Shown here: one piece after another, positions 1-64,000 of the stretch
How positions within the stretch are numbered: the stretch's first letter is position 1
Layout of the letters: each line of letters begins with the position of its first letter
Assembly (NCBI RefSeq): GCF_018780075.1
Contig: NZ_JADMKB010000011.1
Location: 1-64,000, forward strand
DNA length: 64,000 bases
Origin: Hydrogenophaga sp.
GTDB lineage: Bacteria > Pseudomonadota > Gammaproteobacteria > Burkholderiales > Burkholderiaceae_C
Reading direction: 5' to 3'
Position numbers and translations under genes: made by a program
Notes under the pieces: model-generated
What the model was told of the DNA's origin: nothing
Seen by the model: only the letters and a program-made list of their open reading frames with translations
Databases searched by the model: none

Positions 1-634
1 GCTGGAACTCGCTGTAGCCGCTGCCACCCACGGTGACGTTGCCACCCAGGATGGCGGCGACGGCTTCACCGCCGCCACGGAACGGCACGTAGTTGATCTT
101 GGCGGCGGGCACGCCCACGGCCTGGGCGATCTGCGACGCGGCGATGTGCTCGGTGGATCCGCGCGAACCGCCGCCCCACTTGACGCTGCCGGGGTCCTTC
201 TTGAGCGCTTCGACCACGTCCTTCATGGAATTGAACGGCGAGCTGGCGGGCAGCACGAACACGTTGTATTCGGTGGTCAGACGGGCGATCGGGGTCAGCT
301 GGGTGATCGACACCGGCGGCTTGCCGGTGATGATGCCGCCGAGCATGACGGCGCCCATGACCATCATGGCGTTCGGGTCGCCCTTGGCCGAGTTGTAGAA
401 CTGGGCCAGGCCGATGGCGCCGGCCGCGCCGCCCTTGTTTTCGAAGGTCACGGAGTCGGCCACCTTGGCGTCGCGCAGGGCTTCGCCCAGGGCGCGGCCC
501 GTGCCGTCCCAGCCACCACCCGGGTTGGCGGGAATCATCATCTTGACGTTGGCACCGGCGGCCCAGGCCGCGTTGGGCAGGGCACCGGCAGCGGCCAGAG
601 CGGCCAGGGATTTGAGGAAGGTATCGCGACGCAT
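1..634 (-). CDS. tctC: TctC/Bug-family tripartite tricarboxylate transporter receptor (3' end outside window)
   Basis: Periplasmic solute receptor of the TctC (Bug) family, which delivers carboxylates to a TctAB membrane pair. About 211 residues are visible and the C-terminus lies beyond base 1. The start at 634 gives a signal peptide with hydrophobic core LAALAAAGALP and an AWA-A cleavage site near residue 25. The early PANPGGGWDGTGR motif and the later GAAGAIGLAQF stretch are typical of TctC. It is transcribed away from a TctD/TctE-type regulator pair 378 bp to the right, the usual arrangement for a receptor controlled by that pair. TctA and TctB would be expected further left, outside the window. 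The ligand cannot be read from the sequence; citrate or another tricarboxylate is only the family precedent. Confidence 0.9.
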   Translation of the reverse strand, partial: MRRDTFLKSLAALAAAGALPNAAWAAGANVKMMIPANPGGGWDGTGRALGEALRDAKVADSVTFENKGGAAGAIGLAQFYNSAKGDPNAMMVMGAVMLGGIITGKPPVSITQLTPIARLTTEYNVFVLPASSPFNSMKDVVEALKKDPGSVKWGGGSRGSTEHIAASQIAQAVGVPAAKINYVPFRGGGEAVAAILGGNVTVGGSGYSEFQ

Positions 635-727
635 GGGTTGTCTCCGTGGGAGTTGATCGACGGTGGTGATCTTGCTGCCTGGCGCTGTCATTCGGCTGTC
701 GGCCCCCTCAGGACAAACCCTAGTACT

Positions 728-983
728 GTTGCCCCCGCGCTCCACCGCTGCGCGGGTCGCTGCCCCCCAAGGGGGTGCACATCCAGCTTGGGGCGGCCCG
801 GCGCTGGATTCCGTTGCCCCCACACTCCACCGCTGCGCGGGTCGCTGCCCCCCAAGGGGGTGCACATCCAGCTTGGGGCGGCCCGGCGCTGGATTCCGTT
901 GCCCCAACACTCCGCCGCTGCGCGGGTCGCTGCCTCCCAAAGGGGGCTGGCCAGCCTTGGGGCGGCCCGGCGGCTGGCCGCTG
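728..983. repeat. Three tandem copies of an 85-bp GC-rich repeat
   Basis: Copies begin at 728, 813 and 898, an exact 85-bp period. The first two are nearly identical and the third has diverged in its second half. Each copy carries the short inverted repeat CCCCCCAAGGGGG and a GGGGCGGCCCGGCG block. They fill most of the 378-bp divergent interval between the tctC-like gene and the response-regulator gene. Open frames running through them are repeat-derived and not treated as coding. Confidence 0.85.
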
Positions 984-1012
984 TTGCGGCCCATGCTCAT
1001 AATCTCGCCAGC

Positions 1013-1702
1013 ATGAAACTGCTCCTGATCGAAGACAACCCCACCATGCAGGCCACCCTGCAGCGCACCCTGGAACGCCGGGGCATGCAGGTGCTCACCT
1101 GCGGCGACGGTGACCGCGCGCTGGCACTCTGGCAGGCCAGCCTGCCCGACGCGGTGCTGCTCGACCTGAGCCTGCCCGGGCGCGATGGCCTGCAGGTGCT
1201 GGGCGATGCGCGCGCCGCCGGGCTCAAGACCCCCGTGATCATCCTGACCGCGCGCGGCACCGTGGGCGACCGCATCATCGGCCTGAACACCGGCGCCGAC
1301 GACTACCTGCCCAAACCCTTCGACCTGGACGAACTCGAAGCGCGCGTGCGCGCGCTGGTGCGCCGCTCTGCCAACAACGGCGACCACGCCAGCCCCCTGC
1401 CCTCGCGCAGCACGAGCTGGTGCGGCATGCAGACCGACCGCGACAGCGGGGCCGTGTACCACGACGGCTCGCCGCTGGAACTGGCCCCGCGCGAGCTCGC
1501 CCTGCTGCGCGCCGTGCTCGCCAACCCCGGCCAGGCCATCACCAAGGAGCGGCTGTTCGAGCTCGTGTTCCCCGGTGAAAGCCACGTGCAACCCGAGGCC
1601 ATCGAGGTCGTGGCCTACCGGCTGCGCAAGAAGATCGCCCACACCGGCGCGCAACTCGTCACCCTGCGCGGCCTGGGCTACCTGCTCAAGGCCAGCGCAT
1701 GA
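1013..1702 (+). CDS. tctD: OmpR/PhoB-family response regulator, TctD-like
   Basis: DNA-binding response regulator of 229 residues, probably activating the divergent receptor operon when phosphorylated by the downstream kinase. The receiver domain spans about residues 1-118, with acidic D8, phospho-acceptor D51 in LLDLSLPG, T79 and the conserved K101 in LPKPF. The winged-helix domain occupies about 145-227 with the usual YRLRKKI recognition segment and GLGYLL end. The ATG at 1013 begins directly at MKLLLIEDN; longer in-frame extensions run through the upstream repeats and were rejected. A repeat-like spacer of about 115 bp separates it from the kinase gene, unusual for a two-component pair that normally overlaps or nearly abuts. 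Confidence 0.9.
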   Translation: MKLLLIEDNPTMQATLQRTLERRGMQVLTCGDGDRALALWQASLPDAVLLDLSLPGRDGLQVLGDARAAGLKTPVIILTARGTVGDRIIGLNTGADDYLPKPFDLDELEARVRALVRRSANNGDHASPLPSRSTSWCGMQTDRDSGAVYHDGSPLELAPRELALLRAVLANPGQAITKERLFELVFPGESHVQPEAIEVVAYRLRKKIAHTGAQLVTLRGLGYLLKASA

Positions 1703-1800
1703 AGCGCCCCCCCGCGTCGCTTCTCGCCACCCCCTCCAGGGGGCAACACCTGCGGCCCGGCAAAGCCGGTTCCGCGGTGTTTCCGGGCGGGCGCTCCCTC
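1703..1800. repeat. Dispersed GC-rich palindromic element between tctD and tctE
   Basis: This spacer contains CCCCCTCCAGGGGG and the core CGGCCCGGCAAAGCCGGTTC at 1753-1772. The reverse complement of that core, with two differences, recurs at 59553-59572. It resembles the small intergenic repeats common in Comamonadaceae genomes and lies between two genes that would normally be tightly coupled. Confidence 0.55.
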
Positions 1801-1817
1801 GTGCGATGCACCCCGGG

Positions 1818-3272
1818 ATGAAGCGCTCGACCCAAGCCTCATCAAGGGTGCCATCGCTGCGCCGCACCCTGCTGCTGGGCATCCTGCTGCCGCTGTTCGG
1901 CTTTGTGCTGATCAACACCGTGGTGCTCTACCGCCAGGCCCTTGCCGCCGCCGACACGGCCTACGACCGCACCCTGTTGGCCACCGCCAAATCACTCGGC
2001 GAACAGCTGGAGGTGGTCGGCGACGGCGCGCAGGCCGTGGTGCGGTCGTCGCTGCTGTATTCCGCGCTGGAGGCCTTCGAGGCCGACAACCGCAGCCGCA
2101 TCTTTTACCGCGTCAGCGGCTTCAAGGGCGAAATGGTCTCGGGCTTCGAAGACCTGCCCGCGCCGCGCACCCAGCTGCCCGACCAGAAGATCTACGCGGC
2201 TCTGGTGCATTTCTACGACGACGAATACCGGGGTGCGCCGGTGCGCATGGCGGTGCTGCTGCAACCGGTCGCGGGCGTGGCCGGTCAGGGCATGACCACC
2301 ATCCAGGTCGCGGAAACGCTGGAACTGCGGCAGACCCTGGCGCGCCAGATCCTGATCGACACGCTCTGGCGCCAGGCGGCCCTGGTGGTCGTGATCGTGC
2401 TGGTGGTGGTCTTCGTCGTGCAGCGCGCCACGCGCCCGGTGCGCGCGCTCAGCCACGCGCTGGCCCACCGCAGCGAGAACGACCTGTCGCCCCTGCCCAC
2501 GCTGAGCGCGCCGCGCGAGCTGCTGCCCCTGCTGGAAGCCGCCAACCAGCACATGCAGCGCCTGTCGCAGTTGCTGGAACATCAGAAGCGCTTCGTGCGC
2601 GACACCTCGCACCAGCTGCGCACGCCGCTGGCCGTGCTGAAAACCCAGGTGCAGTCGGCCCGCCGCGGCGACGTGCCGCCGCAGCAGGCCCTGGACGAAA
2701 TCGGCCACACCGTGGAGCGCGCCACCGAGCTGGCCAACCAGATGCTCGCGCTCGCCAAGGTGGAGCAACTGCGCGAAGACAAGGACGCGCCGGTGATCGA
2801 CTGGGCCGAGGTGGTGCGTTCGGTGGCGCTGGACCTCGCCCCGCTGATCGCCGAACAGGAGCTGGACTTCTCGCTCGACGTGGTGCCCGCCCGCGTGCGC
2901 TCGCACGAATGGGCCTTGCGCGAGCTCGGGCGCAACCTGCTGCACAACGCCATCAAGAACACCCCGCCCGGTTCGCGCCTGGCGGTGGCGATGGTGAAAG
3001 ACGCGCAGGCCGTGGCGCTCTCCATCCGCGACAGCGGTCCCGGCATCTCGGCGACGCTGCGGGAGCGCCTGTTCCAGCCCTTCGCCACCGACCACGGCGC
3101 GCGCCCCTCCGGCGCCGGCTCGGGCCTCGGCCTGGCGATCTGCCACGGCATCGTGCAGTCGCTGGGCGGCAGCCTCGAACTGGACAACCGCGTCGAACAC
3201 GGCGTGGTGCACGGTCTCGACGCCACCGTGCGCCTGCCCCTGGTCACCGCCGAACGCCAAACCCCCTCATGA
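1818..3272 (+). CDS. tctE: Sensor histidine kinase, TctE-like
   Basis: Membrane sensor kinase of 484 residues, partner of the preceding TctD-like regulator. It has TM1 at about 18-37, a periplasmic sensor region at about 40-185, TM2 at about 186-202, then a HAMP-like linker. The dimerisation H-box FVRDTSHQLRTPLA carries H265, and the ATPase domain shows the N-box NLLHNAIKNTP, DSGPGI, and GSGLGLAI near the end. The start at 1818 (MKRSTQ) fits the membrane topology; ATG 1806 would add four residues. Its stop overlaps the next gene by four bases (ATGA). The ligand is probably the carboxylate bound by the divergent TctC-like receptor, as in TctDE systems; that part is inference. Confidence 0.9.
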   Translation: MKRSTQASSRVPSLRRTLLLGILLPLFGFVLINTVVLYRQALAAADTAYDRTLLATAKSLGEQLEVVGDGAQAVVRSSLLYSALEAFEADNRSRIFYRVSGFKGEMVSGFEDLPAPRTQLPDQKIYAALVHFYDDEYRGAPVRMAVLLQPVAGVAGQGMTTIQVAETLELRQTLARQILIDTLWRQAALVVVIVLVVVFVVQRATRPVRALSHALAHRSENDLSPLPTLSAPRELLPLLEAANQHMQRLSQLLEHQKRFVRDTSHQLRTPLAVLKTQVQSARRGDVPPQQALDEIGHTVERATELANQMLALAKVEQLREDKDAPVIDWAEVVRSVALDLAPLIAEQELDFSLDVVPARVRSHEWALRELGRNLLHNAIKNTPPGSRLAVAMVKDAQAVALSIRDSGPGISATLRERLFQPFATDHGARPSGAGSGLGLAICHGIVQSLGGSLELDNRVEHGVVHGLDATVRLPLVTAERQTPS

Positions 3273-3727
3273 ACCACACTGAACCCCAAGGCAGCGGCAA
3301 GGTCCGCCTGGACAAATGGCTCTGGGCCGCGCGCTTCTACAAGACGCGCTCGCTCAGTGCCGAAGACATCGACAAGGGACGTGTCCACGTCAATGGCGCC
3401 ACGGTCAAGCCGGCCAGGGAGCTGCGGGTGGGTGACACGGTGGAGGTGCGTTCAGGCCCGGTCGTGCGCACGGTGACGGTTCGCGCCCTGAGCGGCGTGC
3501 GCGGGCCAGCGCCCGTGGCGGCGCTGCTGTACCAGGAGACCGAAGACTCGGTGGCCCAGCGCCTGGCCAACGCCGAACAGCGCCGCCTCGCGCCCGAGCC
3601 CGCCCAGGGCCTCACCCAGGGACGTCCCAGCAAGCGCGACCGGCGCGACATGGACAGCTTGCGCGGCCGGGCTACCCCGGGGGGCGAGTGGAACCAGCGC
3701 TGGAGCGCCTCGCTGGACGACGACTGA
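3269..3727 (+). CDS. hslR: S4-domain RNA-binding protein, Hsp15-like
   Basis: Protein of 152 residues with an S4 RNA-binding domain at about residues 12-60 (VRLDKWLWAARFYKTRSLS ... KGRVHVNG), as in heat-shock protein 15. Hsp15 in E. coli binds stalled 50S subunits carrying nascent chain-tRNA. The C-terminal third is basic and ends in an acidic tail, roughly the family pattern. The ATG overlaps the kinase stop by four bases, so the two are translationally coupled although their functions look unrelated. Assignment to the family is firm, but the ribosome-rescue role is taken from the E. coli homologue. Confidence 0.85.
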   Translation: MNHTEPQGSGKVRLDKWLWAARFYKTRSLSAEDIDKGRVHVNGATVKPARELRVGDTVEVRSGPVVRTVTVRALSGVRGPAPVAALLYQETEDSVAQRLANAEQRRLAPEPAQGLTQGRPSKRDRRDMDSLRGRATPGGEWNQRWSASLDDD

Positions 3728-4636
3728 TCAGCGGCGCCGCAGGCCCAGCCACATCACCGTGGCCACCACCAGCAGCCCGCCCGCCACCTGCACCGGCGCA
3801 ATCGACTGACCCAGCACCGCCCAGGCCAGCAGCAGCGCAAAGATGGGCTCCACATTCATGATGGCCGAGTTGCCCACCACGCCCAGCCGCGGCAGCAGGG
3901 TGAACATGAGCGTGAACGCCGTGCCGTAGAGCGCCGTCAAACCCATCAGGCCCCACCAGCCGGTGGCCGTGGCCGGCAAACTCGGCCCCCCCTGAACCAC
4001 CACTCCCGCCAGCGCCAGCACGGCCACCAGGCCCATGGTCGCGGCGGTGCGCAGGCGGCCATCCAGGCCGACGGTCTCGTGCTGCGTGAGCACCAGCGCC
4101 AGGCCAAAGGTCGCCGAGGCCGCGAGCGCAAAGGCCACGCCCGACCCGATGCGGGCCCAGTGCCCGGCCGCCCCCAGCCCCGAGGCAGCGCCGGACACAT
4201 CGAGCGCCAGCGCCAGCCCGACGAGCATCACCGGCATCGCGGCCAGCACACGGCGCTCGGGCCGCTCGCCATACACCACCCGCGCCCACAACGCGGTCCA
4301 CAAGGGGTACGCGTTGAAGGCCAGCAAGGCCAGCGCCACCGGCAACCGCGCCACCGCCGAATACAGACACAGGCTTTGCACACCGATCAGCAGCCCGATG
4401 GCGGGCAGCGCCCGGCGCTGACGCGCATCGAGCCGCAGCGCGGTGCGCGTGCTGCGCAGCAGGGCCAGCACCACCAGCGCGGTGATGCCGCTGCGAAACA
4501 GCACCGCCGTGGTCACGTCCACACCGTCGTTGAACGCCAGCCGCGCCGCGACGTGGTTGGCGCCCATCATGAAAGCAATGAGCAGCAGGGAGGCGAAGGC
4601 TGCGCCAGACAGCGAGGGGGACGTGGGTCGGGACAT
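3728..4636 (-). CDS. EamA/DMT-superfamily permease
   Basis: Inner-membrane transporter of 302 residues with ten predicted hydrophobic helices arranged as two EamA repeats, the drug/metabolite transporter fold. The second repeat opens near ARIGSGVAFALAASATFGLAL. The start at 4636 (MSRPTSPSL) places the first helix close to the N-terminus; an ATG at 4684 would add a 16-residue basic extension. It converges with the S4-protein gene, the stops being a few bases apart. The substrate is unknown. Family members export amino acids, metabolites or toxic compounds, and nothing here points to one of these. Confidence 0.8.
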   Translation of the reverse strand: MSRPTSPSLSGAAFASLLLIAFMMGANHVAARLAFNDGVDVTTAVLFRSGITALVVLALLRSTRTALRLDARQRRALPAIGLLIGVQSLCLYSAVARLPVALALLAFNAYPLWTALWARVVYGERPERRVLAAMPVMLVGLALALDVSGAASGLGAAGHWARIGSGVAFALAASATFGLALVLTQHETVGLDGRLRTAATMGLVAVLALAGVVVQGGPSLPATATGWWGLMGLTALYGTAFTLMFTLLPRLGVVGNSAIMNVEPIFALLLAWAVLGQSIAPVQVAGGLLVVATVMWLGLRRR

Positions 4637-4782
4637 CCGGGCATTGTCGCGGCGGGTCGCCATGCCCCTGCGTCGCGCGGGCAACAGCGACGCCTCCTGC
4701 CGGTCCGCGGTCAGCCCCCCGGGGCGCCCTGCCCCCGTTGCAGCGCCCCGGCGGGACGTCAGCGGGGGAAGGGCTCAGTCGT

Positions 4783-5229
4783 TCACTTGCGCAGCACCAG
4801 CACCGGCAAGGAGCTTTCGATGATCACGTCCTTGGTGTGTGAGCCAAAGATGAATTTGCCCACGCGGCTGCGCCCCTCCGTCACCATGACGATCATGTCG
4901 CAGCCTGATTTCTCCGCCTCCTCCACGATCGATTGGCTCACCCGGTAGGCCGTCACATGGTGCGCCGTGAACGCCACGCCAGCCGCCACCGCGCGCTGTT
5001 CAAACTGCCCCAGCAGGGCGGCCGCATGGACCTCGTTCTGGGCCTCGTTGTCTTTGATGCGATCGAGCAGGGGCTCGGTGTGCGAGGTCGCCGCCGTCAG
5101 CGGCACATCGGGCTCGACCACAAAGCCCGTGATGCGCGCGCCCAGCTGCTGGGCCAGTTCAATGCTGCCCTCCATCGAACGGCGGGAGAGTTCGGAGCCG
5201 TCAACGGGCACGAAGAGATGCTTGTACAT
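4783..5229 (-). CDS. Universal stress protein, UspA family
   Basis: Cytoplasmic single-domain universal stress protein of 148 residues. It begins MYKHLFVPVDGSELS, the standard first strand and nucleotide-binding loop, and ends with the glycine-rich EGRSRVGKFIFGSHTKDV segment of the ATP-binding type, then SLPVLVLRK. The start at 5229 was chosen because the domain begins there; an in-frame start at 5274 would add a 15-residue unconserved leader. It is monocistronic by spacing. Such proteins support survival under starvation and oxidative stress, and no specific client is indicated. Confidence 0.88.
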   Translation of the reverse strand: MYKHLFVPVDGSELSRRSMEGSIELAQQLGARITGFVVEPDVPLTAATSHTEPLLDRIKDNEAQNEVHAAALLGQFEQRAVAAGVAFTAHHVTAYRVSQSIVEEAEKSGCDMIVMVTEGRSRVGKFIFGSHTKDVIIESSLPVLVLRK

Positions 5230-5412
5230 GGTGGATTGGTCCTCATCAAAAAACAATGGATGCCTCGGATTCAAGGCGCTGCTCGACAGGTCGCACCACG
5301 AGAAGAAGGGACTTGAGCGCGACCAGCTCCATCCAGCCCCGACGATACAGCCATTGGAGCGACCCCTCTGACGCTGCGGGAGGCCCGCTGCAACGGGACG
5401 CGGGGCGCGCCA

Positions 5413-5892
5413 TCAGCCGCGACGGGCCGCTTCGATCGCGGCGATGTCGATCTTGGTCATCTCCATCATGGCCTCGAACGCGCGCTTGGCCGCCGCCGGA
5501 TCGGGATCGGTGATCGCGGCCGTCAGGGCGCGTGGCGTGATCTGCCACGACAGTCCCCATGTGTCCTTGCACCAGCCACAGGCGCTTGCCTGGCCGCCGT
5601 TGCCGACGATGGCGTTCCACAGCCGGTCCGTTTCGGCCTGATCGTCGGTGGCCACCTGGAACGAAAAAGCCTCGCTGTGCCGGAACGTCGGCCCCCCGTT
5701 CAGGCCCATGCAAGCGACGCCCATCACCGTGAACTCGACCGTGAGGACATCGCCCTGCTTGCCCGAGGGATAGTCGCCAGGCGCGCGGAGGACCGCGCCC
5801 ACCGCGCTGTCCGGGAAGGTGGCGGCGTAGAACGTCGCGGCGTCCAGCGCGGTGCCGTCGTACCAGAGACAAATTGTGTTCTTGCTGATCAT
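5413..5892 (-). CDS. VOC-superfamily protein, PhnB / 3-demethylubiquinone methyltransferase-like fold
   Basis: Protein of 159 residues with paired beta-alpha-beta-beta-beta modules, in the family often labelled '3-demethylubiquinone-9 3-methyltransferase domain' or PhnB-like. Recognisable pieces are the N-terminal ICLWYDGTALDAATFYAATF, the central FTVMGVACMGLNGGPTF, and the CGWCKDTWGLSWQITP segment near residue 110. The start at 5892 (MISKNT) matches relatives. These proteins are not demonstrated methyltransferases and the true reaction is unknown. The 260 bp to its left-hand transcriptional upstream side holds nothing recognisable. Confidence 0.75.
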   Translation of the reverse strand: MISKNTICLWYDGTALDAATFYAATFPDSAVGAVLRAPGDYPSGKQGDVLTVEFTVMGVACMGLNGGPTFRHSEAFSFQVATDDQAETDRLWNAIVGNGGQASACGWCKDTWGLSWQITPRALTAAITDPDPAAAKRAFEAMMEMTKIDIAAIEAARRG

Positions 5893-6152
5893 CCGGGTTC
5901 TCCTGAAGTGGGACAGACACGGGCGTTCGGGCCACAAGGGCAGCCCGACCGATCGGTCACCTGTGCCCCAAGGGGCCGCGCGCAGGCGCGGCCTGCCTCC
6001 AGGGCACCGATCCGATGGCATCGTACCCACGAACGCTCTCGGCTCAAGGGTACGGTTTGAAAGGTTCGACGGCAAGGGCCGCAAGCCCGCGGAAACAGGA
6101 ACGCCAAGGGCGCTCCAGGGCCTATCCACGGACACCTTGCCGTGGGCGCATG

Positions 6153-7031
6153 TCAGTCAACGCCGAACCCGTGCTTCATCAGCACGGCGGTGGTGGCGGG
6201 ACACTCATGCATGAGCCAGTGCCCTGCCCCACCGACGATGAGCCCTCGTCGGGAGGTCCCGTTCGGCACGGGCCGCGTCACCATCCCGTGCGGCGCTGCG
6301 GTGACGTCGTGCTCGGCCCAGATCTCCAAGGTGCCTCCATGGCGCGCGTCCAGTGCCGCAGCCAGCGCGGCCGAACGAGAAAACGGCTTGCTGCGAAACC
6401 GGGTGTTCATGCACCCTCGCCACTGGATTTCCATCGCCAGCCCATCCACGGCCGCCTCGCTGTGGAGCATCTGCGCCAGCAGGTTGTGCCGCATGCGGTT
6501 CGCCCAGCCAAAGGGGTCGGCATCGGGGTCCAGGTCTCGCCAGGGCAAAGGCGAGATGGTCTGCCGGCGAGGCCCGCCATGGCCCGCAGGGCCGATCAGC
6601 ACCAGGCGCTCGACATGCCCACGCTGTGCAGCCAGCTGGGCGCTGACCAGGCCACCGAAAGAAAACCCACCCAGACGGATCTGGGTGCGCGCACCCAGCA
6701 GCGCATCCAGGCCCTGCCGCAACTGGACGACGAGCTCAATGAGCCCACCCGTGGGGGTCAGGGTCGATTCACCGTACCCGGGCATGTCGGGCATCCACAG
6801 GCTGAAGCTGGATGAGAGTTCGGGGATCACGCGGGCCCAGTGCAGCCAGCTGCCGTGGCCGCCGTGCAGCAGCACCAGGGGCGGGCCGCTCCCCACCCGG
6901 TGCCAGACCATGTGCTGGCCCAGGATCGGCTGCGTGATGCGATCGCAAGACGACTCCAGTGCCGAGATCTGCGCGCAGGCGGCCAAGCGAGCGCTGCCCG
7001 GAGCCTCGCTGGCCAAGCCGTCAGCCATCAA
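6153..7031 (-). CDS. Alpha/beta-hydrolase
   Basis: Cytoplasmic hydrolase of 292 residues. The core fold starts at about residue 50 with LVLLHGGHGSWLHW (oxyanion HG), the nucleophile elbow is GGFSFGG near residue 122, and the catalytic histidine lies in GGAGHWLMHE near the C-terminus. It is the last gene of a four-gene minus-strand operon after a Bug receptor (30-bp gap), a CoA-transferase and another Bug receptor. It may therefore hydrolyse an ester, lactone or ring-cleavage product made from the imported acid. The first 45 residues are poorly conserved, so a later start is possible. The substrate is unknown. Confidence 0.8.
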   Translation of the reverse strand: MMADGLASEAPGSARLAACAQISALESSCDRITQPILGQHMVWHRVGSGPPLVLLHGGHGSWLHWARVIPELSSSFSLWMPDMPGYGESTLTPTGGLIELVVQLRQGLDALLGARTQIRLGGFSFGGLVSAQLAAQRGHVERLVLIGPAGHGGPRRQTISPLPWRDLDPDADPFGWANRMRHNLLAQMLHSEAAVDGLAMEIQWRGCMNTRFRSKPFSRSAALAAALDARHGGTLEIWAEHDVTAAPHGMVTRPVPNGTSRRGLIVGGAGHWLMHECPATTAVLMKHGFGVD

Positions 7032-7061
7032 AGAACCTTCACGAACGTCGTCACCAGAACC

Positions 7062-8063
7062 TCAATCCACCTTGATGGACTGGACCTGAATCACCTTCTT
7101 CCACTTGGCAATGTCGGCGCGGTAGAGCCCATCGGCCGCGGCCGGCGGGTCCAGCGTCAGCGTCAACCCTTCGGCCCGGATGCGCTTGCGGAACTCTTCG
7201 CTGTCGGCCGCGCGCTGGATCGACTGGTACAGCTGCTGCACCAGCGGCGCCGGGGTACCGCCGGCCACAAAAATGCCGTACCAGACCGGCGCGGCGTACC
7301 CGCTCAGCCCCGACTCAGCAAAGGTGGGCACATCGGGCAGCAGGGCCGAACGCGTTGCGCTGGTGACGGCCAGCGCGCGCAGCTTGCCGTTGGCCAGGTA
7401 GGGCGCGACGCTGGGCAAGGTGCCGAAGGCCAGGTCGATCTGCCCGCCCATCAGGTCGGTCATGGCCGGGGTGGCGCCACGGTAGGGCACGTGGATCACG
7501 AACACCTTGGCGGTGGTCTTGAGCAGCTCGGCCGCCAGGTGGGTGGAGGTGCCATTGCCGGCCGAACCGTAGGTGAAACGGCCCGGTTGGGCACGCACCT
7601 GGGCGAGGAAGTCGGACGCCGACCGGATCGGGCTGTCGGGCCGCACCACCGCCACATTGGGCGCGTGGCCGAGCGTGGTGACCGCCGTCAGCCCTGTTTC
7701 AACGGAGTACGGCAGCCGGGGGTTCAGGCCGGGCACGATGGCGACTGCGCTGGTGTTGAGCAGCAGCGTGAGGCCGTCGGGCGCGCTCTTGGACACAAAG
7801 TCGTTGCCCACCACGGTGCCAGCACCGGCCTTGTTGTCCACGATGACCGTCTGCCCCCACATCTTCGACAGGCTGTCGGCCAGCGCACGGGCCATGTTGT
7901 CGGTGCCGCCCCCAGCGGGAAACGGCACTACCAGGCGCACCGGTTTGGAAGGGAAGCCGCTGGCGGTCTGGGCCCATGTGGGCACCGTGGCGCAGGCGAG
8001 GCCAACGGCCAGCAGCAGGTGCCGGCGCAGACGGCCGGAGGGTCGCGTTGAGGGGTTCTTCAT
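7062..8063 (-). CDS. TctC/Bug-family periplasmic receptor
   Basis: Receptor of 333 residues with a signal peptide (basic start, hydrophobic LLLAVGLACATVP, cleavage after TWA). The Bug signature follows: FPSKPVRLVVPFPAGGGTDNMARALA, then NKAGAGTVVGNDFV and GSAGNGTSTHLAAELL. The start at 8063 (MKNPSTRP) was preferred to a longer in-frame start at 8129 because it puts the signal peptide at the N-terminus. It is third in the operon below the CoA-transferase. Two receptors in one operon without TctAB genes is a common Burkholderiales pattern, in which receptors may share a distant membrane component or act as sensors. Ligand unknown. Confidence 0.88.
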   Translation of the reverse strand: MKNPSTRPSGRLRRHLLLAVGLACATVPTWAQTASGFPSKPVRLVVPFPAGGGTDNMARALADSLSKMWGQTVIVDNKAGAGTVVGNDFVSKSAPDGLTLLLNTSAVAIVPGLNPRLPYSVETGLTAVTTLGHAPNVAVVRPDSPIRSASDFLAQVRAQPGRFTYGSAGNGTSTHLAAELLKTTAKVFVIHVPYRGATPAMTDLMGGQIDLAFGTLPSVAPYLANGKLRALAVTSATRSALLPDVPTFAESGLSGYAAPVWYGIFVAGGTPAPLVQQLYQSIQRAADSEEFRKRIRAEGLTLTLDPPAAADGLYRADIAKWKKVIQVQSIKVD

Positions 8064-8104
8064 GGGGGTCGAAGGATGTGGAGGTGTTGGAGGGTTGGGC
8101 CCGC

Positions 8105-9298
8105 TCAGGCGATCACGCCCTGGGCACACATCGCGTCAATGTCACCGGGCGGGTAACCCAACGCCGACAGCAGTTCGTGGTTTTGTGCGCCGACCGGTTG
8201 CGGCGGCGACGTGACCGCCACCGGGCTGCGCGAGAGCTGGAAGCCCGACACCGGAACGGTCAGCCCCGCCAGCGCGCCGGCCTCGTCGGCGAACCGGTGC
8301 AGCACCGGGCGACCACGCACGTGTTCGTCCGCCAGCATCGCTTCCAGACGCTGCACACGGGAGACGGGCACGCGGTGTTCGCGCAGCAGCGACTCCCAGT
8401 GCGCCACGGGCTCGGTCGCGATGATCTGGGTCAGGACCTGGGCCTCTTCGGCATACCCTTTGATCCGCTCCCGGTTGTTGTCCTTGACCAGATCGGCGCG
8501 CCCCAGCGCTTCCCACAGCCGCCGCTGCTGCCGCAGGTTGGAGGCAGACACCATCAGCGGCGCGTCGCTGGCCTGGTAACAGCCGATGGTGGCGAAGGGG
8601 TAGCGGTTGCCCTTCTGCTCCGGGTGCGCGCCGTTCCAGAGGTAGCCGGTCAGGTGCGAACTGGCGAGGATCATCGCCACATCCGACATCGCCACCTCGA
8701 CGAACTGGCCCAGGCCGTCACCCTGGCTGCGCTGCAGCAGCGCCGCGAGGATGGCCATGGCAGCGGTGGTGCCCGTGGCGTAGTCCACCACCGGTGCGCC
8801 GCATTTCACGGGCGCCGTGCCCGGCTCACCGGTCATGGCCATCATCCCGGCGTAAGCCTGCACCACGCCGTCGTAGGCGGTCAGTTCGCGCTTGGGGCCG
8901 GTGCTGCCGAAGGCCGAGATGGAGCAGTAGACCAGCCGAGGGTTGATGGCCGACAGGTCCGCATACCCCAGGCCCAGCGCGTCGAAGGCACCCGGGCGGT
9001 AGTTCTCGATCAGCACATCGGCGGTCAGCACCAGTTGCCGCAACACCTGGCGCCCCGCCTCGGTTTTGAGGTTCAGTGCCAGGGACTTTTTGTTCGACGC
9101 CTGCGACAGGTAGGCCGTGCCCATGCCAGCGTCGTTGAGTGCGGCGTCCGAGCCCTGGAAACGGGCCTGATCGGGTTCCTCGGGTGACTCGATCTTGATC
9201 ACCTCGGCACCCATGACCGCGAGCTGGTAGCCCGCGAACGGACCGGCCAGCACATGGGTCAGATCGAGCACCCGGACACCCTGGAGAACGGGCTTCAT
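8105..9298 (-). CDS. Class III (formyl-CoA transferase family) CoA-transferase
   Basis: CaiB/BaiF-type CoA-transferase of 397 residues. It starts with the family hallmark GVRVLDLTHVLAGPFAGYQL and has NKKSLALNLKTEAG, IENYRPGAFDALGLGY and GEPGTAPVKCGAPVVDYATG. The last contains D172, aligned with the aspartate that forms the acyl anhydride in formyl-CoA transferase. The start at 9298 follows a Bug receptor by 10 bp. It presumably transfers CoA from a donor such as succinyl-CoA to the acid imported by the flanking receptors; acceptor and donor cannot be read from the sequence. It may feed the beta-oxidation-like operon at 34-42 kb, whose control region shares an operator with this operon. Confidence 0.88.
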   Translation of the reverse strand: MKPVLQGVRVLDLTHVLAGPFAGYQLAVMGAEVIKIESPEEPDQARFQGSDAALNDAGMGTAYLSQASNKKSLALNLKTEAGRQVLRQLVLTADVLIENYRPGAFDALGLGYADLSAINPRLVYCSISAFGSTGPKRELTAYDGVVQAYAGMMAMTGEPGTAPVKCGAPVVDYATGTTAAMAILAALLQRSQGDGLGQFVEVAMSDVAMILASSHLTGYLWNGAHPEQKGNRYPFATIGCYQASDAPLMVSASNLRQQRRLWEALGRADLVKDNNRERIKGYAEEAQVLTQIIATEPVAHWESLLREHRVPVSRVQRLEAMLADEHVRGRPVLHRFADEAGALAGLTVPVSGFQLSRSPVAVTSPPQPVGAQNHELLSALGYPPGDIDAMCAQGVIA

Positions 9299-9308
9299 GG
9301 CAGACGCC

Positions 9309-10295
9309 TCACTTGGCGAGCACATCGGCCTTGACGATCTTGGACCAGCGCTGGATTTCGGCCCGCACGAAGGCGTCGAACTCGGCCGGTGTGCCGGTCT
9401 GGACCACCATGCCCTCGCTCACCACCTTGGACTTGAAGACCTCGCTGGCGGCGGCCTTGCGTGTGGCCGCGTTCAGCCTGTCGATCACGGCCGCGGGCGT
9501 GCCCGCCGGCGCGTAGAAGCCGTACCAGCCTTCGGTGGCGTAACCGGGCACGCCGGCCTCGGCCACGGTCGGCACACTGGGATATGCCGTGGAGCGCTCG
9601 GCCGAGGTGATGGCCAGCGCCCGAAGCTTGCCGCTCTCGATGAAGCTGCCCACCGAGCCCGAGGTGGCAAAGATCATGTCGGTCTGTCCACCCAGCAGGT
9701 CGGTGAGCGCGGGGCCCGAACCCTTGTAGGCCACGTGCTTGATCTGGACCTTGGCCATGTCGGCGAACAGCGCACCGGCCAGGTGGGACGAGGTGCCATT
9801 GCCGGGTGATGCGTAGCTCAGCTTGTCCGGATCGGCTTTCGCGGCGGCGATGACGTCCTTGAGCGACTTGAAGGGGCTGTCAGCGCGCACCACCAGCACG
9901 TTGGGTGAGCGCACGATCATGGACACGGGCGCAAAGTCCTTCTCGGTCGAGTAGGGCATCTTGGCCATCAGGCTGGGGTTGACCGCGTGAGCGATCGACG
10001 AGACCACCAGCGTGTAGCCATCGGGCGCGCTCTTGGCCACCAGGTCGGTGCCGATGAGGGTGCTGGCGCCCGGCTTGTTGTCCACCACGACGGGTTGCCC
10101 CAGGTCCTTGGCCATCTCCACCGCCAGCGTGCGGGCGATCAGGTCCGTGCCGCCAGCGGGAGCGAAGGGCACCACCAGCTTGATGGGCTTGTCGGGGAAG
10201 GCGTGGGCGGGAGCGCTGACCAGCGCGACGGCCGCAGCGAGGCCTGCGAGCATCTTGAGCAGCTGGGGAAGGCTGCTTGCGAGGGATGTGTTCAT
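9309..10295 (-). CDS. TctC/Bug-family periplasmic receptor, first gene of operon
   Basis: Receptor of 328 residues. The signal peptide runs to about residue 32 (SAPAHA-F), followed by PDKPIKLVVPFAPAGGTDLIAR, NKPGASTLIGTDLV and SPGNGTSSHLAGALFA, all typical of Bug proteins. It heads the operon that continues with CoA-transferase, second receptor and hydrolase. A perfect ATTCCA-N5-TGGAAT dyad lies 99 bp upstream. The closest sequence relative inside this window is the receptor at 41.3-42.3 kb, which has the same PFA-AGGTDLIARTL and HAVNPSL patterns and the same operator, suggesting related ligands. Confidence 0.88.
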   Translation of the reverse strand: MNTSLASSLPQLLKMLAGLAAAVALVSAPAHAFPDKPIKLVVPFAPAGGTDLIARTLAVEMAKDLGQPVVVDNKPGASTLIGTDLVAKSAPDGYTLVVSSIAHAVNPSLMAKMPYSTEKDFAPVSMIVRSPNVLVVRADSPFKSLKDVIAAAKADPDKLSYASPGNGTSSHLAGALFADMAKVQIKHVAYKGSGPALTDLLGGQTDMIFATSGSVGSFIESGKLRALAITSAERSTAYPSVPTVAEAGVPGYATEGWYGFYAPAGTPAAVIDRLNAATRKAAASEVFKSKVVSEGMVVQTGTPAEFDAFVRAEIQRWSKIVKADVLAK

Positions 10296-10393
10296 TCATG
10301 TCTCCAGAGGATGTGTTGTGCGGCCGTGGGCGTCGGATCTCGTCTTCGGCCAACACGACTCTAGGAGGTATGCGCACTCGCAGCACCCCTCCC

Positions 10394-10410
10394 ATTCCAA
10401 CCTGTGGAAT
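10394..10410. promoter_or_regulatory. ATTCCA-N5-TGGAAT dyad, putative IclR operator
   Basis: ATTCCAACCTGTGGAAT is a perfect 6-bp inverted repeat with a 5-bp spacer. On the minus strand it is followed, 28 bases downstream of TGGAAT, by CCTAGA, a possible -10 element for the receptor/CoA-transferase operon. The same dyad with the same 28-base distance to CCTAAG occurs at 42437-42453 beside an iclR-family gene. Confidence 0.65.
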
Positions 10411-10420
10411 TTCAACGCGT

Positions 10421-11338
10421 CTACTCAGACCCGTTCGAGCACCACCGCTCCGAGCGCGAATGGGGCGCGTTGACAAAAACCTCCACTTCTGCCAGACGAC
10501 GGCCAACGTCCGCACTGACAAACTGAAGCAGAAACCGGCTGCACGGTCCCGACGCCTGGGTCTCCAGCAGCAGAACGTCGATCGATTCACCCAGGCCGAC
10601 ATTTCCCAGGAACAGGCACTCGCGACTCAGCACCGTCGAGTGAACCTCCAGCAGGCCCCAGTGCCACATCGCCCTGTCGGCCAGTGCTGTGAACGATGGG
10701 AAGTAGAGCAAGCCGGCCCCATTGAAGTCCGAACGCGGACAGGGCGTGGTTCGCCATGACCGCACAGCGGGGTGTCGGGTTGTCGAGGCCTGCCGCCACT
10801 GGCGCAGCCGCCCCAGCAAGCCAGCGGTGTCGGGCGTCGGATCGTCCACCATGGCCTCGGCCATGTCGGCCCGGCGCACCGAGTGGTTGTCGCCCGCCTG
10901 GTGCCGACTGACAAACACCGACAGCATGTCCAGCTCGGCCATCGCGATGTCGGCGCTGGCCAGGCGGTGGTGGCTCCAGGCATGGGACCGCCCCAGCCAG
11001 CGCAGGCGGCTGTTCAACCGTAGCGACTGCCCTTCCCGGCTCTGGTCCAGTTGCGCCTCGCGCAGGCGCAGCCAGCCAAAGGCTGCGTAGACTCGGCGCC
11101 CCCGCGTGTCCACCCATCGATCCGATGGCTGGCCCAGTGCCTGAGCCAGCGCGAGCCAATGCTGCGACCCGCAGGTGCGCTGCAGCCAGGTTTCCGACAG
11201 GCCGCAGGCGTTGAGCTCCGGCATTCCCGCCACCAGTTGCAGCGATTTTTCGCGGTCAAAGCGCGTTGCGGCGGTGCGCCGGTGCGGTGTCGGTTGCACC
11301 GCCTCCGGATGCCTCTCGCCAGTCTCCAGCAGGTGCAT
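10421..11338 (-). CDS. Pnap_2097-type probable biosynthetic protein, last gene of the Nit1C-type cluster
   Basis: Protein of 305 residues that I place, by overall pattern, in the 'Pnap_2097' family of probable biosynthetic proteins, which is related to LnmK-type acyltransferase/decarboxylase hot-dog proteins. Visible features are [16 protein letters not shown] near residues 45-60, a [14 protein letters not shown] strand and a C-terminal half with [10 protein letters not shown]. The ATG at 11338 follows the flavoprotein stop by two bases, so it is almost certainly co-transcribed. It lacks a signal peptide and membrane segments. The reaction is unknown. Its position suggests acyl or thioester chemistry on the product of the nitrilase cluster, but that is inference. 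Confidence 0.6.
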
Positions 11339-11340
11339 GC

Positions 11341-12633
11341 TCAGGCCAGCGTGATCTCGGCGCTGCAGACCTTGCCCGGTCGGGTTTCGGCCTGGTGGGC
11401 CTGGTGGTGCGCGATGCGCTCGGCGATGAACTTCGCGTCCCGCGCCACACCCGAGAAGCGGCCGGACCCCCAGGTGTGCAACCAGGGCAGACCGACGAAG
11501 TACAGGCCCGGCACCGAAGTCACGCCGCGCTCGTGCACCGGGTGGCCACGCCCCGTGAACACGGGTGCATTGAGCCAGCGGAAGTCGGGCGCGAAGCCGA
11601 TGCACCAGATGACGGAGGTAATGCCGGACTCGGCCAGCGACAGGGTCTCCCGCTCCTCGGTCGGGCTCCACACGGGCTGGTAGACCTCGCCCGCCGGTGC
11701 ATCAATGCCTTGCTCGGCGATGTGTTTGTCGATGGCGGCGTTGATGCCGTTGTAGGTGCGGTCCGCCTGGTCCAGGGCTGCGCCGAGGTTGGTGGCGAAG
11801 CGCAGCGTGTCCCCTTCCAATCCTTCGAGCAAGCCGTAAAGATCCATGCCTTCCTGCGCAAAGCGGCGCAGGTCGATGTCGCGCCCGCCGTCGCGGCCGG
11901 TGACATAGTGATTGGTGTTGTCGCGCACACCCTCGCGCAGCGGATGCTGCGACACGGGCATGTCGTAGTAGCCCATGTCGGCCAGCCAGTCCACCACATC
12001 GCGACCGCGGTAGAACCGTGCGCAGCGCGGTGCATCGCCCACGGCCAGCACCACCTGGCGGCCCGCGAGATGCAAGTCTTCCGCGATCTGCGCCCCACTT
12101 TGGCCCGAGCCAACCACCAGCACCTTGCCGGGGGGCAGTTGGTCGGCGTTGCGGTAGTCGGCCGAATGGATCTGGCGGATGCTCTCTGGCAAGCGTTCGG
12201 CCAGGCGCGGCACGATGGGCTGGTGGTAGCCGCCCGAAGCCACCACCACCTGTTCGGCCAGGCACTCGCCTTCGCTGGTGCGCACCAGAAAGCCTCCAGC
12301 CACCGGCTGCACCAGCTCCACCGCCACGCCTTCGCGCAGCGGCGCATCCACCGCAGCCTTGAAGCCCGCCAGATATTGATTGATCTGGTCTTTCTTCATG
12401 AAGCCGTGCGGCGCATCGCCCTGGTAGGCATGCCCCGGCAAGGCGCACTGCCAGTTGGGCGTGACCAGGCAGAAGTTGTCCCAGCGCTGGGTGCGCCAGG
12501 CGTGCAGCGCCTCGTGCTTTTCGAGGACCACGTGGTCGATGTCCAGGGACTGCAAGCCGTGGCTGACCGACAGACCAGCCTGGCCGCCGCCCACGATGAC
12601 CACGCTGTGGCGGGGAATTTGAGATGAAGACAT
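11341..12633 (-). CDS. MSMEG_0569-family flavin-dependent oxidoreductase (Nit1C cluster, NitH-type)
   Basis: FAD/NAD(P)H-dependent monooxygenase-like protein of 430 residues. The FAD-binding Rossmann motif [12 protein letters not shown] is at residues 11-22, and the second dinucleotide motif [15 protein letters not shown] is near residue 172. Between them is an ASGGYHQP segment, as in flavin-containing monooxygenases. It is the conserved flavoprotein of nitrilase gene clusters first named from Mycobacterium and cyanobacterial genomes. Start 12633 (MSSSQIPRH) leaves 33 bp after the small preceding gene. Likely role: oxidation of a nitrile-cluster intermediate; the exact substrate is not known. 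Confidence 0.85.
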
Positions 12634-12666
12634 GGAAAACTCCTTGACGGGATCGGGTGGGGTGGA

Positions 12667-12963
12667 TCAGGACTGGGCCGGTGCAAAACCGACGATGCGG
12701 ACTGAAGTGCCGGGCTGCCCGGCAAAGATGGCGGCGCGTGCTTCGGTGTCCACGAGCTGATCGCCGGCGCGGGAGCACACAAAACCGAACTTGGCCTGCA
12801 CCCGCTGGTTGGCGATGGCCGTGGCTTCGCGCACGCGGCGCAGGAAATCGTCCAGCGGGTAGTCGGTGCCGGGCGTGAAAAAGTCTTCGATCACCAGCGA
12901 GGGCGAGTACGACACGCTCTGTGAGGCGTCGGGCCACTGGATGGTGTAGTGCATGGCGGGCAT
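12667..12963 (-). CDS. MSMEG_0570-family small protein (Nit1C cluster, NitG-type)
   Basis: Small protein of 98 residues with MHYTIQWPDASQSVSYSPS, then EDFFTPGTDYPLDDFLRRV and a FGFVCSRAGDQL segment, which match the nitrogen-starvation-associated small protein that recurs in Nit1C clusters. The start is taken at 12963 (MPAMHY); an internal ATG three codons later is equally possible. It sits between the glycosyltransferase (14-bp gap) and the flavoprotein genes. No catalytic motif is apparent and the function is unknown. Confidence 0.78.
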   Translation of the reverse strand: MPAMHYTIQWPDASQSVSYSPSLVIEDFFTPGTDYPLDDFLRRVREATAIANQRVQAKFGFVCSRAGDQLVDTEARAAIFAGQPGTSVRIVGFAPAQS

Positions 12964-12977
12964 TGGGGGTCTCCGGT

Positions 12978-14189
12978 TCAGTTGCAAAGGGTTAGAGGTT
13001 CATGGTCCGCAGCCTTGCGATGTGCGGCCAACAGCTCGGCGTACCAGGCTTCGTGCAGTGCCGCGCTGCGGATCCAGCTGTGGTCCAGGCAGACCGGCGG
13101 GGTGGCGGTGAGGCGGGGCATGCTGGCGGCGGCTTGCAGCCCCGATGCGATGGAGGCGGTGTCTTCCGGATCGCACCAGGCGACGCCTGGTGAGGTAGAA
13201 AAGTGTTCAGTGAACGGCGGCCGACGAGACACCAGCACCGGCGTGCCGCAAGCCAGCCCCTCCAGCGCCGCCAAACCAAACCCCTCCATCAACGAAGGCA
13301 TCGCCAGCACGGCGGCGCGCCGCATCAGTACTGGCATCAGGTCGTCGGGCAAGGTGCCAGTGCGCAGGACGGGCTGGCCCACACCCTCGCTCAGACCGTT
13401 CTCGACCAGGGTGTGCACCCAGGCGCGCTGGGCGGCGCTGTGGTCCAACATGCTGGCGCCGCCGACCACCACCAGGCGTGCATCGGCCCAGGCCGGGTTG
13501 CTGCGGCGCAGCTGGGCAAAGGCCTGCAGCAGCCGCACGCTGTTCTTGCGCTGCTCGACACCCCCGACCAACAGGCACACCGGACTCGCCTGCTGGTCCA
13601 GCCCCAGCACGGCCAGACGCAGTTCATCACCCGCAGTCGCTTCGATCCGGTAGCGGTCCAGGTTCACGCCGTTGTGCATGCGCCTCGCGGGGTGGTACAG
13701 CACCTCGCGGAAGTGATCGGTCCACAGATCGCTCACGCACGCGATCCCGTCGGCGGCGCGCCAGGCGCGCTCTTGCCAGGCCATGAGGGTGGCGCTCTCG
13801 AACACGTCCAGGTGGTGCACGGTGCGCGCCCAGGGTGGCAGCGCCCTGCCCTGCTGCCGCAGCAGTGCCAGGGCGTTGCCGCTCAGGCTGTCCTGCGCGT
13901 GCAGGACGTCGTAGCGCCCGTCCGTCAGGAGCGGTGGCAGGCCCTGGACCAGGGTGTCAATGCGCTGCGCCACCTGCGCTTGCAGATCACCCGTGAGATG
14001 GGGCAGGCCCAACACATGCAGCGGGAAGTCCACCTCACGGAACAGCTGTTCACCCGGCTCGGCAGACGCCATCACCGTAACGGAGTGTCCTCGCGCCACC
14101 AGCGCCTGAGCGAGCTCCAATGTGTGCACCACGCCACCGCGTGCTCGCACCGAATGGGTCAGCAGCCCGATGCGCAGACGCTTGTTCAT
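12978..14189 (-). CDS. MSMEG_0565-family glycosyltransferase (Nit1C cluster)
   Basis: GT4-type glycosyltransferase of 403 residues. The N-terminal acceptor domain starts MNKRLRIGLLTHSVRARGGV, and the C-terminal nucleotide-sugar domain has SLMEGFGLAALEGLACGTPVL, the EX7E motif of GT-B retaining enzymes, near residue 310. The ATG at 14189 overlaps the stop of the AIR-synthase-like gene (TCATG on the plus strand), so translation is coupled. This glycosyltransferase is found in many but not all Nit1C clusters, which suggests that the final product may be glycosylated. The acceptor is unknown. Confidence 0.85.
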   Translation of the reverse strand: MNKRLRIGLLTHSVRARGGVVHTLELAQALVARGHSVTVMASAEPGEQLFREVDFPLHVLGLPHLTGDLQAQVAQRIDTLVQGLPPLLTDGRYDVLHAQDSLSGNALALLRQQGRALPPWARTVHHLDVFESATLMAWQERAWRAADGIACVSDLWTDHFREVLYHPARRMHNGVNLDRYRIEATAGDELRLAVLGLDQQASPVCLLVGGVEQRKNSVRLLQAFAQLRRSNPAWADARLVVVGGASMLDHSAAQRAWVHTLVENGLSEGVGQPVLRTGTLPDDLMPVLMRRAAVLAMPSLMEGFGLAALEGLACGTPVLVSRRPPFTEHFSTSPGVAWCDPEDTASIASGLQAAASMPRLTATPPVCLDHSWIRSAALHEAWYAELLAAHRKAADHEPLTLCN

Positions 14190-15181
14190 GACGGCTCCCG
14201 GCTGGTGATGAAGGGGGTCTGAGCGTGGTCCCATAGCAAGGCTTGTTCACCCTCGTGGCTCACACGCAGGCGGCTTCCCTCGCACACCGTGCCCACGTCG
14301 GCACAGGCGATGTTGCGTGCCCCGAAATGCGCCCGCACCCGCTCGGCGTATTCGGGTCGCACGCTCAGTACGTAACCGAAACTGGGGAAGGCGCACAACC
14401 AGCGCAGGAAAACGGCGCTGTCTGAGCCCAGGTCGATCTCACTCACCGGGCGCGGCAAGTCGTCGAGGTGAATCTCGGCGCCCACACCGGAGCACTCCAG
14501 CAGCATGAGGATCGACCCCAGCACGCCGGCCATGCTGATGTCTTTGCCGGCGTCGCACCAGCCCGCCTCGGCCAGTTGGGGCAACAGTTCCATGTCGCCG
14601 CGCAGGCGCTCGGCTGGCGCCTCGGTCGAGGCGTTCCAGAACGGGTACGGCGCCTGCCACTGGCCGCGCAAGTCCACCGCCACCAGCAGGTGGTCGCCGG
14701 GCCGCGCGGCAAAGCTGCTGATCAGTCGCTGCGCCCGACCCAGCACGGCCACAGCGAGCTGCCCGCTGGCGCTCTGCAGGTTGGTGTGCCCGCCGACCAG
14801 CGGCACGCCGTAGCGCTCGGCCGCAGCGCGCATGCCCGCCAGCACGTCGCGGGCCTGGGGCTCGCTGCTGGCCCACAGGGCGTCCACCAGCGCCACCGCG
14901 CGCCCGCCCATGGCCGCCACGTCGCTCAGGTTCACCATCACGGCGCTGTAGCCGGCGAACCAGGGCATGGACTCCACCAGGTCTTGCACCAGGCCTTCAA
15001 TGGCAAGCAACACATGCCCGGTGCCCGAAGGATCTGGGAGCACCGCGCAGTCGTCCCCGTTGGGCACTGCCGTCACACCGGTGGTCGGCGCCAGTTGCGC
15101 CATCACCCCCGCGATGTCGCGCTTGTGGGTGAAGCCGCGACTGGCACGCAGGCGGGCGACCAGGTCTTCCACCGGGGTCAT
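14186..15181 (-). CDS. AIR-synthase (PurM)-like protein (Nit1C cluster, NitF-type)
   Basis: PurM/SelD-fold protein of 331 residues. It shows NGDDCAVLPD (the N-terminal metal/nucleotide loop of PurM-like proteins), NLSDVAAMGGRAVALVDALW, and GGHTNLQS, then GKDISMAGVLGS in the second domain. This is the Sll0787-type component of nitrilase clusters and is not the purine enzyme itself. In Mycobacterium the equivalent protein is fused to the acetyltransferase; here the two are separate genes overlapping by four bases. Probably an ATP-dependent cyclisation or activation step; the substrate is unproven. Confidence 0.82.
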   Translation of the reverse strand: MTPVEDLVARLRASRGFTHKRDIAGVMAQLAPTTGVTAVPNGDDCAVLPDPSGTGHVLLAIEGLVQDLVESMPWFAGYSAVMVNLSDVAAMGGRAVALVDALWASSEPQARDVLAGMRAAAERYGVPLVGGHTNLQSASGQLAVAVLGRAQRLISSFAARPGDHLLVAVDLRGQWQAPYPFWNASTEAPAERLRGDMELLPQLAEAGWCDAGKDISMAGVLGSILMLLECSGVGAEIHLDDLPRPVSEIDLGSDSAVFLRWLCAFPSFGYVLSVRPEYAERVRAHFGARNIACADVGTVCEGSRLRVSHEGEQALLWDHAQTPFITSREPS

Positions 15182-15792
15182 GCGCCTGCTCCCTGGGTCA
15201 GCACGAAGCCGGCAAACGGCGTCGCGCACGGCGGGTAGTGGTCCAGGTCCGCGCGCATGAGCGCGTGCACCCGGCCGTGCAGCACCATCTCGTCCAGCAC
15301 CTGCCAGTGCATGCGACGGAACAGTGCCACGTTCTGCGCCTGCACGTGTGCCAGAAATTCGGTGCAGCCCTGCGCGTGGGCGCTGCACACCGCCAGGCGG
15401 ATCAGGGTGCTGCCCAGCTTGCCGTGTTGGCGCCAGTCGCGGCGCACCGCCAGACGCGAGCCCCACCAGGTGCCAGGCAGCGCCTCGTGGATGCGCACCG
15501 TGCCCAGCACCTCGTCGGGCTCCCCGGCCAGGCAGGACAGCGCCACCAGCGAACGCACCGACGGCACGTTGCGGTCGATGTCGTCCACATCGTCGCCATC
15601 AAACAGCCCTTGTTCCGCGCAAAACACCTGCCGGCGCAGCGCGTGGGCTTCCTGGTTCATCCAGGGGCCGCTGGCCCACTGCACACGGAAAGCCTGCGGC
15701 CGGTAGCTGCTGCTCAGATCGCACCAGGGCTCGGGCACCCGGTCCAGGTTGGCCACGGTATGGGACAGGGAATGCATGGTGGGCGCGTCCAT
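15178..15792 (-). CDS. GNAT-type N-acetyltransferase (Nit1C cluster, NitE-type)
   Basis: GNAT-fold protein of 204 residues, the Sll0786/MSMEG_0567 N-terminal type. The segment EAHALRRQVFCAEQGLFDGDD resembles the autoinducer-synthase-like GNAT N-terminus. VLGTVRIHEALPGTWWGSRLAV followed by GKLGSTLIRLAV is the acetyl-CoA pyrophosphate-binding region. Start 15792 lies four bases after the radical SAM stop. It overlaps the downstream AIR-synthase-like gene by four bases. The acyl acceptor is unknown. Confidence 0.82.
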   Translation of the reverse strand: MDAPTMHSLSHTVANLDRVPEPWCDLSSSYRPQAFRVQWASGPWMNQEAHALRRQVFCAEQGLFDGDDVDDIDRNVPSVRSLVALSCLAGEPDEVLGTVRIHEALPGTWWGSRLAVRRDWRQHGKLGSTLIRLAVCSAHAQGCTEFLAHVQAQNVALFRRMHWQVLDEMVLHGRVHALMRADLDHYPPCATPFAGFVLTQGAGA

Positions 15793-15796
15793 GGTG

Positions 15797-16948
15797 TCAA
15801 GCAGCCAATGGCGTTTCGTAGCGAGACAGCGTCGAGCAGGCGGCGCAGCGGCCACAACCGGCCTTGATGTCGCCAGCCCTCAAGCCTGCCTCAGCGACCA
15901 TGTCGCCCAGCGGCGCCAGCACGCTGCGCATGAAATCGGCCGTCGGCGCGGGCATGTCTTCCAGCGGCGTGCCGCTGATGGGGACGAATGGCACGACAAA
16001 GGGATAGACCCCCAGGTCCAGCAGGCGCTGGCTGGTGGCCAGCAAGGTCTCTGGGCTGTCGCCCAGGCCGGCGAGCAGGTAGGTGCTGACCTGGCCACGC
16101 CCGAACACGTCCACCGCGGCGGCAAACGCATCCCAGTAGCGCGCCATGGGCACCTCGGCCTTGCCCGGCAGCATGTGCTGGCGCAGCGCGTCGCCCACCA
16201 CCTCCAAGTGCATGCCCAGCGTGTCCACACCCGCGTCCTTGAGGCGCTGGAACCAGGCGTCGGTGTCGGGTGGCTCGCACTGGGCCTGCAAGGGCAGGTC
16301 CACCGCTGTGCGGATGGCCTGCGCGCTTTCGCACAGGATCTGCGCCCCCCGGTCGGCTGTGGGTGGTGTGCCCGTGGTCATGACCATGTGCTTCACACCA
16401 TCGAGCTCCACCGCGGCCTTGGCCACCTCGGCCAGTTGCGCCGGGGTCTTGCGTGCGATGGTGCGCCCTGCCGCCAGCGACTGGCCGATCGCGCAGAACT
16501 TGCAGGCCTTGCGCCGGCTCTCGTAGCGGATGCAGGTCTGCAGCACGGTGGTGGCCAGCACGTCGGCCCCGTGCAGGGTCGCGATCTGCTGGTAGGGAAT
16601 ACCGTCGGCGGTGCTCAGCCCGTAGAAGCGGGGCTGGGTCGGGAATCGGATGCTCGCGATGGGGATGCTACCCCGACGCAGCACGCTCACCCCGTCAGCA
16701 CCGGGCGCGTCGGCCACGAAGGGCGAGCTGAAAGCCGTGGCCGTGTGCACCGGCACCATCAGCGTGACACCGTCCACCGTCACGGCCTTGTGGTCCGACG
16801 GCCCTGCCCCGCCCCGGCGGCTGGCCGCCCCGGCCGACGGGTCCAGCAGGCGCAAGCCCTGGGACTGCAGTTCGGTCATCAGTTGCCGGCTGTTCGGCGC
16901 ATCCGCCAGGCGCGGCGGCGTGTCAATGGCGATCGCGGTCATGGTCAT
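15797..16948 (-). CDS. MSMEG_0568-family radical SAM protein (Nit1C cluster, NitD-type)
   Basis: Radical SAM enzyme of 383 residues. The cluster-binding cysteines sit in CIRYESRRKACKFC near residues 138-151, giving CX9CX2C instead of the canonical CX3CX2C. A TTGTPPTADRG glycine-rich motif follows and a C-terminal GCGRCAACS (CX2CX2C) may bind an extra cluster. It is the signature radical enzyme of nitrilase clusters. The start at 16948 is six bases after the nitrilase stop. The reaction is not established; radical chemistry on an amino acid or nitrile precursor is plausible. Confidence 0.88.
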   Translation of the reverse strand: MTMTAIAIDTPPRLADAPNSRQLMTELQSQGLRLLDPSAGAASRRGGAGPSDHKAVTVDGVTLMVPVHTATAFSSPFVADAPGADGVSVLRRGSIPIASIRFPTQPRFYGLSTADGIPYQQIATLHGADVLATTVLQTCIRYESRRKACKFCAIGQSLAAGRTIARKTPAQLAEVAKAAVELDGVKHMVMTTGTPPTADRGAQILCESAQAIRTAVDLPLQAQCEPPDTDAWFQRLKDAGVDTLGMHLEVVGDALRQHMLPGKAEVPMARYWDAFAAAVDVFGRGQVSTYLLAGLGDSPETLLATSQRLLDLGVYPFVVPFVPISGTPLEDMPAPTADFMRSVLAPLGDMVAEAGLRAGDIKAGCGRCAACSTLSRYETPLAA

Positions 16949-16954
16949 CTCCGG

Positions 16955-17971
16955 TCAAAGGGGGTGGGTGGTGTCGGCGGGCTGGCCGGTGGCGGCCTCG
17001 AAGGTGAGACCGGCATCCGTGTCGGCGGTGGCAGCGGGCCAGGGCCGGGTCGTGCGGTTGGGCTCGCGGCGCACGGCCAGGCTCAGCAGCTCCGGCCGCG
17101 CGTAATGGCCCACCGAATCCATCATGCGTTTGCGTTTGTGGATCAGGGCCATGTCCAGATCAGCAACGACCAGGCCTTCGCCCTCGGTCAGCGGTTCGGC
17201 CAGGTACTTGCCTTCGGGCGAAACGATGGCGGTGTGGCAACCGCCGCGCAATGCACCCTGTAACTTGTCATCCGGCGTAACGGAGCGAATCTGCGCATCG
17301 GTCAGCCAGCCGGTGGCGTTGACGACGAAGCAGCCCGATTCGAGCGCGTGGTGGCGGATGGTCACGCCCATCTGCTCGGCAAAGATCGGTCCCACCAGCG
17401 AGCCGGGAAACTGCGCGCAATGGATCTCTTCGTGTTCGGCCATCAGCGCGTAGCGCGCCAGCGGGTTGTAGTGCTCCCAGCAGGCCAGCGCGCCGACACG
17501 GCCGACGCGGGTGTCCACCGCCGTGAGGCCCGAACCATCGCCCTGCCCCCACACCATGCGCTCGTGGTACGTGGGCGTGATCTTTCGACGCTTGAGCAGC
17601 AGGCGGCCATCGGCATCGAACACGATCTGGGTGTTGTAGAGGCTGCCGTGGTCGCGCTCGTTGACACCCAGCACCACCACCATGCCGGCCTCGCGCGCCG
17701 CGGCCGCCACGGCGTCGGTCAGTGGACCCGGCACGGTGGGGGCACGCTCCATCAGCAGCAGATGCGCGGGCCCCTGTTGCACCGGCGGCTGAATGAAGGA
17801 GAAGTACGGGTAGTACGGAACGAAGGTCTCGGGAAAGACGATCAGCTCCACCCCCTGCTTCGCAGCATCGCGGATCGTCTCCAGCACGCGCGCCAGGGTG
17901 CCATCGGCACTTTCCAGATCCGGGGCGATCTGGGCGGCGGCCGCCCGAACGGTTCTCTTCATGTCAGCCAT
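16955..17971 (-). CDS. Nitrilase, Nit6803 / Nit1C type
   Basis: Carbon-nitrogen hydrolase of 338 residues that converts a nitrile to carboxylate and ammonia. The catalytic triad is visible: E48 in [14 protein letters not shown]130 in [11 protein letters not shown], and C164 in [17 protein letters not shown]. The YYPYFS and CWEHYNP contexts are those of true nitrilases rather than amidases. Start 17971 (MADMKR) lies 16 bp after the preceding small gene. This type is the central enzyme of the conserved Nit1C cluster, which has been linked to use of cyanide as a nitrogen source in Pseudomonas fluorescens NCIMB 11764. Whether this strain does so is inference. Confidence 0.92.
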
Positions 17972-17987
17972 GCCGTTCTTTCTGGGA

Positions 17988-18470
17988 TCAGAGCGTCCAG
18001 GTGTCGAGGATGAAAGCGCCGTCCTTGCGGTGCAGCAGCACGATGTCCAGCACATCCAGCGGGTTGATCGGGCGGATGCCTTCGATCAGCGCACCTTCGC
18101 CGTGGCCGTAGAGCGCCTGCAGCGCAAAGCGGCAGGCGTAGACCTTGCCGCCTTCGGCGATGAACTTGGCGATCTGTTCGTTGAAGTTCTGGTGCCCGGG
18201 GAAAGCCGAGTCACCCAGCTTGGGGAAGCCACGCTTGACCCCCAGCGTCACGCCAGGGCCATACAGCAGGATGGAGGTCTCGAAGCCCTTGCGCTGCAGC
18301 CGTGTGGCCTGCAGCAGGTTGACGAAACCGATCGAGCCTTCGAAGGCCACGGTGTGGAAGGTCACGAGGGCCTTCTCACCGGGTGCAGCTTTCACATCTT
18401 CAAAAACCTTCTCTTCGTAGTCGACCAGGAAATCGCCCTTCTGGGCTGCGGGGTGAGTGACTTGGGGCAT
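17988..18470 (-). CDS. MSMEG_0572/Sll0783-family nitrogen-starvation response protein (Nit1C cluster, NitB-type)
   Basis: Protein of 160 residues, first gene of the cluster. It contains [42 protein letters not shown] and [21 protein letters not shown], a DsrE/DsrF-like alpha/beta arrangement. Its cyanobacterial homologue Sll0783 is induced by nitrogen starvation and affects polyhydroxybutyrate accumulation. Start 18470 (MPQVTHPA) is the first codon compatible with the conserved region. It is preceded by a well-matched sigma-54 promoter, which agrees with nitrogen control. Biochemical role unknown. Confidence 0.88.
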
Positions 18471-18825
18471 GGGGGTCCTTGTGGCGGTGGGTTGAAAGGC
18501 GGGCTCTGTCGAAACCCGGTGGGTGCCAGCACAGGCTGGGCACCTGCCTTCCCATAGCCAAGGACGTGCCACGCCAGCACCGTCGTCGGCAATCAAGACC
18601 CGATCAAAGGGGCGTGGCTGCACCGCGGGTGCTTCGAGCACCGCCATTGCTCTTGCAGGGGGCGCACCAAAACGAACGAGCGCCCATGCGATCAATGCAC
18701 CCGATCATTGGCCACCGCGCACTGTTTTGCCCATGGGAAATGGACCTCCAGAGATGCAATCTGCCAGTGGCACAGGCACACTCGGGCGATCGTTTGAAGA
18801 CATCGCCTCACAGTCCGGAACCGTC
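18471..18825. promoter_or_regulatory. Divergent control region between the Nit1C-type cluster and the MocR gene
   Basis: This 355-bp interval separates the minus-strand nitrilase cluster from the plus-strand MocR-type regulator. It holds the sigma-54 promoter at 18557-18571, an imperfect inverted repeat GGTGCCAGC / GCTGGGCACC at 18522-18544 just downstream of it, and a perfect GCACC-GCG-GGTGC dyad at 18620-18632. No coding potential was accepted here. Confidence 0.6.
18557..18571 (-). promoter_or_regulatory. Sigma-54 promoter of the Nit1C-type cluster
   Basis: On the minus strand the sequence reads TGGCACGTCCTTGGC. It has the full TGGCACG -24 element, and its GG and GC dinucleotides have the required 10-base separation; TGGC replaces the usual TTGC at -12. 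Transcription would start near 18545, leaving a leader of about 75 bases before the start at 18470. Confidence 0.75.
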
Positions 18826-20220
18826 ATGTCGTTCACCCACTGGATCGCCCGACTCAGGAGCAGCACGCTGCCGGCTTACCAGCTCATCCCGGAGCTGATT
18901 GCGAACGACCTGCAGATGGGGCGGATCGCTCCGAGAGAACGCCTGCCCCCCCTGCGAGAACTGGCGTCACAGCTGGACCTCAACTACACCACCGTGGTGC
19001 GGGGCTTTGCCGAGGCCCGGGAACGTGGACTGATCGTCTCCCGACCGGGTCTGGGCTCGTTCGTGCGCGGCTCGTTCATCGGCTTGCCGCTGCGCGCCGG
19101 CACAGGTGCCGAGATGACCATGAACCTGCCGCCCGAGCTGGCGGACCATCCAGCGTTTCAGCAAGCCCAGGAGCAGGCGGCCCGGTCGATGGCGCAGGCG
19201 AATTTCCAGGACCTGATGCGCTACCAGGACTTTGGCGGGGCCACCCGGGACCGGTACCAGGCCGCGCAGTGGATGGCCCAGTGGGTGCCCGAGGCCGTGC
19301 CGGAGCGGCTGCTTGTGGCCCCGGGCATCCACAGCGTCCTGCTGGCGCTGACCAGCCTGCTGGTCAAACCCGGGCAGTCGCTGTGTGTGGAGCCGCTGGT
19401 CTACCCGGGCATCAAGGCCATCGCCGCCCAGCTGGGCACCCGCCTGCATCCGCTTTCGATGGACGGACAGGGACTGATCCCGGAGAGCTTCGAGGCCGCC
19501 TGCAAGAGCACGCCGGTGGGCGCGCTCTACCTGTGCCCCAACCTGCACAACCCCACGACCGCGACCCTGCCCATCCGACGCCGGGAACAGCTGGCCGACA
19601 TCGCGCTGAGACACAGCGTCCCCATCATCGAAGACGACGCCTACGGCATGCTGCCCATTGCGGCCCCGCCTCCGCTGATCGAATTCGCGCCGGAGCTGAC
19701 CTACTACATCAGCGGCCTGTCCAAATGGCTGGGCGCCGGTGTTCGGACCGCCCACGTGCTGACCCCCACCACGGCCACTCACCAACGCCTGGCCGGCGCC
19801 CTGCGAGCGACGACGGTGATGGCATCACCCATGATCAACCACGTGGTCTCGGACTGGTTCGAGCAGGGCACCGGTGTCGAAGTTCTGGCCGCCATCCGTG
19901 AGGAATGCCAATGGCGCAGCCAGACCATCCGCACCCGTCTGGCGAGCCACGGTGTGCGGACCCAGCCGAACGGCTTTCATGCCTGGCTGCCGCTGCAGGC
20001 GCGTGAAGATGGCCACTGCGTCGCGTCGGACATGGCCGATCAGCTGAGAAGCCTGGGTGTCGCAGCGGTCGCGGGCAGCACCTTCTCCACCGACCGGAAT
20101 CCCCCAGAAGGTTTGCGGATCTGCATGGGAGGCAGCCTGACAAGAGACGACTGTGGTCGGGCACTGCAGGCCGTGGTGGATGCGCTGGAGCACTGTCAGG
20201 CGGGCAAAACGACCACCTGA
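18826..20220 (+). CDS. MocR-type (GntR + aminotransferase I) transcriptional regulator
   Basis: Regulator of 464 residues. The N-terminal GntR winged helix covers about residues 12-75 (PAYQLIPELIANDLQMGRI ... ERLPPLRELASQLDLNYTTV). A fold-type-I aminotransferase domain follows from about 100, with the PLP lysine in ISGLSKWLGAG. The start at 18826 (MSFTHWIARL) gives the usual short lead into the winged helix; an in-frame ATG at 18733 would add 31 residues. It is divergent from the Nit1C-type cluster, so it is the obvious local candidate regulator, sensing an amino-compound through PLP. It could instead repress only itself. Confidence 0.85.
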   Translation: MSFTHWIARLRSSTLPAYQLIPELIANDLQMGRIAPRERLPPLRELASQLDLNYTTVVRGFAEARERGLIVSRPGLGSFVRGSFIGLPLRAGTGAEMTMNLPPELADHPAFQQAQEQAARSMAQANFQDLMRYQDFGGATRDRYQAAQWMAQWVPEAVPERLLVAPGIHSVLLALTSLLVKPGQSLCVEPLVYPGIKAIAAQLGTRLHPLSMDGQGLIPESFEAACKSTPVGALYLCPNLHNPTTATLPIRRREQLADIALRHSVPIIEDDAYGMLPIAAPPPLIEFAPELTYYISGLSKWLGAGVRTAHVLTPTTATHQRLAGALRATTVMASPMINHVVSDWFEQGTGVEVLAAIREECQWRSQTIRTRLASHGVRTQPNGFHAWLPLQAREDGHCVASDMADQLRSLGVAAVAGSTFSTDRNPPEGLRICMGGSLTRDDCGRALQAVVDALEHCQAGKTTT

Positions 20221-20313
20221 CACAAGCCGCCAACCGCCACCCGTTCATGCGAATGACCTATGTCCGTCGCCGACGGTGGGGAGGCACTTGGTGGGCTACG
20301 ATGGACACGCATA

Positions 20314-21138
20314 TCAAGGGATGCATGGGTCCTCGGTTGAACCGTGGAGGGCAACCCTTGCATCCAGAAACTGCCTCAGCACGCGATTGAACTGAGAAGG
20401 CTGCTCAATGCAGGTCATGTGGGCAGCGTCCGACACGACAGCCAGCACCGAGTCGGGCAGCGCGCGGTGGATGGTCAGCGCCGACGCCAGGGGCGTCCCG
20501 ATGTCGTGCTCGCCCACGATCACCAACACCGGGCAGGCGATCTCGTGCAGGCGGGATGTGGTGTTCACACCCGAGATGGCCGCGCAGCAGCCGGCCCATC
20601 CATCGACCGAGGTGCGGCCAATCGTCCGCGCCACCGCGGCCACCCGCTCGGGCTGTCGCTCGCGGTAAGCCTGCGTGAACCAGCGGCCGATAGCAGGTTG
20701 CACCAGCGGCGCCATGCCCTGCTCCAACGCCACCCGGATGCGCTCGTCCCACACCGAGTGAGGGGTGGCGTGGTGTTCGCTCGTGGTGTCGGCCAGCACC
20801 ACGGCCTGTGTGAGCGAGGGGTGCTTCAGCGCGAACGTCTGCCCGATCATTCCGCCCATGGAGAACCCCACCCAGACAGCGCTCCGAATGCCGACGTGCT
20901 TCATCAGCGCGGCGGCGTCATCGGCCAACTGGTCCAGCGTGTAGGGCCCTGCCGTCGCTTCGCTGCGACCGTGCCCACGCGTGTCGTAGCGCAGCACACG
21001 GTAGCGCCCCGTCAGCGCCGGCATCTGCGGGTCCCACATGGCCATGTCGCAACCCAGCGAGTGGGACATCACCAGCCAGGGACCACTGTCTCCGTCGATG
21101 CTGTACTCGACCTCGATGCCGTTGAGGGTGGTTCGCAT
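20314..21138 (-). CDS. Alpha/beta-hydrolase, 3-oxoadipate enol-lactonase-like
   Basis: Hydrolase of 274 residues resembling PcaD: it begins with a short NGIEVEYSIDG strand, then VMSHSLGCDMAMWDPQM, RYDTRGHGRSE, the nucleophile elbow WVGFSMGGMIGQ and a C-terminal histidine in SDAAHMTCIEQP. PcaD opens 3-oxoadipate enol-lactone, but no other protocatechuate-branch genes except a PcaF-like thiolase occur in this window, so another lactone or ester is equally likely. It is the last gene of the operon that starts with the cupin at 26905 and follows a Bug receptor by 13 bp. Confidence 0.8.
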   Translation of the reverse strand: MRTTLNGIEVEYSIDGDSGPWLVMSHSLGCDMAMWDPQMPALTGRYRVLRYDTRGHGRSEATAGPYTLDQLADDAAALMKHVGIRSAVWVGFSMGGMIGQTFALKHPSLTQAVVLADTTSEHHATPHSVWDERIRVALEQGMAPLVQPAIGRWFTQAYRERQPERVAAVARTIGRTSVDGWAGCCAAISGVNTTSRLHEIACPVLVIVGEHDIGTPLASALTIHRALPDSVLAVVSDAAHMTCIEQPSQFNRVLRQFLDARVALHGSTEDPCIP

Positions 21139-21151
21139 GACCGTGGGTTCC

Positions 21152-22147
21152 TCAGTTCGGCTGGATGTTCGCCGCTTTGGCGATGCGGGCGTACTTGGTG
21201 ATCTCGGACTCGATCAGCGCACGGAACTGGGCTGGTGAGGCCGTGGACTGCGTCACGCCCATGGCCACCAGCTGCTTCTGCACATCGGGCAGCCGCAGGA
21301 CCGCCGTCATGTCCTTGTGCAGCTGCTCCACCACCGGTGCGGGTGTCTTTGCCGACACCAGCAAGCCGTACCAGAACTTCCACTCGTAGCCCGCGATGCC
21401 CGCCTCTGCCACGGTGGGCACGTCGGGCAGGTCGGGGAGGCGTTTGTCGCCGGTCACGGCCAGTGCGCGAACCCTGCCCTCGTTCACCAGCTTGATCGCC
21501 GAAACATAGGGCGCCACGTGAAAGTGCACCCGACCCGCAATGGTTTCGGTCATGGCTTCGCCAACACCCTTGTAGGGGATGTTCAGCACGTCGATGCCTG
21601 CCTGCATGCAGAACAAGGCCGCGGCAAAGTGCGAGCTGCTGCCCACGCCCGCCGACGAGTAGTTCAACGCGCCAGGCTGTGCCTTCGCCTGTGCAACGAG
21701 ATCGGCCAGGTCTTTGGCCTTCAGGTCCTTGGGCGCCACGATCAGCGCGGGACCGTCGCCGATCAAGGTGACCGGCGTGAAATCACGCAGTGTGTCGTAG
21801 GGCACCTTCTTGAAGATGGCGGGCGCCGTGGCGTGCGCGGGTGACACGCTCAGGATGGTCGTGCCGTCGGCCGGCGCGTTCAACACCGCCTGGGCCGCCA
21901 GCGTGCCGCCGGCCCCCAGCTTGTTCTCGACAAGGGCCGGAATGCCCCAGCGTTCCGAAATGCGGGCCGCCATGGCACGGGCCGCCGCATCCGGCACACC
22001 GCCCGCACCGAAGCCGACGACAAACTTGTAGAGCGGCAGTGCAGGCTTCGATGGTTCGGCCGTCTGCGCCCAGGCACCCAGGCTGGTGGGCAGCGTGCTG
22101 GCGGCCGCGGCCTGAAGCAACCAGCGGCGGGTGTGGGTGGTGGTCAT
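21152..22147 (-). CDS. TctC/Bug-family periplasmic receptor with Tat-like signal
   Basis: Receptor of 331 residues. The N-terminus has two adjacent arginines before the hydrophobic core (TRRWLLQAAAAS), which may be a Tat signal, and cleavage is predicted after AWA. The mature part has YKFVVGFGAGGVPDAAARAMAAR, NKLGAGGTLAAQAVL and SSAGVGSSSHFAAALF, placing it in a more divergent Bug branch than the others here (GFGAGG in place of PFPAGG). The start at 22147 is 55 bp beyond the ABC ATPase gene in the same direction. Its presence inside a sugar-type ABC operon is unusual. Ligand unknown. Confidence 0.86.
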   Translation of the reverse strand: MTTTHTRRWLLQAAAASTLPTSLGAWAQTAEPSKPALPLYKFVVGFGAGGVPDAAARAMAARISERWGIPALVENKLGAGGTLAAQAVLNAPADGTTILSVSPAHATAPAIFKKVPYDTLRDFTPVTLIGDGPALIVAPKDLKAKDLADLVAQAKAQPGALNYSSAGVGSSSHFAAALFCMQAGIDVLNIPYKGVGEAMTETIAGRVHFHVAPYVSAIKLVNEGRVRALAVTGDKRLPDLPDVPTVAEAGIAGYEWKFWYGLLVSAKTPAPVVEQLHKDMTAVLRLPDVQKQLVAMGVTQSTASPAQFRALIESEITKYARIAKAANIQPN

Positions 22148-22202
22148 GGTGTTGTCTCCTGGCTGGTAAAAAAACCGCCTCTCGTTGCGCGCAAGCGCTC
22201 GC

Positions 22203-23297
22203 TCAAGGGGCGATGAGGCGCTCCGTTTCGGGATCGAAGAGGCAGACGGCAGAAACGTCCACCGCCACGTGCAGACGCTCCCCCGCCGCCCGCACGCGCT
22301 TCGGGGAGAGGCGAATCGCCACACGGCTGCCGTTGATCTCGGTGAAGCCGAAGGTGTCCGCCCCGGTGGGCTCGATCATGTCGAACACGACCTCCAGCGA
22401 AGCGGCATGCTCAGGCTTGACGTCGTGGAGGTGTTCAGGCCGCAGCCCGAGCACCACCTGGCGCCCGGTCCAGCTGGGGTCCTGGACGGCGCCCAGCACG
22501 ATCTTCGCGTGTCCCTGGGTGTTGCGCAGGTCGACCACCCAGCGGCCGTCTTCGATCTGCAGCGTCACCGGCAGGAAGTTCATCGTGGGTGAGCCCATGA
22601 ACCCGGCCACATACAGGTTGGCGGGCCGGTCGTAGATGTCTTCCGGTGTGCCCAGTTGCTGCACCCGACCGTCCTTCATCACCGCAATGCGGTCGCCGAG
22701 CGTCATGGCCTCGATCTGATCGTGGGTCACGTAGACCACGGTGCTCTTCAGGCGCTGGTGCAGGGACTTGATCTCGGCCCGCATCTCCACGCGCAACTTG
22801 GCGTCCAGGTTGGACAGCGGTTCGTCGAACAAGAACACCTTGGGATCGCGCGCCAGCGCACGGCCCATCGCCACCCGCTGCCGCTGCCCCCCGGACAACT
22901 GCGCCGGCCGGCGGTCCAGCAGCTGATCGATCTGCAAGGTCTTGGCCACACGCGCCACCACGGCGTCGCGCTCGGGCTTGGGCACCTTGCGCATCTCCAT
23001 CGCAAAGGCGATGTTCTCGCCCACCGTCATGCTGGGGTACAGCGCGTAGCTCTGAAACACCATCGCGATGTCCCGGTCCTTCGGGCTGACGTCGTTCACG
23101 ACCCGGTCACCGATGGAGATGTCTCCCTCGCTGACCGTGTCCAGCCCGGCGATCATCGACAGCAGCGTGCTCTTGCCGCAGCCAGACGGGCCGACGAGGA
23201 TGAGGAACTCGCCGTCGGCGACCTCGATATCGATACCGTGCAGCACGGTGGTGCTGCCGAAGTGTTTGCGTACGTTGCGAATGCTGACACTGGCCAT
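22203..23297 (-). CDS. ABC importer ATPase, UgpC/MalK type
   Basis: ATP-binding subunit of 364 residues for a carbohydrate-type (CUT1) importer. The ATPase domain has Walker A GPSGCGKST at 37-45, the Q-loop VFQSYALYP, the ABC signature LSGGQRQR near residue 135 and Walker B VFLFDEPLSNLD, then the H-loop VTHDQIEAM. Residues from about 235 form the C-terminal regulatory OB-fold domain with GLRPEHLH. It follows the MalG-type permease by 27 bp and works with the two permeases and the binding protein upstream. MalK-type ATPases can serve several importers, so a shared role is possible. Confidence 0.92.
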   Translation of the reverse strand: MASVSIRNVRKHFGSTTVLHGIDIEVADGEFLILVGPSGCGKSTLLSMIAGLDTVSEGDISIGDRVVNDVSPKDRDIAMVFQSYALYPSMTVGENIAFAMEMRKVPKPERDAVVARVAKTLQIDQLLDRRPAQLSGGQRQRVAMGRALARDPKVFLFDEPLSNLDAKLRVEMRAEIKSLHQRLKSTVVYVTHDQIEAMTLGDRIAVMKDGRVQQLGTPEDIYDRPANLYVAGFMGSPTMNFLPVTLQIEDGRWVVDLRNTQGHAKIVLGAVQDPSWTGRQVVLGLRPEHLHDVKPEHAASLEVVFDMIEPTGADTFGFTEINGSRVAIRLSPKRVRAAGERLHVAVDVSAVCLFDPETERLIAP

Positions 23298-23324
23298 GGT
23301 CTATGACTCCTCGTTTTTAAAAGT

Positions 23325-24197
23325 TCAGCCTTTGACGGCGCCAGCGGTCAGCCCGCGCACGAAGTACTTGCCGGCCAGGATGTAGAGCACCAGGGTGGGC
23401 GCGCCGGCGATCACGGCAGCGGCCATGTATGTGTTGTAGCGGGGCACGTCTTCCTGCACGTTGGTCAGGTTGTTCAGGCCCACCGTGACCAGCTGCTGAT
23501 CGCTGGGCGCCAGCACCAGCGCGAAGATGAAGTCGTTCCAGATGGCGGTGAACTGCATGATCCCGACCACCACCAGGATGGGTTTCGCGGTGGGCAGCAC
23601 CACCCGCCAGAAGATTACCCACAGACCCGCCCCGTCAATGCGCGCGGCCTTGATCAGCTCGCCCGGAAAGCCGACGAAGTAATTGCGGAAATAGAGCGCT
23701 ACCGGCACGCTGTACAGCGTGTGCACGAGCACCAGACCGACCAGCGAGTGCGACAGGTTCAGCTGCGAAAACACCACCGACAGCGGAAACACGAACAGCG
23801 CCGCCGGCATGAAGATGCCGAACATCATCAGGAACAACACCTGGTCCACCCCGCGAAAGCGCCACTTCGCCAGCACGTAGCCGTTGAAGCACCCCCAGAG
23901 CGTGGAGATGACCGTGGCAGGCACCACCACCAGCAGCGAGTCGATGAAATAGCGGGAGAGTCCGCCACACGTCGAGGCGCCCGTGCAAGCGGTGCTCCAG
24001 GCCTCGACCCAAGGCTCCAGCGTCCACTGCGATGGCAGGCCGAGCACGTTGCCGGCCTGAAGGTCGGCCAGCGGTTTGAAGGCATTCACCAGCGCAAACC
24101 ACGCCGGCAGTGCAAAGAACAGCACGGCCAGCAACAGGCTGCCGTACACGAGCCAGCGGCCCAGGCCACGGCGTTCACCCGGCAAGCGTTCACGCAT
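23325..24197 (-). CDS. ABC importer permease, MalG type
   Basis: Inner-membrane permease of 290 residues with six hydrophobic helices. The EAA loop that docks to the ATPase is ELIKAARIDGAGLWVIFWRV near residues 183-202. The protein ends GKYFVRGLTAGAVKG, the typical MalG-like C-terminus. It lies 39 bp after the MalF-type gene. The first periplasmic loop contains two cysteines (ACTGASTCGG) that could form a disulfide. Confidence 0.9.
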   Translation of the reverse strand: MRERLPGERRGLGRWLVYGSLLLAVLFFALPAWFALVNAFKPLADLQAGNVLGLPSQWTLEPWVEAWSTACTGASTCGGLSRYFIDSLLVVVPATVISTLWGCFNGYVLAKWRFRGVDQVLFLMMFGIFMPAALFVFPLSVVFSQLNLSHSLVGLVLVHTLYSVPVALYFRNYFVGFPGELIKAARIDGAGLWVIFWRVVLPTAKPILVVVGIMQFTAIWNDFIFALVLAPSDQQLVTVGLNNLTNVQEDVPRYNTYMAAAVIAGAPTLVLYILAGKYFVRGLTAGAVKG

Positions 24198-24236
24198 GTT
24201 GATCTCCGAGAGGAAAGAGGTAGAGGTCCATGGGGT

Positions 24237-25124
24237 TCAGTCGTGGCGGTGCTTCTTCAGCTCGCCCAGGATGTAAGGCACAGCGACCATCGCGCAGGTC
24301 ATCAAAAGCACCATGGCGGATGCGGCACCCAGGCCCATCTGGTCGCGGCGGAAGAAGCGGTCGAACACATAGAAGGCCGGCAGCACGCTGCTTTGACCGG
24401 GCCCACCCTGGGTGAGCACCACGACCAGGTCGAAGGTGCGCAGCGCTGCGGGCAAGAGGATCAGCGCGGCGCTGAAGATGGTGGGCCTCAGCGTTGGCAG
24501 GAGCACGCGCAGGTAGATACGCGGTTTGCTGGCGCCGTCGATCATGGCGGCCTTGATCACCGAGTCGTCGATGCTGCGAAGCCCCGCGATGAACATCGAC
24601 ATCACGAAACCCGTGCTGGCCCAGACCGCCACGATGACGAGTGCGTAGATGGACATTTTGGGCTGCACGATCCAGTCGAACACGGCACCCTCAAAACCCG
24701 CGCCGATCAGCCATTTCTCGATGCCGGTATCGGGGGTCAGCAGCCAGCGCCAGATCGTGCCGGCCACGATCCAGCTCAAGGCCAGCGGATAGAGCACGGC
24801 GGTGCGGATGCCGTTTTCAAAGCGCACCTTCTGGTCCAGCAGCATGGCCAGCAGGCAGCCCAGGATCAGCGGCAGACCCACCACCAGCGGCAGGTACTTG
24901 GCCAGGTTCCACAGGGAGCGCCACCAGCTGTCATCGGCAAACAGACGGATGTACTGATCCCAGCCCACCCAGTTCCAGGTGACCACGCCCTCGGAGTCGG
25001 TGAACGACACCGCGCCCACCCAGATCGTGAGCCCATAGAAAAACACCAGGCTCACCACGAGCGCGGGCGACACGGCCAGCTGGGGCAGCCACTTGTCCAG
25101 AAAGAGTCGTGAAGAGGCGCTCAT
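24237..25124 (-). CDS. ABC importer permease, MalF type
   Basis: Inner-membrane permease of 295 residues with six hydrophobic helices, no MalF-style large periplasmic insertion, and the EAA loop VIKAAMIDGASKPRIYLRV near residues 197-215. It is the partner of the MalG-type permease and is 31 bp downstream of the binding-protein gene. The layout binding protein, MalF, MalG, MalK is the usual CUT1 order. Confidence 0.9.
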   Translation of the reverse strand: MSASSRLFLDKWLPQLAVSPALVVSLVFFYGLTIWVGAVSFTDSEGVVTWNWVGWDQYIRLFADDSWWRSLWNLAKYLPLVVGLPLILGCLLAMLLDQKVRFENGIRTAVLYPLALSWIVAGTIWRWLLTPDTGIEKWLIGAGFEGAVFDWIVQPKMSIYALVIVAVWASTGFVMSMFIAGLRSIDDSVIKAAMIDGASKPRIYLRVLLPTLRPTIFSAALILLPAALRTFDLVVVLTQGGPGQSSVLPAFYVFDRFFRRDQMGLGAASAMVLLMTCAMVAVPYILGELKKHRHD

Positions 25125-25155
25125 GTTGCGACGGCGTTGGGTTGATCGATCACGC

Positions 25156-26421
25156 TCAACGATTGGCCTTGGCCGCGTTGGCGAAGCTCAAGGCCGCCTG
25201 CTGTGGCGTGATGCTGTCGTCGTTCCAGAAAGACAGCACCACGTCACGCCACGCACCGATGCGTGCGGGCGACTGGAACAGGTTGGGTGTGGCGACCGCC
25301 GTGCCGTCCTTGCCACCGGCCACGAGATCGGCGTGGCTCTGTTTGGCGCAATCGTCGAACTTCGAGACATCGGCATCGGTCCGCACCGGCACGGAGCCTT
25401 TGGCCAGACTGAAGGCCACCTGGGCATCCTTGTCCATGAACACCTGCGCCAGATCGGCCTGGGCCTTGGCGTTCTGTGCGACCTTGAAGAACAGGAACGC
25501 GTCGGACGTGAACACGTGTCCCCGGCCGCTGCCGGGCACCGTGGCGCAGAGGTAGTCAGCGCCCTGGCGCTTGCCGGCCACGGTGAACTCGCCCTTGGCC
25601 CAGTCACCCATCACCTGCGCAAAGGCACGGCCCTGAATCACCATCTGGGTGGCTTCGTTCCACTTGCGGGTGGAGGCACTGCGATCCACATAGCCACGCA
25701 AACGGCGCATCACCTCGAAGGCCTTGACCATGCCCGCACCCTTGAGCTGGGCCTCGTCACCGTCATAGAACGCCTTGCGGTACTCATCGGGCTTGTGGGT
25801 GGTGAAGGCCACCTGCATGAAAGTGAAGTTGACCCAGATGTCCTCCCCCATCGCCAGCGGCTGAATGCCTGCGGCCTTGGCCTTGTCGGCCATGGCGAAA
25901 AATTCATCCCAGGTTTTGGGCGCGGCCGTGGCGCCGATCCTCTTCATCGCCTCGGTGCTGATCCACATCACGTTCTGGCGGTGGACGTTGACGGGCACCG
26001 CGACATAGCTCTTGGTCCCCAGCCGCGCATAGCGGCGCACCGGCTCGGGCAGCACCTCGTCCCACTTGCCTTGGGCCGCCACGGCGTCGAGGTTGGCCAC
26101 GATGTCGGGATTGGCCGCATAGCTGCGCACAGCACCATTGATCTGCGCTGCGGTCGGTGGATCGCCCTTGGCCACGCGCGTCTTGAGCAGAATGCGCTGG
26201 CTGTCGCCACCGCCCACCGCCAGGTCGTCCCACTCGAGTCCGCGCCGGACCGCCGCTTCCTTGAACTTCGCAACCGCCGCCGTTTCACTGGCGCTGGTCC
26301 ACCAGTGAATGACCTCCACCTTCTCCGCCGCCCACAGGGGCGTGGTGGCCAGCGCGGTCATGGCGCATGCGGCCCAACGGGTGACACGCTGTGTCGGTTT
26401 GATCTGGAACGGAAATGTCAT
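25156..26421 (-). CDS. ABC importer extracellular solute-binding protein, family 1 (sugar type)
   Basis: Periplasmic sugar-type binding protein of 421 residues. The signal peptide ends near residue 31 (LWA-A). The mature protein begins EKVEVIHWWTSASETAAVAKF, the standard opening of family-1 binding proteins that recognise oligosaccharides or glycosides. Two cysteines (YLCATV and FDDCAKQ) are spaced as in glucose/mannose-type CUT1 binding proteins, where they form a disulfide. It is the second gene of the operon, 85 bp after a cupin gene. Given the porin and family 3 glycosidase in the same putative regulon, a glucoside or glucose is a reasonable but unproven ligand. Confidence 0.88.
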   Translation of the reverse strand: MTFPFQIKPTQRVTRWAACAMTALATTPLWAAEKVEVIHWWTSASETAAVAKFKEAAVRRGLEWDDLAVGGGDSQRILLKTRVAKGDPPTAAQINGAVRSYAANPDIVANLDAVAAQGKWDEVLPEPVRRYARLGTKSYVAVPVNVHRQNVMWISTEAMKRIGATAAPKTWDEFFAMADKAKAAGIQPLAMGEDIWVNFTFMQVAFTTHKPDEYRKAFYDGDEAQLKGAGMVKAFEVMRRLRGYVDRSASTRKWNEATQMVIQGRAFAQVMGDWAKGEFTVAGKRQGADYLCATVPGSGRGHVFTSDAFLFFKVAQNAKAQADLAQVFMDKDAQVAFSLAKGSVPVRTDADVSKFDDCAKQSHADLVAGGKDGTAVATPNLFQSPARIGAWRDVVLSFWNDDSITPQQAALSFANAAKANR

Positions 26422-26506
26422 TTCAATGTCTCCTTGGTGGAATGGCGAAGCTCAGGCTCTGCACGTGCCGGGGTTGCACAGCAGGCGACGAGCAGCAATG
26501 CAGGAA

Positions 26507-26905
26507 TCAGACGAGGTCTATCTCGATAAAAACGACCGGAACCGCCCCCTGGTTCTGCAGGGCGTGCGGCTTCATGAAGGTCGCATAGGACTGACCCGAC
26601 CGGACCGTGACGGGCTGGTCCTCGCCTTCGAGGTACTCGGTCATCACCCCTTGAAGTACGAAGGCCACAGCCGGACGGCTCGCGTGCGAATGCATGGGCA
26701 GAAAGCCACCGGGCTCGATGGTGACTTCGCGCATGCGAAGACGGCGCCCGTCGTGCATGCTGAATCCGGCCGGCAATTCGACAGCGGCGAGCTCCTTGCC
26801 GTTGATGCCCACACGCTCGGTCGGCAGCAGGCGCGTGGATGCGCCACGCTCCGCCGAATCGGCGGAGCAGTTCGCCATTTGCTGTGCTGGATGGGTTGCG
26901 TTCAT
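26507..26905 (-). CDS. Small cupin-domain protein
   Basis: Single-domain cupin of 132 residues. The metal-binding cupin motif 1 reads PGGFLPMHSHASRPAVAFVLQG near residues 68-89, with HSH ligands, and motif 2 contains FMKPHALQN. There is no signal peptide. Start 26905 (MNATHPAQQ) follows a promoter sharing the CGGTATTGGAC element. As first gene of an ABC-importer operon it may be an isomerase or dioxygenase for the imported compound, or a small-molecule-binding accessory. The reaction cannot be assigned. Confidence 0.8.
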   Translation of the reverse strand: MNATHPAQQMANCSADSAERGASTRLLPTERVGINGKELAAVELPAGFSMHDGRRLRMREVTIEPGGFLPMHSHASRPAVAFVLQGVMTEYLEGEDQPVTVRSGQSYATFMKPHALQNQGAVPVVFIEIDLV

Positions 26906-26962
26906 GGTGGACTCCGGCCCCGGTTGAGGCGAGTTTTTCTGCGTTGATTTCACTGAGGAAAA

Positions 26963-26996
26963 GTCTATTGAGGCAGCTTCCGGCGGTCCAATACCG
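26963..26996 (-). promoter_or_regulatory. CGGTATTGGAC promoter of the cupin/ABC/receptor operon
   Basis: On the minus strand CGGTATTGGAC (26996-26986) contains a -35-like TTGGAC. It is followed at 17-18 bases by ATAGAC/TAGACT as a weak -10 element. The start codon at 26905 is 81 bases from the element. It matches two other promoters in the window base for base over the 11-mer. Confidence 0.6.
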
Positions 26997-27069
26997 TGTG
27001 GATTGAACTGTGATCGCAACCGCGAATAAGCAGTCCACCGAAGACCCCGACCTGTGGCAAGTCGACCCC

Positions 27070-27789
27070 TCACAAGTCCGCTGCGGCGTCCAGTCCCGCT
27101 GCGGCCAGCACGGGGACGGACGCCTGTGATCGCAGGTGCCGGACAAAGCTCAACGCCAGCCCCGGTTGCGCGCTCGAAGCGAGCACACCCGCGGACACCG
27201 CGGTTCGGTGCTGGACCGCTTCAGGCAGCGCGCCCACAAACCGGATGCCCGGCACAGGCAGCAGTTCGCACACCTGCTGGAAACCCAGCTCGGCATCTCC
27301 ACGCGCCACCACAGCGGCCACCGGCTCATGGGCGAAACGCTGGCAACGGCCCAACACGTCGGAATCGATGCCCAGACGCTGCAGCAGTTGCCCGGCCACG
27401 TACTCGCCGCTGCCGGCCTGCGACAGCGCCACCGAGCGGCTCCGAAGCAGCGCCAGCCTCAGTTCTTCAAGCGTTCCGATCAGGGGAAGCGGCTGTTCCA
27501 CGTGCACACAGAGGCCGATGCCGGAGCGCAGCACCTCTGCACAGGTGCCCGTCAGGACCAGGCCTGTGCGTGACCGTTCTTCCAGCAGCCTTGTCGGGAG
27601 CAACACCACGTCGGCCACCTCGCCGCGATCGAGTCGCGCCGTGATGGCGCGTTCGCTGCTGCCGGTCGCCGGTCCGTAGCCCATCGCCACGGCCGGCCCG
27701 CCCGCATCGGTGAAGTGCTTCGCCAGCGCATCCAGCGCGTGCGAGAAGGCTTGCGGCGCCAACACCCGCAGCACAGGCCCGGCGGTCAC
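27070..27789 (-). CDS. ModA-like substrate-binding-domain protein without signal peptide
   Basis: Protein of 239 residues with a type-2 periplasmic-binding fold: LRVLAPQAFSHALDALAKHF opens like molybdate-binding ModA, GATGSSERAITARL-type residues follow (here GYGPATGSSERA), and RGEVADVVLLPTRLLEE is the ModA-type ligand loop. The start is a GTG at 27789 overlapping the upstream hydrolase stop (GTGA), so translation is coupled. No secretion signal is present, so it probably acts in the cytoplasm, perhaps as a ligand-sensing or accessory protein and not as a transport receptor. No ABC partners adjoin it. Confidence 0.72.
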   Translation of the reverse strand: MTAGPVLRVLAPQAFSHALDALAKHFTDAGGPAVAMGYGPATGSSERAITARLDRGEVADVVLLPTRLLEERSRTGLVLTGTCAEVLRSGIGLCVHVEQPLPLIGTLEELRLALLRSRSVALSQAGSGEYVAGQLLQRLGIDSDVLGRCQRFAHEPVAAVVARGDAELGFQQVCELLPVPGIRFVGALPEAVQHRTAVSAGVLASSAQPGLALSFVRHLRSQASVPVLAAAGLDAAADL

Positions 27790-28511
27790 TTCAGCCCTTC
27801 CAGCAGCGCCGCCAGGCCTTCGGGGTCGTCGATCATCGGGTCGTGGCCGCAACCGTCCATCACCGCGGTGCGCCAGCCGGCATCGGCCTGACAGCGTGCG
27901 AGTGCCGCGTCGAAGACAGGCTGCGGGAACAAGGGCGTGCGCACGTACAGCTTGTGTCGCACACGCTCGCGGGCGCCACTCAGCCGCACAGGGTCCATGG
28001 AAACGCCCAGCGGCTGCGGTGTGATGTGGGCGTCGACCCAGGCCGCGTCTTCGGGGCGCTGTATGCGCAGGGCGGTGCTGGTCGGTCCGGGCCTGGAGAC
28101 TTCCCCCAGGGCCTTGGCCGCTTCCAGTTGGGCCTTCTGCTGCTCGTTCAGCAGGTCGTGGCCGCGTTGCCCATCTTCAGGCAGGAACGCATCGACATAC
28201 GCGAGGGCGGAAACACGTGACTCCAGTTGCTCGACGGCGCCGCTGACGACCCAGCCGCCGTAGGAGTGGGCCACCAGCGTCGCGTCTTCGACGTCTTCCC
28301 AGCGGAACAGATTCACCACATCTTGAATGTGGGTCTGCAGCGTGATGTCTCCACTCATCAGGTGTGAACGCTCGGCGAGCCCTGTGAGTGTGGGCGTGTG
28401 CACGCGATGACCATGGGCGCGCAGCAGATCGGCCAGGCGGCGCCATGCCCAGGCGCCATGGCCTGCGCCATGAACGAGCACAAATGTTCGGGGTTGGGAT
28501 GTGGATGTCAT
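27786..28511 (-). CDS. Alpha/beta-hydrolase, plant methylesterase / hydroxynitrile-lyase-like family
   Basis: Hydrolase of 241 residues. It opens FVLVHGAGHGAWAWRRLADLL, the start typical of the small methylesterase/EstC-like family, with nucleophile elbow VAHSYGGWV near residue 84 and the catalytic histidine in GCGHDPMID. The start at 28511 (MTSTSQPR) is 53 bp after the Bug receptor. It probably hydrolyses an aromatic or short-chain ester brought in by the regulon's transporters; the substrate is not known. Confidence 0.8.
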   Translation of the reverse strand: MTSTSQPRTFVLVHGAGHGAWAWRRLADLLRAHGHRVHTPTLTGLAERSHLMSGDITLQTHIQDVVNLFRWEDVEDATLVAHSYGGWVVSGAVEQLESRVSALAYVDAFLPEDGQRGHDLLNEQQKAQLEAAKALGEVSRPGPTSTALRIQRPEDAAWVDAHITPQPLGVSMDPVRLSGARERVRHKLYVRTPLFPQPVFDAALARCQADAGWRTAVMDGCGHDPMIDDPEGLAALLEGLK

Positions 28512-28564
28512 GCGGAAGGTGGGTGTTGATTGAGATTCGCTGGTCGGGTGACGGTGTGGTGAGG

Positions 28565-29566
28565 TCACTCCAGCGTGATGCGCGTTTCTTTGGCGATCGC
28601 AGCCCACTCGCGTCGCTGGGCAGACAGGGCGGCACCGAAGTCCTCTTCGAACTCAGGCTCAAGCCCCAGCTTTCGAATGCCCTCCAGCACGGCAGGCAAC
28701 TTGCCCACCTCTCGCAGCGCCGATTGCAGGCGGGAAACCACCGCCGGTGGCGTGGCGACAGGCGCCAGCAGCCCATACCAATTGATCGATGGCACACCGA
28801 GCACCCCGCTTTCCTTCAGCGTGGGAACGTCGGGCAAGTCGGCCATGCGCGAGGGGCTTGTCACGGCCAGCGCGCGCAGCTGGCTTTTCTGTATCAACGG
28901 CAGCAGCACCGCCTTGTTGGTGACCGTCATCGCCAGGTGACCGCCCAACGTGTCCTGGATCGCCAGTGCGGCCCCTTTGTAGGGCACGAAAGTCATGTCG
29001 GCACCAGTACGCAGCTTGAACAGCTCGATCACAAAATGCGGACCGATCCCGGGCGCTGAACCCGCATTCACCTTGCCGGGATGGCTCTTGCTGTACTGCA
29101 CGAACTCGGCCACGTTCTTCACCGGCAAGCCGGGGTGAATCGCCAGCAACATGGCGTCGGTCGCGATGGCGCCCACCGGAACAAAGTCCTTCACCGGGTC
29201 GTAGTCCAGTCCCTTGAAGACGGCCGGTATCACCACGTTGAGGTTGGTGCCCCCAATCATGATCGTGTACCCGTCGGCAGGCGCGGAGGTCACCGCTTTG
29301 GAGCCGATGCGCCCACCCGCACCACCGATGTTGGTCACGATGACCGAGGTCTTCAATCGTTCGGCAAGGTGGGGAGCAACGAGCCGCGCCGCGATGTCGT
29401 TGGGCCCACCAGGCACAAACGGAACAATGAGTTTGATCGGCCTGGAGGGATAGCCCGGATCGGACTGGGCGAACGCCATGCCCGACGCGGACACCACCAA
29501 GGCCAACATGGCCCGCGCAGTCCATCGACGGGTGACGGACCCGTGTTGTTCAGCATTCAAGTTCAT
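28565..29566 (-). CDS. TctC/Bug-family periplasmic receptor
   Basis: Receptor of 333 residues. The signal peptide core is ARAMLALVVSASGMAFA, with cleavage before QSDPGYPSRPIKLIVPFVPGGPNDIAARL, which carries the Bug signature with GGPND in place of GGGTD. IGGAGGRIGSKAV and SAPGIGPHFVIELF follow. The start at 29566 has AGAGGA upstream at about 7 bases. It leads a three-gene operon with the hydrolase and ModA-like protein and is transcribed from a CGGTATTGGAC promoter, divergent from the porin gene. Ligand unknown. Confidence 0.88.
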   Translation of the reverse strand: MNLNAEQHGSVTRRWTARAMLALVVSASGMAFAQSDPGYPSRPIKLIVPFVPGGPNDIAARLVAPHLAERLKTSVIVTNIGGAGGRIGSKAVTSAPADGYTIMIGGTNLNVVIPAVFKGLDYDPVKDFVPVGAIATDAMLLAIHPGLPVKNVAEFVQYSKSHPGKVNAGSAPGIGPHFVIELFKLRTGADMTFVPYKGAALAIQDTLGGHLAMTVTNKAVLLPLIQKSQLRALAVTSPSRMADLPDVPTLKESGVLGVPSINWYGLLAPVATPPAVVSRLQSALREVGKLPAVLEGIRKLGLEPEFEEDFGAALSAQRREWAAIAKETRITLE

Positions 29567-29592
29567 GGTCGTTCCTCTGTTTGGAGCGCAAA

Positions 29593-29626
29593 CTTTAGGA
29601 CGCTGACGATGCCCAGTCCAATACCG
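29593..29626 (-). promoter_or_regulatory. CGGTATTGGAC promoter of the receptor/hydrolase/ModA-like operon
   Basis: On the minus strand CGGTATTGGAC is at 29626-29616 with -35 TTGGAC, a 17-base spacer, and -10 CTAAAG at 29598-29593. The flanking TCCAAT-ACCG-ATTGGA dyad at 29617-29632 is perfect here and overlaps the -35, as expected for an operator. The start codon at 29566 gives a short leader of roughly 20 bases. Confidence 0.68.
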
Positions 29627-29778
29627 ATTGGAAACGACTGATATCTCACGACCGGATAACGCGAGCCTGCCTCCACCCTCCTCTCCCTCCTCCCTTTGAG
29701 CAGACGACAACCCCCTCCGGCGCCGCTGACCCGGATGCTGGCCGCTTATTCGCGGACGCAATCAGAGATGGATGCCAA

Positions 29779-29812
29779 CGGTATTGGACGGCCCTTGTGA
29801 GCGGTCCTAAAT
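29779..29812 (+). promoter_or_regulatory. CGGTATTGGAC promoter of the porin/glycosidase unit
   Basis: CGGTATTGGAC at 29779-29789 supplies -35 TTGGAC (29784-29789). A 17-base spacer and -10 CTAAAT (29807-29812) follow. The predicted start near 29819 leaves about 35 bases before the TTG start codon at 29854, which rules out the in-frame GTG at 29797 as the porin start. Confidence 0.68.
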
Positions 29813-29853
29813 TCCGCCGCGGCATCCCTCAACACCGATCACCGGAGATTCAC

Positions 29854-30885
29854 TTGAAACACACCCACCTCACCATCGCCCTGGCCGGCCTGCTGACCGC
29901 GGCCGGCGCATCCGCGCAAAGCCATGTCACCGTCTTCGGCGTTGCCGACGCAGGGATCCGCAAAACCACCAACGGTGCCGAGTCAGAAACCAGTCTGGCC
30001 AGCGGTGGCCTGGCGGGCAGCCGGTTCGGCATTCGGGTGGAAGAAGACCTGGGCGGTGGCATGAAAGCGGGCGGATGGATCGAGGGCACGGTGAACCTCG
30101 ACAACGGCACCGCGAACACCACCCGCCTTTGGAACCGCCGCACCACCGTCAGCCTCTCCGGCGCATTGGGCGAGGTCATCCTGGGCCGCTCATTGACACC
30201 GGGCTACACCGCTTTCGGTGAGTACGACACCTTTGGCACCAGCGGGCTGGCCGACCAGGGCAAGTTCCACTCGACAGCGTTCGGCAGCGGCATCGAAGCC
30301 ACCGGTCTCTGGGCCCGCGCCGACAACTCGGTGGCCTACAACACACCGAAGACACTGGGTGGCTTCTATGCCAACGCCATGTGGGCAGCGGGCGAAGGTG
30401 TGGCCGCATCGGCCTTCAGGGGCGCGCGCCTCGGCTATGCGGCTGGCCCGCTGGACGTCTCAGGCGCCTACAGCGTGATCGACGCCACGGCGGGCGACCA
30501 CAAGCGCACCTCGCTGGCCGGACGCTACGACTTGGGCGTCGTCAAGCTTTTCGGCAGCCTGGTGGTCAACGAGTACCTTGAGGCCAAACGCACCATCACA
30601 CAGCTGGGCGTCCATGTGCCGGTCGGTTCGGCTGGCACGGTGCGCGCCAACATCACAAGGGCAGACGCCTCCGGCCAGCAGGGCGGGACCTCGATCAGCG
30701 CGGACGATGCCACGCAAGTGGCCCTGGGCTATGTGCACGCGCTGTCCAAGCGCACCAGCCTGTACGGCACCTACGCCCGCATCACCAACAAGGGCGCGGC
30801 CAAGTTCGCCGTGAGCACGCCGCCGGCGGCCGTGGCTGGTCAGGCTTCCCGCGGCATCGAATTCGGTCTGAGCCACCGCTTCTGA
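29854..30885 (+). CDS. Gram-negative outer-membrane porin
   Basis: Burkholderiales-type general porin of 343 residues. The signal peptide is LTIALAGLLTAAGASAQ, and the mature barrel begins SHVTVFGVADAGI, close to the family's SSVTLYGVADVG. It ends GIEFGLSHRF with the terminal phenylalanine required for outer-membrane assembly. The start is a TTG at 29854 preceded by CGGAG at a suitable distance; no ATG fits. It is followed after 32 bp by the family 3 glycosidase, so it probably admits that enzyme's substrate. Predicted to form a trimer in the outer membrane. Confidence 0.9.
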   Translation: MKHTHLTIALAGLLTAAGASAQSHVTVFGVADAGIRKTTNGAESETSLASGGLAGSRFGIRVEEDLGGGMKAGGWIEGTVNLDNGTANTTRLWNRRTTVSLSGALGEVILGRSLTPGYTAFGEYDTFGTSGLADQGKFHSTAFGSGIEATGLWARADNSVAYNTPKTLGGFYANAMWAAGEGVAASAFRGARLGYAAGPLDVSGAYSVIDATAGDHKRTSLAGRYDLGVVKLFGSLVVNEYLEAKRTITQLGVHVPVGSAGTVRANITRADASGQQGGTSISADDATQVALGYVHALSKRTSLYGTYARITNKGAAKFAVSTPPAAVAGQASRGIEFGLSHRF

Positions 30886-30917
30886 ACAGCGCCATCCGCA
30901 TTGAAGGTCTGACTCCC

Positions 30918-32804
30918 ATGCATTCGAACCTGCAGGCCCGCCATGTCCCGTTGCTGGACCTGGAGGGTCTGCGGTTCAAGGACCACAACCGCAACGGCCA
31001 GCTCGATCCCTATGAGGATTGGCGGCGACCCGCCAGCGAGCGCGCGAGCGACCTTGTCGCTCGCATGAGCCTGGCCGAGAAGGCGGGCGCCATGATGCAC
31101 GCCAACCCGCCGTCCTCGGCCTCCTCGACGCTGCCCGGCGCTGGCGTGGCCTGGGCGTTCCCCGCGGTGGCCGACATGGTGCTCGGGCGCCACATCACGG
31201 CGTTTCTGAACCGGTTGAACACCGGGGTGCGCGAGATAGCTACACAGCACAACCAGCTCCAGGCCATCGCCGAAACGGGCCGGCTGGGCATCCCGGCGCT
31301 GCTGTCGTCCGACCCCCGCAACCAGTTCGCCGCATCGCAAGGGGTCAGCGTGGCGGCGGGCGCGTTCACGCAGTGGCCCGACCCCGCCGGTCTGGCGGCC
31401 ATTGGCGATGAAGATCTGGTGCGCCGTTGTGCCGCGAGCGTGCGGCAGGAGTACCGTGCGGTGGGCATCCGCATGGCGCTCTCGCCGATGGCCGATCTCG
31501 CGATCCATCCGCGCTGGCACCGCGGCAGCGGCTGCTTCGGCAACGAGCCCCAACTGGCCGCGCGCCTGGTCCGGGCCTACGTGGAAGGCATGCAGGCGGG
31601 TGATCGTGGTCTGTTCCCCGAGAGCGTGGTTTCGGTGGTCAAGCACTGGGTGGGCTACGGCGCCACACAGGTCGATGGCTTCGATGCCCACAACCACTAC
31701 GGCCGGCACATGGGCGCCACCAGTGCCGACATCGAATCGCACATCGTGCCGTTCACCGGCGCCTTTGCTGCCGCCGTGGGGGCCGTGATGCCCGCCTACA
31801 GCTTGCCGCCAGCGGGCCTGACCGTGCAAGGGACCCAGGGTGAGATCGAACGTGTGGGCGTGGGCTTCAACAAGCAACTGCTGACCGACATCCTGCGCCA
31901 TCGATTTGGCTTCGCCGGTGTGGTGATGTCCGACTGGCACATCACCGACGGTGCCAGCCGCGCCTGCATCGAAGGAGCGCCACCCGGGAGCCAGCCGGGT
32001 CCGGAAGACATTGCCATGCCCTGGGGGGTGGAAGACCTGCCCAAGAGCGAGCGTTTCACCAAGGCGGTCCTGGCCGGTGTGGACCAGTTTGGCGGTGCGC
32101 AGGATCCGGGCTGGATCATCGACGCGGTCCAGCGGGGACTGCTGCCGATGGAGGCCCTGAACCAGGCGGTGCATCGCATCATGACCCAGCGGTTTGCGTT
32201 GGGATTGTTCGAGGATCCCTACGTCGACGAGGAAGCGGCCGAGTCCCTGGTGGGCCACGAGACCGTGCAGGCGATGGCGCTGGAAGCGCAGCGGCGCTCG
32301 CTGGTCCTTCTGAAGAACCACGGGGCCACGCTGCCGCTGCGCGGCAGGCCGAAGCTGTACCTGCACCAGATCGATGCCGACCTGGCCCGGCGGTACGGGT
32401 TGGAGGTGGCGGAACGGCCCGAAGACGCCGACCTCGCCATCGTCGGACTGAGCACGCCCCATGAAGTGCTGCACCCGCAACACTTCTTCGGACGCCGCTA
32501 CCGCGAAGGTGACACGGGCTTTGCCGAGGATGACCCCGCGTACCGGTCGTTTCGCCAGATCGCCGGCTGTGTGCCCACTGTGGTGTCGATCTACCTGGAG
32601 CGACCGGCCGATCTGGCCCGGATCGCGCCCTGGGCCACCGCCATCGTGGCGCACTTCGGTCTGCGGCCGGAGGCGTTGTTCGATGTGCTGACGGGCCGTC
32701 ATGCGCCGACGGGCCGTTTGCCCTTCGATCTGCCGTGGAGTGGCCCACGGCCAGATCCCACCGAGACCGTCACCCAGCGTGGCCAGGGCCTGCGCTACGG
32801 TTGA
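30918..32804 (+). CDS. Glycoside hydrolase family 3 protein (beta-glucosidase-like)
   Basis: GH3 enzyme of 628 residues. The TIM-barrel domain has KHWVGYG at 242-248 and the catalytic nucleophile D339 in GVVMSDWHITDGA. The second alpha/beta sandwich domain starts near RRSLVLLKNHGATLPL. An N-terminal DHNRNGQLDPYE segment (residues 22-33) looks like an EF-hand-type calcium loop (D22, N24, N26, E33), unusual for a bacterial GH3. No signal peptide is visible, so the enzyme is probably cytoplasmic and acts on an imported glycoside. The usual C-terminal fibronectin-III domain is absent. It is coupled to the porin gene and converges with the lysR gene. Confidence 0.86.
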   Translation: MHSNLQARHVPLLDLEGLRFKDHNRNGQLDPYEDWRRPASERASDLVARMSLAEKAGAMMHANPPSSASSTLPGAGVAWAFPAVADMVLGRHITAFLNRLNTGVREIATQHNQLQAIAETGRLGIPALLSSDPRNQFAASQGVSVAAGAFTQWPDPAGLAAIGDEDLVRRCAASVRQEYRAVGIRMALSPMADLAIHPRWHRGSGCFGNEPQLAARLVRAYVEGMQAGDRGLFPESVVSVVKHWVGYGATQVDGFDAHNHYGRHMGATSADIESHIVPFTGAFAAAVGAVMPAYSLPPAGLTVQGTQGEIERVGVGFNKQLLTDILRHRFGFAGVVMSDWHITDGASRACIEGAPPGSQPGPEDIAMPWGVEDLPKSERFTKAVLAGVDQFGGAQDPGWIIDAVQRGLLPMEALNQAVHRIMTQRFALGLFEDPYVDEEAAESLVGHETVQAMALEAQRRSLVLLKNHGATLPLRGRPKLYLHQIDADLARRYGLEVAERPEDADLAIVGLSTPHEVLHPQHFFGRRYREGDTGFAEDDPAYRSFRQIAGCVPTVVSIYLERPADLARIAPWATAIVAHFGLRPEALFDVLTGRHAPTGRLPFDLPWSGPRPDPTETVTQRGQGLRYG

Positions 32805-32828
32805 ACCACGGCGGTTCAATTCATGGGC

Positions 32829-33722
32829 TCAGCCCATGGTCGGCACCAGATCGGGCAGCACGAAATCGACCACCTCTTGCAACAGCGGCGACGTGATGTC
32901 GGGTCGCCACACCGCGTCGATCTGGATCACGCCAGCCGCGGGGGGCAAGGCGATGACGCACAGACCCGTGCCTGCGGCGCTGGCATAGGAAGCAGGCACC
33001 ACGCAGATGCCGAGCCCCTGCCGCACCATCTGGAACATGCTCATCGGGTGTCGCGCCACGTGCACCAGCCGCGGACTGAAACCCGCATTCATGCAGGCCG
33101 CCACGAGCGAGTCGAACAAGGCGGAGCGGTGTTCGCGCGAAAAGGTGATCATGGGTTCCTCGGCCAGATCGAGCAGACCCAGCGCACTGCGCCCAGCCAA
33201 AGCATGGCCTTCAGGCAGGACCACGGCCAGTCCTTCAATGTGCACGGGCCGGCGGGCCAGTGCCTTGGCCACCACGCGAGCATGCACAAACCCCAGGTCG
33301 ATGCGGTCCTGTGTCAGGGCGCGCACCTGGTCTTCCGAACCCATGTCGGTCAACACCACTTGGGCCAGCGCGCCGCGCTCGCGCACGCCGGCCAGGAACG
33401 CGGGCAACACGCGGTCGATGGCCGAGGTGGCCATGCCCACCCGCAGCGTGCCGGTTCGCCCCTGTCCCGAGAGACGGGCCCGCTGGAGAGCGACCTGCGC
33501 CTGGTCCAGCAGCGCACGGCTGTCGTGGAGGAAGGTGCGCCCGGCCGCCGTGAGCTTGACCTCGCGACGGTTGCGCTCCAGCAGCACGATGCCGAGCTCG
33601 TCTTCCAGCATCTTGATCTGGTGCGACAAAGGCGGCTGACTCATGTGCAGCCGCAGTGCGGCACGACTGAAGTTCAACTCCTCGGCAACGGTCACGAAAT
33701 AGCGGAGTTGACGCAGATCCAT
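32829..33722 (-). CDS. LysR-family transcriptional regulator
   Basis: LysR-type regulator of 297 residues. The winged-helix domain opens MDLRQLRYFVTVAEELNFSRAALRLHMSQPPLSHQIKMLE. The effector domain starts near LRVGMATSAIDRVLPAFLAGV. The FVTVAEELNFSRAA pattern is that of the BenM/CatR-like group, which responds to aromatic acid intermediates. It lies between the glycosidase gene (convergent) and the thiolase gene (same strand, 69-bp gap). It could be the last gene of the beta-oxidation-like operon or the regulator of the CGGTATTGGAC promoters; the sequence alone does not decide. Confidence 0.88.
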   Translation of the reverse strand: MDLRQLRYFVTVAEELNFSRAALRLHMSQPPLSHQIKMLEDELGIVLLERNRREVKLTAAGRTFLHDSRALLDQAQVALQRARLSGQGRTGTLRVGMATSAIDRVLPAFLAGVRERGALAQVVLTDMGSEDQVRALTQDRIDLGFVHARVVAKALARRPVHIEGLAVVLPEGHALAGRSALGLLDLAEEPMITFSREHRSALFDSLVAACMNAGFSPRLVHVARHPMSMFQMVRQGLGICVVPASYASAAGTGLCVIALPPAAGVIQIDAVWRPDITSPLLQEVVDFVLPDLVPTMG

Positions 33723-33791
33723 GGTGGCTCACCCTTTCAAAATTGGTCGGACGGACCGGTGATGGGCTATCAGTGTGATCTGAAAGGCGCG

Positions 33792-34994
33792 TCAAACCCG
33801 TTCCAGCACCACCGCAATGCCCTGCCCCACCCCGATGCACATGGTGCACAGCGCGTAGCGGCCACCGCTGCGGTGCAGCTGGTTGATGGCGGTGGTGGCC
33901 AGGCGGGCGCCACTCGCACCCAGCGGATGGCCCAGAGCGATGGCGCCGCCATTCGGGTTGACACGCGCGTCGTCGTCGGCCAGGCCCAGGTCGCGCAGCA
34001 CGGCCAGGCCTTGTGCGGCAAAGGCTTCGTTGAGTTCGATCACGTCCATCTGCGCCAGCGAGAGCCCGGTGAGCGCCAACACCCTGCGGGTGGCGGGAGC
34101 CGGGCCCATGCCCATGATGCGCGGCGGCACACCAGCGGTGGCCATGCCCACCACCCGGGCGCGCGGCGTGAGGCCATGCCGCGCTGCGGCGGCTTCGCTG
34201 GCCAGCAGCAGCGCGGCGGCGCCGTCGTTCACGCCCGAGGCGTTGCCGGCTGTCACGCTGCCGTCGGGACGCACCACCCCCTTCAGTTTCCCGAGCGCTT
34301 CCAGCGTGGTGGCGCGCGGGTGCTCGTCGCGGTTCACCACCAGGGCATCACCCTTTTTCTGCGGCACATGCACCGGCACGATCTCGGCGTCGAACACACC
34401 CGCCTCTTGCGCCGCCAGGGCCTTCGTCTGCGAGGCCACGGCCATGCGGTCCTGGTCGGCGCGGGAGATGTTGAACTCGGTCGCCACGTTCTCCGCCGTC
34501 TCGGGCATGCTGTCCACGCCGTACTGCGCCTTCATCAACTTGTTGACGAAGCGCCAGCCGATGGTGGTGTCTTCCACGCTGTTGGCGCGCGAAAACGCGC
34601 TGGTGGCTTTGGGCATCACGAAGGGCGCGCGGCTCATGCTCTCCACGCCGCCGGCGATCATCAGTTGTGCCTCGCCGCTCTTGATCGCGCGCGCCGCCGT
34701 GCCCAGTGCGTCCAGGCCCGAACCGCAGAGGCGGTTCACGGTGGAGCCTGGCAGCGAGACCGGCAAGCCCGCCAGCAACGCACTCATGCGCGCCACGTTG
34801 CGGTTGTCTTCACCGGCCTGGTTGGCGCAGCCGTAGATCACGTCGGTCACCGCGGCCCAGTCCAGTTGCGAGTGACGCTCCATCAAAGCCCGCAGAGGAA
34901 TGGCACCGAGGTCGTCGGCGCGCACGCTGGAGAGGGCGCCGCCGTAGCGGCCAAAGGGTGTGCGAACGGCGTCGCAGATGAAGGCGTGGGTCAT
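33792..34994 (-). CDS. Acetyl-CoA acyltransferase, PcaF/PaaJ-like thiolase
   Basis: Degradative thiolase of 400 residues. The N-terminus FICDAVRTPFGRYGGALSSVRADDLGAIPL is nearly diagnostic of the 3-oxoadipyl-CoA thiolase group. C90 in NRLCGSGLDA is the acyl-accepting cysteine, with GGVESMSRAPFV, NEAFAAQGLAV, GGAIALGHPLGASGAR and the second cysteine in CTMCIGVGQG. It would cleave 3-oxoadipyl-CoA or a similar 3-oxoacyl-CoA to a shorter acyl-CoA plus acetyl-CoA. Start 34994 is 11 bp after the MmgE/PrpD gene. It is probably the final step of this operon's pathway. Confidence 0.88.
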   Translation of the reverse strand: MTHAFICDAVRTPFGRYGGALSSVRADDLGAIPLRALMERHSQLDWAAVTDVIYGCANQAGEDNRNVARMSALLAGLPVSLPGSTVNRLCGSGLDALGTAARAIKSGEAQLMIAGGVESMSRAPFVMPKATSAFSRANSVEDTTIGWRFVNKLMKAQYGVDSMPETAENVATEFNISRADQDRMAVASQTKALAAQEAGVFDAEIVPVHVPQKKGDALVVNRDEHPRATTLEALGKLKGVVRPDGSVTAGNASGVNDGAAALLLASEAAAARHGLTPRARVVGMATAGVPPRIMGMGPAPATRRVLALTGLSLAQMDVIELNEAFAAQGLAVLRDLGLADDDARVNPNGGAIALGHPLGASGARLATTAINQLHRSGGRYALCTMCIGVGQGIAVVLERV

Positions 34995-35005
34995 GGGGTC
35001 TCTTT

Positions 35006-36331
35006 TCAAGGAAGTTGGGCGCTCTGGTGCAGTTGCCAGATGCGGCCGAGCAGCGCGTGGGCGGATGCTTCGCCGATCACCGGCGTGGCCAGCTCCATGA
35101 GCTTGCCCTCCAGATCGGCATCGGACAGCGGCAGTTCCGGGTCGCCCTTGCGGTCGGGCTGCAGCAGCGTCAGCTGGCGGCCGTCGCACAGCGTGATCGA
35201 CACCCGCGCACCGCGCCGGCCCGGGAAGGCGGCGTCCACCTCGGGATCCAACGCCTTGTCGATGCGCTGTATCAACGAACGCGTGGCCGGGTCGTTCAGC
35301 CGGTCCGGCTCGAACGCCGAGAGACGCACGCTGCCGTGCAACAGCGCGGTGGCCACCATGTAGTGCAGGCTGAAGCGGGCTTGGTCGGCGTTCTGCGGGT
35401 CCACGTGGGGGGCGATGTCCAGCGTGGGCTGGTAGACGCCCAGCGCCAGGTGTTCGATGTCCGCGTGGCGGAATCCGTGCTGGCGCTGCAGTTCCAGCGC
35501 GCCATCGATGGCCGCAAAGGTGTGGCCGCAACCGATGTGGTTCTTGAAGGTCAGGCGGGTGATGTGGAAGTCGGTGCCCAGCGTGGCCCCCACGGCGGAC
35601 CAGTCCGGCCCTTCGCTCATCGCCTGTCCAAGGCCCGATTCGCCTTCGAGCACATCGAGCGAGCTGCGCATGCCGCCCGCAGCGAGTTGTGCCGCTAGCA
35701 CACCGGCCTCGGCCGCACGCCCCGCGTGCAGCGGTTTGGCCATGGCCTCCAGACGAAAGGCCTGCTGCAGCCCGGCGGTGAAGGTCGCGGCAATGGCCAG
35801 CGCGTGGGCAAAGGCAGCCTCGTCCAGCTTCAGCAGGCTCGCCGCAGCGGCGGCCGCGCCAAAGCTGCCCATGGTGCCGGTGTTGTGCCAGTACCTGTAA
35901 TGGGGGCGTCCCATCACCACGCCGATGCGGGTGGAGACTTCGTAGCCCAGCACCACGGCGCGCAGGAACTCGGGACCGCTCGCGCCCGTGGACTGGGCCA
36001 CCGCCAGCGCGGCGGCGATGGTGGCCGCGCCGGGGTGGTACATCGCATCGCGAAAGCTGTCGTCCACCTCGGCAGCGTGTGCGGCCGTGCCCTGGATCAG
36101 GGCCGCCGCGCGCGTGGTGGCTGCTCGCCCCTGCACCAGCTGGGCCGCGCCCCGGTCCAAGTCGTCGGCCATGGTGCGGGTCAGCACCTGCACCGCAGGG
36201 GTGTCCAGGCCCGGGTAGATCGAGGCGTACCAGTCGATCACCGCGCGCTGGGCGTGGTGCGCCACCTCGGCGGGCAGCGGTGTCCGGGCAAAGCCCGTTG
36301 CGAAGCGCGCGAATGTTTCAACAGCGTGCAT
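35006..36331 (-). CDS. MmgE/PrpD family protein
   Basis: Protein of 441 residues in the family of 2-methylcitrate dehydratase (PrpD), cis-aconitate decarboxylase and iminodisuccinate epimerase. Recognisable are RAVIDWYASIYPGLDTPAV, GTAAHAAEVDDSFRDAMYHPGAATIAAALA (family catalytic pocket), GYEVSTRIGVVMG, HNTGTMGSFGAAAAAASLLKLD and a FKNHIGCGHTFAAIDG segment. Start 36331 lies two bases after the FadJ-type gene. In this context a dehydratase or isomerase acting on a branched or hydroxylated acid is likely; the family does not require CoA esters. The exact reaction is unassigned. Confidence 0.85.
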   Translation of the reverse strand: MHAVETFARFATGFARTPLPAEVAHHAQRAVIDWYASIYPGLDTPAVQVLTRTMADDLDRGAAQLVQGRAATTRAAALIQGTAAHAAEVDDSFRDAMYHPGAATIAAALAVAQSTGASGPEFLRAVVLGYEVSTRIGVVMGRPHYRYWHNTGTMGSFGAAAAAASLLKLDEAAFAHALAIAATFTAGLQQAFRLEAMAKPLHAGRAAEAGVLAAQLAAGGMRSSLDVLEGESGLGQAMSEGPDWSAVGATLGTDFHITRLTFKNHIGCGHTFAAIDGALELQRQHGFRHADIEHLALGVYQPTLDIAPHVDPQNADQARFSLHYMVATALLHGSVRLSAFEPDRLNDPATRSLIQRIDKALDPEVDAAFPGRRGARVSITLCDGRQLTLLQPDRKGDPELPLSDADLEGKLMELATPVIGEASAHALLGRIWQLHQSAQLP

Positions 36332-36333
36332 GT

Positions 36334-38388
36334 TCAGTTCTCCGTGGTGAGCAGGTGACGCATGTCGCCGGCCACAAAGCCCGGCCCGCTGAGGCCGGCC
36401 AGCCAAAGCATGTCGTCCTGCAGGGCAGCAGCGCCGCGTTCGCGGGCCCAGAACACCGGGCCACCTTCCCAGCGCGGGAAACCGTAGCCGTTGACGAGCA
36501 CCACATCCACATCGGTGGCGCGCTCGGCCACCCCTTCGGCCAGAAGTTGCGCCGCCTCGTTGACGATGGCCAGCAGCGCCCGGCGCACGATCTCGTCATC
36601 GCTGAGATCGCGGGCGAGAACGCCCTTGTCGGTCCGACATTGTTCGATCAGCCGATGCACGGCTTCGTCCACCTGCGGGCCCTTGCTGCCTTCGGGGTAG
36701 CGGTAATACCCCGCACCGGTCTTGCGACCCAGGCGCCCGGCCTCGCACAGGCGGTCGGGAATGTGCACGTAGCGCGCCTTCGGGTCGCGGTTGGCGACCT
36801 GTGCCTGCCGCATGCGCCAGGCGATGTCCAGGCCCGACAGGTCGGCCACCGCGAACGGCCCCATGGCAAAGCCAAACGCCTGCAGCGCAGCGTCGACCTG
36901 TTCGGGCCAGGCGCCCTCTTCGATCATGAATTCGCACTGCCTGCGGTAGGCCGCGTAGAGCCGGTTGCCGATGAAGCCGAAGGCGTTGCCGGTCAGCACC
37001 GGCAGCTTCTTCAGCCGTTTGCCCAGGGCCAGGCCGGTGGCCAGCGCATCGGGCGCAGAGGCCTGGCCGCGCACCACTTCCATCAGCTTCATGACGTTCG
37101 CGGGGCTGAAGAAGTGCAGGCCGATCACGTCGTGCGGCCTTGAGGTGGCCGCCGCGATCGCATCCAGATCCAGGTACGAGGTGTTGGAAGCCAACACCGC
37201 GCCCGGTCGCGCCACGGCGTCGATGCGCTGGAACACCTGCTGCTTCACACCCAGCTCTTCAAATACCGCCTCGATGACCAGGTCGGCGCGGGCCAGTTCG
37301 GTCCAGTCCAGGCTGGTCTGCAGCCGCGCTTCCACCGCTGCGGCCCCACTGGCGCTGAGCTTGCCGCCCTGCACCCGCGAGGCGTAATGCCCGTGAATGC
37401 GTTGTGCGCCACGTTCCAACGCGGCAGCATCCTGCTCCAGCAGCAGCACGCGGTAACCCGCGTCCAGCACCGCGATGGCGATGCCGGAACCCATGGTGCC
37501 CGCGCCGATCACGGCCACGAGCTCCACGGCGCGTGGAACGGCGCCGTCCAGTGAAGGGTGCTTGCCGCTGTCGCGTTCGGCAAAGAACTGGTGCCGCAAC
37601 GCAAAGGCCTCGCGCGAGACACGCAATTGCTGGAACACGGCGCGCTCGTTGGCCAGGCCGTCGTCGATGCCCACGGCGGCAGTGGCCGCAATCGCGTCGA
37701 TGGCCGCCTGCACCGCGGGCCGGCGCTTGCCGGCCTTGAGGGCGGCGGTCGCGGCCTCGGCCACGTCCGCACTCGGAGCGGTCGGGACGGCCCGGTCCCG
37801 CAGGCGCTGCTTTCGACCGATGAGTGCTCTCGCGCAGGCCACCGCCGCAGAGCGCAGGCCACCGGTGGTGATCTGGTCCACCAGACCGGTCTCCAGCGCC
37901 GCCGCAGCGGGCACCCGTTCGCCCGAGCAGATCATGCGGATCGCACGCGGAATGCCGACGATTCGCGGCAGCCGCTGCGTGCCACCGGCGCCGGGGATGA
38001 TGCCCAGCGTCACCTCGGGCAACCCGACCACCGTGCCCGGTGCGGCCACGCGCGCATCACAACCCAGTGCCAGCTCGAAGCCCCCACCCAGCGCAGCGCC
38101 ATGCAGCGCGGCGACCACCGGTTTGCCGCAGGTCTCAATGGCGGCAATCACCGAGGGCAGTTGCGGTTCGGTCAGCGGCTGACCGAACTCGCGCAGGTCC
38201 GAGCCGGCAATGAAGGTGCTGCCGGCGCCGATGAGCACCGCACCTTCCAGCGAGTCGTCGGTGCGCAGTGTTTCGATCGCCGCCATCAGGCCCTGCCGCA
38301 CGGCGGCGGAACCGGCGTTGATCGGCGGGTTCTCGATCACGATGACGGCGACCGCGCCATCCCGTTCCAGGTGCACACGTGGCGTCAT
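36334..38388 (-). CDS. Enoyl-CoA hydratase / 3-hydroxyacyl-CoA dehydrogenase fusion (FadJ-type)
   Basis: Bifunctional beta-oxidation enzyme of 684 residues. The crotonase domain (about 1-190) has the oxyanion-hole segment HGAALGGGFELALGCD and GLPEVTLGIIPGAGGTQRLPR. The dehydrogenase NAD-binding motif VAVIGAGTMGSGIA is near residue 290, SNTSYLDLDAIA and GLHFFSPANVMKLMEVV follow, and two C-terminal helical domains end near YGFPRWEGGPVFWA. It would hydrate an enoyl-CoA and oxidise the 3-hydroxyacyl-CoA. The length matches peroxisomal-type multifunctional enzymes without a fused thiolase. It is ten bases after the acyl-CoA synthetase gene. Confidence 0.92.
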   Translation of the reverse strand: MTPRVHLERDGAVAVIVIENPPINAGSAAVRQGLMAAIETLRTDDSLEGAVLIGAGSTFIAGSDLREFGQPLTEPQLPSVIAAIETCGKPVVAALHGAALGGGFELALGCDARVAAPGTVVGLPEVTLGIIPGAGGTQRLPRIVGIPRAIRMICSGERVPAAAALETGLVDQITTGGLRSAAVACARALIGRKQRLRDRAVPTAPSADVAEAATAALKAGKRRPAVQAAIDAIAATAAVGIDDGLANERAVFQQLRVSREAFALRHQFFAERDSGKHPSLDGAVPRAVELVAVIGAGTMGSGIAIAVLDAGYRVLLLEQDAAALERGAQRIHGHYASRVQGGKLSASGAAAVEARLQTSLDWTELARADLVIEAVFEELGVKQQVFQRIDAVARPGAVLASNTSYLDLDAIAAATSRPHDVIGLHFFSPANVMKLMEVVRGQASAPDALATGLALGKRLKKLPVLTGNAFGFIGNRLYAAYRRQCEFMIEEGAWPEQVDAALQAFGFAMGPFAVADLSGLDIAWRMRQAQVANRDPKARYVHIPDRLCEAGRLGRKTGAGYYRYPEGSKGPQVDEAVHRLIEQCRTDKGVLARDLSDDEIVRRALLAIVNEAAQLLAEGVAERATDVDVVLVNGYGFPRWEGGPVFWARERGAAALQDDMLWLAGLSGPGFVAGDMRHLLTTEN

Positions 38389-38398
38389 GAAATGGTCC

Positions 38399-40528
38399 TC
38401 AGGCCAGCACGACGACGCCGTCGGCCGCGCTCACGCCCTGGCCTTGGGTGCGCACGAACACCGGGTTGATCTCGGCCTCGACCAGACGGTCACCGAGCTG
38501 CGCCGCCATGCGGGAAAACGCCACGATGGCGTCCACCAGCGCGTCCACGTCCGCCTTGGGCCGGCCCCGGAAGCCGTCGAGCAGCGGCCAGGTCTTCAGG
38601 TCTTTCGCCATCGAGAGTGCATCGGCGCGGCTCAGGCCGTGGATGCCGGCAGCATCCTGCGGCAACAGGCGCATGGTGGTGTCCTTGAACAACTCGGCCG
38701 TGATGCCGCCCATGCCCAGCAGCACCGCCGTTCCCAGCGCATCGTGGTGCATGCCCAGGATCAGCTCGGTGCCGCCGCCCACCATCTCCTGCACGAGGAA
38801 GCGGTCGGGACGCACACCGGCCTTGGCGTGCACGTCGGCGGTCATGGCCGTCAGGCGCTCTCCCACGGTTTCAGGTGTGAGGCCGACGGCCACGCCCCCC
38901 ACATCGCTCTTGTGCGTGATCTGCGAGGACAGGATCTTCAGCACCACACGGCCACCCAGCTCGCGCGCGGCGGCCTCGGCCTCGGCCGGGGTGGTGACGA
39001 TGCGCTCTGCCGCACAGGGCACGCTGAAACGCGCAAACAGCTGCTTGGCCTGTGCCTCGTCGAGCGATCCTGAAGGCAGTTCACCCACGGCGACGGCGCT
39101 TCCTGCATCCGCTTCTTCGACCGGTGCGACGAAGCTGCTGACCTTGAACATGGCCGCCAGCGCCGCGGTGCAGCTCTCGGCCGCGGCAAAGGCGGGCACG
39201 CCGTGGCGCGTGAGCAAGGCGCCCACCTCGGGTGCGTGCGGGCTCACATAGGCCATCACCGGCTTGTCCGAATCGGGCAGGCAATCGCGGATGGCGTTGG
39301 CCATCAGCTCGGGCATGGCCAGGCTGGACGAGCCGACGATGATCACCAGCGCGTCGTAGCTCGGACTGGCCAGCAGGGCCCGGATCGCGCCGCGCAGCAG
39401 GTCGGGCCGCAATCCAGCCAGCGTCACGTCGATCGGGTTGCGGTCCAGCACGGCTTCGCTGCCGGTCTGCAGGGCGCGCAGCGCCTCGGCCGTGGCGGCG
39501 TCGGGCGCCGGTGTCTCGAAGCCGGCCACGCCCAGGTCGTCGGACACCAGCGTGCCGGCACCGCCGGTGCTGGTGAGAATGGCCACGCGTTGGCCGCGCA
39601 TGTGGCGCCCGGTGGCCAGCGCCACGGGAATGTCGAGCAGGTCGTTGAAGGTCTGCGCGCGGATCACGCCCACCTGTTTGAACAGTGCGTCGTACATGCG
39701 GTCGGCGCCGGCCATGGCGCCGGTGTGCGACACGGCGGCCTGGGCGCCCGCTTCCGAGCGGCCGATCTTGAAGGCCACCACCGGCTTGCCCTTGCGCGCG
39801 GCCTTGAGGCAGGCGGCCCGGAATTTGGCCGGGTCGCGCACGGTTTCGATGTAGAGCGCGATCACCTGCGTGGCAGGGTCGTCTGCCAGGTGGTCGATGA
39901 AATCGGCCAGCTCCAGGTCCACCTCGTTGCTGGTGGAGATCAGCTTGGAGAGACCAATGCCGCGCGCGGCGGCTCGCGAGAGCAGCGAGCCCAGAATGCC
40001 GCCGCTTTGCGACACCACGCCGATGCCACCGACCGGGAATTCATCCATCTCCAGCGCGCCGGTGGCCGAGAGCACGATGCTGTCCGTCAGGTTCACCAGC
40101 CCGATGGTGTTGGGGCCCAGGATGCGCATGGAGCCGGCCGCCTCCACCAGCTGCTGCTGGCGGCGCGCGCCATCTTCACCGGTCTCGGTGTAACCACTGG
40201 CCAGCACAATGGCGGCCGCGCAACCGCGCGCCGAAAGATCCTTCACCGCGAGATGGGCACGCTCGGCACCCAGCAGCACGATGGCCACATCGGGCGTTTC
40301 CGGGAGCGATGCAATGTCGGCGTAACAGGGCAGGTCGCCAATGCGGTCGGCCTTGGGGTTCACCGGCAGGATGCGGCCGGCAAAGCCGTGCTTTTGCAGG
40401 TAAGCGACCGGGCGGCCAGCGGTTTTACCGGGGTCGGCCGAGGCACCGATGATGGCCACGCTGCGCGGCTGCAGCAGGCGGGAGATCGCGTTCATGGGGG
40501 TGGAGGTGGTGGCGTCCATGGTCTTCAT
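38399..40528 (-). CDS. NDP-forming acyl-CoA synthetase (acetate-CoA ligase family)
   Basis: Single-chain NDP-forming acyl-CoA synthetase of 709 residues, in the succinyl-CoA-synthetase-like superfamily. The CoA-binding domain starts PRSVAIIGASADPGKTAG. H268 in AAVSHTGAMAG is the likely phosphohistidine, and the C-terminal ATP-grasp half begins around AKQLFARFSVPCAAE with VVLKILSSQITHKSDVGGV. It would activate the imported acid to its CoA thioester. It overlaps the hydratase gene by four bases. Substrate specificity cannot be predicted. Related proteins act on feruloyl, pimeloyl and other acids. Confidence 0.88.
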   Translation of the reverse strand: MKTMDATTSTPMNAISRLLQPRSVAIIGASADPGKTAGRPVAYLQKHGFAGRILPVNPKADRIGDLPCYADIASLPETPDVAIVLLGAERAHLAVKDLSARGCAAAIVLASGYTETGEDGARRQQQLVEAAGSMRILGPNTIGLVNLTDSIVLSATGALEMDEFPVGGIGVVSQSGGILGSLLSRAAARGIGLSKLISTSNEVDLELADFIDHLADDPATQVIALYIETVRDPAKFRAACLKAARKGKPVVAFKIGRSEAGAQAAVSHTGAMAGADRMYDALFKQVGVIRAQTFNDLLDIPVALATGRHMRGQRVAILTSTGGAGTLVSDDLGVAGFETPAPDAATAEALRALQTGSEAVLDRNPIDVTLAGLRPDLLRGAIRALLASPSYDALVIIVGSSSLAMPELMANAIRDCLPDSDKPVMAYVSPHAPEVGALLTRHGVPAFAAAESCTAALAAMFKVSSFVAPVEEADAGSAVAVGELPSGSLDEAQAKQLFARFSVPCAAERIVTTPAEAEAAARELGGRVVLKILSSQITHKSDVGGVAVGLTPETVGERLTAMTADVHAKAGVRPDRFLVQEMVGGGTELILGMHHDALGTAVLLGMGGITAELFKDTTMRLLPQDAAGIHGLSRADALSMAKDLKTWPLLDGFRGRPKADVDALVDAIVAFSRMAAQLGDRLVEAEINPVFVRTQGQGVSAADGVVVLA

Positions 40529-41316
40529 TCCTTGCTGGCGGCCTTGGCCAGAAACGCTTCCACCGAGGCGCGGTGTTCACTGCTCGTGTAGCAGATGCCC
40601 TGTGCCTGGCTGCCCTGCGCGAACACATCGTGCGAGCTCAGCTCGAAGCTCTGGTTGAGGATGGTCTTGGTCAGCGCCAGCGCCGTGCTGGAGGCCTGGC
40701 TCAGCTCCGCGGCCCAGGCCTGGGCATCGACCAACAATGTGTCTGCGCTGGTCTTGCGGTCCACGATGCCCAGCGCCACCGCTTCGTCCACCTTGACCTG
40801 GCGGCCGGTGAAGATCAATTCCTTGGCCTTGGCCAGGCCCACGCGGCGCGGCAGGAAGTACATGCCGCCGCCGTCCGGGATGATGCCGCGCAGCACATAC
40901 GACCAGGCGAAGCTCGCCCACTCGCTGGCGATGATGAAGTCGCAGGCCAGCGCCGTGTCGGCCCCCAGACCCGAGGCCGCGCCGTTCACGGCGGCGATCA
41001 CCGGCTTGGGGCAGGTGTGCAGCAGCGACTGCGTGTGGTGCACGCGCTGCTGGCGGTGCCAGCCGTTGAAGCCCACCTCACCCGCAGGCGCGTTCATGCG
41101 CTTCTGCATGCCGCTGATGTCGCCCCCTGCGCAAAAGCCCTTGCCAGCGCCGGTGAGCACCAGGGCGCGGATCGCCTTGTCGGCAGTCATCGACTCCAGG
41201 GCGTGAATGAACTCCGAGCGCATGCCGTCGCTCATGGCGTTGCGTTTGTCGGGGCGGTTCAGGGTGAGGGTGGCGATGCCGCTGGTCACCGTCAGTTCAA
41301 TGAGGTTGTATTCCAT
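40525..41316 (-). CDS. Enoyl-CoA hydratase/isomerase, PaaG-like
   Basis: Crotonase-family protein of 263 residues. Features are NRPDKRNAMSDGMRSEF, the oxyanion-hole FCAGGDISGM near 61-70 and AAVNGAASGLGADTALACD near 108-126. At the catalytic position it has GIIPDGGGMYFLPR, with aspartate as in PaaG-type hydratase/isomerases instead of the second glutamate of classical hydratases. It may therefore isomerise a double bond or open a ring. It lies 31 bp downstream of the Bug receptor and is coupled to the synthetase gene. Confidence 0.86.
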   Translation of the reverse strand: MEYNLIELTVTSGIATLTLNRPDKRNAMSDGMRSEFIHALESMTADKAIRALVLTGAGKGFCAGGDISGMQKRMNAPAGEVGFNGWHRQQRVHHTQSLLHTCPKPVIAAVNGAASGLGADTALACDFIIASEWASFAWSYVLRGIIPDGGGMYFLPRRVGLAKAKELIFTGRQVKVDEAVALGIVDRKTSADTLLVDAQAWAAELSQASSTALALTKTILNQSFELSSHDVFAQGSQAQGICYTSSEHRASVEAFLAKAASKE

Positions 41317-41347
41317 GGTGTTGCTGGGTCGCTGGGTTGTCGTTCGC

Positions 41348-42325
41348 TCAGTCGGCCTTGATGTTGTTTTCTTTGACGAGCTTCTTCCAGCGTGCTTCTT
41401 CGGCCTTCACATAGCGATCGAACTCGGCGGGATCAGAAGCGGTGACCACCAGGCCTTCGTGCTCCACCTTCTTCACGAATTCGGGGCTTTGCGCGGCCTT
41501 CTTGACGGCGGCGTTGAGCTTCGCGATCACGGGGGCGGGTGTGCCGGTCGGCACGAAGAACCCGTACCAGCTTTCGACCGAGTAGCCGGGCACCGTTGAG
41601 GCGACCGTGGGAATCCCCTTGAATGCGGGCGATGGCTCGGGTGTCGTCACCGCAATGGCCCGCAGCTTGCCTTGGTCGACCATGCTGGACACCGCTGCAG
41701 CCGTGCCAAAGAACAGGTCCACCTGGCCACCCAGAAGGTCGGTCATGGCCGGGCCTGCGCCGCGGTAGGGAACGTGAAGCAGCTCGACCTTGGTCAGGTT
41801 GGTGAACATCTCACCCGCCAGGTGAGCCGAGGTGCCGTTGCCCTGCGATGCGTAGGTCAGTTTCTTGCCGGCCTTCACTGCGTCCAGGATGTCTTTCACG
41901 GTTTTGTACGGGCTCTCGGTACGGACCACCAGCACGTTCGGGCCCTTCCCGATCAGGCTCACGGGGGCGAACGCGGTCTCGTTGTTGTAGGGCAGCTTCG
42001 TCAGCAGGCTCGGGTTCACCGCGTGCGCCAGCGTGGCGATCACCAGCGTGTAGCCGTCGGGAGGGCTCTTGGCGACCAGGTCGGTGCCGATCACGGTGCC
42101 GGCGCCAGGCTTGTTCTCGACGATCACCGTCTGGCCCAGCTCTTTGGACATGCCCTGGCCCAGGGTGCGTGCGATCAGGTCGGTTCCGCCGGCAGCAGCA
42201 AACGGCACGACGATGCGCACGGTCCTGTCGGGGTATTCGGCGTGGGCAGCGCCAGCCAACACCGCCAGGCTCAGACACAGGCCGCTGGCCAGGCCACGCA
42301 GCAGGGAAGTGGGGAACGATTTCAT
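41348..42325 (-). CDS. TctC/Bug-family periplasmic receptor, first gene of the beta-oxidation-like operon
   Basis: Receptor of 325 residues. The signal peptide has core SGLCLSLAVLAGAAHA, then EYPDRTVRIVVPFAAAGGTDLIARTL, NKPGAGTVIGTDLV and SQGNGTSAHLAGEMF. The start at 42325 (MKSFPTSLL) was chosen over an in-frame start at 42379 so that the signal is N-terminal. It supplies the presumed carboxylate substrate to the downstream CoA-dependent pathway. It closely resembles the receptor at 9.3-10.3 kb and has the same upstream operator, next to an iclR-family gene. Confidence 0.9.
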   Translation of the reverse strand: MKSFPTSLLRGLASGLCLSLAVLAGAAHAEYPDRTVRIVVPFAAAGGTDLIARTLGQGMSKELGQTVIVENKPGAGTVIGTDLVAKSPPDGYTLVIATLAHAVNPSLLTKLPYNNETAFAPVSLIGKGPNVLVVRTESPYKTVKDILDAVKAGKKLTYASQGNGTSAHLAGEMFTNLTKVELLHVPYRGAGPAMTDLLGGQVDLFFGTAAAVSSMVDQGKLRAIAVTTPEPSPAFKGIPTVASTVPGYSVESWYGFFVPTGTPAPVIAKLNAAVKKAAQSPEFVKKVEHEGLVVTASDPAEFDRYVKAEEARWKKLVKENNIKAD

Positions 42326-42436
42326 GGGATGTCTCCTTGATGGAAGGGCTCGGGTGCGACCCCTGGTGTAGCGCCGCATCGACCGATGGGCCGAGCCCTG
42401 AGCTTAGGACCACGCGGTGCTTTTGAAACCCACGCT

Positions 42437-42453
42437 ATTCCATTCAGTGGAAT
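42437..42453. promoter_or_regulatory. ATTCCA-N5-TGGAAT dyad between receptor operon and iclR gene
   Basis: ATTCCATTCAGTGGAAT is a perfect dyad in the 193-bp divergent interval, 112 bp from the receptor start and 66 bp from the iclR start. On the minus strand, 28 bases after TGGAAT, comes CCTAAG, a -10-like element placed exactly as at the 10.4-kb copy. Confidence 0.7.
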
Positions 42454-42518
42454 TTAGAATGGGCCTCTGAAGCGCTGGAACCGCAGCAGCACAGGGGTCA
42501 ACCCTCGAAAGGCACACC

Positions 42519-43301
42519 ATGAACCCGCTCGAAGAAAACCCCGGCCGATCGGCCTCCAACCGCTCGCTGCTGCGCGGCGCCGACATCCTGCGGGCCTTTC
42601 GGCCGGGGTCGGATCTGCTGGGCAACGGGGAGATCGCGGAGCGCACAGGTCTGTCCAACTCCACGGTGAGCCGCCTCACCCAGACCCTGGTGGCGGCCGG
42701 TCTGCTGCAGCAAGACCGCGCCCGCCGTGCCTACCGGCTCGCACCGCTGGTGCTCAGCCTGGGCCATGCGATGCGATCGGGCTCACAGGTGCTGGCCATC
42801 GCCGCACCGCGCATGCGCGCGTTGGCCGAGCGCGAGCGCATCAACGTCGGACTGGCCTACCCTGATCGCGACGAGATGGTCTACCTGGAGTCGATCCGCT
42901 ACAACCGCCGCGTCGCGCTGCGCAATGTCGTGTCGGGCCAGCGCGTCCCGATGGAACTCACTTCGCTCGGTCAGGCGTACCTGGCGACGGCACCGTTGGA
43001 GCGCTACCAGGTGCTGAAGCCCATCTTCAAACGCCGCAACGGCCGGCACTGGCCCGAGGTCCAACAAGCCATCGAAGCGTCGATGGAAAGCATGAATTCA
43101 AAGGGCTATTGCTGGGCCAGCTGGCAGCCCGAGGTGGTCGCCCTCTCGACAGCGTTCCCGTCCTCGGAAGGCACGTGTGTCATCAACGTCAGCGTGTCCA
43201 CACAGGAGCATGTTGACCGCTGGGTCAAGACCCTCGCCCCCCACCTGCTGCGCCTGAAAGAGGACATCTGTCTGGAGCTGTCGAAACTTCCAGAGCCTTG
43301 A
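42519..43301 (+). CDS. IclR-family transcriptional regulator
   Basis: Regulator of 260 residues. The winged-helix domain at about 15-75 reads SLLRGADILRAFRPGSDLLGNGEIAERTGLSNSTVSRLTQTL split over two helices. The IclR effector domain from about 90 contains ERINVGLAYPDRDEMVYLES and a C-terminal SWQPEVVALSTAFPS segment. It diverges from the receptor/synthetase/thiolase operon. The dyad in the shared control region fits an IclR operator, and the same dyad at 10.4 kb suggests it also controls the CoA-transferase operon. Such regulators commonly respond to pathway acids or CoA intermediates. Confidence 0.9.
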   Translation: MNPLEENPGRSASNRSLLRGADILRAFRPGSDLLGNGEIAERTGLSNSTVSRLTQTLVAAGLLQQDRARRAYRLAPLVLSLGHAMRSGSQVLAIAAPRMRALAERERINVGLAYPDRDEMVYLESIRYNRRVALRNVVSGQRVPMELTSLGQAYLATAPLERYQVLKPIFKRRNGRHWPEVQQAIEASMESMNSKGYCWASWQPEVVALSTAFPSSEGTCVINVSVSTQEHVDRWVKTLAPHLLRLKEDICLELSKLPEP

Positions 43302-43315
43302 CATCGCAGCCAGGT

Positions 43316-43352
43316 GCACCGGCCGGACCTCAGGTGGGCCGGTCGGTGCATT
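43316..43352 (+). terminator. Possible terminator after the iclR gene
   Basis: A GC-rich hairpin begins GCACCGGCCGGACC and is closed by GGGCCGGTCGGTGC, 14 bases after the stop. It is followed only by ATTTCAT, so the U-tract is poor. Confidence 0.4.
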
Positions 43353-43388
43353 TCATGGAACCTGTGGCAAGCCCCCGCCTAGCCCTGC

Positions 43389-44104
43389 TCAGAGGGCTTT
43401 CAGCGCGTCGCCAAAGACGTCCAGCGCCTCCTGTGCTTCCTGACCCAGCTGGTGGGCACGGTTCAGCAGATCCAGCTCCGGGTCTTGCAGCAGGCTGATG
43501 GTGGTCAGCGACACCGCAGCGGACAGCGAATTGGCCGCGAAGGTGTTGGGCGCTGATCCATCGGGAATCTTGGCCGCGAGGTCGGAGCGCATCACCAGGC
43601 CCGCCATGGGCACGTACCCGCCCTCCCCCTGCACCGGCTCCACGATCGCGGCCGCCACATCGTCGGCCGCGGTGTACGGCGTGTTGAGCAGGTAGTCGAC
43701 GTACTCGCCCGCGATCTGTTCGGCGCTCTTGTGGGTGGTGTCGAAGGGGAACCGGTAGGCATAGGGATACGGCGCGTGGATCACACCGCCCATGAACGGT
43801 CCGTAGCCCTTGTGGTACGACGTGCCCGTGGTCAGGGCGTTCGAGGCATTCCACACGCCGTGGTACCCGCCATGAAAGGCAATGATCTGGTGCCGGCCGG
43901 TGACGCGTTTGGCGAATTTCACCGCCGCTTCGAGTGCGTCGGGTGGCAACGCCCCACGCTGCTGACGCCCACACCGGCGGACAGGTCGATGAAGGTGTTG
44001 CCATCGGGGTCTTTGATGGTGACGCCGAACGCACGGTCCATGACAACCGGCATCCGCCCACCACCACGCGCCATCGATTCCCTTGAGCTGGTGCCGAAGT
44101 GCGT
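43389..44104 (-). pseudogene. Class III PLP-dependent aminotransferase remnant
   Basis: Homology to class III aminotransferases is clear but the gene is broken. An N-terminal piece (HFGTSSRESMARGGG ... FIDLSAGVGVSSVGRCHP) lies in a different frame from the rest, and the bases joining them lack the region that should precede DALEAAVKFAKRVTGRH. A second in-frame junction fuses EPVQGEGGYV directly to PMAGLVMRSDL, removing the stretch that carries the PLP-binding lysine (FGKG-type motif). The C-terminus stops early after NRAHQLGQEAQEALD. Three lesions including loss of the catalytic lysine mean no transaminase activity is possible. Confidence 0.85.
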
Positions 44105-44178
44105 GGGGCATCCTGGGCGCACGAGGGCATGCCCCCGCAGCGCGAGGCCTGCGGGGTCTGATCGGTGGCGACGGGCGG

Positions 44179-44580
44179 CTAGGTGGTGTAGTCGCCGCTG
44201 GCTTCGGGCTGGAACAGCAGCGTGACAATCCTGGCCGCGCAGGCGTCCCCATTGGGCGTGCGCCAGCGGGCGATCGCACCCTCACGCTGACCGAGCAGGC
44301 TCGCGCCCACGGGCGACAGCACGGAGATGAAGCCCAGGTGCGGCTCGGCGTCACTGGGGTAACACAGCGTGAGCTTCTGCCGCGTCCGGGACTCGAGGTC
44401 TTCGACGATGACCTGCGAGTACATCGTGACGATGTCGGGGGGGATCTCGCGCGAGGGAACGAGGTCCAGGGATTCGAGCGTGTCGAGCAGTTCGGGCGGG
44501 AGTTGTGCGCCGCGCAGGTTGCTCAGGCGAACGAAATCGATTTCGGTGAGCAGCCGCTCACCCGCAAGGTTCTTGTGCAT
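44179..44580 (-). CDS. rnk: Rnk-like regulator of nucleoside diphosphate kinase (GreA/GreB C-terminal family)
   Basis: Protein of 133 residues with a short N-terminal helix pair (LTEIDFVRLSNLRGAQLPPELLDTLE) and a GreA/GreB-type FKBP-like C-terminal domain (MYSQVIVEDLESRTRQKLTLCYPSDA ... ISVLSPVGASLLGQREG), as in Rnk. Rnk contacts RNA polymerase near the secondary channel but lacks the Gre coiled-coil tip. The start at 44580 (MHKNLAG) is preferred over an in-frame start four codons earlier. It appears intact although both neighbours are pseudogenes. Confidence 0.83.
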   Translation of the reverse strand: MHKNLAGERLLTEIDFVRLSNLRGAQLPPELLDTLESLDLVPSREIPPDIVTMYSQVIVEDLESRTRQKLTLCYPSDAEPHLGFISVLSPVGASLLGQREGAIARWRTPNGDACAARIVTLLFQPEASGDYTT

Positions 44581-45067
44581 GGTGCACTCCAACTGGTGCT
44601 GGCCCGCCAGAACAAGGCGACGCCCGCGATCGCGCTGGGTTGGGGCCCGGCGATGGTTGGTTTGCGCAAAAAGGAGGAAGGGGTATCGCCGGGCTCAGGA
44701 ATGTGCGACCGGCTGGCGCAGTCCCGCCGAACCCATCAGCTGGCGACCGGCCACAGCGTCACCCGCCGCGAGGGGCAAGCAAGCTGCCGTGTGGGCAGTG
44801 ATGGTGGGGTGGAAAGCCATGCCGGGATTGTAGATACGCCCTTGGGTCGTGTCGCCGATGGGGGCATACATCCCACTCAAGCCAGGTCTCATCACCGTCG
44901 ACAGTGTGCCTGGCCACTCGAAGCGCCATGGTTGTTTGGTGTCCCGATATTGTTCAACCGTCAGGACCAGCGGATCACCCCGAGGTTACGGGTTCAAGAT
45001 GACGGTGTGATGGCAGGGGCCCCTCACCCCCGGCCCACAGACCCAACGGTCTGCAGACCCTGAGCCA
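44581..45067. other. Non-coding or degraded interval
   Basis: This 487-bp stretch lies between the rnk-like gene and a LivK remnant. A minus-strand open frame at 44695-44895 encodes RPGLSGMYAPIGDTTQGR and could be a fragment of a larger lost gene, since an in-frame stop lies just upstream of the part that looks protein-like. I could not assign it to a family. No promoter, RNA gene or repeat was recognised. Confidence 0.5.
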
Positions 45068-45514
45068 TCAGCGGATCACGGCCAGTTTCAGCCGCTGGCC
45101 CGCCTTGACGGTGTAGAGCGTCAGCGCAGCGTTCTTGCGGTCGCCTTTTTCATCGAACACCACGTGGCCGGACGCGCCCTGGTGCTGGCTGGCTTTGAGC
45201 GCCGGCAGGTACTTCTGGGGACCCACCGAGCCCGCGGCCTGCATGGCCGCTTCATCACCCAGCGCGTTCGCGGACAAGGTGATCATTTCAGACCTGCACA
45301 GGCCATCACCGCCACGGTCCGTGGCCTTGAGTGCTTGAGCCGCGTAGCGACCCAGCGCACCGCCCTGCTGCACGTCGTCGGCAACGAGGCGGAACGCTCC
45401 CGTGAAGCCTTGGCGGGTGTGCGTGGGATTGGTCGATGACGGGGTGATCTGGGACGACGGCAGGGTGGCGCCCGGGGTGAGGTGCCCCACCACGCCGTTC
45501 GCATGGACGTCCAC
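45068..45514 (-). pseudogene. LivK-type branched-chain amino-acid ABC binding-protein remnant
   Basis: Pieces of a family-4 (Leu/Ile/Val-type) periplasmic binding protein are joined in one frame. NGVVGHLTPGATLPSSQI is joined to TPSSTNPTHTRQGF, then comes FRLVADDVQQGGALGRYAAQALKA. This jumps to GGDGLCRSEMITLSANALGD and then to VGPQKYLPALKASQHQGASG and FDEKGDRKNAALTLYTVKAG. Compared with a normal protein of about 370 residues, the signal peptide, first lobe and two long internal blocks are missing. Each junction keeps the frame. The product could not bind ligand or be exported. Confidence 0.82.
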
Positions 45515-45649
45515 CAGCCAATGCCGTGCGCCTGTCGGCCGAGGGCGCGCCCATCTGGGACGGTGTGTGCGTTGGCGCACGACATTCTCAAGATCCGACT
45601 TCTATGATCGAACCGAAACTGCGCTCTGTTGCCACGGTTTCAACGCCAA

Positions 45650-47812
45650 GTGAATACTTCGCCTCGCGATCTCCCTCCGCCGCCATCGGCTCCCCTGCGG
45701 GATCGGCCAGCGTGGACCCGTCGGCCCATCCTGTGGGCCTCCGCGGGAGTGGTCGGTCTGCTGGCGGCCGTGATCGCGTGGGGCGAAGTGGCCGGCTGGC
45801 TGATCCTGCGGCAACCGCTGGAGCGCGCCATGTCGCGCAGCGCCGACGTGCCCGTGACCTTGCAGGGCGCGGTGAAGCTGCACCTCCTCTGGCGACCGCG
45901 GCTGGACGTCGACCACCTGCACATCGCATCCGATCCCCGCTTCAAGGCACCGCCCCTGCTGGAAGCGCAGCGCATCACACTGGCCTGGCGCTGGGCCGAT
46001 GTGTGGCGCTGGCGACAGGGCGGCACCCTGCACCTTCAAGCCCTGCGCGCCGACGTGCTCGATGCGCATCTGGTGCGCACCGCCGACGGCACGGCGAACT
46101 GGCAGTTGGGTGCAGGGAGCACCCCGCCAGAGACCGGTGCGTCCGCCAAGGCGGCACTGCCGGGCTTCGGCGAACTGACCGTGGGCCAGGGGCGGATCGC
46201 ATGGGTGGATGCCTTGCAGGACGCCGACGTCGCCGTGCAACTGCGCGGCAGCGAAGGCAGCGCCGCGAGAAGCCCCGGCACCGGCACCGACACCGGCTAT
46301 GCAGCGTCCATCACGGGGCGCTACCGCGCCCTGCCGCTCAAGCTGGCGGTGCGCGCCGGCAGCACGCTGCCCTTGCTGCAGGACCCGGCCACCGCTGCCG
46401 ACGCCCCCTGGGTGCCGGTCAGGATCGAGGGCACGGTCGCGTCCACACGCGTGCTGTTCGATGGCCAGGCCGCTTCGCTGCTGGGCTCGCGGCGAATGCA
46501 GGGCAAGGTGGAAGTGGCAGGCCCCTCGCTGGCGGACGTGGCCAAACCCCTGGGGCTGACCCTGCCGCGAACACCGGGGTTCGACCTGCGTGGCGAGCTG
46601 CAGCAGGATGCCGGCGTCTGGCGGCTGAAGACGACGCGCGCGCACATCGGCAGCAGCCGCCTCCAGGGCGACATGCAGTACCAGCAGCACACCCAGCCGC
46701 CACGCCTGTCGGGCACCATCACCGGCCCCAAGCTCGCCCTGGCCGACCTGGGACCCGCCATCGGCGGGAGCAGGAAGGCGGGCACGGCGGCGCCTGCCGA
46801 CACGCCAGCGGGCCGCGCCCTGCCGCAACGCCGCTTCGACCTGCCCTCGCTGAAAGCCATGGACGCCGATGTGCACGTGGCGATCCAGGAGCTGGACTTC
46901 GGCACCCAGGCGATGGCGCCCTTGCGGCAGCTGAAAACCCACTTGCTCCTGAACGGTGGCGTGCTGCGACTGGAGGACTTGCAGGCCGTGGTGTCGGGCG
47001 GGCAGTTCAAGGGCATGACGGCGCTGGACAGCAGCGCCACCCCCGCGAAATGGGAAGCCCGTCTGGCGTTCGAGGGCATCGACATGGCGGGCTGGATCAG
47101 GGGCCTGCGCCCCGGTTCGGCAGAAGGCAAGGCCCCAGCCGCCACCGCCACGACCGCGCTCAAACGCGAGCGCAAGGAGGCCCGCCAGGGCGGCGATCGT
47201 TCGGTGCAGGCCTACCTTACCGGCGTGCTCTCCGGCAACCTGCACCTGCGGGGCGCCGGCAACTCGACGGCGGCCATCCTGGGTTCGGCCGACGGCCCTC
47301 TGCACCTCAGGCTGCGCGAAGGCACCCTGTCGCACCTGGTCACCGAAGCCATGGGCCTCGACCTCGCGCAGGCCCTGGAGGTGGTGATCACCGGGGACCG
47401 CCCGCTGCCCCTGCGCTGCGCCCGGTTCGATCTGGTGGTGCGCGACGGCGTCATCCAACCCACCCTGGCTGTGATGGACAACAAGGACAGCACGCTGTGG
47501 ATCACCGGCCAGGTCAGCCTTCGCGACGAATCGCTGAACCTGCACGTGGTCACACGACCCAAGGACTGGTCTCTGCTGTCCCTGAGGACGCCCGTCACCA
47601 TCACCGGAACGCTGGCGGACCCGGCGGTGGGCATCGAACCCAAGGGTCTCGCGAAGCGCGTGCTGGGCGCGCTGGCCCTGGGGACCGTGGCAGGCCCTGC
47701 GGCCGCCATCCTGCCGCTGATCGAAACCGGCAACACCGATGCCAAGGACCCGTGCAACCCGTCGGCCACCGCCGGCGCCCCCTCACCGCCGGCGGCTCCG
47801 GCCCGAAAGTGA
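45650..47812 (+). CDS. AsmA-family protein
   Basis: Large envelope protein of about 720 residues with one N-terminal membrane anchor (ILWASAGVVGLLAAVIAWGEVAGWLIL) followed by an AsmA-type beta-rich periplasmic region. The opening GAVKLHLLWRPRLDVDHLHIAS and the C-terminal AsmA_2 region (FDLVVRDGVIQPTLAVMDNKDSTLWITGQVSL) are characteristic. AsmA-like proteins are bridge-like proteins implicated in phospholipid transport to the outer membrane. The start is uncertain: GTG 45650 (VNTSPRD) fits best, and a TTG at 45629 is possible. It is monocistronic. A 100-bp interval to the left separates it from the LivK remnant. Confidence 0.82.
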   Translation: MNTSPRDLPPPPSAPLRDRPAWTRRPILWASAGVVGLLAAVIAWGEVAGWLILRQPLERAMSRSADVPVTLQGAVKLHLLWRPRLDVDHLHIASDPRFKAPPLLEAQRITLAWRWADVWRWRQGGTLHLQALRADVLDAHLVRTADGTANWQLGAGSTPPETGASAKAALPGFGELTVGQGRIAWVDALQDADVAVQLRGSEGSAARSPGTGTDTGYAASITGRYRALPLKLAVRAGSTLPLLQDPATAADAPWVPVRIEGTVASTRVLFDGQAASLLGSRRMQGKVEVAGPSLADVAKPLGLTLPRTPGFDLRGELQQDAGVWRLKTTRAHIGSSRLQGDMQYQQHTQPPRLSGTITGPKLALADLGPAIGGSRKAGTAAPADTPAGRALPQRRFDLPSLKAMDADVHVAIQELDFGTQAMAPLRQLKTHLLLNGGVLRLEDLQAVVSGGQFKGMTALDSSATPAKWEARLAFEGIDMAGWIRGLRPGSAEGKAPAATATTALKRERKEARQGGDRSVQAYLTGVLSGNLHLRGAGNSTAAILGSADGPLHLRLREGTLSHLVTEAMGLDLAQALEVVITGDRPLPLRCARFDLVVRDGVIQPTLAVMDNKDSTLWITGQVSLRDESLNLHVVTRPKDWSLLSLRTPVTITGTLADPAVGIEPKGLAKRVLGALALGTVAGPAAAILPLIETGNTDAKDPCNPSATAGAPSPPAAPARK

Positions 47813-48164
47813 CATTGACGCGGCGCCCTCTTCGAGCCCGACATCACTGGCACCGTGCCACCGACCGCTTCCCCATCACTTGGACTGGTGGTTTCGCTGC
47901 AAAGCGGGCCTCCATGCTCCAAATCGTACTGATCTGAAGAGGTCTCAATACGTCACCCTCCTCCTGGTACGGCACTAAATCAGCTACTGAAGCTCAACCA
48001 AAAGCCTCACTGCCAAAAACTGCCGTTTGAGAATGCCCCGCCGGGTGGGCCGATATTGCCGTCGCGTGCGAGACCTCAGAGAATCGGTCACCGCCCGCAA
48101 CCCCGCGAAAACACTGGGCCCAGAAAGACAAAAGGCTCCCACTTGCGTGGGAGCCTTGTCTTAC
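47813..48164. other. Intergenic interval
   Basis: Apart from the hairpin terminator at 48132-48157, I see no gene, repeat or clear promoter in this 352-bp interval between the AsmA-family gene and tRNA-Ser. Confidence 0.6.
48132..48157 (-). terminator. Rho-independent terminator of tRNA-Ser
   Basis: The stem AAGGCTCCCAC / GTGGGAGCCTT closes a four-base loop. On the minus strand it is followed by a T-rich TTTGTCTTT, and it begins seven bases after the tRNA CCA end. Confidence 0.85.
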
Positions 48165-48257
48165 TGGCGGAGCGAGAGGGATTCGAACCCTCGATGAGGC
48201 TCTACACCCCATACTCCCTTAGCAGGGGAGCACCTTCGGCCACTCGGTCATCACTCC
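48165..48257 (-). tRNA. tRNA-Ser(GCU)
   Basis: The 93-nt minus-strand RNA folds as a class II tRNA. The acceptor stem pairs GGAGTGA with TCGCTCC, the anticodon stem CTCCC/GGGAG closes the loop CTGCTAA with anticodon GCU, the long variable arm is serine-type, and the T-arm contains GGTTCGAATCC. CCA is encoded. It reads AGC and AGU codons. Confidence 0.97.
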
Positions 48258-48317
48258 AGAGCCTCTTATTATGCCTCAACTTGAGGTCCCTATCGGACTC
48301 TCAAGAAGGCAACGAAA

Positions 48318-49598
48318 TCAACCGGCGATGCTGTCGGCCGTCTGGTCCAGATCAAACTCGCGGTGCAGCGCGCGCACAGCCAGCTCCATGTACTTCTCGT
48401 CGATCACGACCGAGGTCTTGATTTCCGAGGTGGAGATCATCTGGATGTTGATGCCTTCGTCGCTCAGGCACTTGAACATGCGGCTGGCCACGCCCACATG
48501 GCTGCGCATCCCGATGCCGACGATGCTCACCTTGCAAATGCGCGCATCACCCACCACGTCGGCCGCGCCCAGCTCGGGCACGACCGTGCTTTTGAGCATG
48601 TCCATGGCCTTCTGGAAGTCGTTGCGGTGCACCGTGAAGCTGAAGTCGGTCTTGCCGTCCTTGCTCAGGTTCTGGATGATCACATCGACTTCGATGTTGG
48701 CGTTGGCCACCGCGCCCAGGATCTGGTAGGCGATGCCGGGCTTGTCGGGCACGCCCAGCACAGAGATCTTGGCTTCGTCGCGGTTGAAGGCAATGCCGGA
48801 AACGACGGCTTGTTCCATTTGTTCGTCTTCCTCAAAAGTGATCAGGGTGCCGGAGGCGGCTTCTTCATTCAGGTCGATGTCCCAGGGCGTGAAGCTGGAG
48901 AGCACGCGCAGGGGCACCTTGTACTTGCCGGCGAATTCCACCGAGCGGATCTGCAGCACCTTGCTGCCCATGCTGGCCATTTCCAGCATCTCTTCGAAGC
49001 TCACGCGCAACAGCCGGCGTGCTTCGGGCACCACACGCGGATCGGTCGTGTAGACGCCGTCCACGTCGGTGTAGATCAGGCACTCGGCGGCCTTCAGCGC
49101 GGCGGCCACCGCCACGGCAGATGTGTCGCTGCCACCACGGCCGAGCGTGGTGATGTTGCCGTCCGGGTCCACGCCCTGGAAGCCGGTGACGATCACCACC
49201 TTGCCGGCGTCCAGATCGGCTCGCACTCGAACATCATCAATCGATTCGATGCGGGCCTTGGTGTAGGCGCTGTTCGTTTTGATCGGCACCTGCCAGCCGG
49301 CGTAACTCACCGACTGCATGCCTTCGGCCTGCAGCGCGATCGCCAGCAGGGCCGAAGAAGCCTGTTCACCGGTGGCGGCCAGCATGTCGAGTTCGCGGCC
49401 GTAAGCGCTGTCGGTCTTGCTCGGGGCCAGCTCCTTGGCCAGGCCCAGCAGGCGGTTGGTTTCGCCGCTCATGGCACTGGGCACCACCACCATCTGGTGT
49501 CCGGCCCTGTGCCACTTGGCCACGCGCTTGGCCACGTTGCGGATGCGCTCGGTGGACCCCATGGAGGTGCCGCCGTACTTGTGAACTATCAAAGCCAT
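48318..49598 (-). CDS. lysC: Aspartate kinase
   Basis: Aspartokinase of 426 residues, catalysing the ATP-dependent phosphorylation of aspartate that opens lysine, threonine and methionine synthesis. The kinase domain begins MALIVHKYGGTSMGSTERI and has GFQGVDPDGNITTLGRGGSDTSAVAVAAAL near residues 145-175. Two ACT domains follow (ISVLGVPDKPGIAYQILG and VSIVGIGMRSHVGVASRMF), so it is expected to be feedback-inhibited. The start at 49598 is standard for the family. A 100-bp interval separates it from tilS, so it may have its own promoter. Confidence 0.96.
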   Translation of the reverse strand: MALIVHKYGGTSMGSTERIRNVAKRVAKWHRAGHQMVVVPSAMSGETNRLLGLAKELAPSKTDSAYGRELDMLAATGEQASSALLAIALQAEGMQSVSYAGWQVPIKTNSAYTKARIESIDDVRVRADLDAGKVVIVTGFQGVDPDGNITTLGRGGSDTSAVAVAAALKAAECLIYTDVDGVYTTDPRVVPEARRLLRVSFEEMLEMASMGSKVLQIRSVEFAGKYKVPLRVLSSFTPWDIDLNEEAASGTLITFEEDEQMEQAVVSGIAFNRDEAKISVLGVPDKPGIAYQILGAVANANIEVDVIIQNLSKDGKTDFSFTVHRNDFQKAMDMLKSTVVPELGAADVVGDARICKVSIVGIGMRSHVGVASRMFKCLSDEGINIQMISTSEIKTSVVIDEKYMELAVRALHREFDLDQTADSIAG

Positions 49599-49698
49599 CG
49601 GTTTGGACGAGGTTGGAAGAGTGATTGGAATGACCGCAACGCGTGGCCTTGCGGTTGTCACCGGAGGACCATCAAATCCGCCCGGCAAAGCCTTGGAA

Positions 49699-50688
49699 TT
49701 ATATCGGCGGGGTGTTGTCAGGCGGGACAAACGCCAGGCGCTCGCCCTCACGGGTCACAAATCCGCTGGCCACCTTGATCCGGATGCGATGGCCGCGAGT
49801 GGTGCAATCGGCGATCTGGTCCAGCAGTTCGTCCAGTTGAACCGTGCTGGCGGCCACCCCTGCACTGCTGCGCAACCAGCGGCGCAGCACGTTCGCCTGG
49901 CGCTCGCGGCTCAGGGCCTTCAACACCAGGATGGCTGGCGGCGCACCGGTCTGCGCCATGTCGATGCCCGCCAGATCGTCCAGCAACGTCTGCGCCTGTG
50001 CGGCATGCCGGGCGCTGCGTGCCAACATGGGGCGAAAACCTGGAAAGCAGGCCTCCCACGCCGGCAGCAGCAGCGAGCGGATGCGGTTGCGGGTGTAGCG
50101 GGGGTCGGTGTTGGTCGGGTCGTCCACAAACGCATGACCCTGGGCCAGCAACCATTCGCGCAGGACCTGTGACGGCAGCCCGAGCAGCGGGCGGCCAAAG
50201 ACCACGCCATGCCGCTCGAAGCGTTCCGCCATGGCCGCCAGCCCCGGCAGGCCAGCGCCGCGGCTGAGGGCCAGCATCAAGGTTTCGGCTTGGTCATCGG
50301 CGTGCTGCCCCAGCAGCACGCAAGCAGCGCCCGCCTGTTGCGCCATGTCGGCCAAGGCCCGGTAGCGTTTGTCGCGCGCGGCTTCTTCGGGGCTCTGACC
50401 CTGTTCGTGGGCTGCCTGTACGCGGCTTGATGAGAACGGAAGACCCAACTGCTCACAGAAAGCACGGCCGTGCGACTCGAAGCCATCGGCCGCAGCCTGA
50501 AGGCCATGGTGCACATGCAGGGCCACCGCGCGGCTGGGCCAGCGTTCGCGCGCGGCCAGCAGCAAGGCGGTGGAATCGGCACCAGCGCTGTAGGCCACAG
50601 CGATGAAGCCTGAGGGATCGGGCAGCCAGCGCGCACACCAGCGGTCCAGCGCCGGCCCGCACGGGTTGGGCGCTGGCGCTGCGGTCAC
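49699..50688 (-). CDS. tilS: tRNA(Ile)-lysidine synthase
   Basis: TilS of 329 residues, which modifies the wobble cytidine of tRNA-Ile(CAU) to lysidine. The PP-loop reads VAYSAGADSTALLLAA, with SAGADS in place of the common SGGxDS, followed by HVHHGLQAAADGFE, LGQHADDQAETLML and DPTNTDPRYTRNRIR. The start is a GTG at 50688, one base after the accA stop, so it is expressed with accA. It lacks the longest C-terminal extension seen in E. coli TilS, as is usual in this order. Confidence 0.9.
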   Translation of the reverse strand: MTAAPAPNPCGPALDRWCARWLPDPSGFIAVAYSAGADSTALLLAARERWPSRAVALHVHHGLQAAADGFESHGRAFCEQLGLPFSSSRVQAAHEQGQSPEEAARDKRYRALADMAQQAGAACVLLGQHADDQAETLMLALSRGAGLPGLAAMAERFERHGVVFGRPLLGLPSQVLREWLLAQGHAFVDDPTNTDPRYTRNRIRSLLLPAWEACFPGFRPMLARSARHAAQAQTLLDDLAGIDMAQTGAPPAILVLKALSRERQANVLRRWLRSSAGVAASTVQLDELLDQIADCTTRGHRIRIKVASGFVTREGERLAFVPPDNTPPI

Positions 50689-50689
50689 G

Positions 50690-51679
50690 TCAGCGCTTTT
50701 CAGGCTTGCTGTCGGCCTTGGTGTCGGTGTAGCGGCCGTAGCTGTTGAGGCGTGCGTAGCGGCGGTCCACCAACTCCTTGACCTTGAGGTCGGCCAGTTG
50801 GCGCCAGGCATCACCCAGCGCGCGCTTCAGGAAGGCCGCCATCTGACCATGGTCGCGGTGCGCGCCGCCCACTGGCTCGTTCACGATCTTGTCCACCAAC
50901 CCCAACGCCTTGAGGCGGTGTGCGGTGATGCCCAGCGCGTCGGCAGCGTCGCTGGCGCGGTCGCTGGTTTTCCAGAGGATCGATGCACAACCTTCGGGGC
51001 TGATCACTGAATACACCGAGTACTGCAGCATCAACACCTGATCGGCCACCGAAATGGCCAGAGCGCCGCCCGAACCACCCTCACCGATGATGGTGGAGAT
51101 GATGGGCACTTCCAGCTGCGCCATCTCGAAGATGTTGCGACCGATGGCTTCGGACTGGCCGCGCTCTTCAGCGTCAATGCCCGGATAGGCACCGGGCGTG
51201 TCCACGAAGGTGAACACCGGCAGCTTGAACTTTTCGGCCAGCTTCATCAGACGCAGCGCCTTGCGGTAACCCTCGGGCTTGGTCATGCCGAAATTGCGCA
51301 GACCCCGCTCCTTGGTATCGCGGCCTTTCTGGTGCCCCAACACCATGCAGGGCTGGCCATTGAAACGGGCCAGCCCCCCCACGATGCTCAGGTCATCGGA
51401 GAAGTGACGGTCACCGTGCAGCTCCTGGAAGTGCGTGAAAATTTCGCGCACATAGTCCAGCGTGTAGGGCCGATCCTGATGCCGGGCGATCTTGGTGATC
51501 TGCCAGGGCGTGAGATTGCTGTAGATGTCTTTGGTGAGCTGCAGGCTCTTGCCCGACAGCTGTTCAATCTCTGCCGAAATGTCCACCGCAGATTCGGTTT
51601 GCACATAGCGCAGTTCTTCGATCTTGCTTTCGAGTTCGGCAATGGGTTGCTCGAAGTCGAGAAAATTTCTTTTGGCCAA
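50690..51679 (-). CDS. accA: Acetyl-CoA carboxylase carboxyltransferase subunit alpha
   Basis: Alpha subunit of 329 residues that transfers the carboxyl group from biotin to acetyl-CoA to form malonyl-CoA, paired with AccD, which is elsewhere. It begins [22 protein letters not shown] and has [52 protein letters not shown] and [12 protein letters not shown]. The start is a TTG at 51679 with AGGAG upstream; no ATG exists at the conserved position. It is coupled to tilS and lies 44 bp after the glycosylase gene. Confidence 0.95.
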
Positions 51680-51723
51680 GGTGCGACTCCTTTGGTCTTG
51701 TTCGAACGACGTCCTGTGACGTT

Positions 51724-52374
51724 TCAGTAGCTGACCGGCAGCGGGTCCAGCGAGCGCCAAATATACCAAGTGGCGACACTGCAGAACGGCGCCCAAGAAG
51801 CGGCCACTTCGCGAATCTCGCTGCGGCTCACGGGTTCGCCCGAGAAGTAGGCACGACTGATGCCGTTTTGCAGGCCGATGTCGTCCAGTGGCAGCACGTT
51901 GGGACGCATCAGGTGAAAAATCAGGAACATCTCGGCCGTCCAGCGGCCGATGCCGCGAATGGCCACCAGCTCGGTGATGATGGCCTCGTCGTCCATATCG
52001 GCCCAGGCTTTCACGTGCACCTGGTCGTTGGCAAAGTGCAACGCGAGATCCACCAGGTACTCGACCTTGCGCGCCGACAGGCCGGCTGCGCGCATGTCAT
52101 CCACCTTGAGTTTGAGCACTTGGGCGGGCACCAGTTTTTTCGGCAACAGGGCGAAGCGGTCCCAGACCGATTGCGCCGCTTTCACCGAGATCTGTTGCCC
52201 AACGATGCTGCGCGCGAGCGTCACGAAGGCATCGCCGCGCGACTGCAGGCTCACACCGGCGTGCGAAGGAATAAGCTTCTTCATGACCCGATCGCGTTTC
52301 ATCAGGTGGCGGCAGGCCTCCTGCCAGTACTCTGGCGCTTCCGGACCGACGTCGGGCAACACGGAAGAAGCCAT
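51724..52374 (-). CDS. DNA-3-methyladenine glycosylase II (AlkA-like)
   Basis: HhH-GPD superfamily DNA glycosylase of 216 residues that removes alkylated purines. The helix-hairpin-helix reads [17 protein letters not shown] near residues 140-156, and the catalytic aspartate follows in [14 protein letters not shown]. The AlkA N-terminal domain is absent, as in the shorter Mag-type enzymes. The ATG at 52374 overlaps the cysS stop (TGATG), so it is translationally coupled to cysS. Confidence 0.88.
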
Positions 52375-53759
52375 CAACTGCGCTCCCAGGTGGTGCCCGT
52401 CGGGCCGTCTTTGAGCACCACGCCTTGTGCCAGCAGCTCCTGGCGAATTCGGTCGGCTTCTGCAAAGTTCTTCGCCGCCTTGGCAGCAGCGCGTTCGGCC
52501 ATCAGCGCCTGGATGCGGTCTTCGTCCAGCCCGTCGGAAGCACCTCCCGATTTCAGGTAAGTCTGCGGGTCCTGCTGCAACAGACCCAGCACACCGCCCA
52601 GCGCCTTGAGCAGACCTGCGAGCTGTGCGTCCTTGCTGCGGTTGACCTCGGTCGCCAGATCGAACAGCACCGCCACCGCCTCAGGCGTGCCAAAGTCCTC
52701 GTCCATGACGGCGCGAAAACGCGCGGCAAATGGTTCATCCCAATCGATCTGCGCAAGCGGGCCAGGCTGGGCTTGAGACAGCGCGGTGTAAAGGCGCTTG
52801 AGCGCACCCCGGGCGTCGTCGAGGTGCACATCGCTGTAGTTCAGCGCGCTGCGGTAGTGGGCGCGAAGAATGAAAAACCGCACCGTCTCGGCATCGTATT
52901 TTTCCAGCACTTCGCGGATGGTGAAAAAGTTGCCCAGGCTTTTGGACATCTTTTCGTTGTCCACCCGCACAAAGCCGTTGTGCATCCAGAAACGGGCCAG
53001 CGGCTGGCCGGTCGCGCCTTCCGACTGCGCGATCTCGTTCTCGTGGTGCGGAAACTGGAGATCGGCACCGCCGCCATGGATGTCAAAACTGTCGCCGAGC
53101 GTCGCGCTGCACATGGCGGAGCACTCGATGTGCCACCCCGGTCTGCCCGGCCCGAACGCGCTCGCCCAGCGTGCCTCGTCCGGTTCATCCGGCTTGGAGG
53201 ACTTCCACAACACAAAATCCAAAGGGTCGCTCTTGTCGCCGGCGACCGCCACACGTTCGCCCGCCCGCAGGTCATCGAGTGACTTGCCAGACAACTTGCC
53301 GTAGCCCTCGAACCTGCGAACGGCGTAGTTCACGTCGCCGTTCTCCGCCTGATAGGCCAGGCCTTTTGCCTTCAACCGCTCGATCAACGCGAGCATCTGC
53401 GGCACATATTCGGTGGCCCTCGGTTCGACGCTGGGGGGCTCGATCCCGAGCTGGGCGATGTCCTCGTGCATCGCAAGGGTCATCTCGTCGGTCAGCGCGC
53501 GCAGCGTGATGCCTCGCTCCACCGCCCGCCTGATGATCTTGTCGTCGATGTCGGTGATGTTGCGCACATAGGTCACACGGTAACCGCTGACCTTGAGCCA
53601 GCGCTGCACCACGTCAAACGCCATCATCATCCGGGCGTGGCCGATGTGGCACAGGTCGTAGATCGTCATGCCACACACATACATGCGGACGTGACCGGGT
53701 TCCAGGGGCGCAAAGGGCTCGATGCTGCGCGACAGGGTGTTGAAAATACGCAAAGTCAT
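52374..53759 (-). CDS. cysS: Cysteinyl-tRNA synthetase
   Basis: Class I aminoacyl-tRNA synthetase of 461 residues. It contains the zinc-site cysteine in [10 protein letters not shown], the HIGH motif in [23 protein letters not shown], and KMSKS in [12 protein letters not shown]. The DALR anticodon-binding region is C-terminal, ending near [27 protein letters not shown]. Start 53759 (MTLRIFNTL) is the family-standard position. It is the first gene of a minus-strand run with the glycosylase, accA and tilS genes. Confidence 0.97.
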
Positions 53760-53964
53760 GAAGAAAACGTCACCAGAAACACGTTGAACCGACCACAACC
53801 GCGTGCAGCCGGTGGAGCGCTCAATAACCGCCCAAACGGGAAAATCTGGAGCAAAGGACCAAGGGAGAGAAAGGGGGTGCAGACGAGGCCGCCGCAGCGT
53901 TGGCGAACGGCCATTGGGCGAGGACCCTCAGATACAATGCGCCAGTATAGCCAGCCCAATGCGA

Positions 53965-53993
53965 TTCAACCGCTTCAGCTGGAGCGCTATAGT
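53965..53993 (+). promoter_or_regulatory. Possible sigma-70 promoter of the TPR/L,D-transpeptidase operon
   Basis: TTCAAC (53965-53970) and TATAGT (53988-53993) are separated by 17 bases, 57 bases before the start at 54050. The -10 is good and the -35 is weak. Confidence 0.45.
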
Positions 53994-54049
53994 CTTGGCA
54001 ACTGGCCCCATCGGGCCTTAGGTTTGCTGCTTTCGCCATCTGAGGTCCC

Positions 54050-55084
54050 ATGATCCACCCCATGAAAACACCCTCTGCCCTGACCTCCTCCGTCCGTGGC
54101 CTTGCCCACTCCCTGGTCGCGGCCCCACTGCGCTTGATGGCATTGTCCGTGGCGGTGTCCGCTGCCTTGGCCTCGTCCTTCGTCATGGCGCAGGCAGACG
54201 ACTATGCCGAGGTCAACCGCCTGATGCGTGCCGGGCAACTGACCGAAGCGCTCAGCAAGGTGGACCAGTACCTCGCGGGCAAGCCTCGTGATCCGCAGAT
54301 GCGCTTCATCAAGGGCGTGATCCAGACCGAGGGCGGCAAGCCCGCCGAGGCCATCGCCACCTTCTCCAAGCTCACGGAAGACTTCCCCGAGCTGCCCGAG
54401 CCCTACAACAACCTGGCTGTGCTCTACGCGGGTCAAAGTCAGTTCGACAAGGCCCGTGCAGCGCTGGAAATGGCCATCCGGACCAACCCCAGCTATGCCA
54501 CCGCCCATGAAAATCTGGGCGATGTGTACGCCAAGCTGGCCAGTCAGGCCTATAGCAAGGCGCTGCAACTCGACGCAGGAAACCCTGCGGTCGCGCCCAA
54601 GCTGAGTTTGATCCGCAACCTCTTTGCTGCCGACACCAAAGGGGTCAAGCCCTCTGCCGTTGTGGCAGCACCGGTGGCCGCAGCCGCCAAGCCGCCAGTG
54701 GCAGCGCCCGCTGCTGCAGCGCCCCCCACTCCCGCGGCTGGCAATGCCCAAGCCGATGTCGAAGCGGCTGTGCAGGCCTGGGCGAAGGCTTGGGCCAGCA
54801 AGAACATGACGGGTTACCTGGGGGCATACGCCGGCAACTTCACGCCGCCTGGCGGCCAGTCGCGCAGCGCTTGGGAAGCCGACCGAAAGGCGCGCATCAT
54901 GCCCCGCAACCGCATTGGCGTGGACGTGAGCGATGTCACGGTGTCGGTCACGGGTGACCGTGCCTCCGCCCGCTTCAAACAGGACTACACCTCCGATTCG
55001 CTGAGCGTGACCAGCCGCAAGACACTGGACATGGTCAAGAGTGGCAATCGCTGGCTGATCGTGCGCGAATCCACAGGCTCCTGA
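54050..55084 (+). CDS. TPR-repeat periplasmic protein with C-terminal SnoaL-like domain
   Basis: Exported protein of 344 residues. A signal sequence (LMALSVAVSAALASSFVMAQA) precedes tetratricopeptide repeats at about 50-170 (GQLTEALSKVDQYLAGKP, PEPYNNLAVLYAGQSQFDKA, ATAHENLGDVYAKLA). An Ala/Pro-rich linker of about 45 residues comes next, then a C-terminal NTF2/SnoaL-like domain from about 240 (DVEAAVQAWAKAWASKNMTGYLGAYAGNF). Start 54050 or the ATG at 54062 are both possible. It overlaps the L,D-transpeptidase gene, whose C-terminus carries a similar domain, so the two probably work together in the cell wall. Confidence 0.83.
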   Translation: MIHPMKTPSALTSSVRGLAHSLVAAPLRLMALSVAVSAALASSFVMAQADDYAEVNRLMRAGQLTEALSKVDQYLAGKPRDPQMRFIKGVIQTEGGKPAEAIATFSKLTEDFPELPEPYNNLAVLYAGQSQFDKARAALEMAIRTNPSYATAHENLGDVYAKLASQAYSKALQLDAGNPAVAPKLSLIRNLFAADTKGVKPSAVVAAPVAAAAKPPVAAPAAAAPPTPAAGNAQADVEAAVQAWAKAWASKNMTGYLGAYAGNFTPPGGQSRSAWEADRKARIMPRNRIGVDVSDVTVSVTGDRASARFKQDYTSDSLSVTSRKTLDMVKSGNRWLIVRESTGS

Positions 55085-56586
55085 TGGCCGGTCGGCGGTT
55101 TTTTCAGCGAGGGCACGCCAGCGTCCCAACCGCCTACCTGACCAATGGCCCCAGCGGCGTCCCGCGGTGGTTCATGGGCGCCGTGGCCTTGGGCGCCGCG
55201 GTTGCGGCTTGGCTCCTGTTTTCGGCCTTTGTGGCACGCGATGTGTCCACAAGCACGTCCCTGGACTTGCTGGAATTCCGCTCAGGTACGCTGTCCTCTT
55301 CCGCCACAGAGCCCCCCACTTTGCTGGACAGCACGCTGGCCAAGGTACAAAACGCGACGCAGTTCACCGACAACGAGCCTGTCATTTCAGGCCTTCAGGC
55401 CCAAAGTCTGTCAGATGAAGGTCTCGCCAAAGTCGCCCCGCTGCTGGGACAGGCTGAAGCGCGGCTGATCAATGTGTACCGGCTGATCAGCCAGGGGAAG
55501 CACCGGGAGGCGCTGGTCAAGACCGACCAGCTGGTGCGTGACCACCCCAATTTTCACCTCGCCCATCTGGTGCACGGCGACCTGTTGAGCCTGCAGATGC
55601 GCCCGGTTCGCCAACTTGGCGATGTGCCTGACACCAAAGCCCAGGCCGCAGCCCAGCAGCTGGCAGTGCTCCGCGAGGAGTCTCGCCGCCGGCTGAGCGC
55701 GCTCACCGAGCGCCCACCCGAAGGCAGCGTACCCACCCAGTTCCTCACACTTTCGTCGCAAAGCCGCCATGCCATTGCGGTGGACGCGTCGCGATCCAGG
55801 TTGTACCTGTTTGAAAACCAGACACCCTCGGCGTCTGGCAGCCGGATCGCGCCCCCGCCCAAGTTGAAGCTGCTGGGCGACTTCTACATTTCGGTGGGTC
55901 TGTCTGGCATTGAGAAGGCGGTGGAGGGTGACAAGCGCACGCCGCTGGGCGTGTACTACATCACCAGCAACCTCAACCCCGACAACCTGCCCGACCTGTA
56001 CGGGGTGGGCGCATTGCCCATCAACTACCCCAATCCACTCGACATGCAGCGCGGCAAGACCGGCAGCGGCATCTGGCTGCACGGAACTCCCAGGGAGCAA
56101 TTTGTGCGCGCACCCCAGGCTTCGGATGGCTGCGTGGTGCTGTCGAATCCGGATCTGGAGAAGCTGCTTTCGACCATTCAGATCCGAACCACCCCTGTGG
56201 TGATTGCGCCAGAACTGCAGTGGGTGCAACCTGAAGCGCTGGACACCGACCGGAAGCATTTCGAAGCCGCTCTTGAATCGTGGCGCACGGCGAAAAGCGG
56301 CGGGCAAATCGACCGCCTCAAGGATCTTTATTCAAGCCGCTTCCAGAACCCTGGCAAAGAACCCACCGAGTGGTGGACTCGCCTGGAGTCAGAGATGCGT
56401 GGCGCCAAAGGGCCACGCGAGCTGCAACTCAAGGACGTGTCCCTGCTGCGTTGGCAAGACAGTCAGGACACCATGGTGGTGACGTTCGGTGAGGTGGCAC
56501 AAGGCCAGAGCCGAGGCGTGACCCGTCGGCAATACTGGGCACGCGAAGACGGCCAGTGGAGAATTTTCTATGAAGGAACCCCTTGA
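55084..56586 (+). CDS. L,D-transpeptidase (YkuD family) with C-terminal SnoaL-like domain
   Basis: Inner-membrane-anchored peptidoglycan enzyme of 500 residues. One transmembrane helix (FMGAVALGAAVAAWLLFSAF) is near residues 30-50, followed by a TPR-like helical region. The YkuD domain at about 225-380 contains the catalytic motif WLHGTPREQF ... SDGCVVLSNPDL, whose cysteine attacks meso-DAP. A final domain from about 390 (FEAALESWRTAKSGGQIDRL) resembles the C-terminal domain of the upstream TPR protein. It would form 3-3 cross-links or attach proteins to the wall. It overlaps both neighbouring genes. Confidence 0.9.
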   Translation: MAGRRFFQRGHASVPTAYLTNGPSGVPRWFMGAVALGAAVAAWLLFSAFVARDVSTSTSLDLLEFRSGTLSSSATEPPTLLDSTLAKVQNATQFTDNEPVISGLQAQSLSDEGLAKVAPLLGQAEARLINVYRLISQGKHREALVKTDQLVRDHPNFHLAHLVHGDLLSLQMRPVRQLGDVPDTKAQAAAQQLAVLREESRRRLSALTERPPEGSVPTQFLTLSSQSRHAIAVDASRSRLYLFENQTPSASGSRIAPPPKLKLLGDFYISVGLSGIEKAVEGDKRTPLGVYYITSNLNPDNLPDLYGVGALPINYPNPLDMQRGKTGSGIWLHGTPREQFVRAPQASDGCVVLSNPDLEKLLSTIQIRTTPVVIAPELQWVQPEALDTDRKHFEAALESWRTAKSGGQIDRLKDLYSSRFQNPGKEPTEWWTRLESEMRGAKGPRELQLKDVSLLRWQDSQDTMVVTFGEVAQGQSRGVTRRQYWAREDGQWRIFYEGTP

Positions 56587-57311
56587 TGTCCCGTTCCCGC
56601 AATGCAACATCTGGCGCGCGCCGCCGCCTCCTGGTCGGCTCGGCCGTGGTGAGCGCGCTGCTGTCTTTGTCGGTTCATGCACAAAACCCGGCTTCGGCGC
56701 CTGCTCCAGCGACCTATCCCAAAGTGCGTCTGACCACCTCCATGGGCGACATCGTGATGGAGTTGTATCCCGATAAGGCGCCCAAAACCGTCGACAACTT
56801 CCTGCAGTACGTGCGAGACAAACACTACGACGGCACGGTCTTTCACCGCGTGATCAGCAACTTCATGGTCCAGGGCGGCGGATTCGACGGCAGCTACAAA
56901 CAAAAGCCCACCCGCGCTCCTGTGGCCCACGAAGGACAGGCCGCCATCGAACGCGGAGGCCCTCGCAATGTGATCGGCACCGTGGCCATGGCCCGCACCA
57001 ACGACCCAAACTCGGCCTCCTCGCAGTTCTTCATCAACGTGAAAGACAACGCCTTCCTGGACCCGACCCCCATCCCCCCTGGCGATCCGGTGCCCCGCTT
57101 CGAATACGGCGGCCGCGTGTATGAAAACACACCACGGGCCAACCTGCTGGGCGCGAGCCAGTTGTTCGGCTACACGGTGTTCGCCAAAGTGGTGAGCGGC
57201 ATGGACGTGGTCAACAAAATCAAGGAAGTGCCCACCGGTTCGGGCGGCCCCTTCCCCTCCGACGTCCCCAAAACACAAGTCACCATCCTCAAAGCCACTC
57301 TGGAGAAATGA
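56586..57311 (+). CDS. ppiA: Periplasmic cyclophilin-type peptidyl-prolyl isomerase
   Basis: Cyclophilin of 241 residues with a signal peptide ([19 protein letters not shown]) that directs it to the periplasm. The catalytic core includes [38 protein letters not shown] and [16 protein letters not shown]. An insert of about 20 residues after the FFINV strand ([20 protein letters not shown]) is longer than in PpiA of E. coli. Start 56586 overlaps the preceding stop. It is followed directly by a cytoplasmic paralogue. Confidence 0.92.
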
Positions 57312-57820
57312 ACATGGCCAACCCCCAAGTCGAACTGCACATCGCCAACTTTGGCGTCATCACACTCGAACTCGACGCTGACAAAGCGCCGCTGTCCACC
57401 GCCAACTTTCTGTCGTACGTGAACAAGGGTCACTACAACAACACGGTTTTCCACCGGGTCATCCCGGGCTTCATGGTTCAAGGCGGCGGGTTTGAACCCG
57501 GCATGAACCAGAAGCCGTCGGACGCCCCCATCAACAACGAAGCCAACAACGGTCTGCGCAACGACCTCTACACCGTCGCAATGGCCCGCACGAACGACCC
57601 CCACTCCGCCAGTGCGCAGTTCTTCATCAACGTGGCCAACAACGGCTTCCTGAACCACACCGCGCCCAGCGCACAGGGCTGGGGCTACGCCGTGTTCGGC
57701 AAGGTTGTGTCCGGTTCGGACATCGTGAAGAAGATCGAAGGCGTGGCCACGGGCCGCAAAGGCTTCCACGACGACGTGCCCAAGGACGATGTGATCATCG
57801 AAAAGGCCGTCGCGCTCTGA
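57308..57820 (+). CDS. ppiB: Cytoplasmic cyclophilin-type peptidyl-prolyl isomerase
   Basis: Cyclophilin of 170 residues lacking a signal peptide. It has [40 protein letters not shown] and [16 protein letters not shown], the full bacterial PpiB pattern. It overlaps the upstream ppiA-like gene by four bases (ATGA). This pair looks like a gene duplication with separate compartments. A terminator follows the stop. Confidence 0.95.
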
Positions 57821-57827
57821 GCAGCAC

Positions 57828-57847
57828 GGGGGCTTCGGCCCCCTTTT
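57828..57847 (+). terminator. Rho-independent terminator after ppiB
   Basis: GGGGGC and GCCCCC close a TTCG tetraloop, followed by TTTT. It starts seven bases after the ppiB stop and ends just before the lpxH start, so lpxH may be partly separated from the operon. Confidence 0.75.
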
Positions 57848-57849
57848 CC

Positions 57850-58668
57850 ATGACCGATCCGCTCACCGACCGCTTCGCCGAATTGCGCGCTCCAGCGCAG
57901 TGGCAAGCGGTCGATTTCATTTCCGACCTGCACCTGCAGGCGTCCGACCCCGCCACCTTCGCTTGCTGGCGGCAGTTTCTGCAACGACCTCTCGTGGAGC
58001 GTGCCGACGCCCTGTTCATCCTGGGCGACCTGTTTGAAGTCTGGGTGGGAGACGATGCGCTGGATGCGTCTGCCGACAGGGCTGACCCCGCATTCTGGCG
58101 CCACTGCGCCGCCCTGCTTCAAGCCCACAGCCAGCACACCCCGGTGTATTTCATGGCCGGCAACCGCGATTTCCTGCTGGGGAAGGCGTGCCTGCGCGCA
58201 TGCGGCATGCAGGCGCTGGCCGACCCCACGGTACTGGACTTTCAAGGTCAGCGCTGGCTGCTCAGCCACGGCGATGCCCTGTGTCTGGACGACACCGACT
58301 ACATGCGATTTCGAGCGCAGGTGCGCACCCCCGAGTGGCAATCCGCTTTTCTCGCGCAGCCGCTGGCACAACGAGAAGCGGTGGCGCGTGGATTGCGCCA
58401 GCAAAGCGAGGCGCGCAAACGCAGCAACGCCCACGACCCCTCGTTGTGGGCCGATGTGGACGCCGAGGCCGCGCGCCAGTGGCTGCAGCGCGCTGGAGCG
58501 CCAACACTGATCCACGGCCACACCCACCGCCCTGCCAGCCACGATCTGGGCGACAGCCTGCAACGCGTGGTGCTCAGCGACTGGGACGCCGCGGCCCTGC
58601 CCCCACGAGGCGAAGTGCTCCGGCTCACCGCAGCGGGCGTGCAGCGCCTGCCATTGAAGACGGCCTGA
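57850..58668 (+). CDS. lpxH: UDP-2,3-diacylglucosamine diphosphatase
   Basis: LpxH of 272 residues, a calcineurin-like metallophosphoesterase that cleaves UDP-2,3-diacylglucosamine to lipid X in lipid A synthesis. The metal-binding motifs are in order: DFISDLHLQ, ILGDLFEVWVGDD, MAGNRDFLLG, LLSHGDALC and LIHGHTHRP. The sequence is slightly longer than E. coli LpxH (about 240 residues) because of an insertion near KRSNAHDPSLWADVD. It acts at the inner-membrane surface. Confidence 0.94.
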   Translation: MTDPLTDRFAELRAPAQWQAVDFISDLHLQASDPATFACWRQFLQRPLVERADALFILGDLFEVWVGDDALDASADRADPAFWRHCAALLQAHSQHTPVYFMAGNRDFLLGKACLRACGMQALADPTVLDFQGQRWLLSHGDALCLDDTDYMRFRAQVRTPEWQSAFLAQPLAQREAVARGLRQQSEARKRSNAHDPSLWADVDAEAARQWLQRAGAPTLIHGHTHRPASHDLGDSLQRVVLSDWDAAALPPRGEVLRLTAAGVQRLPLKTA

Positions 58669-58687
58669 GCGCCTCCATGTGCGAAAG

Positions 58688-59590
58688 ATGGTTCACACCC
58701 TGCTTCGCTCACTGCAGTCCTGGTTGCCCCGGGGCATCCGCCCCACCCCACCGATCGACGACCGGCTCTGGCTCCGAACTGTCGCAGCGCTGCCCTTTCT
58801 GACGGCACTTTCGTCAACGGAACAGGGACAGCTGCGCACCCTGTGCGGGCACTTTCTGCAAGAAAAAGAGTTTCATGGCGCGCACGGACTGAAGATCACC
58901 GATGCCATGGCCTTGGACATCGCCGCCCAAGCCTGCCTGCCCTTGCTGCAGATTGGCCTGCCTTCCGGGGAGTCAGTGCGAGACCCGCTGCAGGTCCTTG
59001 ACTGGTACAGCGATTTCGTCGGCATCGTCGTGCAACCCGGCGCCGCCGTGGCCCAGCGCGAAGTCACCGACGGGATGGGCGTGGTGCACCGTTACAGCGA
59101 AGTGCTGGCGGGTGAGGCGATGGACCGCGGCCCGGTCATGCTGAGCTGGCAGGAGGTGGCCCGAGCCGCCGAGCTCGCTCCAGCAGGCAAGAATGTCGTG
59201 ATCCATGAGTTCGTTCACAAACTCGATATGCATGGCATCCAGCGCGGAGACAGCCCGGACGGCGCTCCGCCCCTGCCCGTGCGCTTCCTGCGCAGGCCCA
59301 GCACCGCCGCTGCCCGCGAACACTGGCGCAGCGTCATGCAGGCGTCGTACTCACAGTTTCGCGAGGCCGTGGCCATGGCCGAACGCTTCGGCGGCGAGGC
59401 CCCTTGGCTGGACGACTACGCAGCCACCCATCCGGCCGAGTTCTTTGCCGTGACCAGCGAAGCCTATTTCGTCAGCCGTGAGCGCTTTGCGCAGGAATTT
59501 CCCGACCTGCTGCCACTCTACGACGGGTTCTTCAGAGCTGCCCGGAGCGAGCGAACCGGCTCCGCCGGGCCGCTCCCCTTGCCCCCTTGA
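58688..59590 (+). CDS. mtfA: MtfA-like zinc metallopeptidase
   Basis: M90-family peptidase of 300 residues. The zinc-binding HEFVHKLD motif (HExxH) is near residue 175, with the downstream glutamate in HPAEFFAVTSEAYF. MtfA in E. coli binds the Mlc repressor and has aminopeptidase activity. The start is uncertain: ATG 58688 (MVHTLLRSL) is used here, and a GTG at 58679 would add three residues. The last dozen codons are encoded by a dispersed repeat element, so the C-terminal tail is probably not conserved. Confidence 0.88.
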   Translation: MVHTLLRSLQSWLPRGIRPTPPIDDRLWLRTVAALPFLTALSSTEQGQLRTLCGHFLQEKEFHGAHGLKITDAMALDIAAQACLPLLQIGLPSGESVRDPLQVLDWYSDFVGIVVQPGAAVAQREVTDGMGVVHRYSEVLAGEAMDRGPVMLSWQEVARAAELAPAGKNVVIHEFVHKLDMHGIQRGDSPDGAPPLPVRFLRRPSTAAAREHWRSVMQASYSQFREAVAMAERFGGEAPWLDDYAATHPAEFFAVTSEAYFVSRERFAQEFPDLLPLYDGFFRAARSERTGSAGPLPLPP

Positions 59591-59596
59591 GAGAGG

Positions 59597-59631
59597 GCGC
59601 CACGCGCAGCGCCGTGGAGGCGCTATTTTTT
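59597..59631 (+). terminator. Rho-independent terminator after mtfA
   Basis: GCGCCACG pairs with CGTGGAGGCGC (one bulge), followed by TATTTTTT. The end of this hairpin overlaps the stop codon region of the convergent DUF349 gene. Confidence 0.6.
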
Positions 59632-62397
59632 CAACAGCACCTTGAGCGTGTTCTGCAGGCGGCGTGCGGCGGCGGCCTCGAACGGCCCTGCCAGCACGCG
59701 ACCCACGTCTTGCGCCCAGGTCTCGGCTGGCGGCGCGTCATGGCGACGCGTCAACAGCTGCAGCTGCAGCATGCGGCGTGCGTCCAGCTGCTCGACGGGC
59801 GTTGGCACCTCGGCCGCCATCTCCAGGCGCAACAGAGCATCGGCCGGCACCGCGGGGGCTGCTGCGGCCGACACACTCTGCGTCCAGGCACTGCGGGTAC
59901 CGGCGTTCACTCGCGAACCCAGCGCCTGTGCGACAGGCAATTGGGCCGCATCACGTTGTTCCCAGGCCGTCATCAACTGGGTCAGCACCTCGCCGTGAGC
60001 CTGAGCGGCGAGTTTGCGCAACGCGGCTTCGGCGTGCTCAATGGCATTGCGTTGAGCACGGAAGGCAGCATCGCCCAAACGAGGCAAGGCCGGGCCACGC
60101 GGCTCGCGTTCAAAACGGTCACCGCCACGGCCATCACGTCCCTCACCGCGCGCGCCAAAACCACCCCGGCCGCCATCACGACCGTCGCGGCCCGGAGGCC
60201 CCCGACGGTCGTCTCGACCAGCGGGCTCGGTTTTCTTCATGCCCGGGCGGTCGTCGCCTCGCACGGCCACGATCTTCTTCGGTGGGACTGCAGGTTTGGC
60301 TGGCACCACAGCTTCGACGGCGGCTGCCTCGACATGTTCGTCCACAGGTGCCGACTCACCAGCAGCATCCACCACAGGCGACTCGTCTGCGGAAACCGCA
60401 GCGGGCGCTGTCGCAACGGACGCATCGCCTGCAACGGTCCGGGTTGCCGCTTCGGGTGCCGGTGCAGCAGCCGCAGCCAGCGCCTGCCCCCGCAATGCGG
60501 CCTCCAGCGCCGCCATCGCTGCACGGATCTGCTGAGCGTCGCCGCTGGCAATGGCAGCATCCACCGCTTGCGAAGCATCCAGCACGCGCTGGTCATGCGC
60601 GTTCAGCGAGGTCGCGGCTTTTTCGCGTTCGCTGCTCTTGCGGGCGAAGGCATCGTCGATCGGCTGACGGAAGGCTTCCCACAGCTTCTGCTCCTGTTTG
60701 CGCTCCAGCGGCACAGCGTGGGCTTCGGCCTGCCAGCGCTGCTGAAGCGCCTTGACAGCGTCGATGCGCAGCTGCGGCGCAGCGCCCAGGGCGATGGCCT
60801 CTTCGATCAGCGCACGGCGGCGCGCAATGCTCTGCGCCTGCGCAGCTTCCAGTCCAGCATGCGCCGTGTGCATGGCGTCTTTCCAGAGCGGCTGCATTTC
60901 GGCAAAAGCCTTTTCGCTCAAGTGGCCGGCCTCGCGCCAGCGCTCCGAGAACGCATGCAGCTCGCGCACCTGGGTTTTCCAGTCGGTGTTGCTGGCGTGG
61001 GCGACCGTCCAGGCCTTGAGTTCTTCGATGATGGCCAAGCGCTGCGCCTTGTGCGCATCGGCCTGCTGGCGCACTTGGATCAGCCAGACCTCGACGACTT
61101 TGTGGGCTTCAGTGCAGGCCTCATCAAACCGTTTCCACAACGCGTGGTTGGCCTGACCACCCTGGTCGGTGGATTTCCACTGGTCGCGCAGGCTGCGCAG
61201 GGTTTCCTGCATCTTGCGTCCGCCGATGCGCTGGCCTTCAGGTGCCTGCAACAGGGCCTCGGCTTTTTTTACCAGCTCTTCGCGCAGTTGGTCGGCACGC
61301 CAGCGCTGCCAATCTTCCAGGTCGCCGGCCTGCGTGAGCGCGGCGTGGGCGCGGGCTTCGAGTTCGGGACCAATCAGGCGGCTGTGCGACTTGAGCACCG
61401 CCCGCACATCGGCCGCGGCCTTGGGCGTGGCCTTGCCATGGCCTTCGGCCAGCTCGCGCTCCAGCACGCCCAAGGCGCGGTCGAGCTCGGCCAGCACCTT
61501 GCTGCGCCGCTCTTGCGCTGCCTGCGCGTCGTGTGCGGCCTTTTCGGCCGGCACCGCAGCCACCTCGCCGCGCCCCAGGCGCAGCTCGTCGGCCCACACG
61601 GGCACGGCGGGCAGTGGGGCCTTGGTGTCGGCGTCGGCCGCCACGGCCTGGGCCAGGGCAGCTTCAAAAGCGTCCCACACCAGCTGCAGCTGGCTGCGCG
61701 AGGCATCGAGCATCGGCGGGAACTTGGGCTCCACGCTGGGCCACTGGGCATCGTCGGCCAGACCGCTGGCCTGGCGCTGCCACTCCACAACGTCCGCCTG
61801 CAAGGCGGGCGCGCTGGCCTGGGCTTCACGCCAAGGCTTGGTGGACAGGACCTCAATGCGCTGAGCCATCAACACCGCAGACTCACGCTCCACCTGCACC
61901 CGGTGTTGCAGGTCTTCAATCGCTTTGACCCGCTCGGCAAGCGATGCCTTCAGCCCGGCCAGGGGCTCACGCGACAAAGGCGCGCCCGCCCTGGCGGCAT
62001 CTCGCTGCCAGGCCATGGCATCGGCGAGGTTCAGTCGAGGCTGAGCGATCAGGCTCTCGGCCTTCTGGGCCCATTCCACCGCGATGTGCTCTTGTGCCTT
62101 CTGCCGCTTGTGTTCATCCAGCTTCTCTTTCAGAGGCTTTGCCGCACCGCGGTCGCGCTGGGACAGCTCTTTGAACACCTCGTTCATTTGCTCCAGCCCC
62201 GGCTCGGTGGCCAGCCATTCACGGATGCGGGCAGCCCGCTCACCCGATGTGGGCGCAGAGAAGGCCCCACCGGTCACCGCATCAAGGGGATGTGGTTGAG
62301 CACCAGAGGCATTTTTGGAAGGGGCAGACGTGTTCACAGAGGGGGCGGGGGGGGAGTTGGACTGGAGAGGGTTCTTGCGCAGAGAGAACAGCGACAT
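59623..62397 (-). CDS. DUF349-domain protein
   Basis: Long helical cytoplasmic protein of 924 residues built of several DUF349 repeats. Typical segments are LWDAFEAALAQA-type (here LVWDAFEAALAQA), LWKRFDEACTEAHKVVE, MQPLWKDAMHTAHAGLE and LWEAFRQPIDDAFARKSSER. Between about residues 650 and 790 there is an Ala/Pro-rich then Arg/Gly/Asp-rich low-complexity stretch (RDGRDGGRGGFGARGEGR), which resembles RGG-type RNA-binding tails. A conserved C-terminal helical domain follows. Start 62397 (MSLFSLRKN) is the family start. Function is not established. Confidence 0.85.
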   Translation of the reverse strand: MSLFSLRKNPLQSNSPPAPSVNTSAPSKNASGAQPHPLDAVTGGAFSAPTSGERAARIREWLATEPGLEQMNEVFKELSQRDRGAAKPLKEKLDEHKRQKAQEHIAVEWAQKAESLIAQPRLNLADAMAWQRDAARAGAPLSREPLAGLKASLAERVKAIEDLQHRVQVERESAVLMAQRIEVLSTKPWREAQASAPALQADVVEWQRQASGLADDAQWPSVEPKFPPMLDASRSQLQLVWDAFEAALAQAVAADADTKAPLPAVPVWADELRLGRGEVAAVPAEKAAHDAQAAQERRSKVLAELDRALGVLERELAEGHGKATPKAAADVRAVLKSHSRLIGPELEARAHAALTQAGDLEDWQRWRADQLREELVKKAEALLQAPEGQRIGGRKMQETLRSLRDQWKSTDQGGQANHALWKRFDEACTEAHKVVEVWLIQVRQQADAHKAQRLAIIEELKAWTVAHASNTDWKTQVRELHAFSERWREAGHLSEKAFAEMQPLWKDAMHTAHAGLEAAQAQSIARRRALIEEAIALGAAPQLRIDAVKALQQRWQAEAHAVPLERKQEQKLWEAFRQPIDDAFARKSSEREKAATSLNAHDQRVLDASQAVDAAIASGDAQQIRAAMAALEAALRGQALAAAAAPAPEAATRTVAGDASVATAPAAVSADESPVVDAAGESAPVDEHVEAAAVEAVVPAKPAVPPKKIVAVRGDDRPGMKKTEPAGRDDRRGPPGRDGRDGGRGGFGARGEGRDGRGGDRFEREPRGPALPRLGDAAFRAQRNAIEHAEAALRKLAAQAHGEVLTQLMTAWEQRDAAQLPVAQALGSRVNAGTRSAWTQSVSAAAAPAVPADALLRLEMAAEVPTPVEQLDARRMLQLQLLTRRHDAPPAETWAQDVGRVLAGPFEAAAARRLQNTLKVLLKK

Positions 62398-62505
62398 ACA
62401 GGTGGTTCGAAGAAAGAGGACATGCCAGCATCAAGCCGGTGTCGTGGACAAACCGCCCTATTGTCGCTGGTGTTACCGAAAACGCCTTTTCTGCACGCAT
62501 CCCCC

Positions 62506-62543
62506 CAAAAAAGAAACCCCGGCGGGCAAAGCCCGCCGGGGTT
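62506..62543 (-). terminator. Strong minus-strand terminator with no recognised upstream gene
   Basis: AACCCCGGCGGGC and GCCCGCCGGGGTT form a 13-bp perfect stem with a three-base loop. On the minus strand it is followed by TCTTTTTT. It sits upstream of the DUF349 gene start, so it ends some other minus-strand transcript. Confidence 0.75.
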
Positions 62544-62931
62544 GACGGCGGGCAAATTGCACTTGCCGTCGGTTTTGGCGGAGGGAGTTGGATGTCTCTC
62601 CAGCCTGGAAGCAACAGATTGCTCCCGTTGGGGGCCAGCGGGCGGCCGCACCGCTTTGCTGGCTGTATGCCGATCATGATGACCGACAAGCAAAGATTAC
62701 GCTCGAATCCCCCGCACATCAAGCATTCACCCACGTCGTTACATGGGGTTTCGTCTTCTGCTGGGAAAGTAGCCTTTGAAGGCCTGCACTTCTGAACACA
62801 CATACACGCAACCGATCAACGGTGCATTATTCCCGACCACCGGCAAAACCTCAGCCAGGCTGAGGCCGGCGCTAGCAAACTGAGACCAAGGGCAACACAA
62901 AATCATTCATATAACAAATAATTGTTTTGAA

Positions 62932-62948
62932 CAATGTTTAAAACATTG
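62932..62948. promoter_or_regulatory. Perfect 17-bp palindrome at the -35 of the transglycosylase promoter
   Basis: CAATGTTTAAAACATTG is self-complementary around a central base. Its right end overlaps the first bases of the -35 element, a position suited to a repressor site. No local regulator gene was found. Confidence 0.5.
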
Positions 62949-62974
62949 ACTTGGCATTTGCCTGCGCCTACCAT
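62946..62974 (+). promoter_or_regulatory. Sigma-70 promoter of the lytic transglycosylase gene
   Basis: TTGACT (62946-62951) and TACCAT (62969-62974) are spaced by 17 bases. The leader to the start codon at 63120 would be about 140 bases. Confidence 0.6.
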
Positions 62975-63119
62975 TCGCTCCGCTTACCCGTTCAGGGTAA
63001 ACCCGCATCGCCATTGACATCGATCCAACCGAACGCAAGCCCCAAGGGCTTGCCACCGATGGCGCCCCATCCAGCTGCCCACCTCACACGGTCGGCGCAG
63101 CCTTGCAAGGAGCGAAAAC

Positions 63120-64000
63120 ATGACAACGCACACCTTCGGCCCCTCCAAGAGCAACCCAGTTGCCTCGGCCACCCTTCGAACCGCGCTCTCCGACATCTAC
63201 CGCGGTTTTGTTGATTTCACCCACAACGGCATGGCACTGCTCGGCTGCGCATTGGCCGTCGGCATCATTGCTTTGGCCGCCCGCGGCGATCTGCGCGACA
63301 GCGCTGAGCAAAAAGTCCTGGGCTGGCTGCTTCAGCGCCAAGACACAGGCATGGTCATTGACCAGCCAACCCCGGAGCCGGAGACGGTCGAGCGCGTAGC
63401 GGCGGTCACTCCCAACCAATTGCCAAAACAGCAGGCCAATGTGGCCCAATGGCTCAGCCGCAAATACCGCGTGGCTCCGGAGCCGCTGAGCGCCCTGGTG
63501 GCTGAAGCCTTCACCGTGGGTGAAAAGGTTCGCCTGGACCCGACGCTCATCCTCGCCGTCATGGCCATCGAATCGCGCTTCAATCCATACGCCCAGAGCC
63601 CTGTGGGCGCCCAGGGGCTGATGCAGGTGCTGACCCGTGTGCACTCGGACAAATACGAAGACTTCGGCGGTCAGATGGCGGCGTTTGATCCCCTGTCGAA
63701 TCTGCGTGTAGGCGTGAAGGTCTTGCAGGACTGCATCAAACAGGCCGGGTCCATCGAAGGGGGTTTGCGCCTGTACGTGGGCGCGGTGACCACCGACGGC
63801 AGTCACTACATCAACAAGGTGATGGCAGAACACCTGCGCATCCAGAGTGTGGCGCTGGGGAAGCCCATGCCCACCTCATTTCCCGTCTTTTCGGCCAGCC
63901 CAGCCCCCTCACCGATCGAACCAGAGCTTCCTCTTCCCACTCAGACAGGCTTCCTGGAGTCGGCGCCCGCGGATGGGGCCATGGATCTTCCCTCGGCTCC
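63120..64000 (+). CDS. Lytic transglycosylase, SLT domain (3' end outside window)
   Basis: Peptidoglycan-cleaving enzyme; 293 residues are visible and the gene continues past the window. A single membrane segment (GMALLGCALAVGIIALAARG) at about 37-56 would anchor it. The SLT domain at about 130-240 has the catalytic glutamate in AVMAIESRFNPYAQSPVGAQGLMQV, and then LRLYVGAVTTDGSHYINKV. The C-terminal visible part is Pro/Ser-rich linker. The ATG at 63120 is preceded by AAGGAG. It lies downstream of the promoter with the palindrome. Confidence 0.9.
   Translation, partial: MTTHTFGPSKSNPVASATLRTALSDIYRGFVDFTHNGMALLGCALAVGIIALAARGDLRDSAEQKVLGWLLQRQDTGMVIDQPTPEPETVERVAAVTPNQLPKQQANVAQWLSRKYRVAPEPLSALVAEAFTVGEKVRLDPTLILAVMAIESRFNPYAQSPVGAQGLMQVLTRVHSDKYEDFGGQMAAFDPLSNLRVGVKVLQDCIKQAGSIEGGLRLYVGAVTTDGSHYINKVMAEHLRIQSVALGKPMPTSFPVFSASPAPSPIEPELPLPTQTGFLESAPADGAMDLPSA

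Follow-up and report, generated by a model that had tools for sequence, protein, structure and literature searches.

A probable three-promoter LysR-type regulon of 12 genes within a two-regulator catabolic island

Gene units and promoters of the island

Three neighboring gene units, with two regulator genes following them, were identified in a 64-kb stretch of Hydrogenophaga DNA (hereafter the window). Unit 1 (20314-26905, minus strand; Pfam and gene picks, with one operon assumed from spacing) holds seven genes, encoding a cupin, an ABC binding protein, two permeases, an ATPase, a TctC/Bug receptor, and an alpha/beta hydrolase. Unit 2 (27070-29566, minus strand; Pfam and reading frames) holds three, encoding a TctC/Bug receptor (28565-29566), an alpha/beta hydrolase, and a ModA-like binding protein, and unit 3 (29854-32804, plus strand; Pfam and gene picks) holds two, for a porin with a TTG start and a GH3 glycosidase. 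The units total 12 genes (7 + 3 + 2), fewer than the roughly 14 of the original prediction. Functionally, they appear to serve the uptake and breakdown of one compound, with matching LysR-type switches. The hydrolase at 27786-28511 matches both hydroxynitrile lyases and esterases, and has a glycine after its first histidine, which we take to indicate an esterase; a cyanogenic-glycoside reading, built on the GH3, this hydroxynitrile-lyase-like hydrolase, and Nit1C, is only a lead. The regulator genes are a LysR-type gene (32829-33722, minus strand; profile and structural relatives), the candidate activator of the three promoters, and an IclR-family gene (42519-43301, plus strand; Pfam).

Ahead of each unit lies an exact copy of the 11-mer CGGTATTGGAC, between genes and oriented toward the next one, at 26986-26996 (-), 29616-29626 (-), and 29779-29789 (+) for units 1, 2, and 3, and unchanged at all three in G025, a genome of the same genus. 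Each copy is a putative -35/activation element and is accompanied by a candidate AT-N11-AT recognition site that starts exactly 31 bp upstream of it (27013-27027 (-), ATTCGCGGTTGCGAT; 29643-29657 (-), ATCCGGTCGTGAGAT; 29748-29762 (+), ATTCGCGGACGCAAT), and by a -10 hexamer 18 bp beyond TTGGAC (TAGACT at 26962-26967 (-); TAAAGT at 29592-29597 (-); TAAATT at 29808-29813 (+)). The original prediction had given the last two promoters a 17-base spacer and the first no -10 at all; the best -10 follows after 18 bp in all three, including that of unit 1.

Structurally, AT-N11-AT is a T-N11-A LysR-type site with partial internal palindromy, and its center lies 29 bp before TTGGAC, or at about -65 if the -10 hexamers are rightly named; the T-N11-A palindromic site near -65 sought as an LTTR signature was found at all three promoters. 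CGGTATTGGAC occupies the expected position of the second site, predicted from sequence to overlap -35. Since a 31-bp offset and an 18-bp spacer would put one site near -65 and CGGTATTGGAC on the -35 box, the three promoters appear to have the standard LysR-type layout, which is the -65/-35 layout published for LTTRs (available text of PMC4834489 and PMC4730206), and CGGTATTGGAC appears to be half of a larger promoter element. All three promoters share CGGTATTGGAC, AT-N11-AT at one distance, TTATYCG, the 18-bp spacer, and a -10, and alignment of their 60 upstream bases gave 15 invariant columns (letter shuffles: mean 4.1, maximum 13 in 20,000), which speaks for a LysR regulon. Within the 64 kb, the composite AT-N11-AT-N20/21-TTGGA occurs at these three promoters only. 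The -65 site of unit 2 is weaker (CCGG versus TCGC), a point against that regulon.

Occurrence of the shared word in the genome, the genus, and beyond

Under a first-order Markov model of window composition, 64 kb would hold CGGTATTGGAC 0.007 times on average, and three copies were seen in 0 of 300 such sequences; its placement ahead of the three units, as originally predicted, is thus exact and far above chance. Genome-wide (a 5.39-Mb assembly of 191 contigs, 96.7% complete), six exact copies were found, namely those at the three window promoters and one on each of contigs C12, C97, and C101. Intergenic and coding positions were assigned by our own codon-usage gene picker, trained on the window genes, and not by annotation; it places the C12 and C97 copies within genes, and the C101 copy lies upstream of another LysR gene. 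With three further copies, two of them in genes, the many unrelated genomic copies that were named beforehand as grounds for doubt did not appear. None of the 28 copies of the word that have one mismatch in the same genome carries the promoter module, meaning the word with AT-N11-AT at its fixed distance, which counts against a LysR regulon. Copies with at most two mismatches are enriched in the window (26 versus 10.5 expected).

Across the genus, AT-N11-AT stands exactly 30 or 31 bp upstream of CGGTATTGGAC at 17 of 24 intergenic sites and 0 of 28 coding sites, and other offsets yield it at a mean of 0.07 of the 24. The module is present at 9 of the 15 intergenic promoter families with CGGTATTGGAC and absent from 6, the latter a further point against a LysR regulon; TANNNT follows at a spacer of 18 in six of the nine and of 19 in one, the remaining spacers between 14 and 22 giving none. 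Several module promoters in the genus adjoin other LysR genes and have different recognition sites. Four other LysR types stand beside the module (C101, the G038/G066 Bug gap, G066 L094, and G055 L076), and with nine such promoter families in the genus the idea that CGGTATTGGAC marks one regulator had to be given up. Five module-adjacent LysR proteins have HTHs near that of the island LysR (mean tree distance 1.04), with random sets of five from the genome's 70 HTHs averaging 2.09 and 0 of 1000 as close. We regard it as a serious possibility, a little short of probable, that LysR-type promoters of the genus are modular, with an invariant cassette of CGGTATTGGAC, 18 bp, and -10 serving several LysR proteins and the -65 site alone conferring identity; the upstream part of the switch probably tells which regulator acts.

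Two broader readings were rejected. As a general LysR promoter feature in the strong form, the exact word was found in 1 of 70 LysR upstream regions of the genome (330 bp each, from 79 LysR matches, with C38:294105 viewed separately). As an order-wide module it is weak, AT-N11-AT lying at 30 or 31 bp in 1 of the 68 sites checked among 89 listed outside the genus.

Conservation and candidate regulators

Evolutionarily, G025 is the only other genome of the genus found to carry the island, and it retains all three promoters. Between the window and G025, core bases changed at 0 of 63 positions and interior bases at 20 of 135 (Fisher p 0.0005), the differences comprising 14 of 54 spacer bases and 6 of 81 N11 plus N16 bases; with one genome and 6 of 81 N11/N16 differences, this comparison is shallow and mostly spacer-based. 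The three promoters could be partly copies of one another, which would count against the LysR regulon, and units 1 and 3 do have GCTTATTCGCGG and further bases in common; that their likeness reflects only copying within the island, by descent and not current co-regulation, is nevertheless improbable in view of a core that is unchanged beside so altered a spacer. A different kind of regulator was suggested by the dyad TCCAAT-ACCG-ATTGGA, perfect at 29617-29632 and degenerate at the other two promoters, just as predicted, with its perfection lost in G025. Elsewhere in the genome TCCAAY-N4-RTTGGA occurs only once, at C38:294322, with a LysR gene on one side and a flavin monooxygenase gene on the other. 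A perfect dyad over -35 might serve as operator for a regulator other than a LysR protein, either a repressor or a class II activator, the upstream likeness being incidental. Since arm 29627-29632 is changed in G025 while CGGTATTGGAC is kept, and the promoters of units 1 and 3 have only a degenerate gene-distal arm, the dyad was rejected as an operator; with AT-N11-AT also at a fixed distance across most intergenic sites of the genus (the 17 of 24 above), we consider such a regulator very doubtful.

For the LysR at 32829-33722, the nearest solved relatives are 7w06 (LysR family), CatM, CbnR, and BenM. GH3 was found in 2 of 67 genus genomes at E < 1e-40 (this one and G025), and an orthologue of the LysR (98%) was observed in the same two, the next best match being 47%. 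The gene lies beside the units, also in G025. The usual LTTR arrangement is a regulator gene divergent from its target (available text of PMC4834489 and PMC4730206); this one is convergent with GH3 and follows a thiolase gene, a point against the LysR regulon. Orthologue co-occurrence, HTH closeness, and solved relatives make this adjacent LysR, named in the original prediction, the best candidate and likely the cognate regulator of the three units. The C101 LysR, next to the fourth intergenic CGGTATTGGAC, might instead control them together with its own neighbor, given an exact CGGTATTGGAC 30 bp downstream of an AT-N11-AT there and the recurrence of this site in four more genomes of the genus, G025 among them. 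Its -65 site ATCTTGTTTCAAGAT is, however, unlike the island's ATTCGCGG..GCAAT, its spacing is 30 against 31, and C101 LysR and site occur in G015, G031, and G050, none of which yielded a GH3 match (G031 being 64% complete); we give this reading little credence. Somewhat less remote, though still unlikely, is that the island as a whole answers mainly to the IclR (42519-43301), with the LysR secondary. The candidate IclR operator ATTCCA-N5-TGGAAT has just two genomic copies, each flanking the island: 42437-42453, in the gap that separates the IclR gene from a Bug/CoA operon, and 10394-10410, upstream of a Bug receptor/family III CoA-transferase pair. Porin-GH3 of Janthinobacterium sp. PC23-8 is directly preceded by an IclR gene, with the candidate operator in the gap, and the sole LysR match of that locus is just 28% and about 9 kb off. 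At the three island promoters, by contrast, the exact operator is absent, both genomic copies being those at 10394 and 42437, and it was rejected as their element; IclR could still act on them indirectly, since the LysR gene lies 69 bp after the IclR-side gene series. Control of porin-GH3 would seem to lie with IclR in Janthinobacterium and with LysR in this genome.

Because candidate IclR operators lie at both flanks, the island is unlikely to be the single regulon first proposed; the part of the claim that one regulator governs all three units is supported by their common architecture and its retention in G025, and its extension to the whole island is not supported. LysR-type promoters within an IclR-flanked island point to a probable 12-gene, three-promoter LysR-type regulon in a two-regulator island. 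We posit, with reasonable confidence, that the three units form a LysR-type regulon. Mechanistically, with binding, activation, start sites, and inducer all inferred from sequence, a LysR (32829-33722) tetramer at rest would hold one dimer on AT-N11-AT near -65 and the second on a weaker site over -35 (CGGTATTGGAC); a pathway intermediate would bind LysR and shift the second dimer, after which RNA polymerase would use TTGGAC-N18-TANNNT, the -65 site giving regulator identity and CGGTATTGGAC the common activation/-35 part.

Comparison with known LysR-type systems

The island resembles CatR/BenM/CbnR-type regulons in its T-N11-A site near -65 and putative second site at -35, and CatM, CbnR, and BenM are, as noted, among the best solved relatives of its LysR. 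GGTAT within CGGTATTGGAC is the 3' half of the CatR/BenM/CbnR motif AkACC-N5-GGTAT (available text of PMC6449761), whereas the -65 sites ATTCGCGGTTGCGAT, ATCCGGTCGTGAGAT, and ATTCGCGGACGCAAT do not fit that motif, unlike those of CatR/BenM/ClcR; also unlike these regulons, none of the targets lies divergent from the regulator gene, and the targets are transport, glycosidase, and hydrolase genes. A CatR-like regulator of five Comamonadaceae, compared here by description and not by exact motif, is likewise LysR-type with a T-N11-A motif, and its predicted targets include COG3181 (Bug), as in the island, but also catABC homologues (available text of PMC6449761). ThnR, as described in the available text of PMC4834489, is similarly a single LTTR with multiple target promoters; every one of them has a primary and a secondary site to itself, and two are divergent and lie near each other, an arrangement like that predicted at 29592-29813. 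A conserved secondary sequence recurs at some ThnR promoters, as proposed for the island. ThnR differs in needing a co-activator, and its conserved secondary sequence is that of one regulator, whereas here it would be that of several. The regulon is not described in the literature matches listed on CGGTATTGGAC, LTTR sites, LysR/GH3/porin, and CbnR, and the matches listed for CGGTATTGGAC and four variants all concern DNA nanostructures or gels.

In the available text of PMC4834489 and PMC4730206, LysR-type promoters are said to lack conservation in their activation half, and the latter paper states that a conserved LTTR activation-site motif has not been deduced so far. A fixed word across promoters with different recognition sites would offer a handle on this half, and would allow some LysR-activated promoters of the genus to be listed from sequence. 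If the modular reading is true, there would be a conserved activation-site motif, and one fixed word would reveal some LTTR regulons. For the island itself, two candidate regulators would share out one catabolic gene set.

Three promoters with a common layout

The 11-mer CGGTATTGGAC was confirmed as exact matches, with the positions and orientations of the original prediction, upstream of unit 1 (20314..26905, minus strand; 11-mer at 26996-26986), unit 2 (27070..29566, minus strand; 29626-29616), and the porin-GH3 unit (29854..32804, plus strand; 29779-29789). Against an expectation of 0.007 copies per 64 kb, three copies arose in 0 of 300 sequences simulated with a first-order Markov model of the same composition. 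The whole assembly contains six exact copies: these three, one on contig C101 upstream of a LysR gene, and two intragenic copies on C12 and C97. With up to one mismatch there were 35 matches (exact included), with a higher count, 88, for the reversed control word.

Upstream of the aligned 11-mers, 15 of 60 columns are invariant across the three promoters, versus 4.1 on average and at most 13 in 20,000 letter shuffles. All three carry TTATYCG and AT-N11-AT, which start 33 and 31 bp, respectively, ahead of the 11-mer; the latter contains T-N11-A, the mark of LysR-type sites. Within the window, both the composite of AT-N11-AT with TTGGA and the words TTATTCG and TTATCCG occur at these promoters only. 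The AT-N11-AT element was absent from all 28 one-mismatch sites read, among 29 such sites in the assembly. A TANNNT hexamer (TAGACT, TAAAGT, and TAAATT) follows an 18-bp spacer in every case, replacing the 17-bp spacer proposed for two promoters. Taking TTGGAC and TANNNT as −35 and −10 would center the recognition site near −65, the layout of LysR-type regulators as described in passages of PMC4834489 and PMC4730206.

All three units recur in the congeneric genome G025, each with its 11-mer in an unchanged layout. Across the three promoters, 0 of 63 bases differed in AT...AT, the 11-mer and −10, versus 20 of 135 in the N11, N16 and spacer parts, 14 of these falling in the 54 spacer bases. The dyad TCCAAT-ACCG-ATTGGA did not hold up, its arm at 29627-29632 being lost in G025. 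The genome’s only other TCCAAY-N4-RTTGGA dyad (G000:C38:294322; loci L008, L118) is flanked by a LysR gene and an FAD-binding aromatic-ring hydroxylase-like gene, then a Bug receptor. This conservation test is shallow, resting on the two genomes found to have the island: of 67 genus genomes, 2 gave a GH3 hit (own and G025; E < 1e-40), and the orthologue (98%) of the island LysR (32829-33722, minus strand) is confined to this pair, with G028 following at 47%.

Spread of the module in the genus

We examined 52 of 53 11-mer sites in the genus (G043:C537 was left out), 24 intergenic and 28 coding as assigned by our own codon-usage gene picker. AT-N11-AT lay 30 or 31 bp before the 11-mer at 17 of 24 intergenic versus 0 of 28 coding sites, or, after collapsing by similarity, in 9 of 15 intergenic versus 0 of 23 coding families. 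One of the six intergenic families without this module is an AraC-type/isochorismatase-like gap (L095, named by eye). A gap 11-mer conserved between L088 (G026) and L115 (G013), with the same left-hand gene, also lacks AT-N11-AT (CTTGCGGTATTGGACTACCC).

Besides the three island promoters, the module families (neighbors given Pfam names) comprise a LysR-adjacent gap shared by five genomes, pointing toward a glutaredoxin-family gene in the own genome, with other neighbors given by the gene picker elsewhere; a LysR-Bug receptor gap in G038 and G066; two families with divergent modules in one G066 gap, at acyl-CoA dehydrogenase and enoyl-CoA hydratase genes, a LysR gene adjoining the latter; an ETF gene in G066; and a LysR/2Fe-2S ferredoxin gap in G055. 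Outside the genus, the module was present at 1 of 68 sites read (of 89), beside a LysR-like divergent gene (L244).

The −65 sites of these families are unlike between regulators and alike within one group, as with ATAAGAAAACGGGAT, ATAAGCAAACGCGAT and, on the other strand, ATAGCCAAACGCGAT in G066. In that genome a second LysR group of three promoters is apparent, sharing its −65 site across two distant loci (L094 9912-10077; L085/L119) with acyl-CoA dehydrogenase, enoyl-CoA hydratase, and ETF genes. The 31-bp spacing and ATTCG-starting site also accompany the G038 and G066 LysR proteins, the closest to the island LysR among module neighbors; the other three LysR types have 30-bp spacing. In an HTH tree based on 60 residues, the five non-redundant module-adjacent LysR proteins (distance 1.04) were closer than every one of 1000 five-member sets drawn at random from the 70 own LysR HTHs (mean 2.09, minimum 1.05). 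The 11-mer is therefore not the mark of one regulator, as had been proposed, since the module stands beside several LysR types with differing −65 sites. A single regulator for the three units nevertheless appears likely, its sequence evidence being the −65 site plus the layout rather than the 11-mer alone.

A second candidate regulator and neighboring loci

The element ATTCCA-N5-TGGAAT has two copies in the genome, both inside the window, versus zero matches for its reversed control in the same genome. One (10394) precedes a gene pair for a Bug receptor and a family III CoA-transferase; the other (42437) lies between the IclR gene (42519-43301, plus strand) and a series of Bug, enoyl-CoA hydratase, CoA-ligase-like, hydroxyacyl-CoA dehydrogenase, MmgE, and thiolase genes, with the island LysR gene 69 bp past its end. 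The TTCCA-N5-TGGAA core is kept at both counterpart places in G025, and from its position we infer that the element belongs to IclR. Homologues of the window porin were found ahead of GH3 at 2 of 53 GH3-relative loci, in Janthinobacterium sp. PC23-8 and Ralstonia sp. NFACC01. Because an IclR homologue (53%) and the candidate operator precede porin-GH3 in Janthinobacterium, where this element lies in both the IclR/porin-GH3 and IclR/ech gaps, the pair appears to be controlled by IclR in that organism and by LysR in the window. Rather than the one regulon originally predicted, the island would thus be divided between two candidate regulators, the candidate IclR-type operator marking the second.

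The window also holds a Nit1C-type cluster (11341-18470, minus strand; families TIGR04042 to TIGR04049, with a Nit6803-type nitrilase) and a MocR-like gene (18826-20220, plus strand). In Ralstonia sp. NFACC01, nitB, nitC, nitD, and nitE homologues and MocR adjoin the porin-GH3-cupin genes; the cluster is absent from the corresponding G025 spot (L093). Passages of PMC11049912 tie Nit1C clusters to cyanide assimilation in Pseudomonas, and a nitrile or cyanogenic-glycoside link is possible.

Proposed working of the probable LysR regulon

The best solved relatives of the island LysR include CatM, CbnR, and BenM. We posit that this protein would hold tightly to the −65 site and more loosely to the −35 element, and that a putative inducer would shift it so that polymerase can use TTGGAC-N18-TANNNT. 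Given the predicted operon extents, this would jointly switch on the porin, the GH3 enzyme, a sugar-type ABC transporter, two Bug receptors, a ModA-like protein, a cupin, and two hydrolases. The cellular location of GH3 (30918-32804) may differ between the two organisms, since the Janthinobacterium homologue (L011) starts with a lipoprotein-like leader and inspection of the window protein by eye showed no signal peptide.

Conservation inside a single regulon has a precedent in the ThnR promoters, for which passages of PMC4834489 describe a conserved secondary sequence. According to a passage of PMC4730206, a conserved ABS'' motif had not been deduced for LTTRs. What we find of most interest is an activation/−35 word common to LysR promoters with unlike recognition sites.
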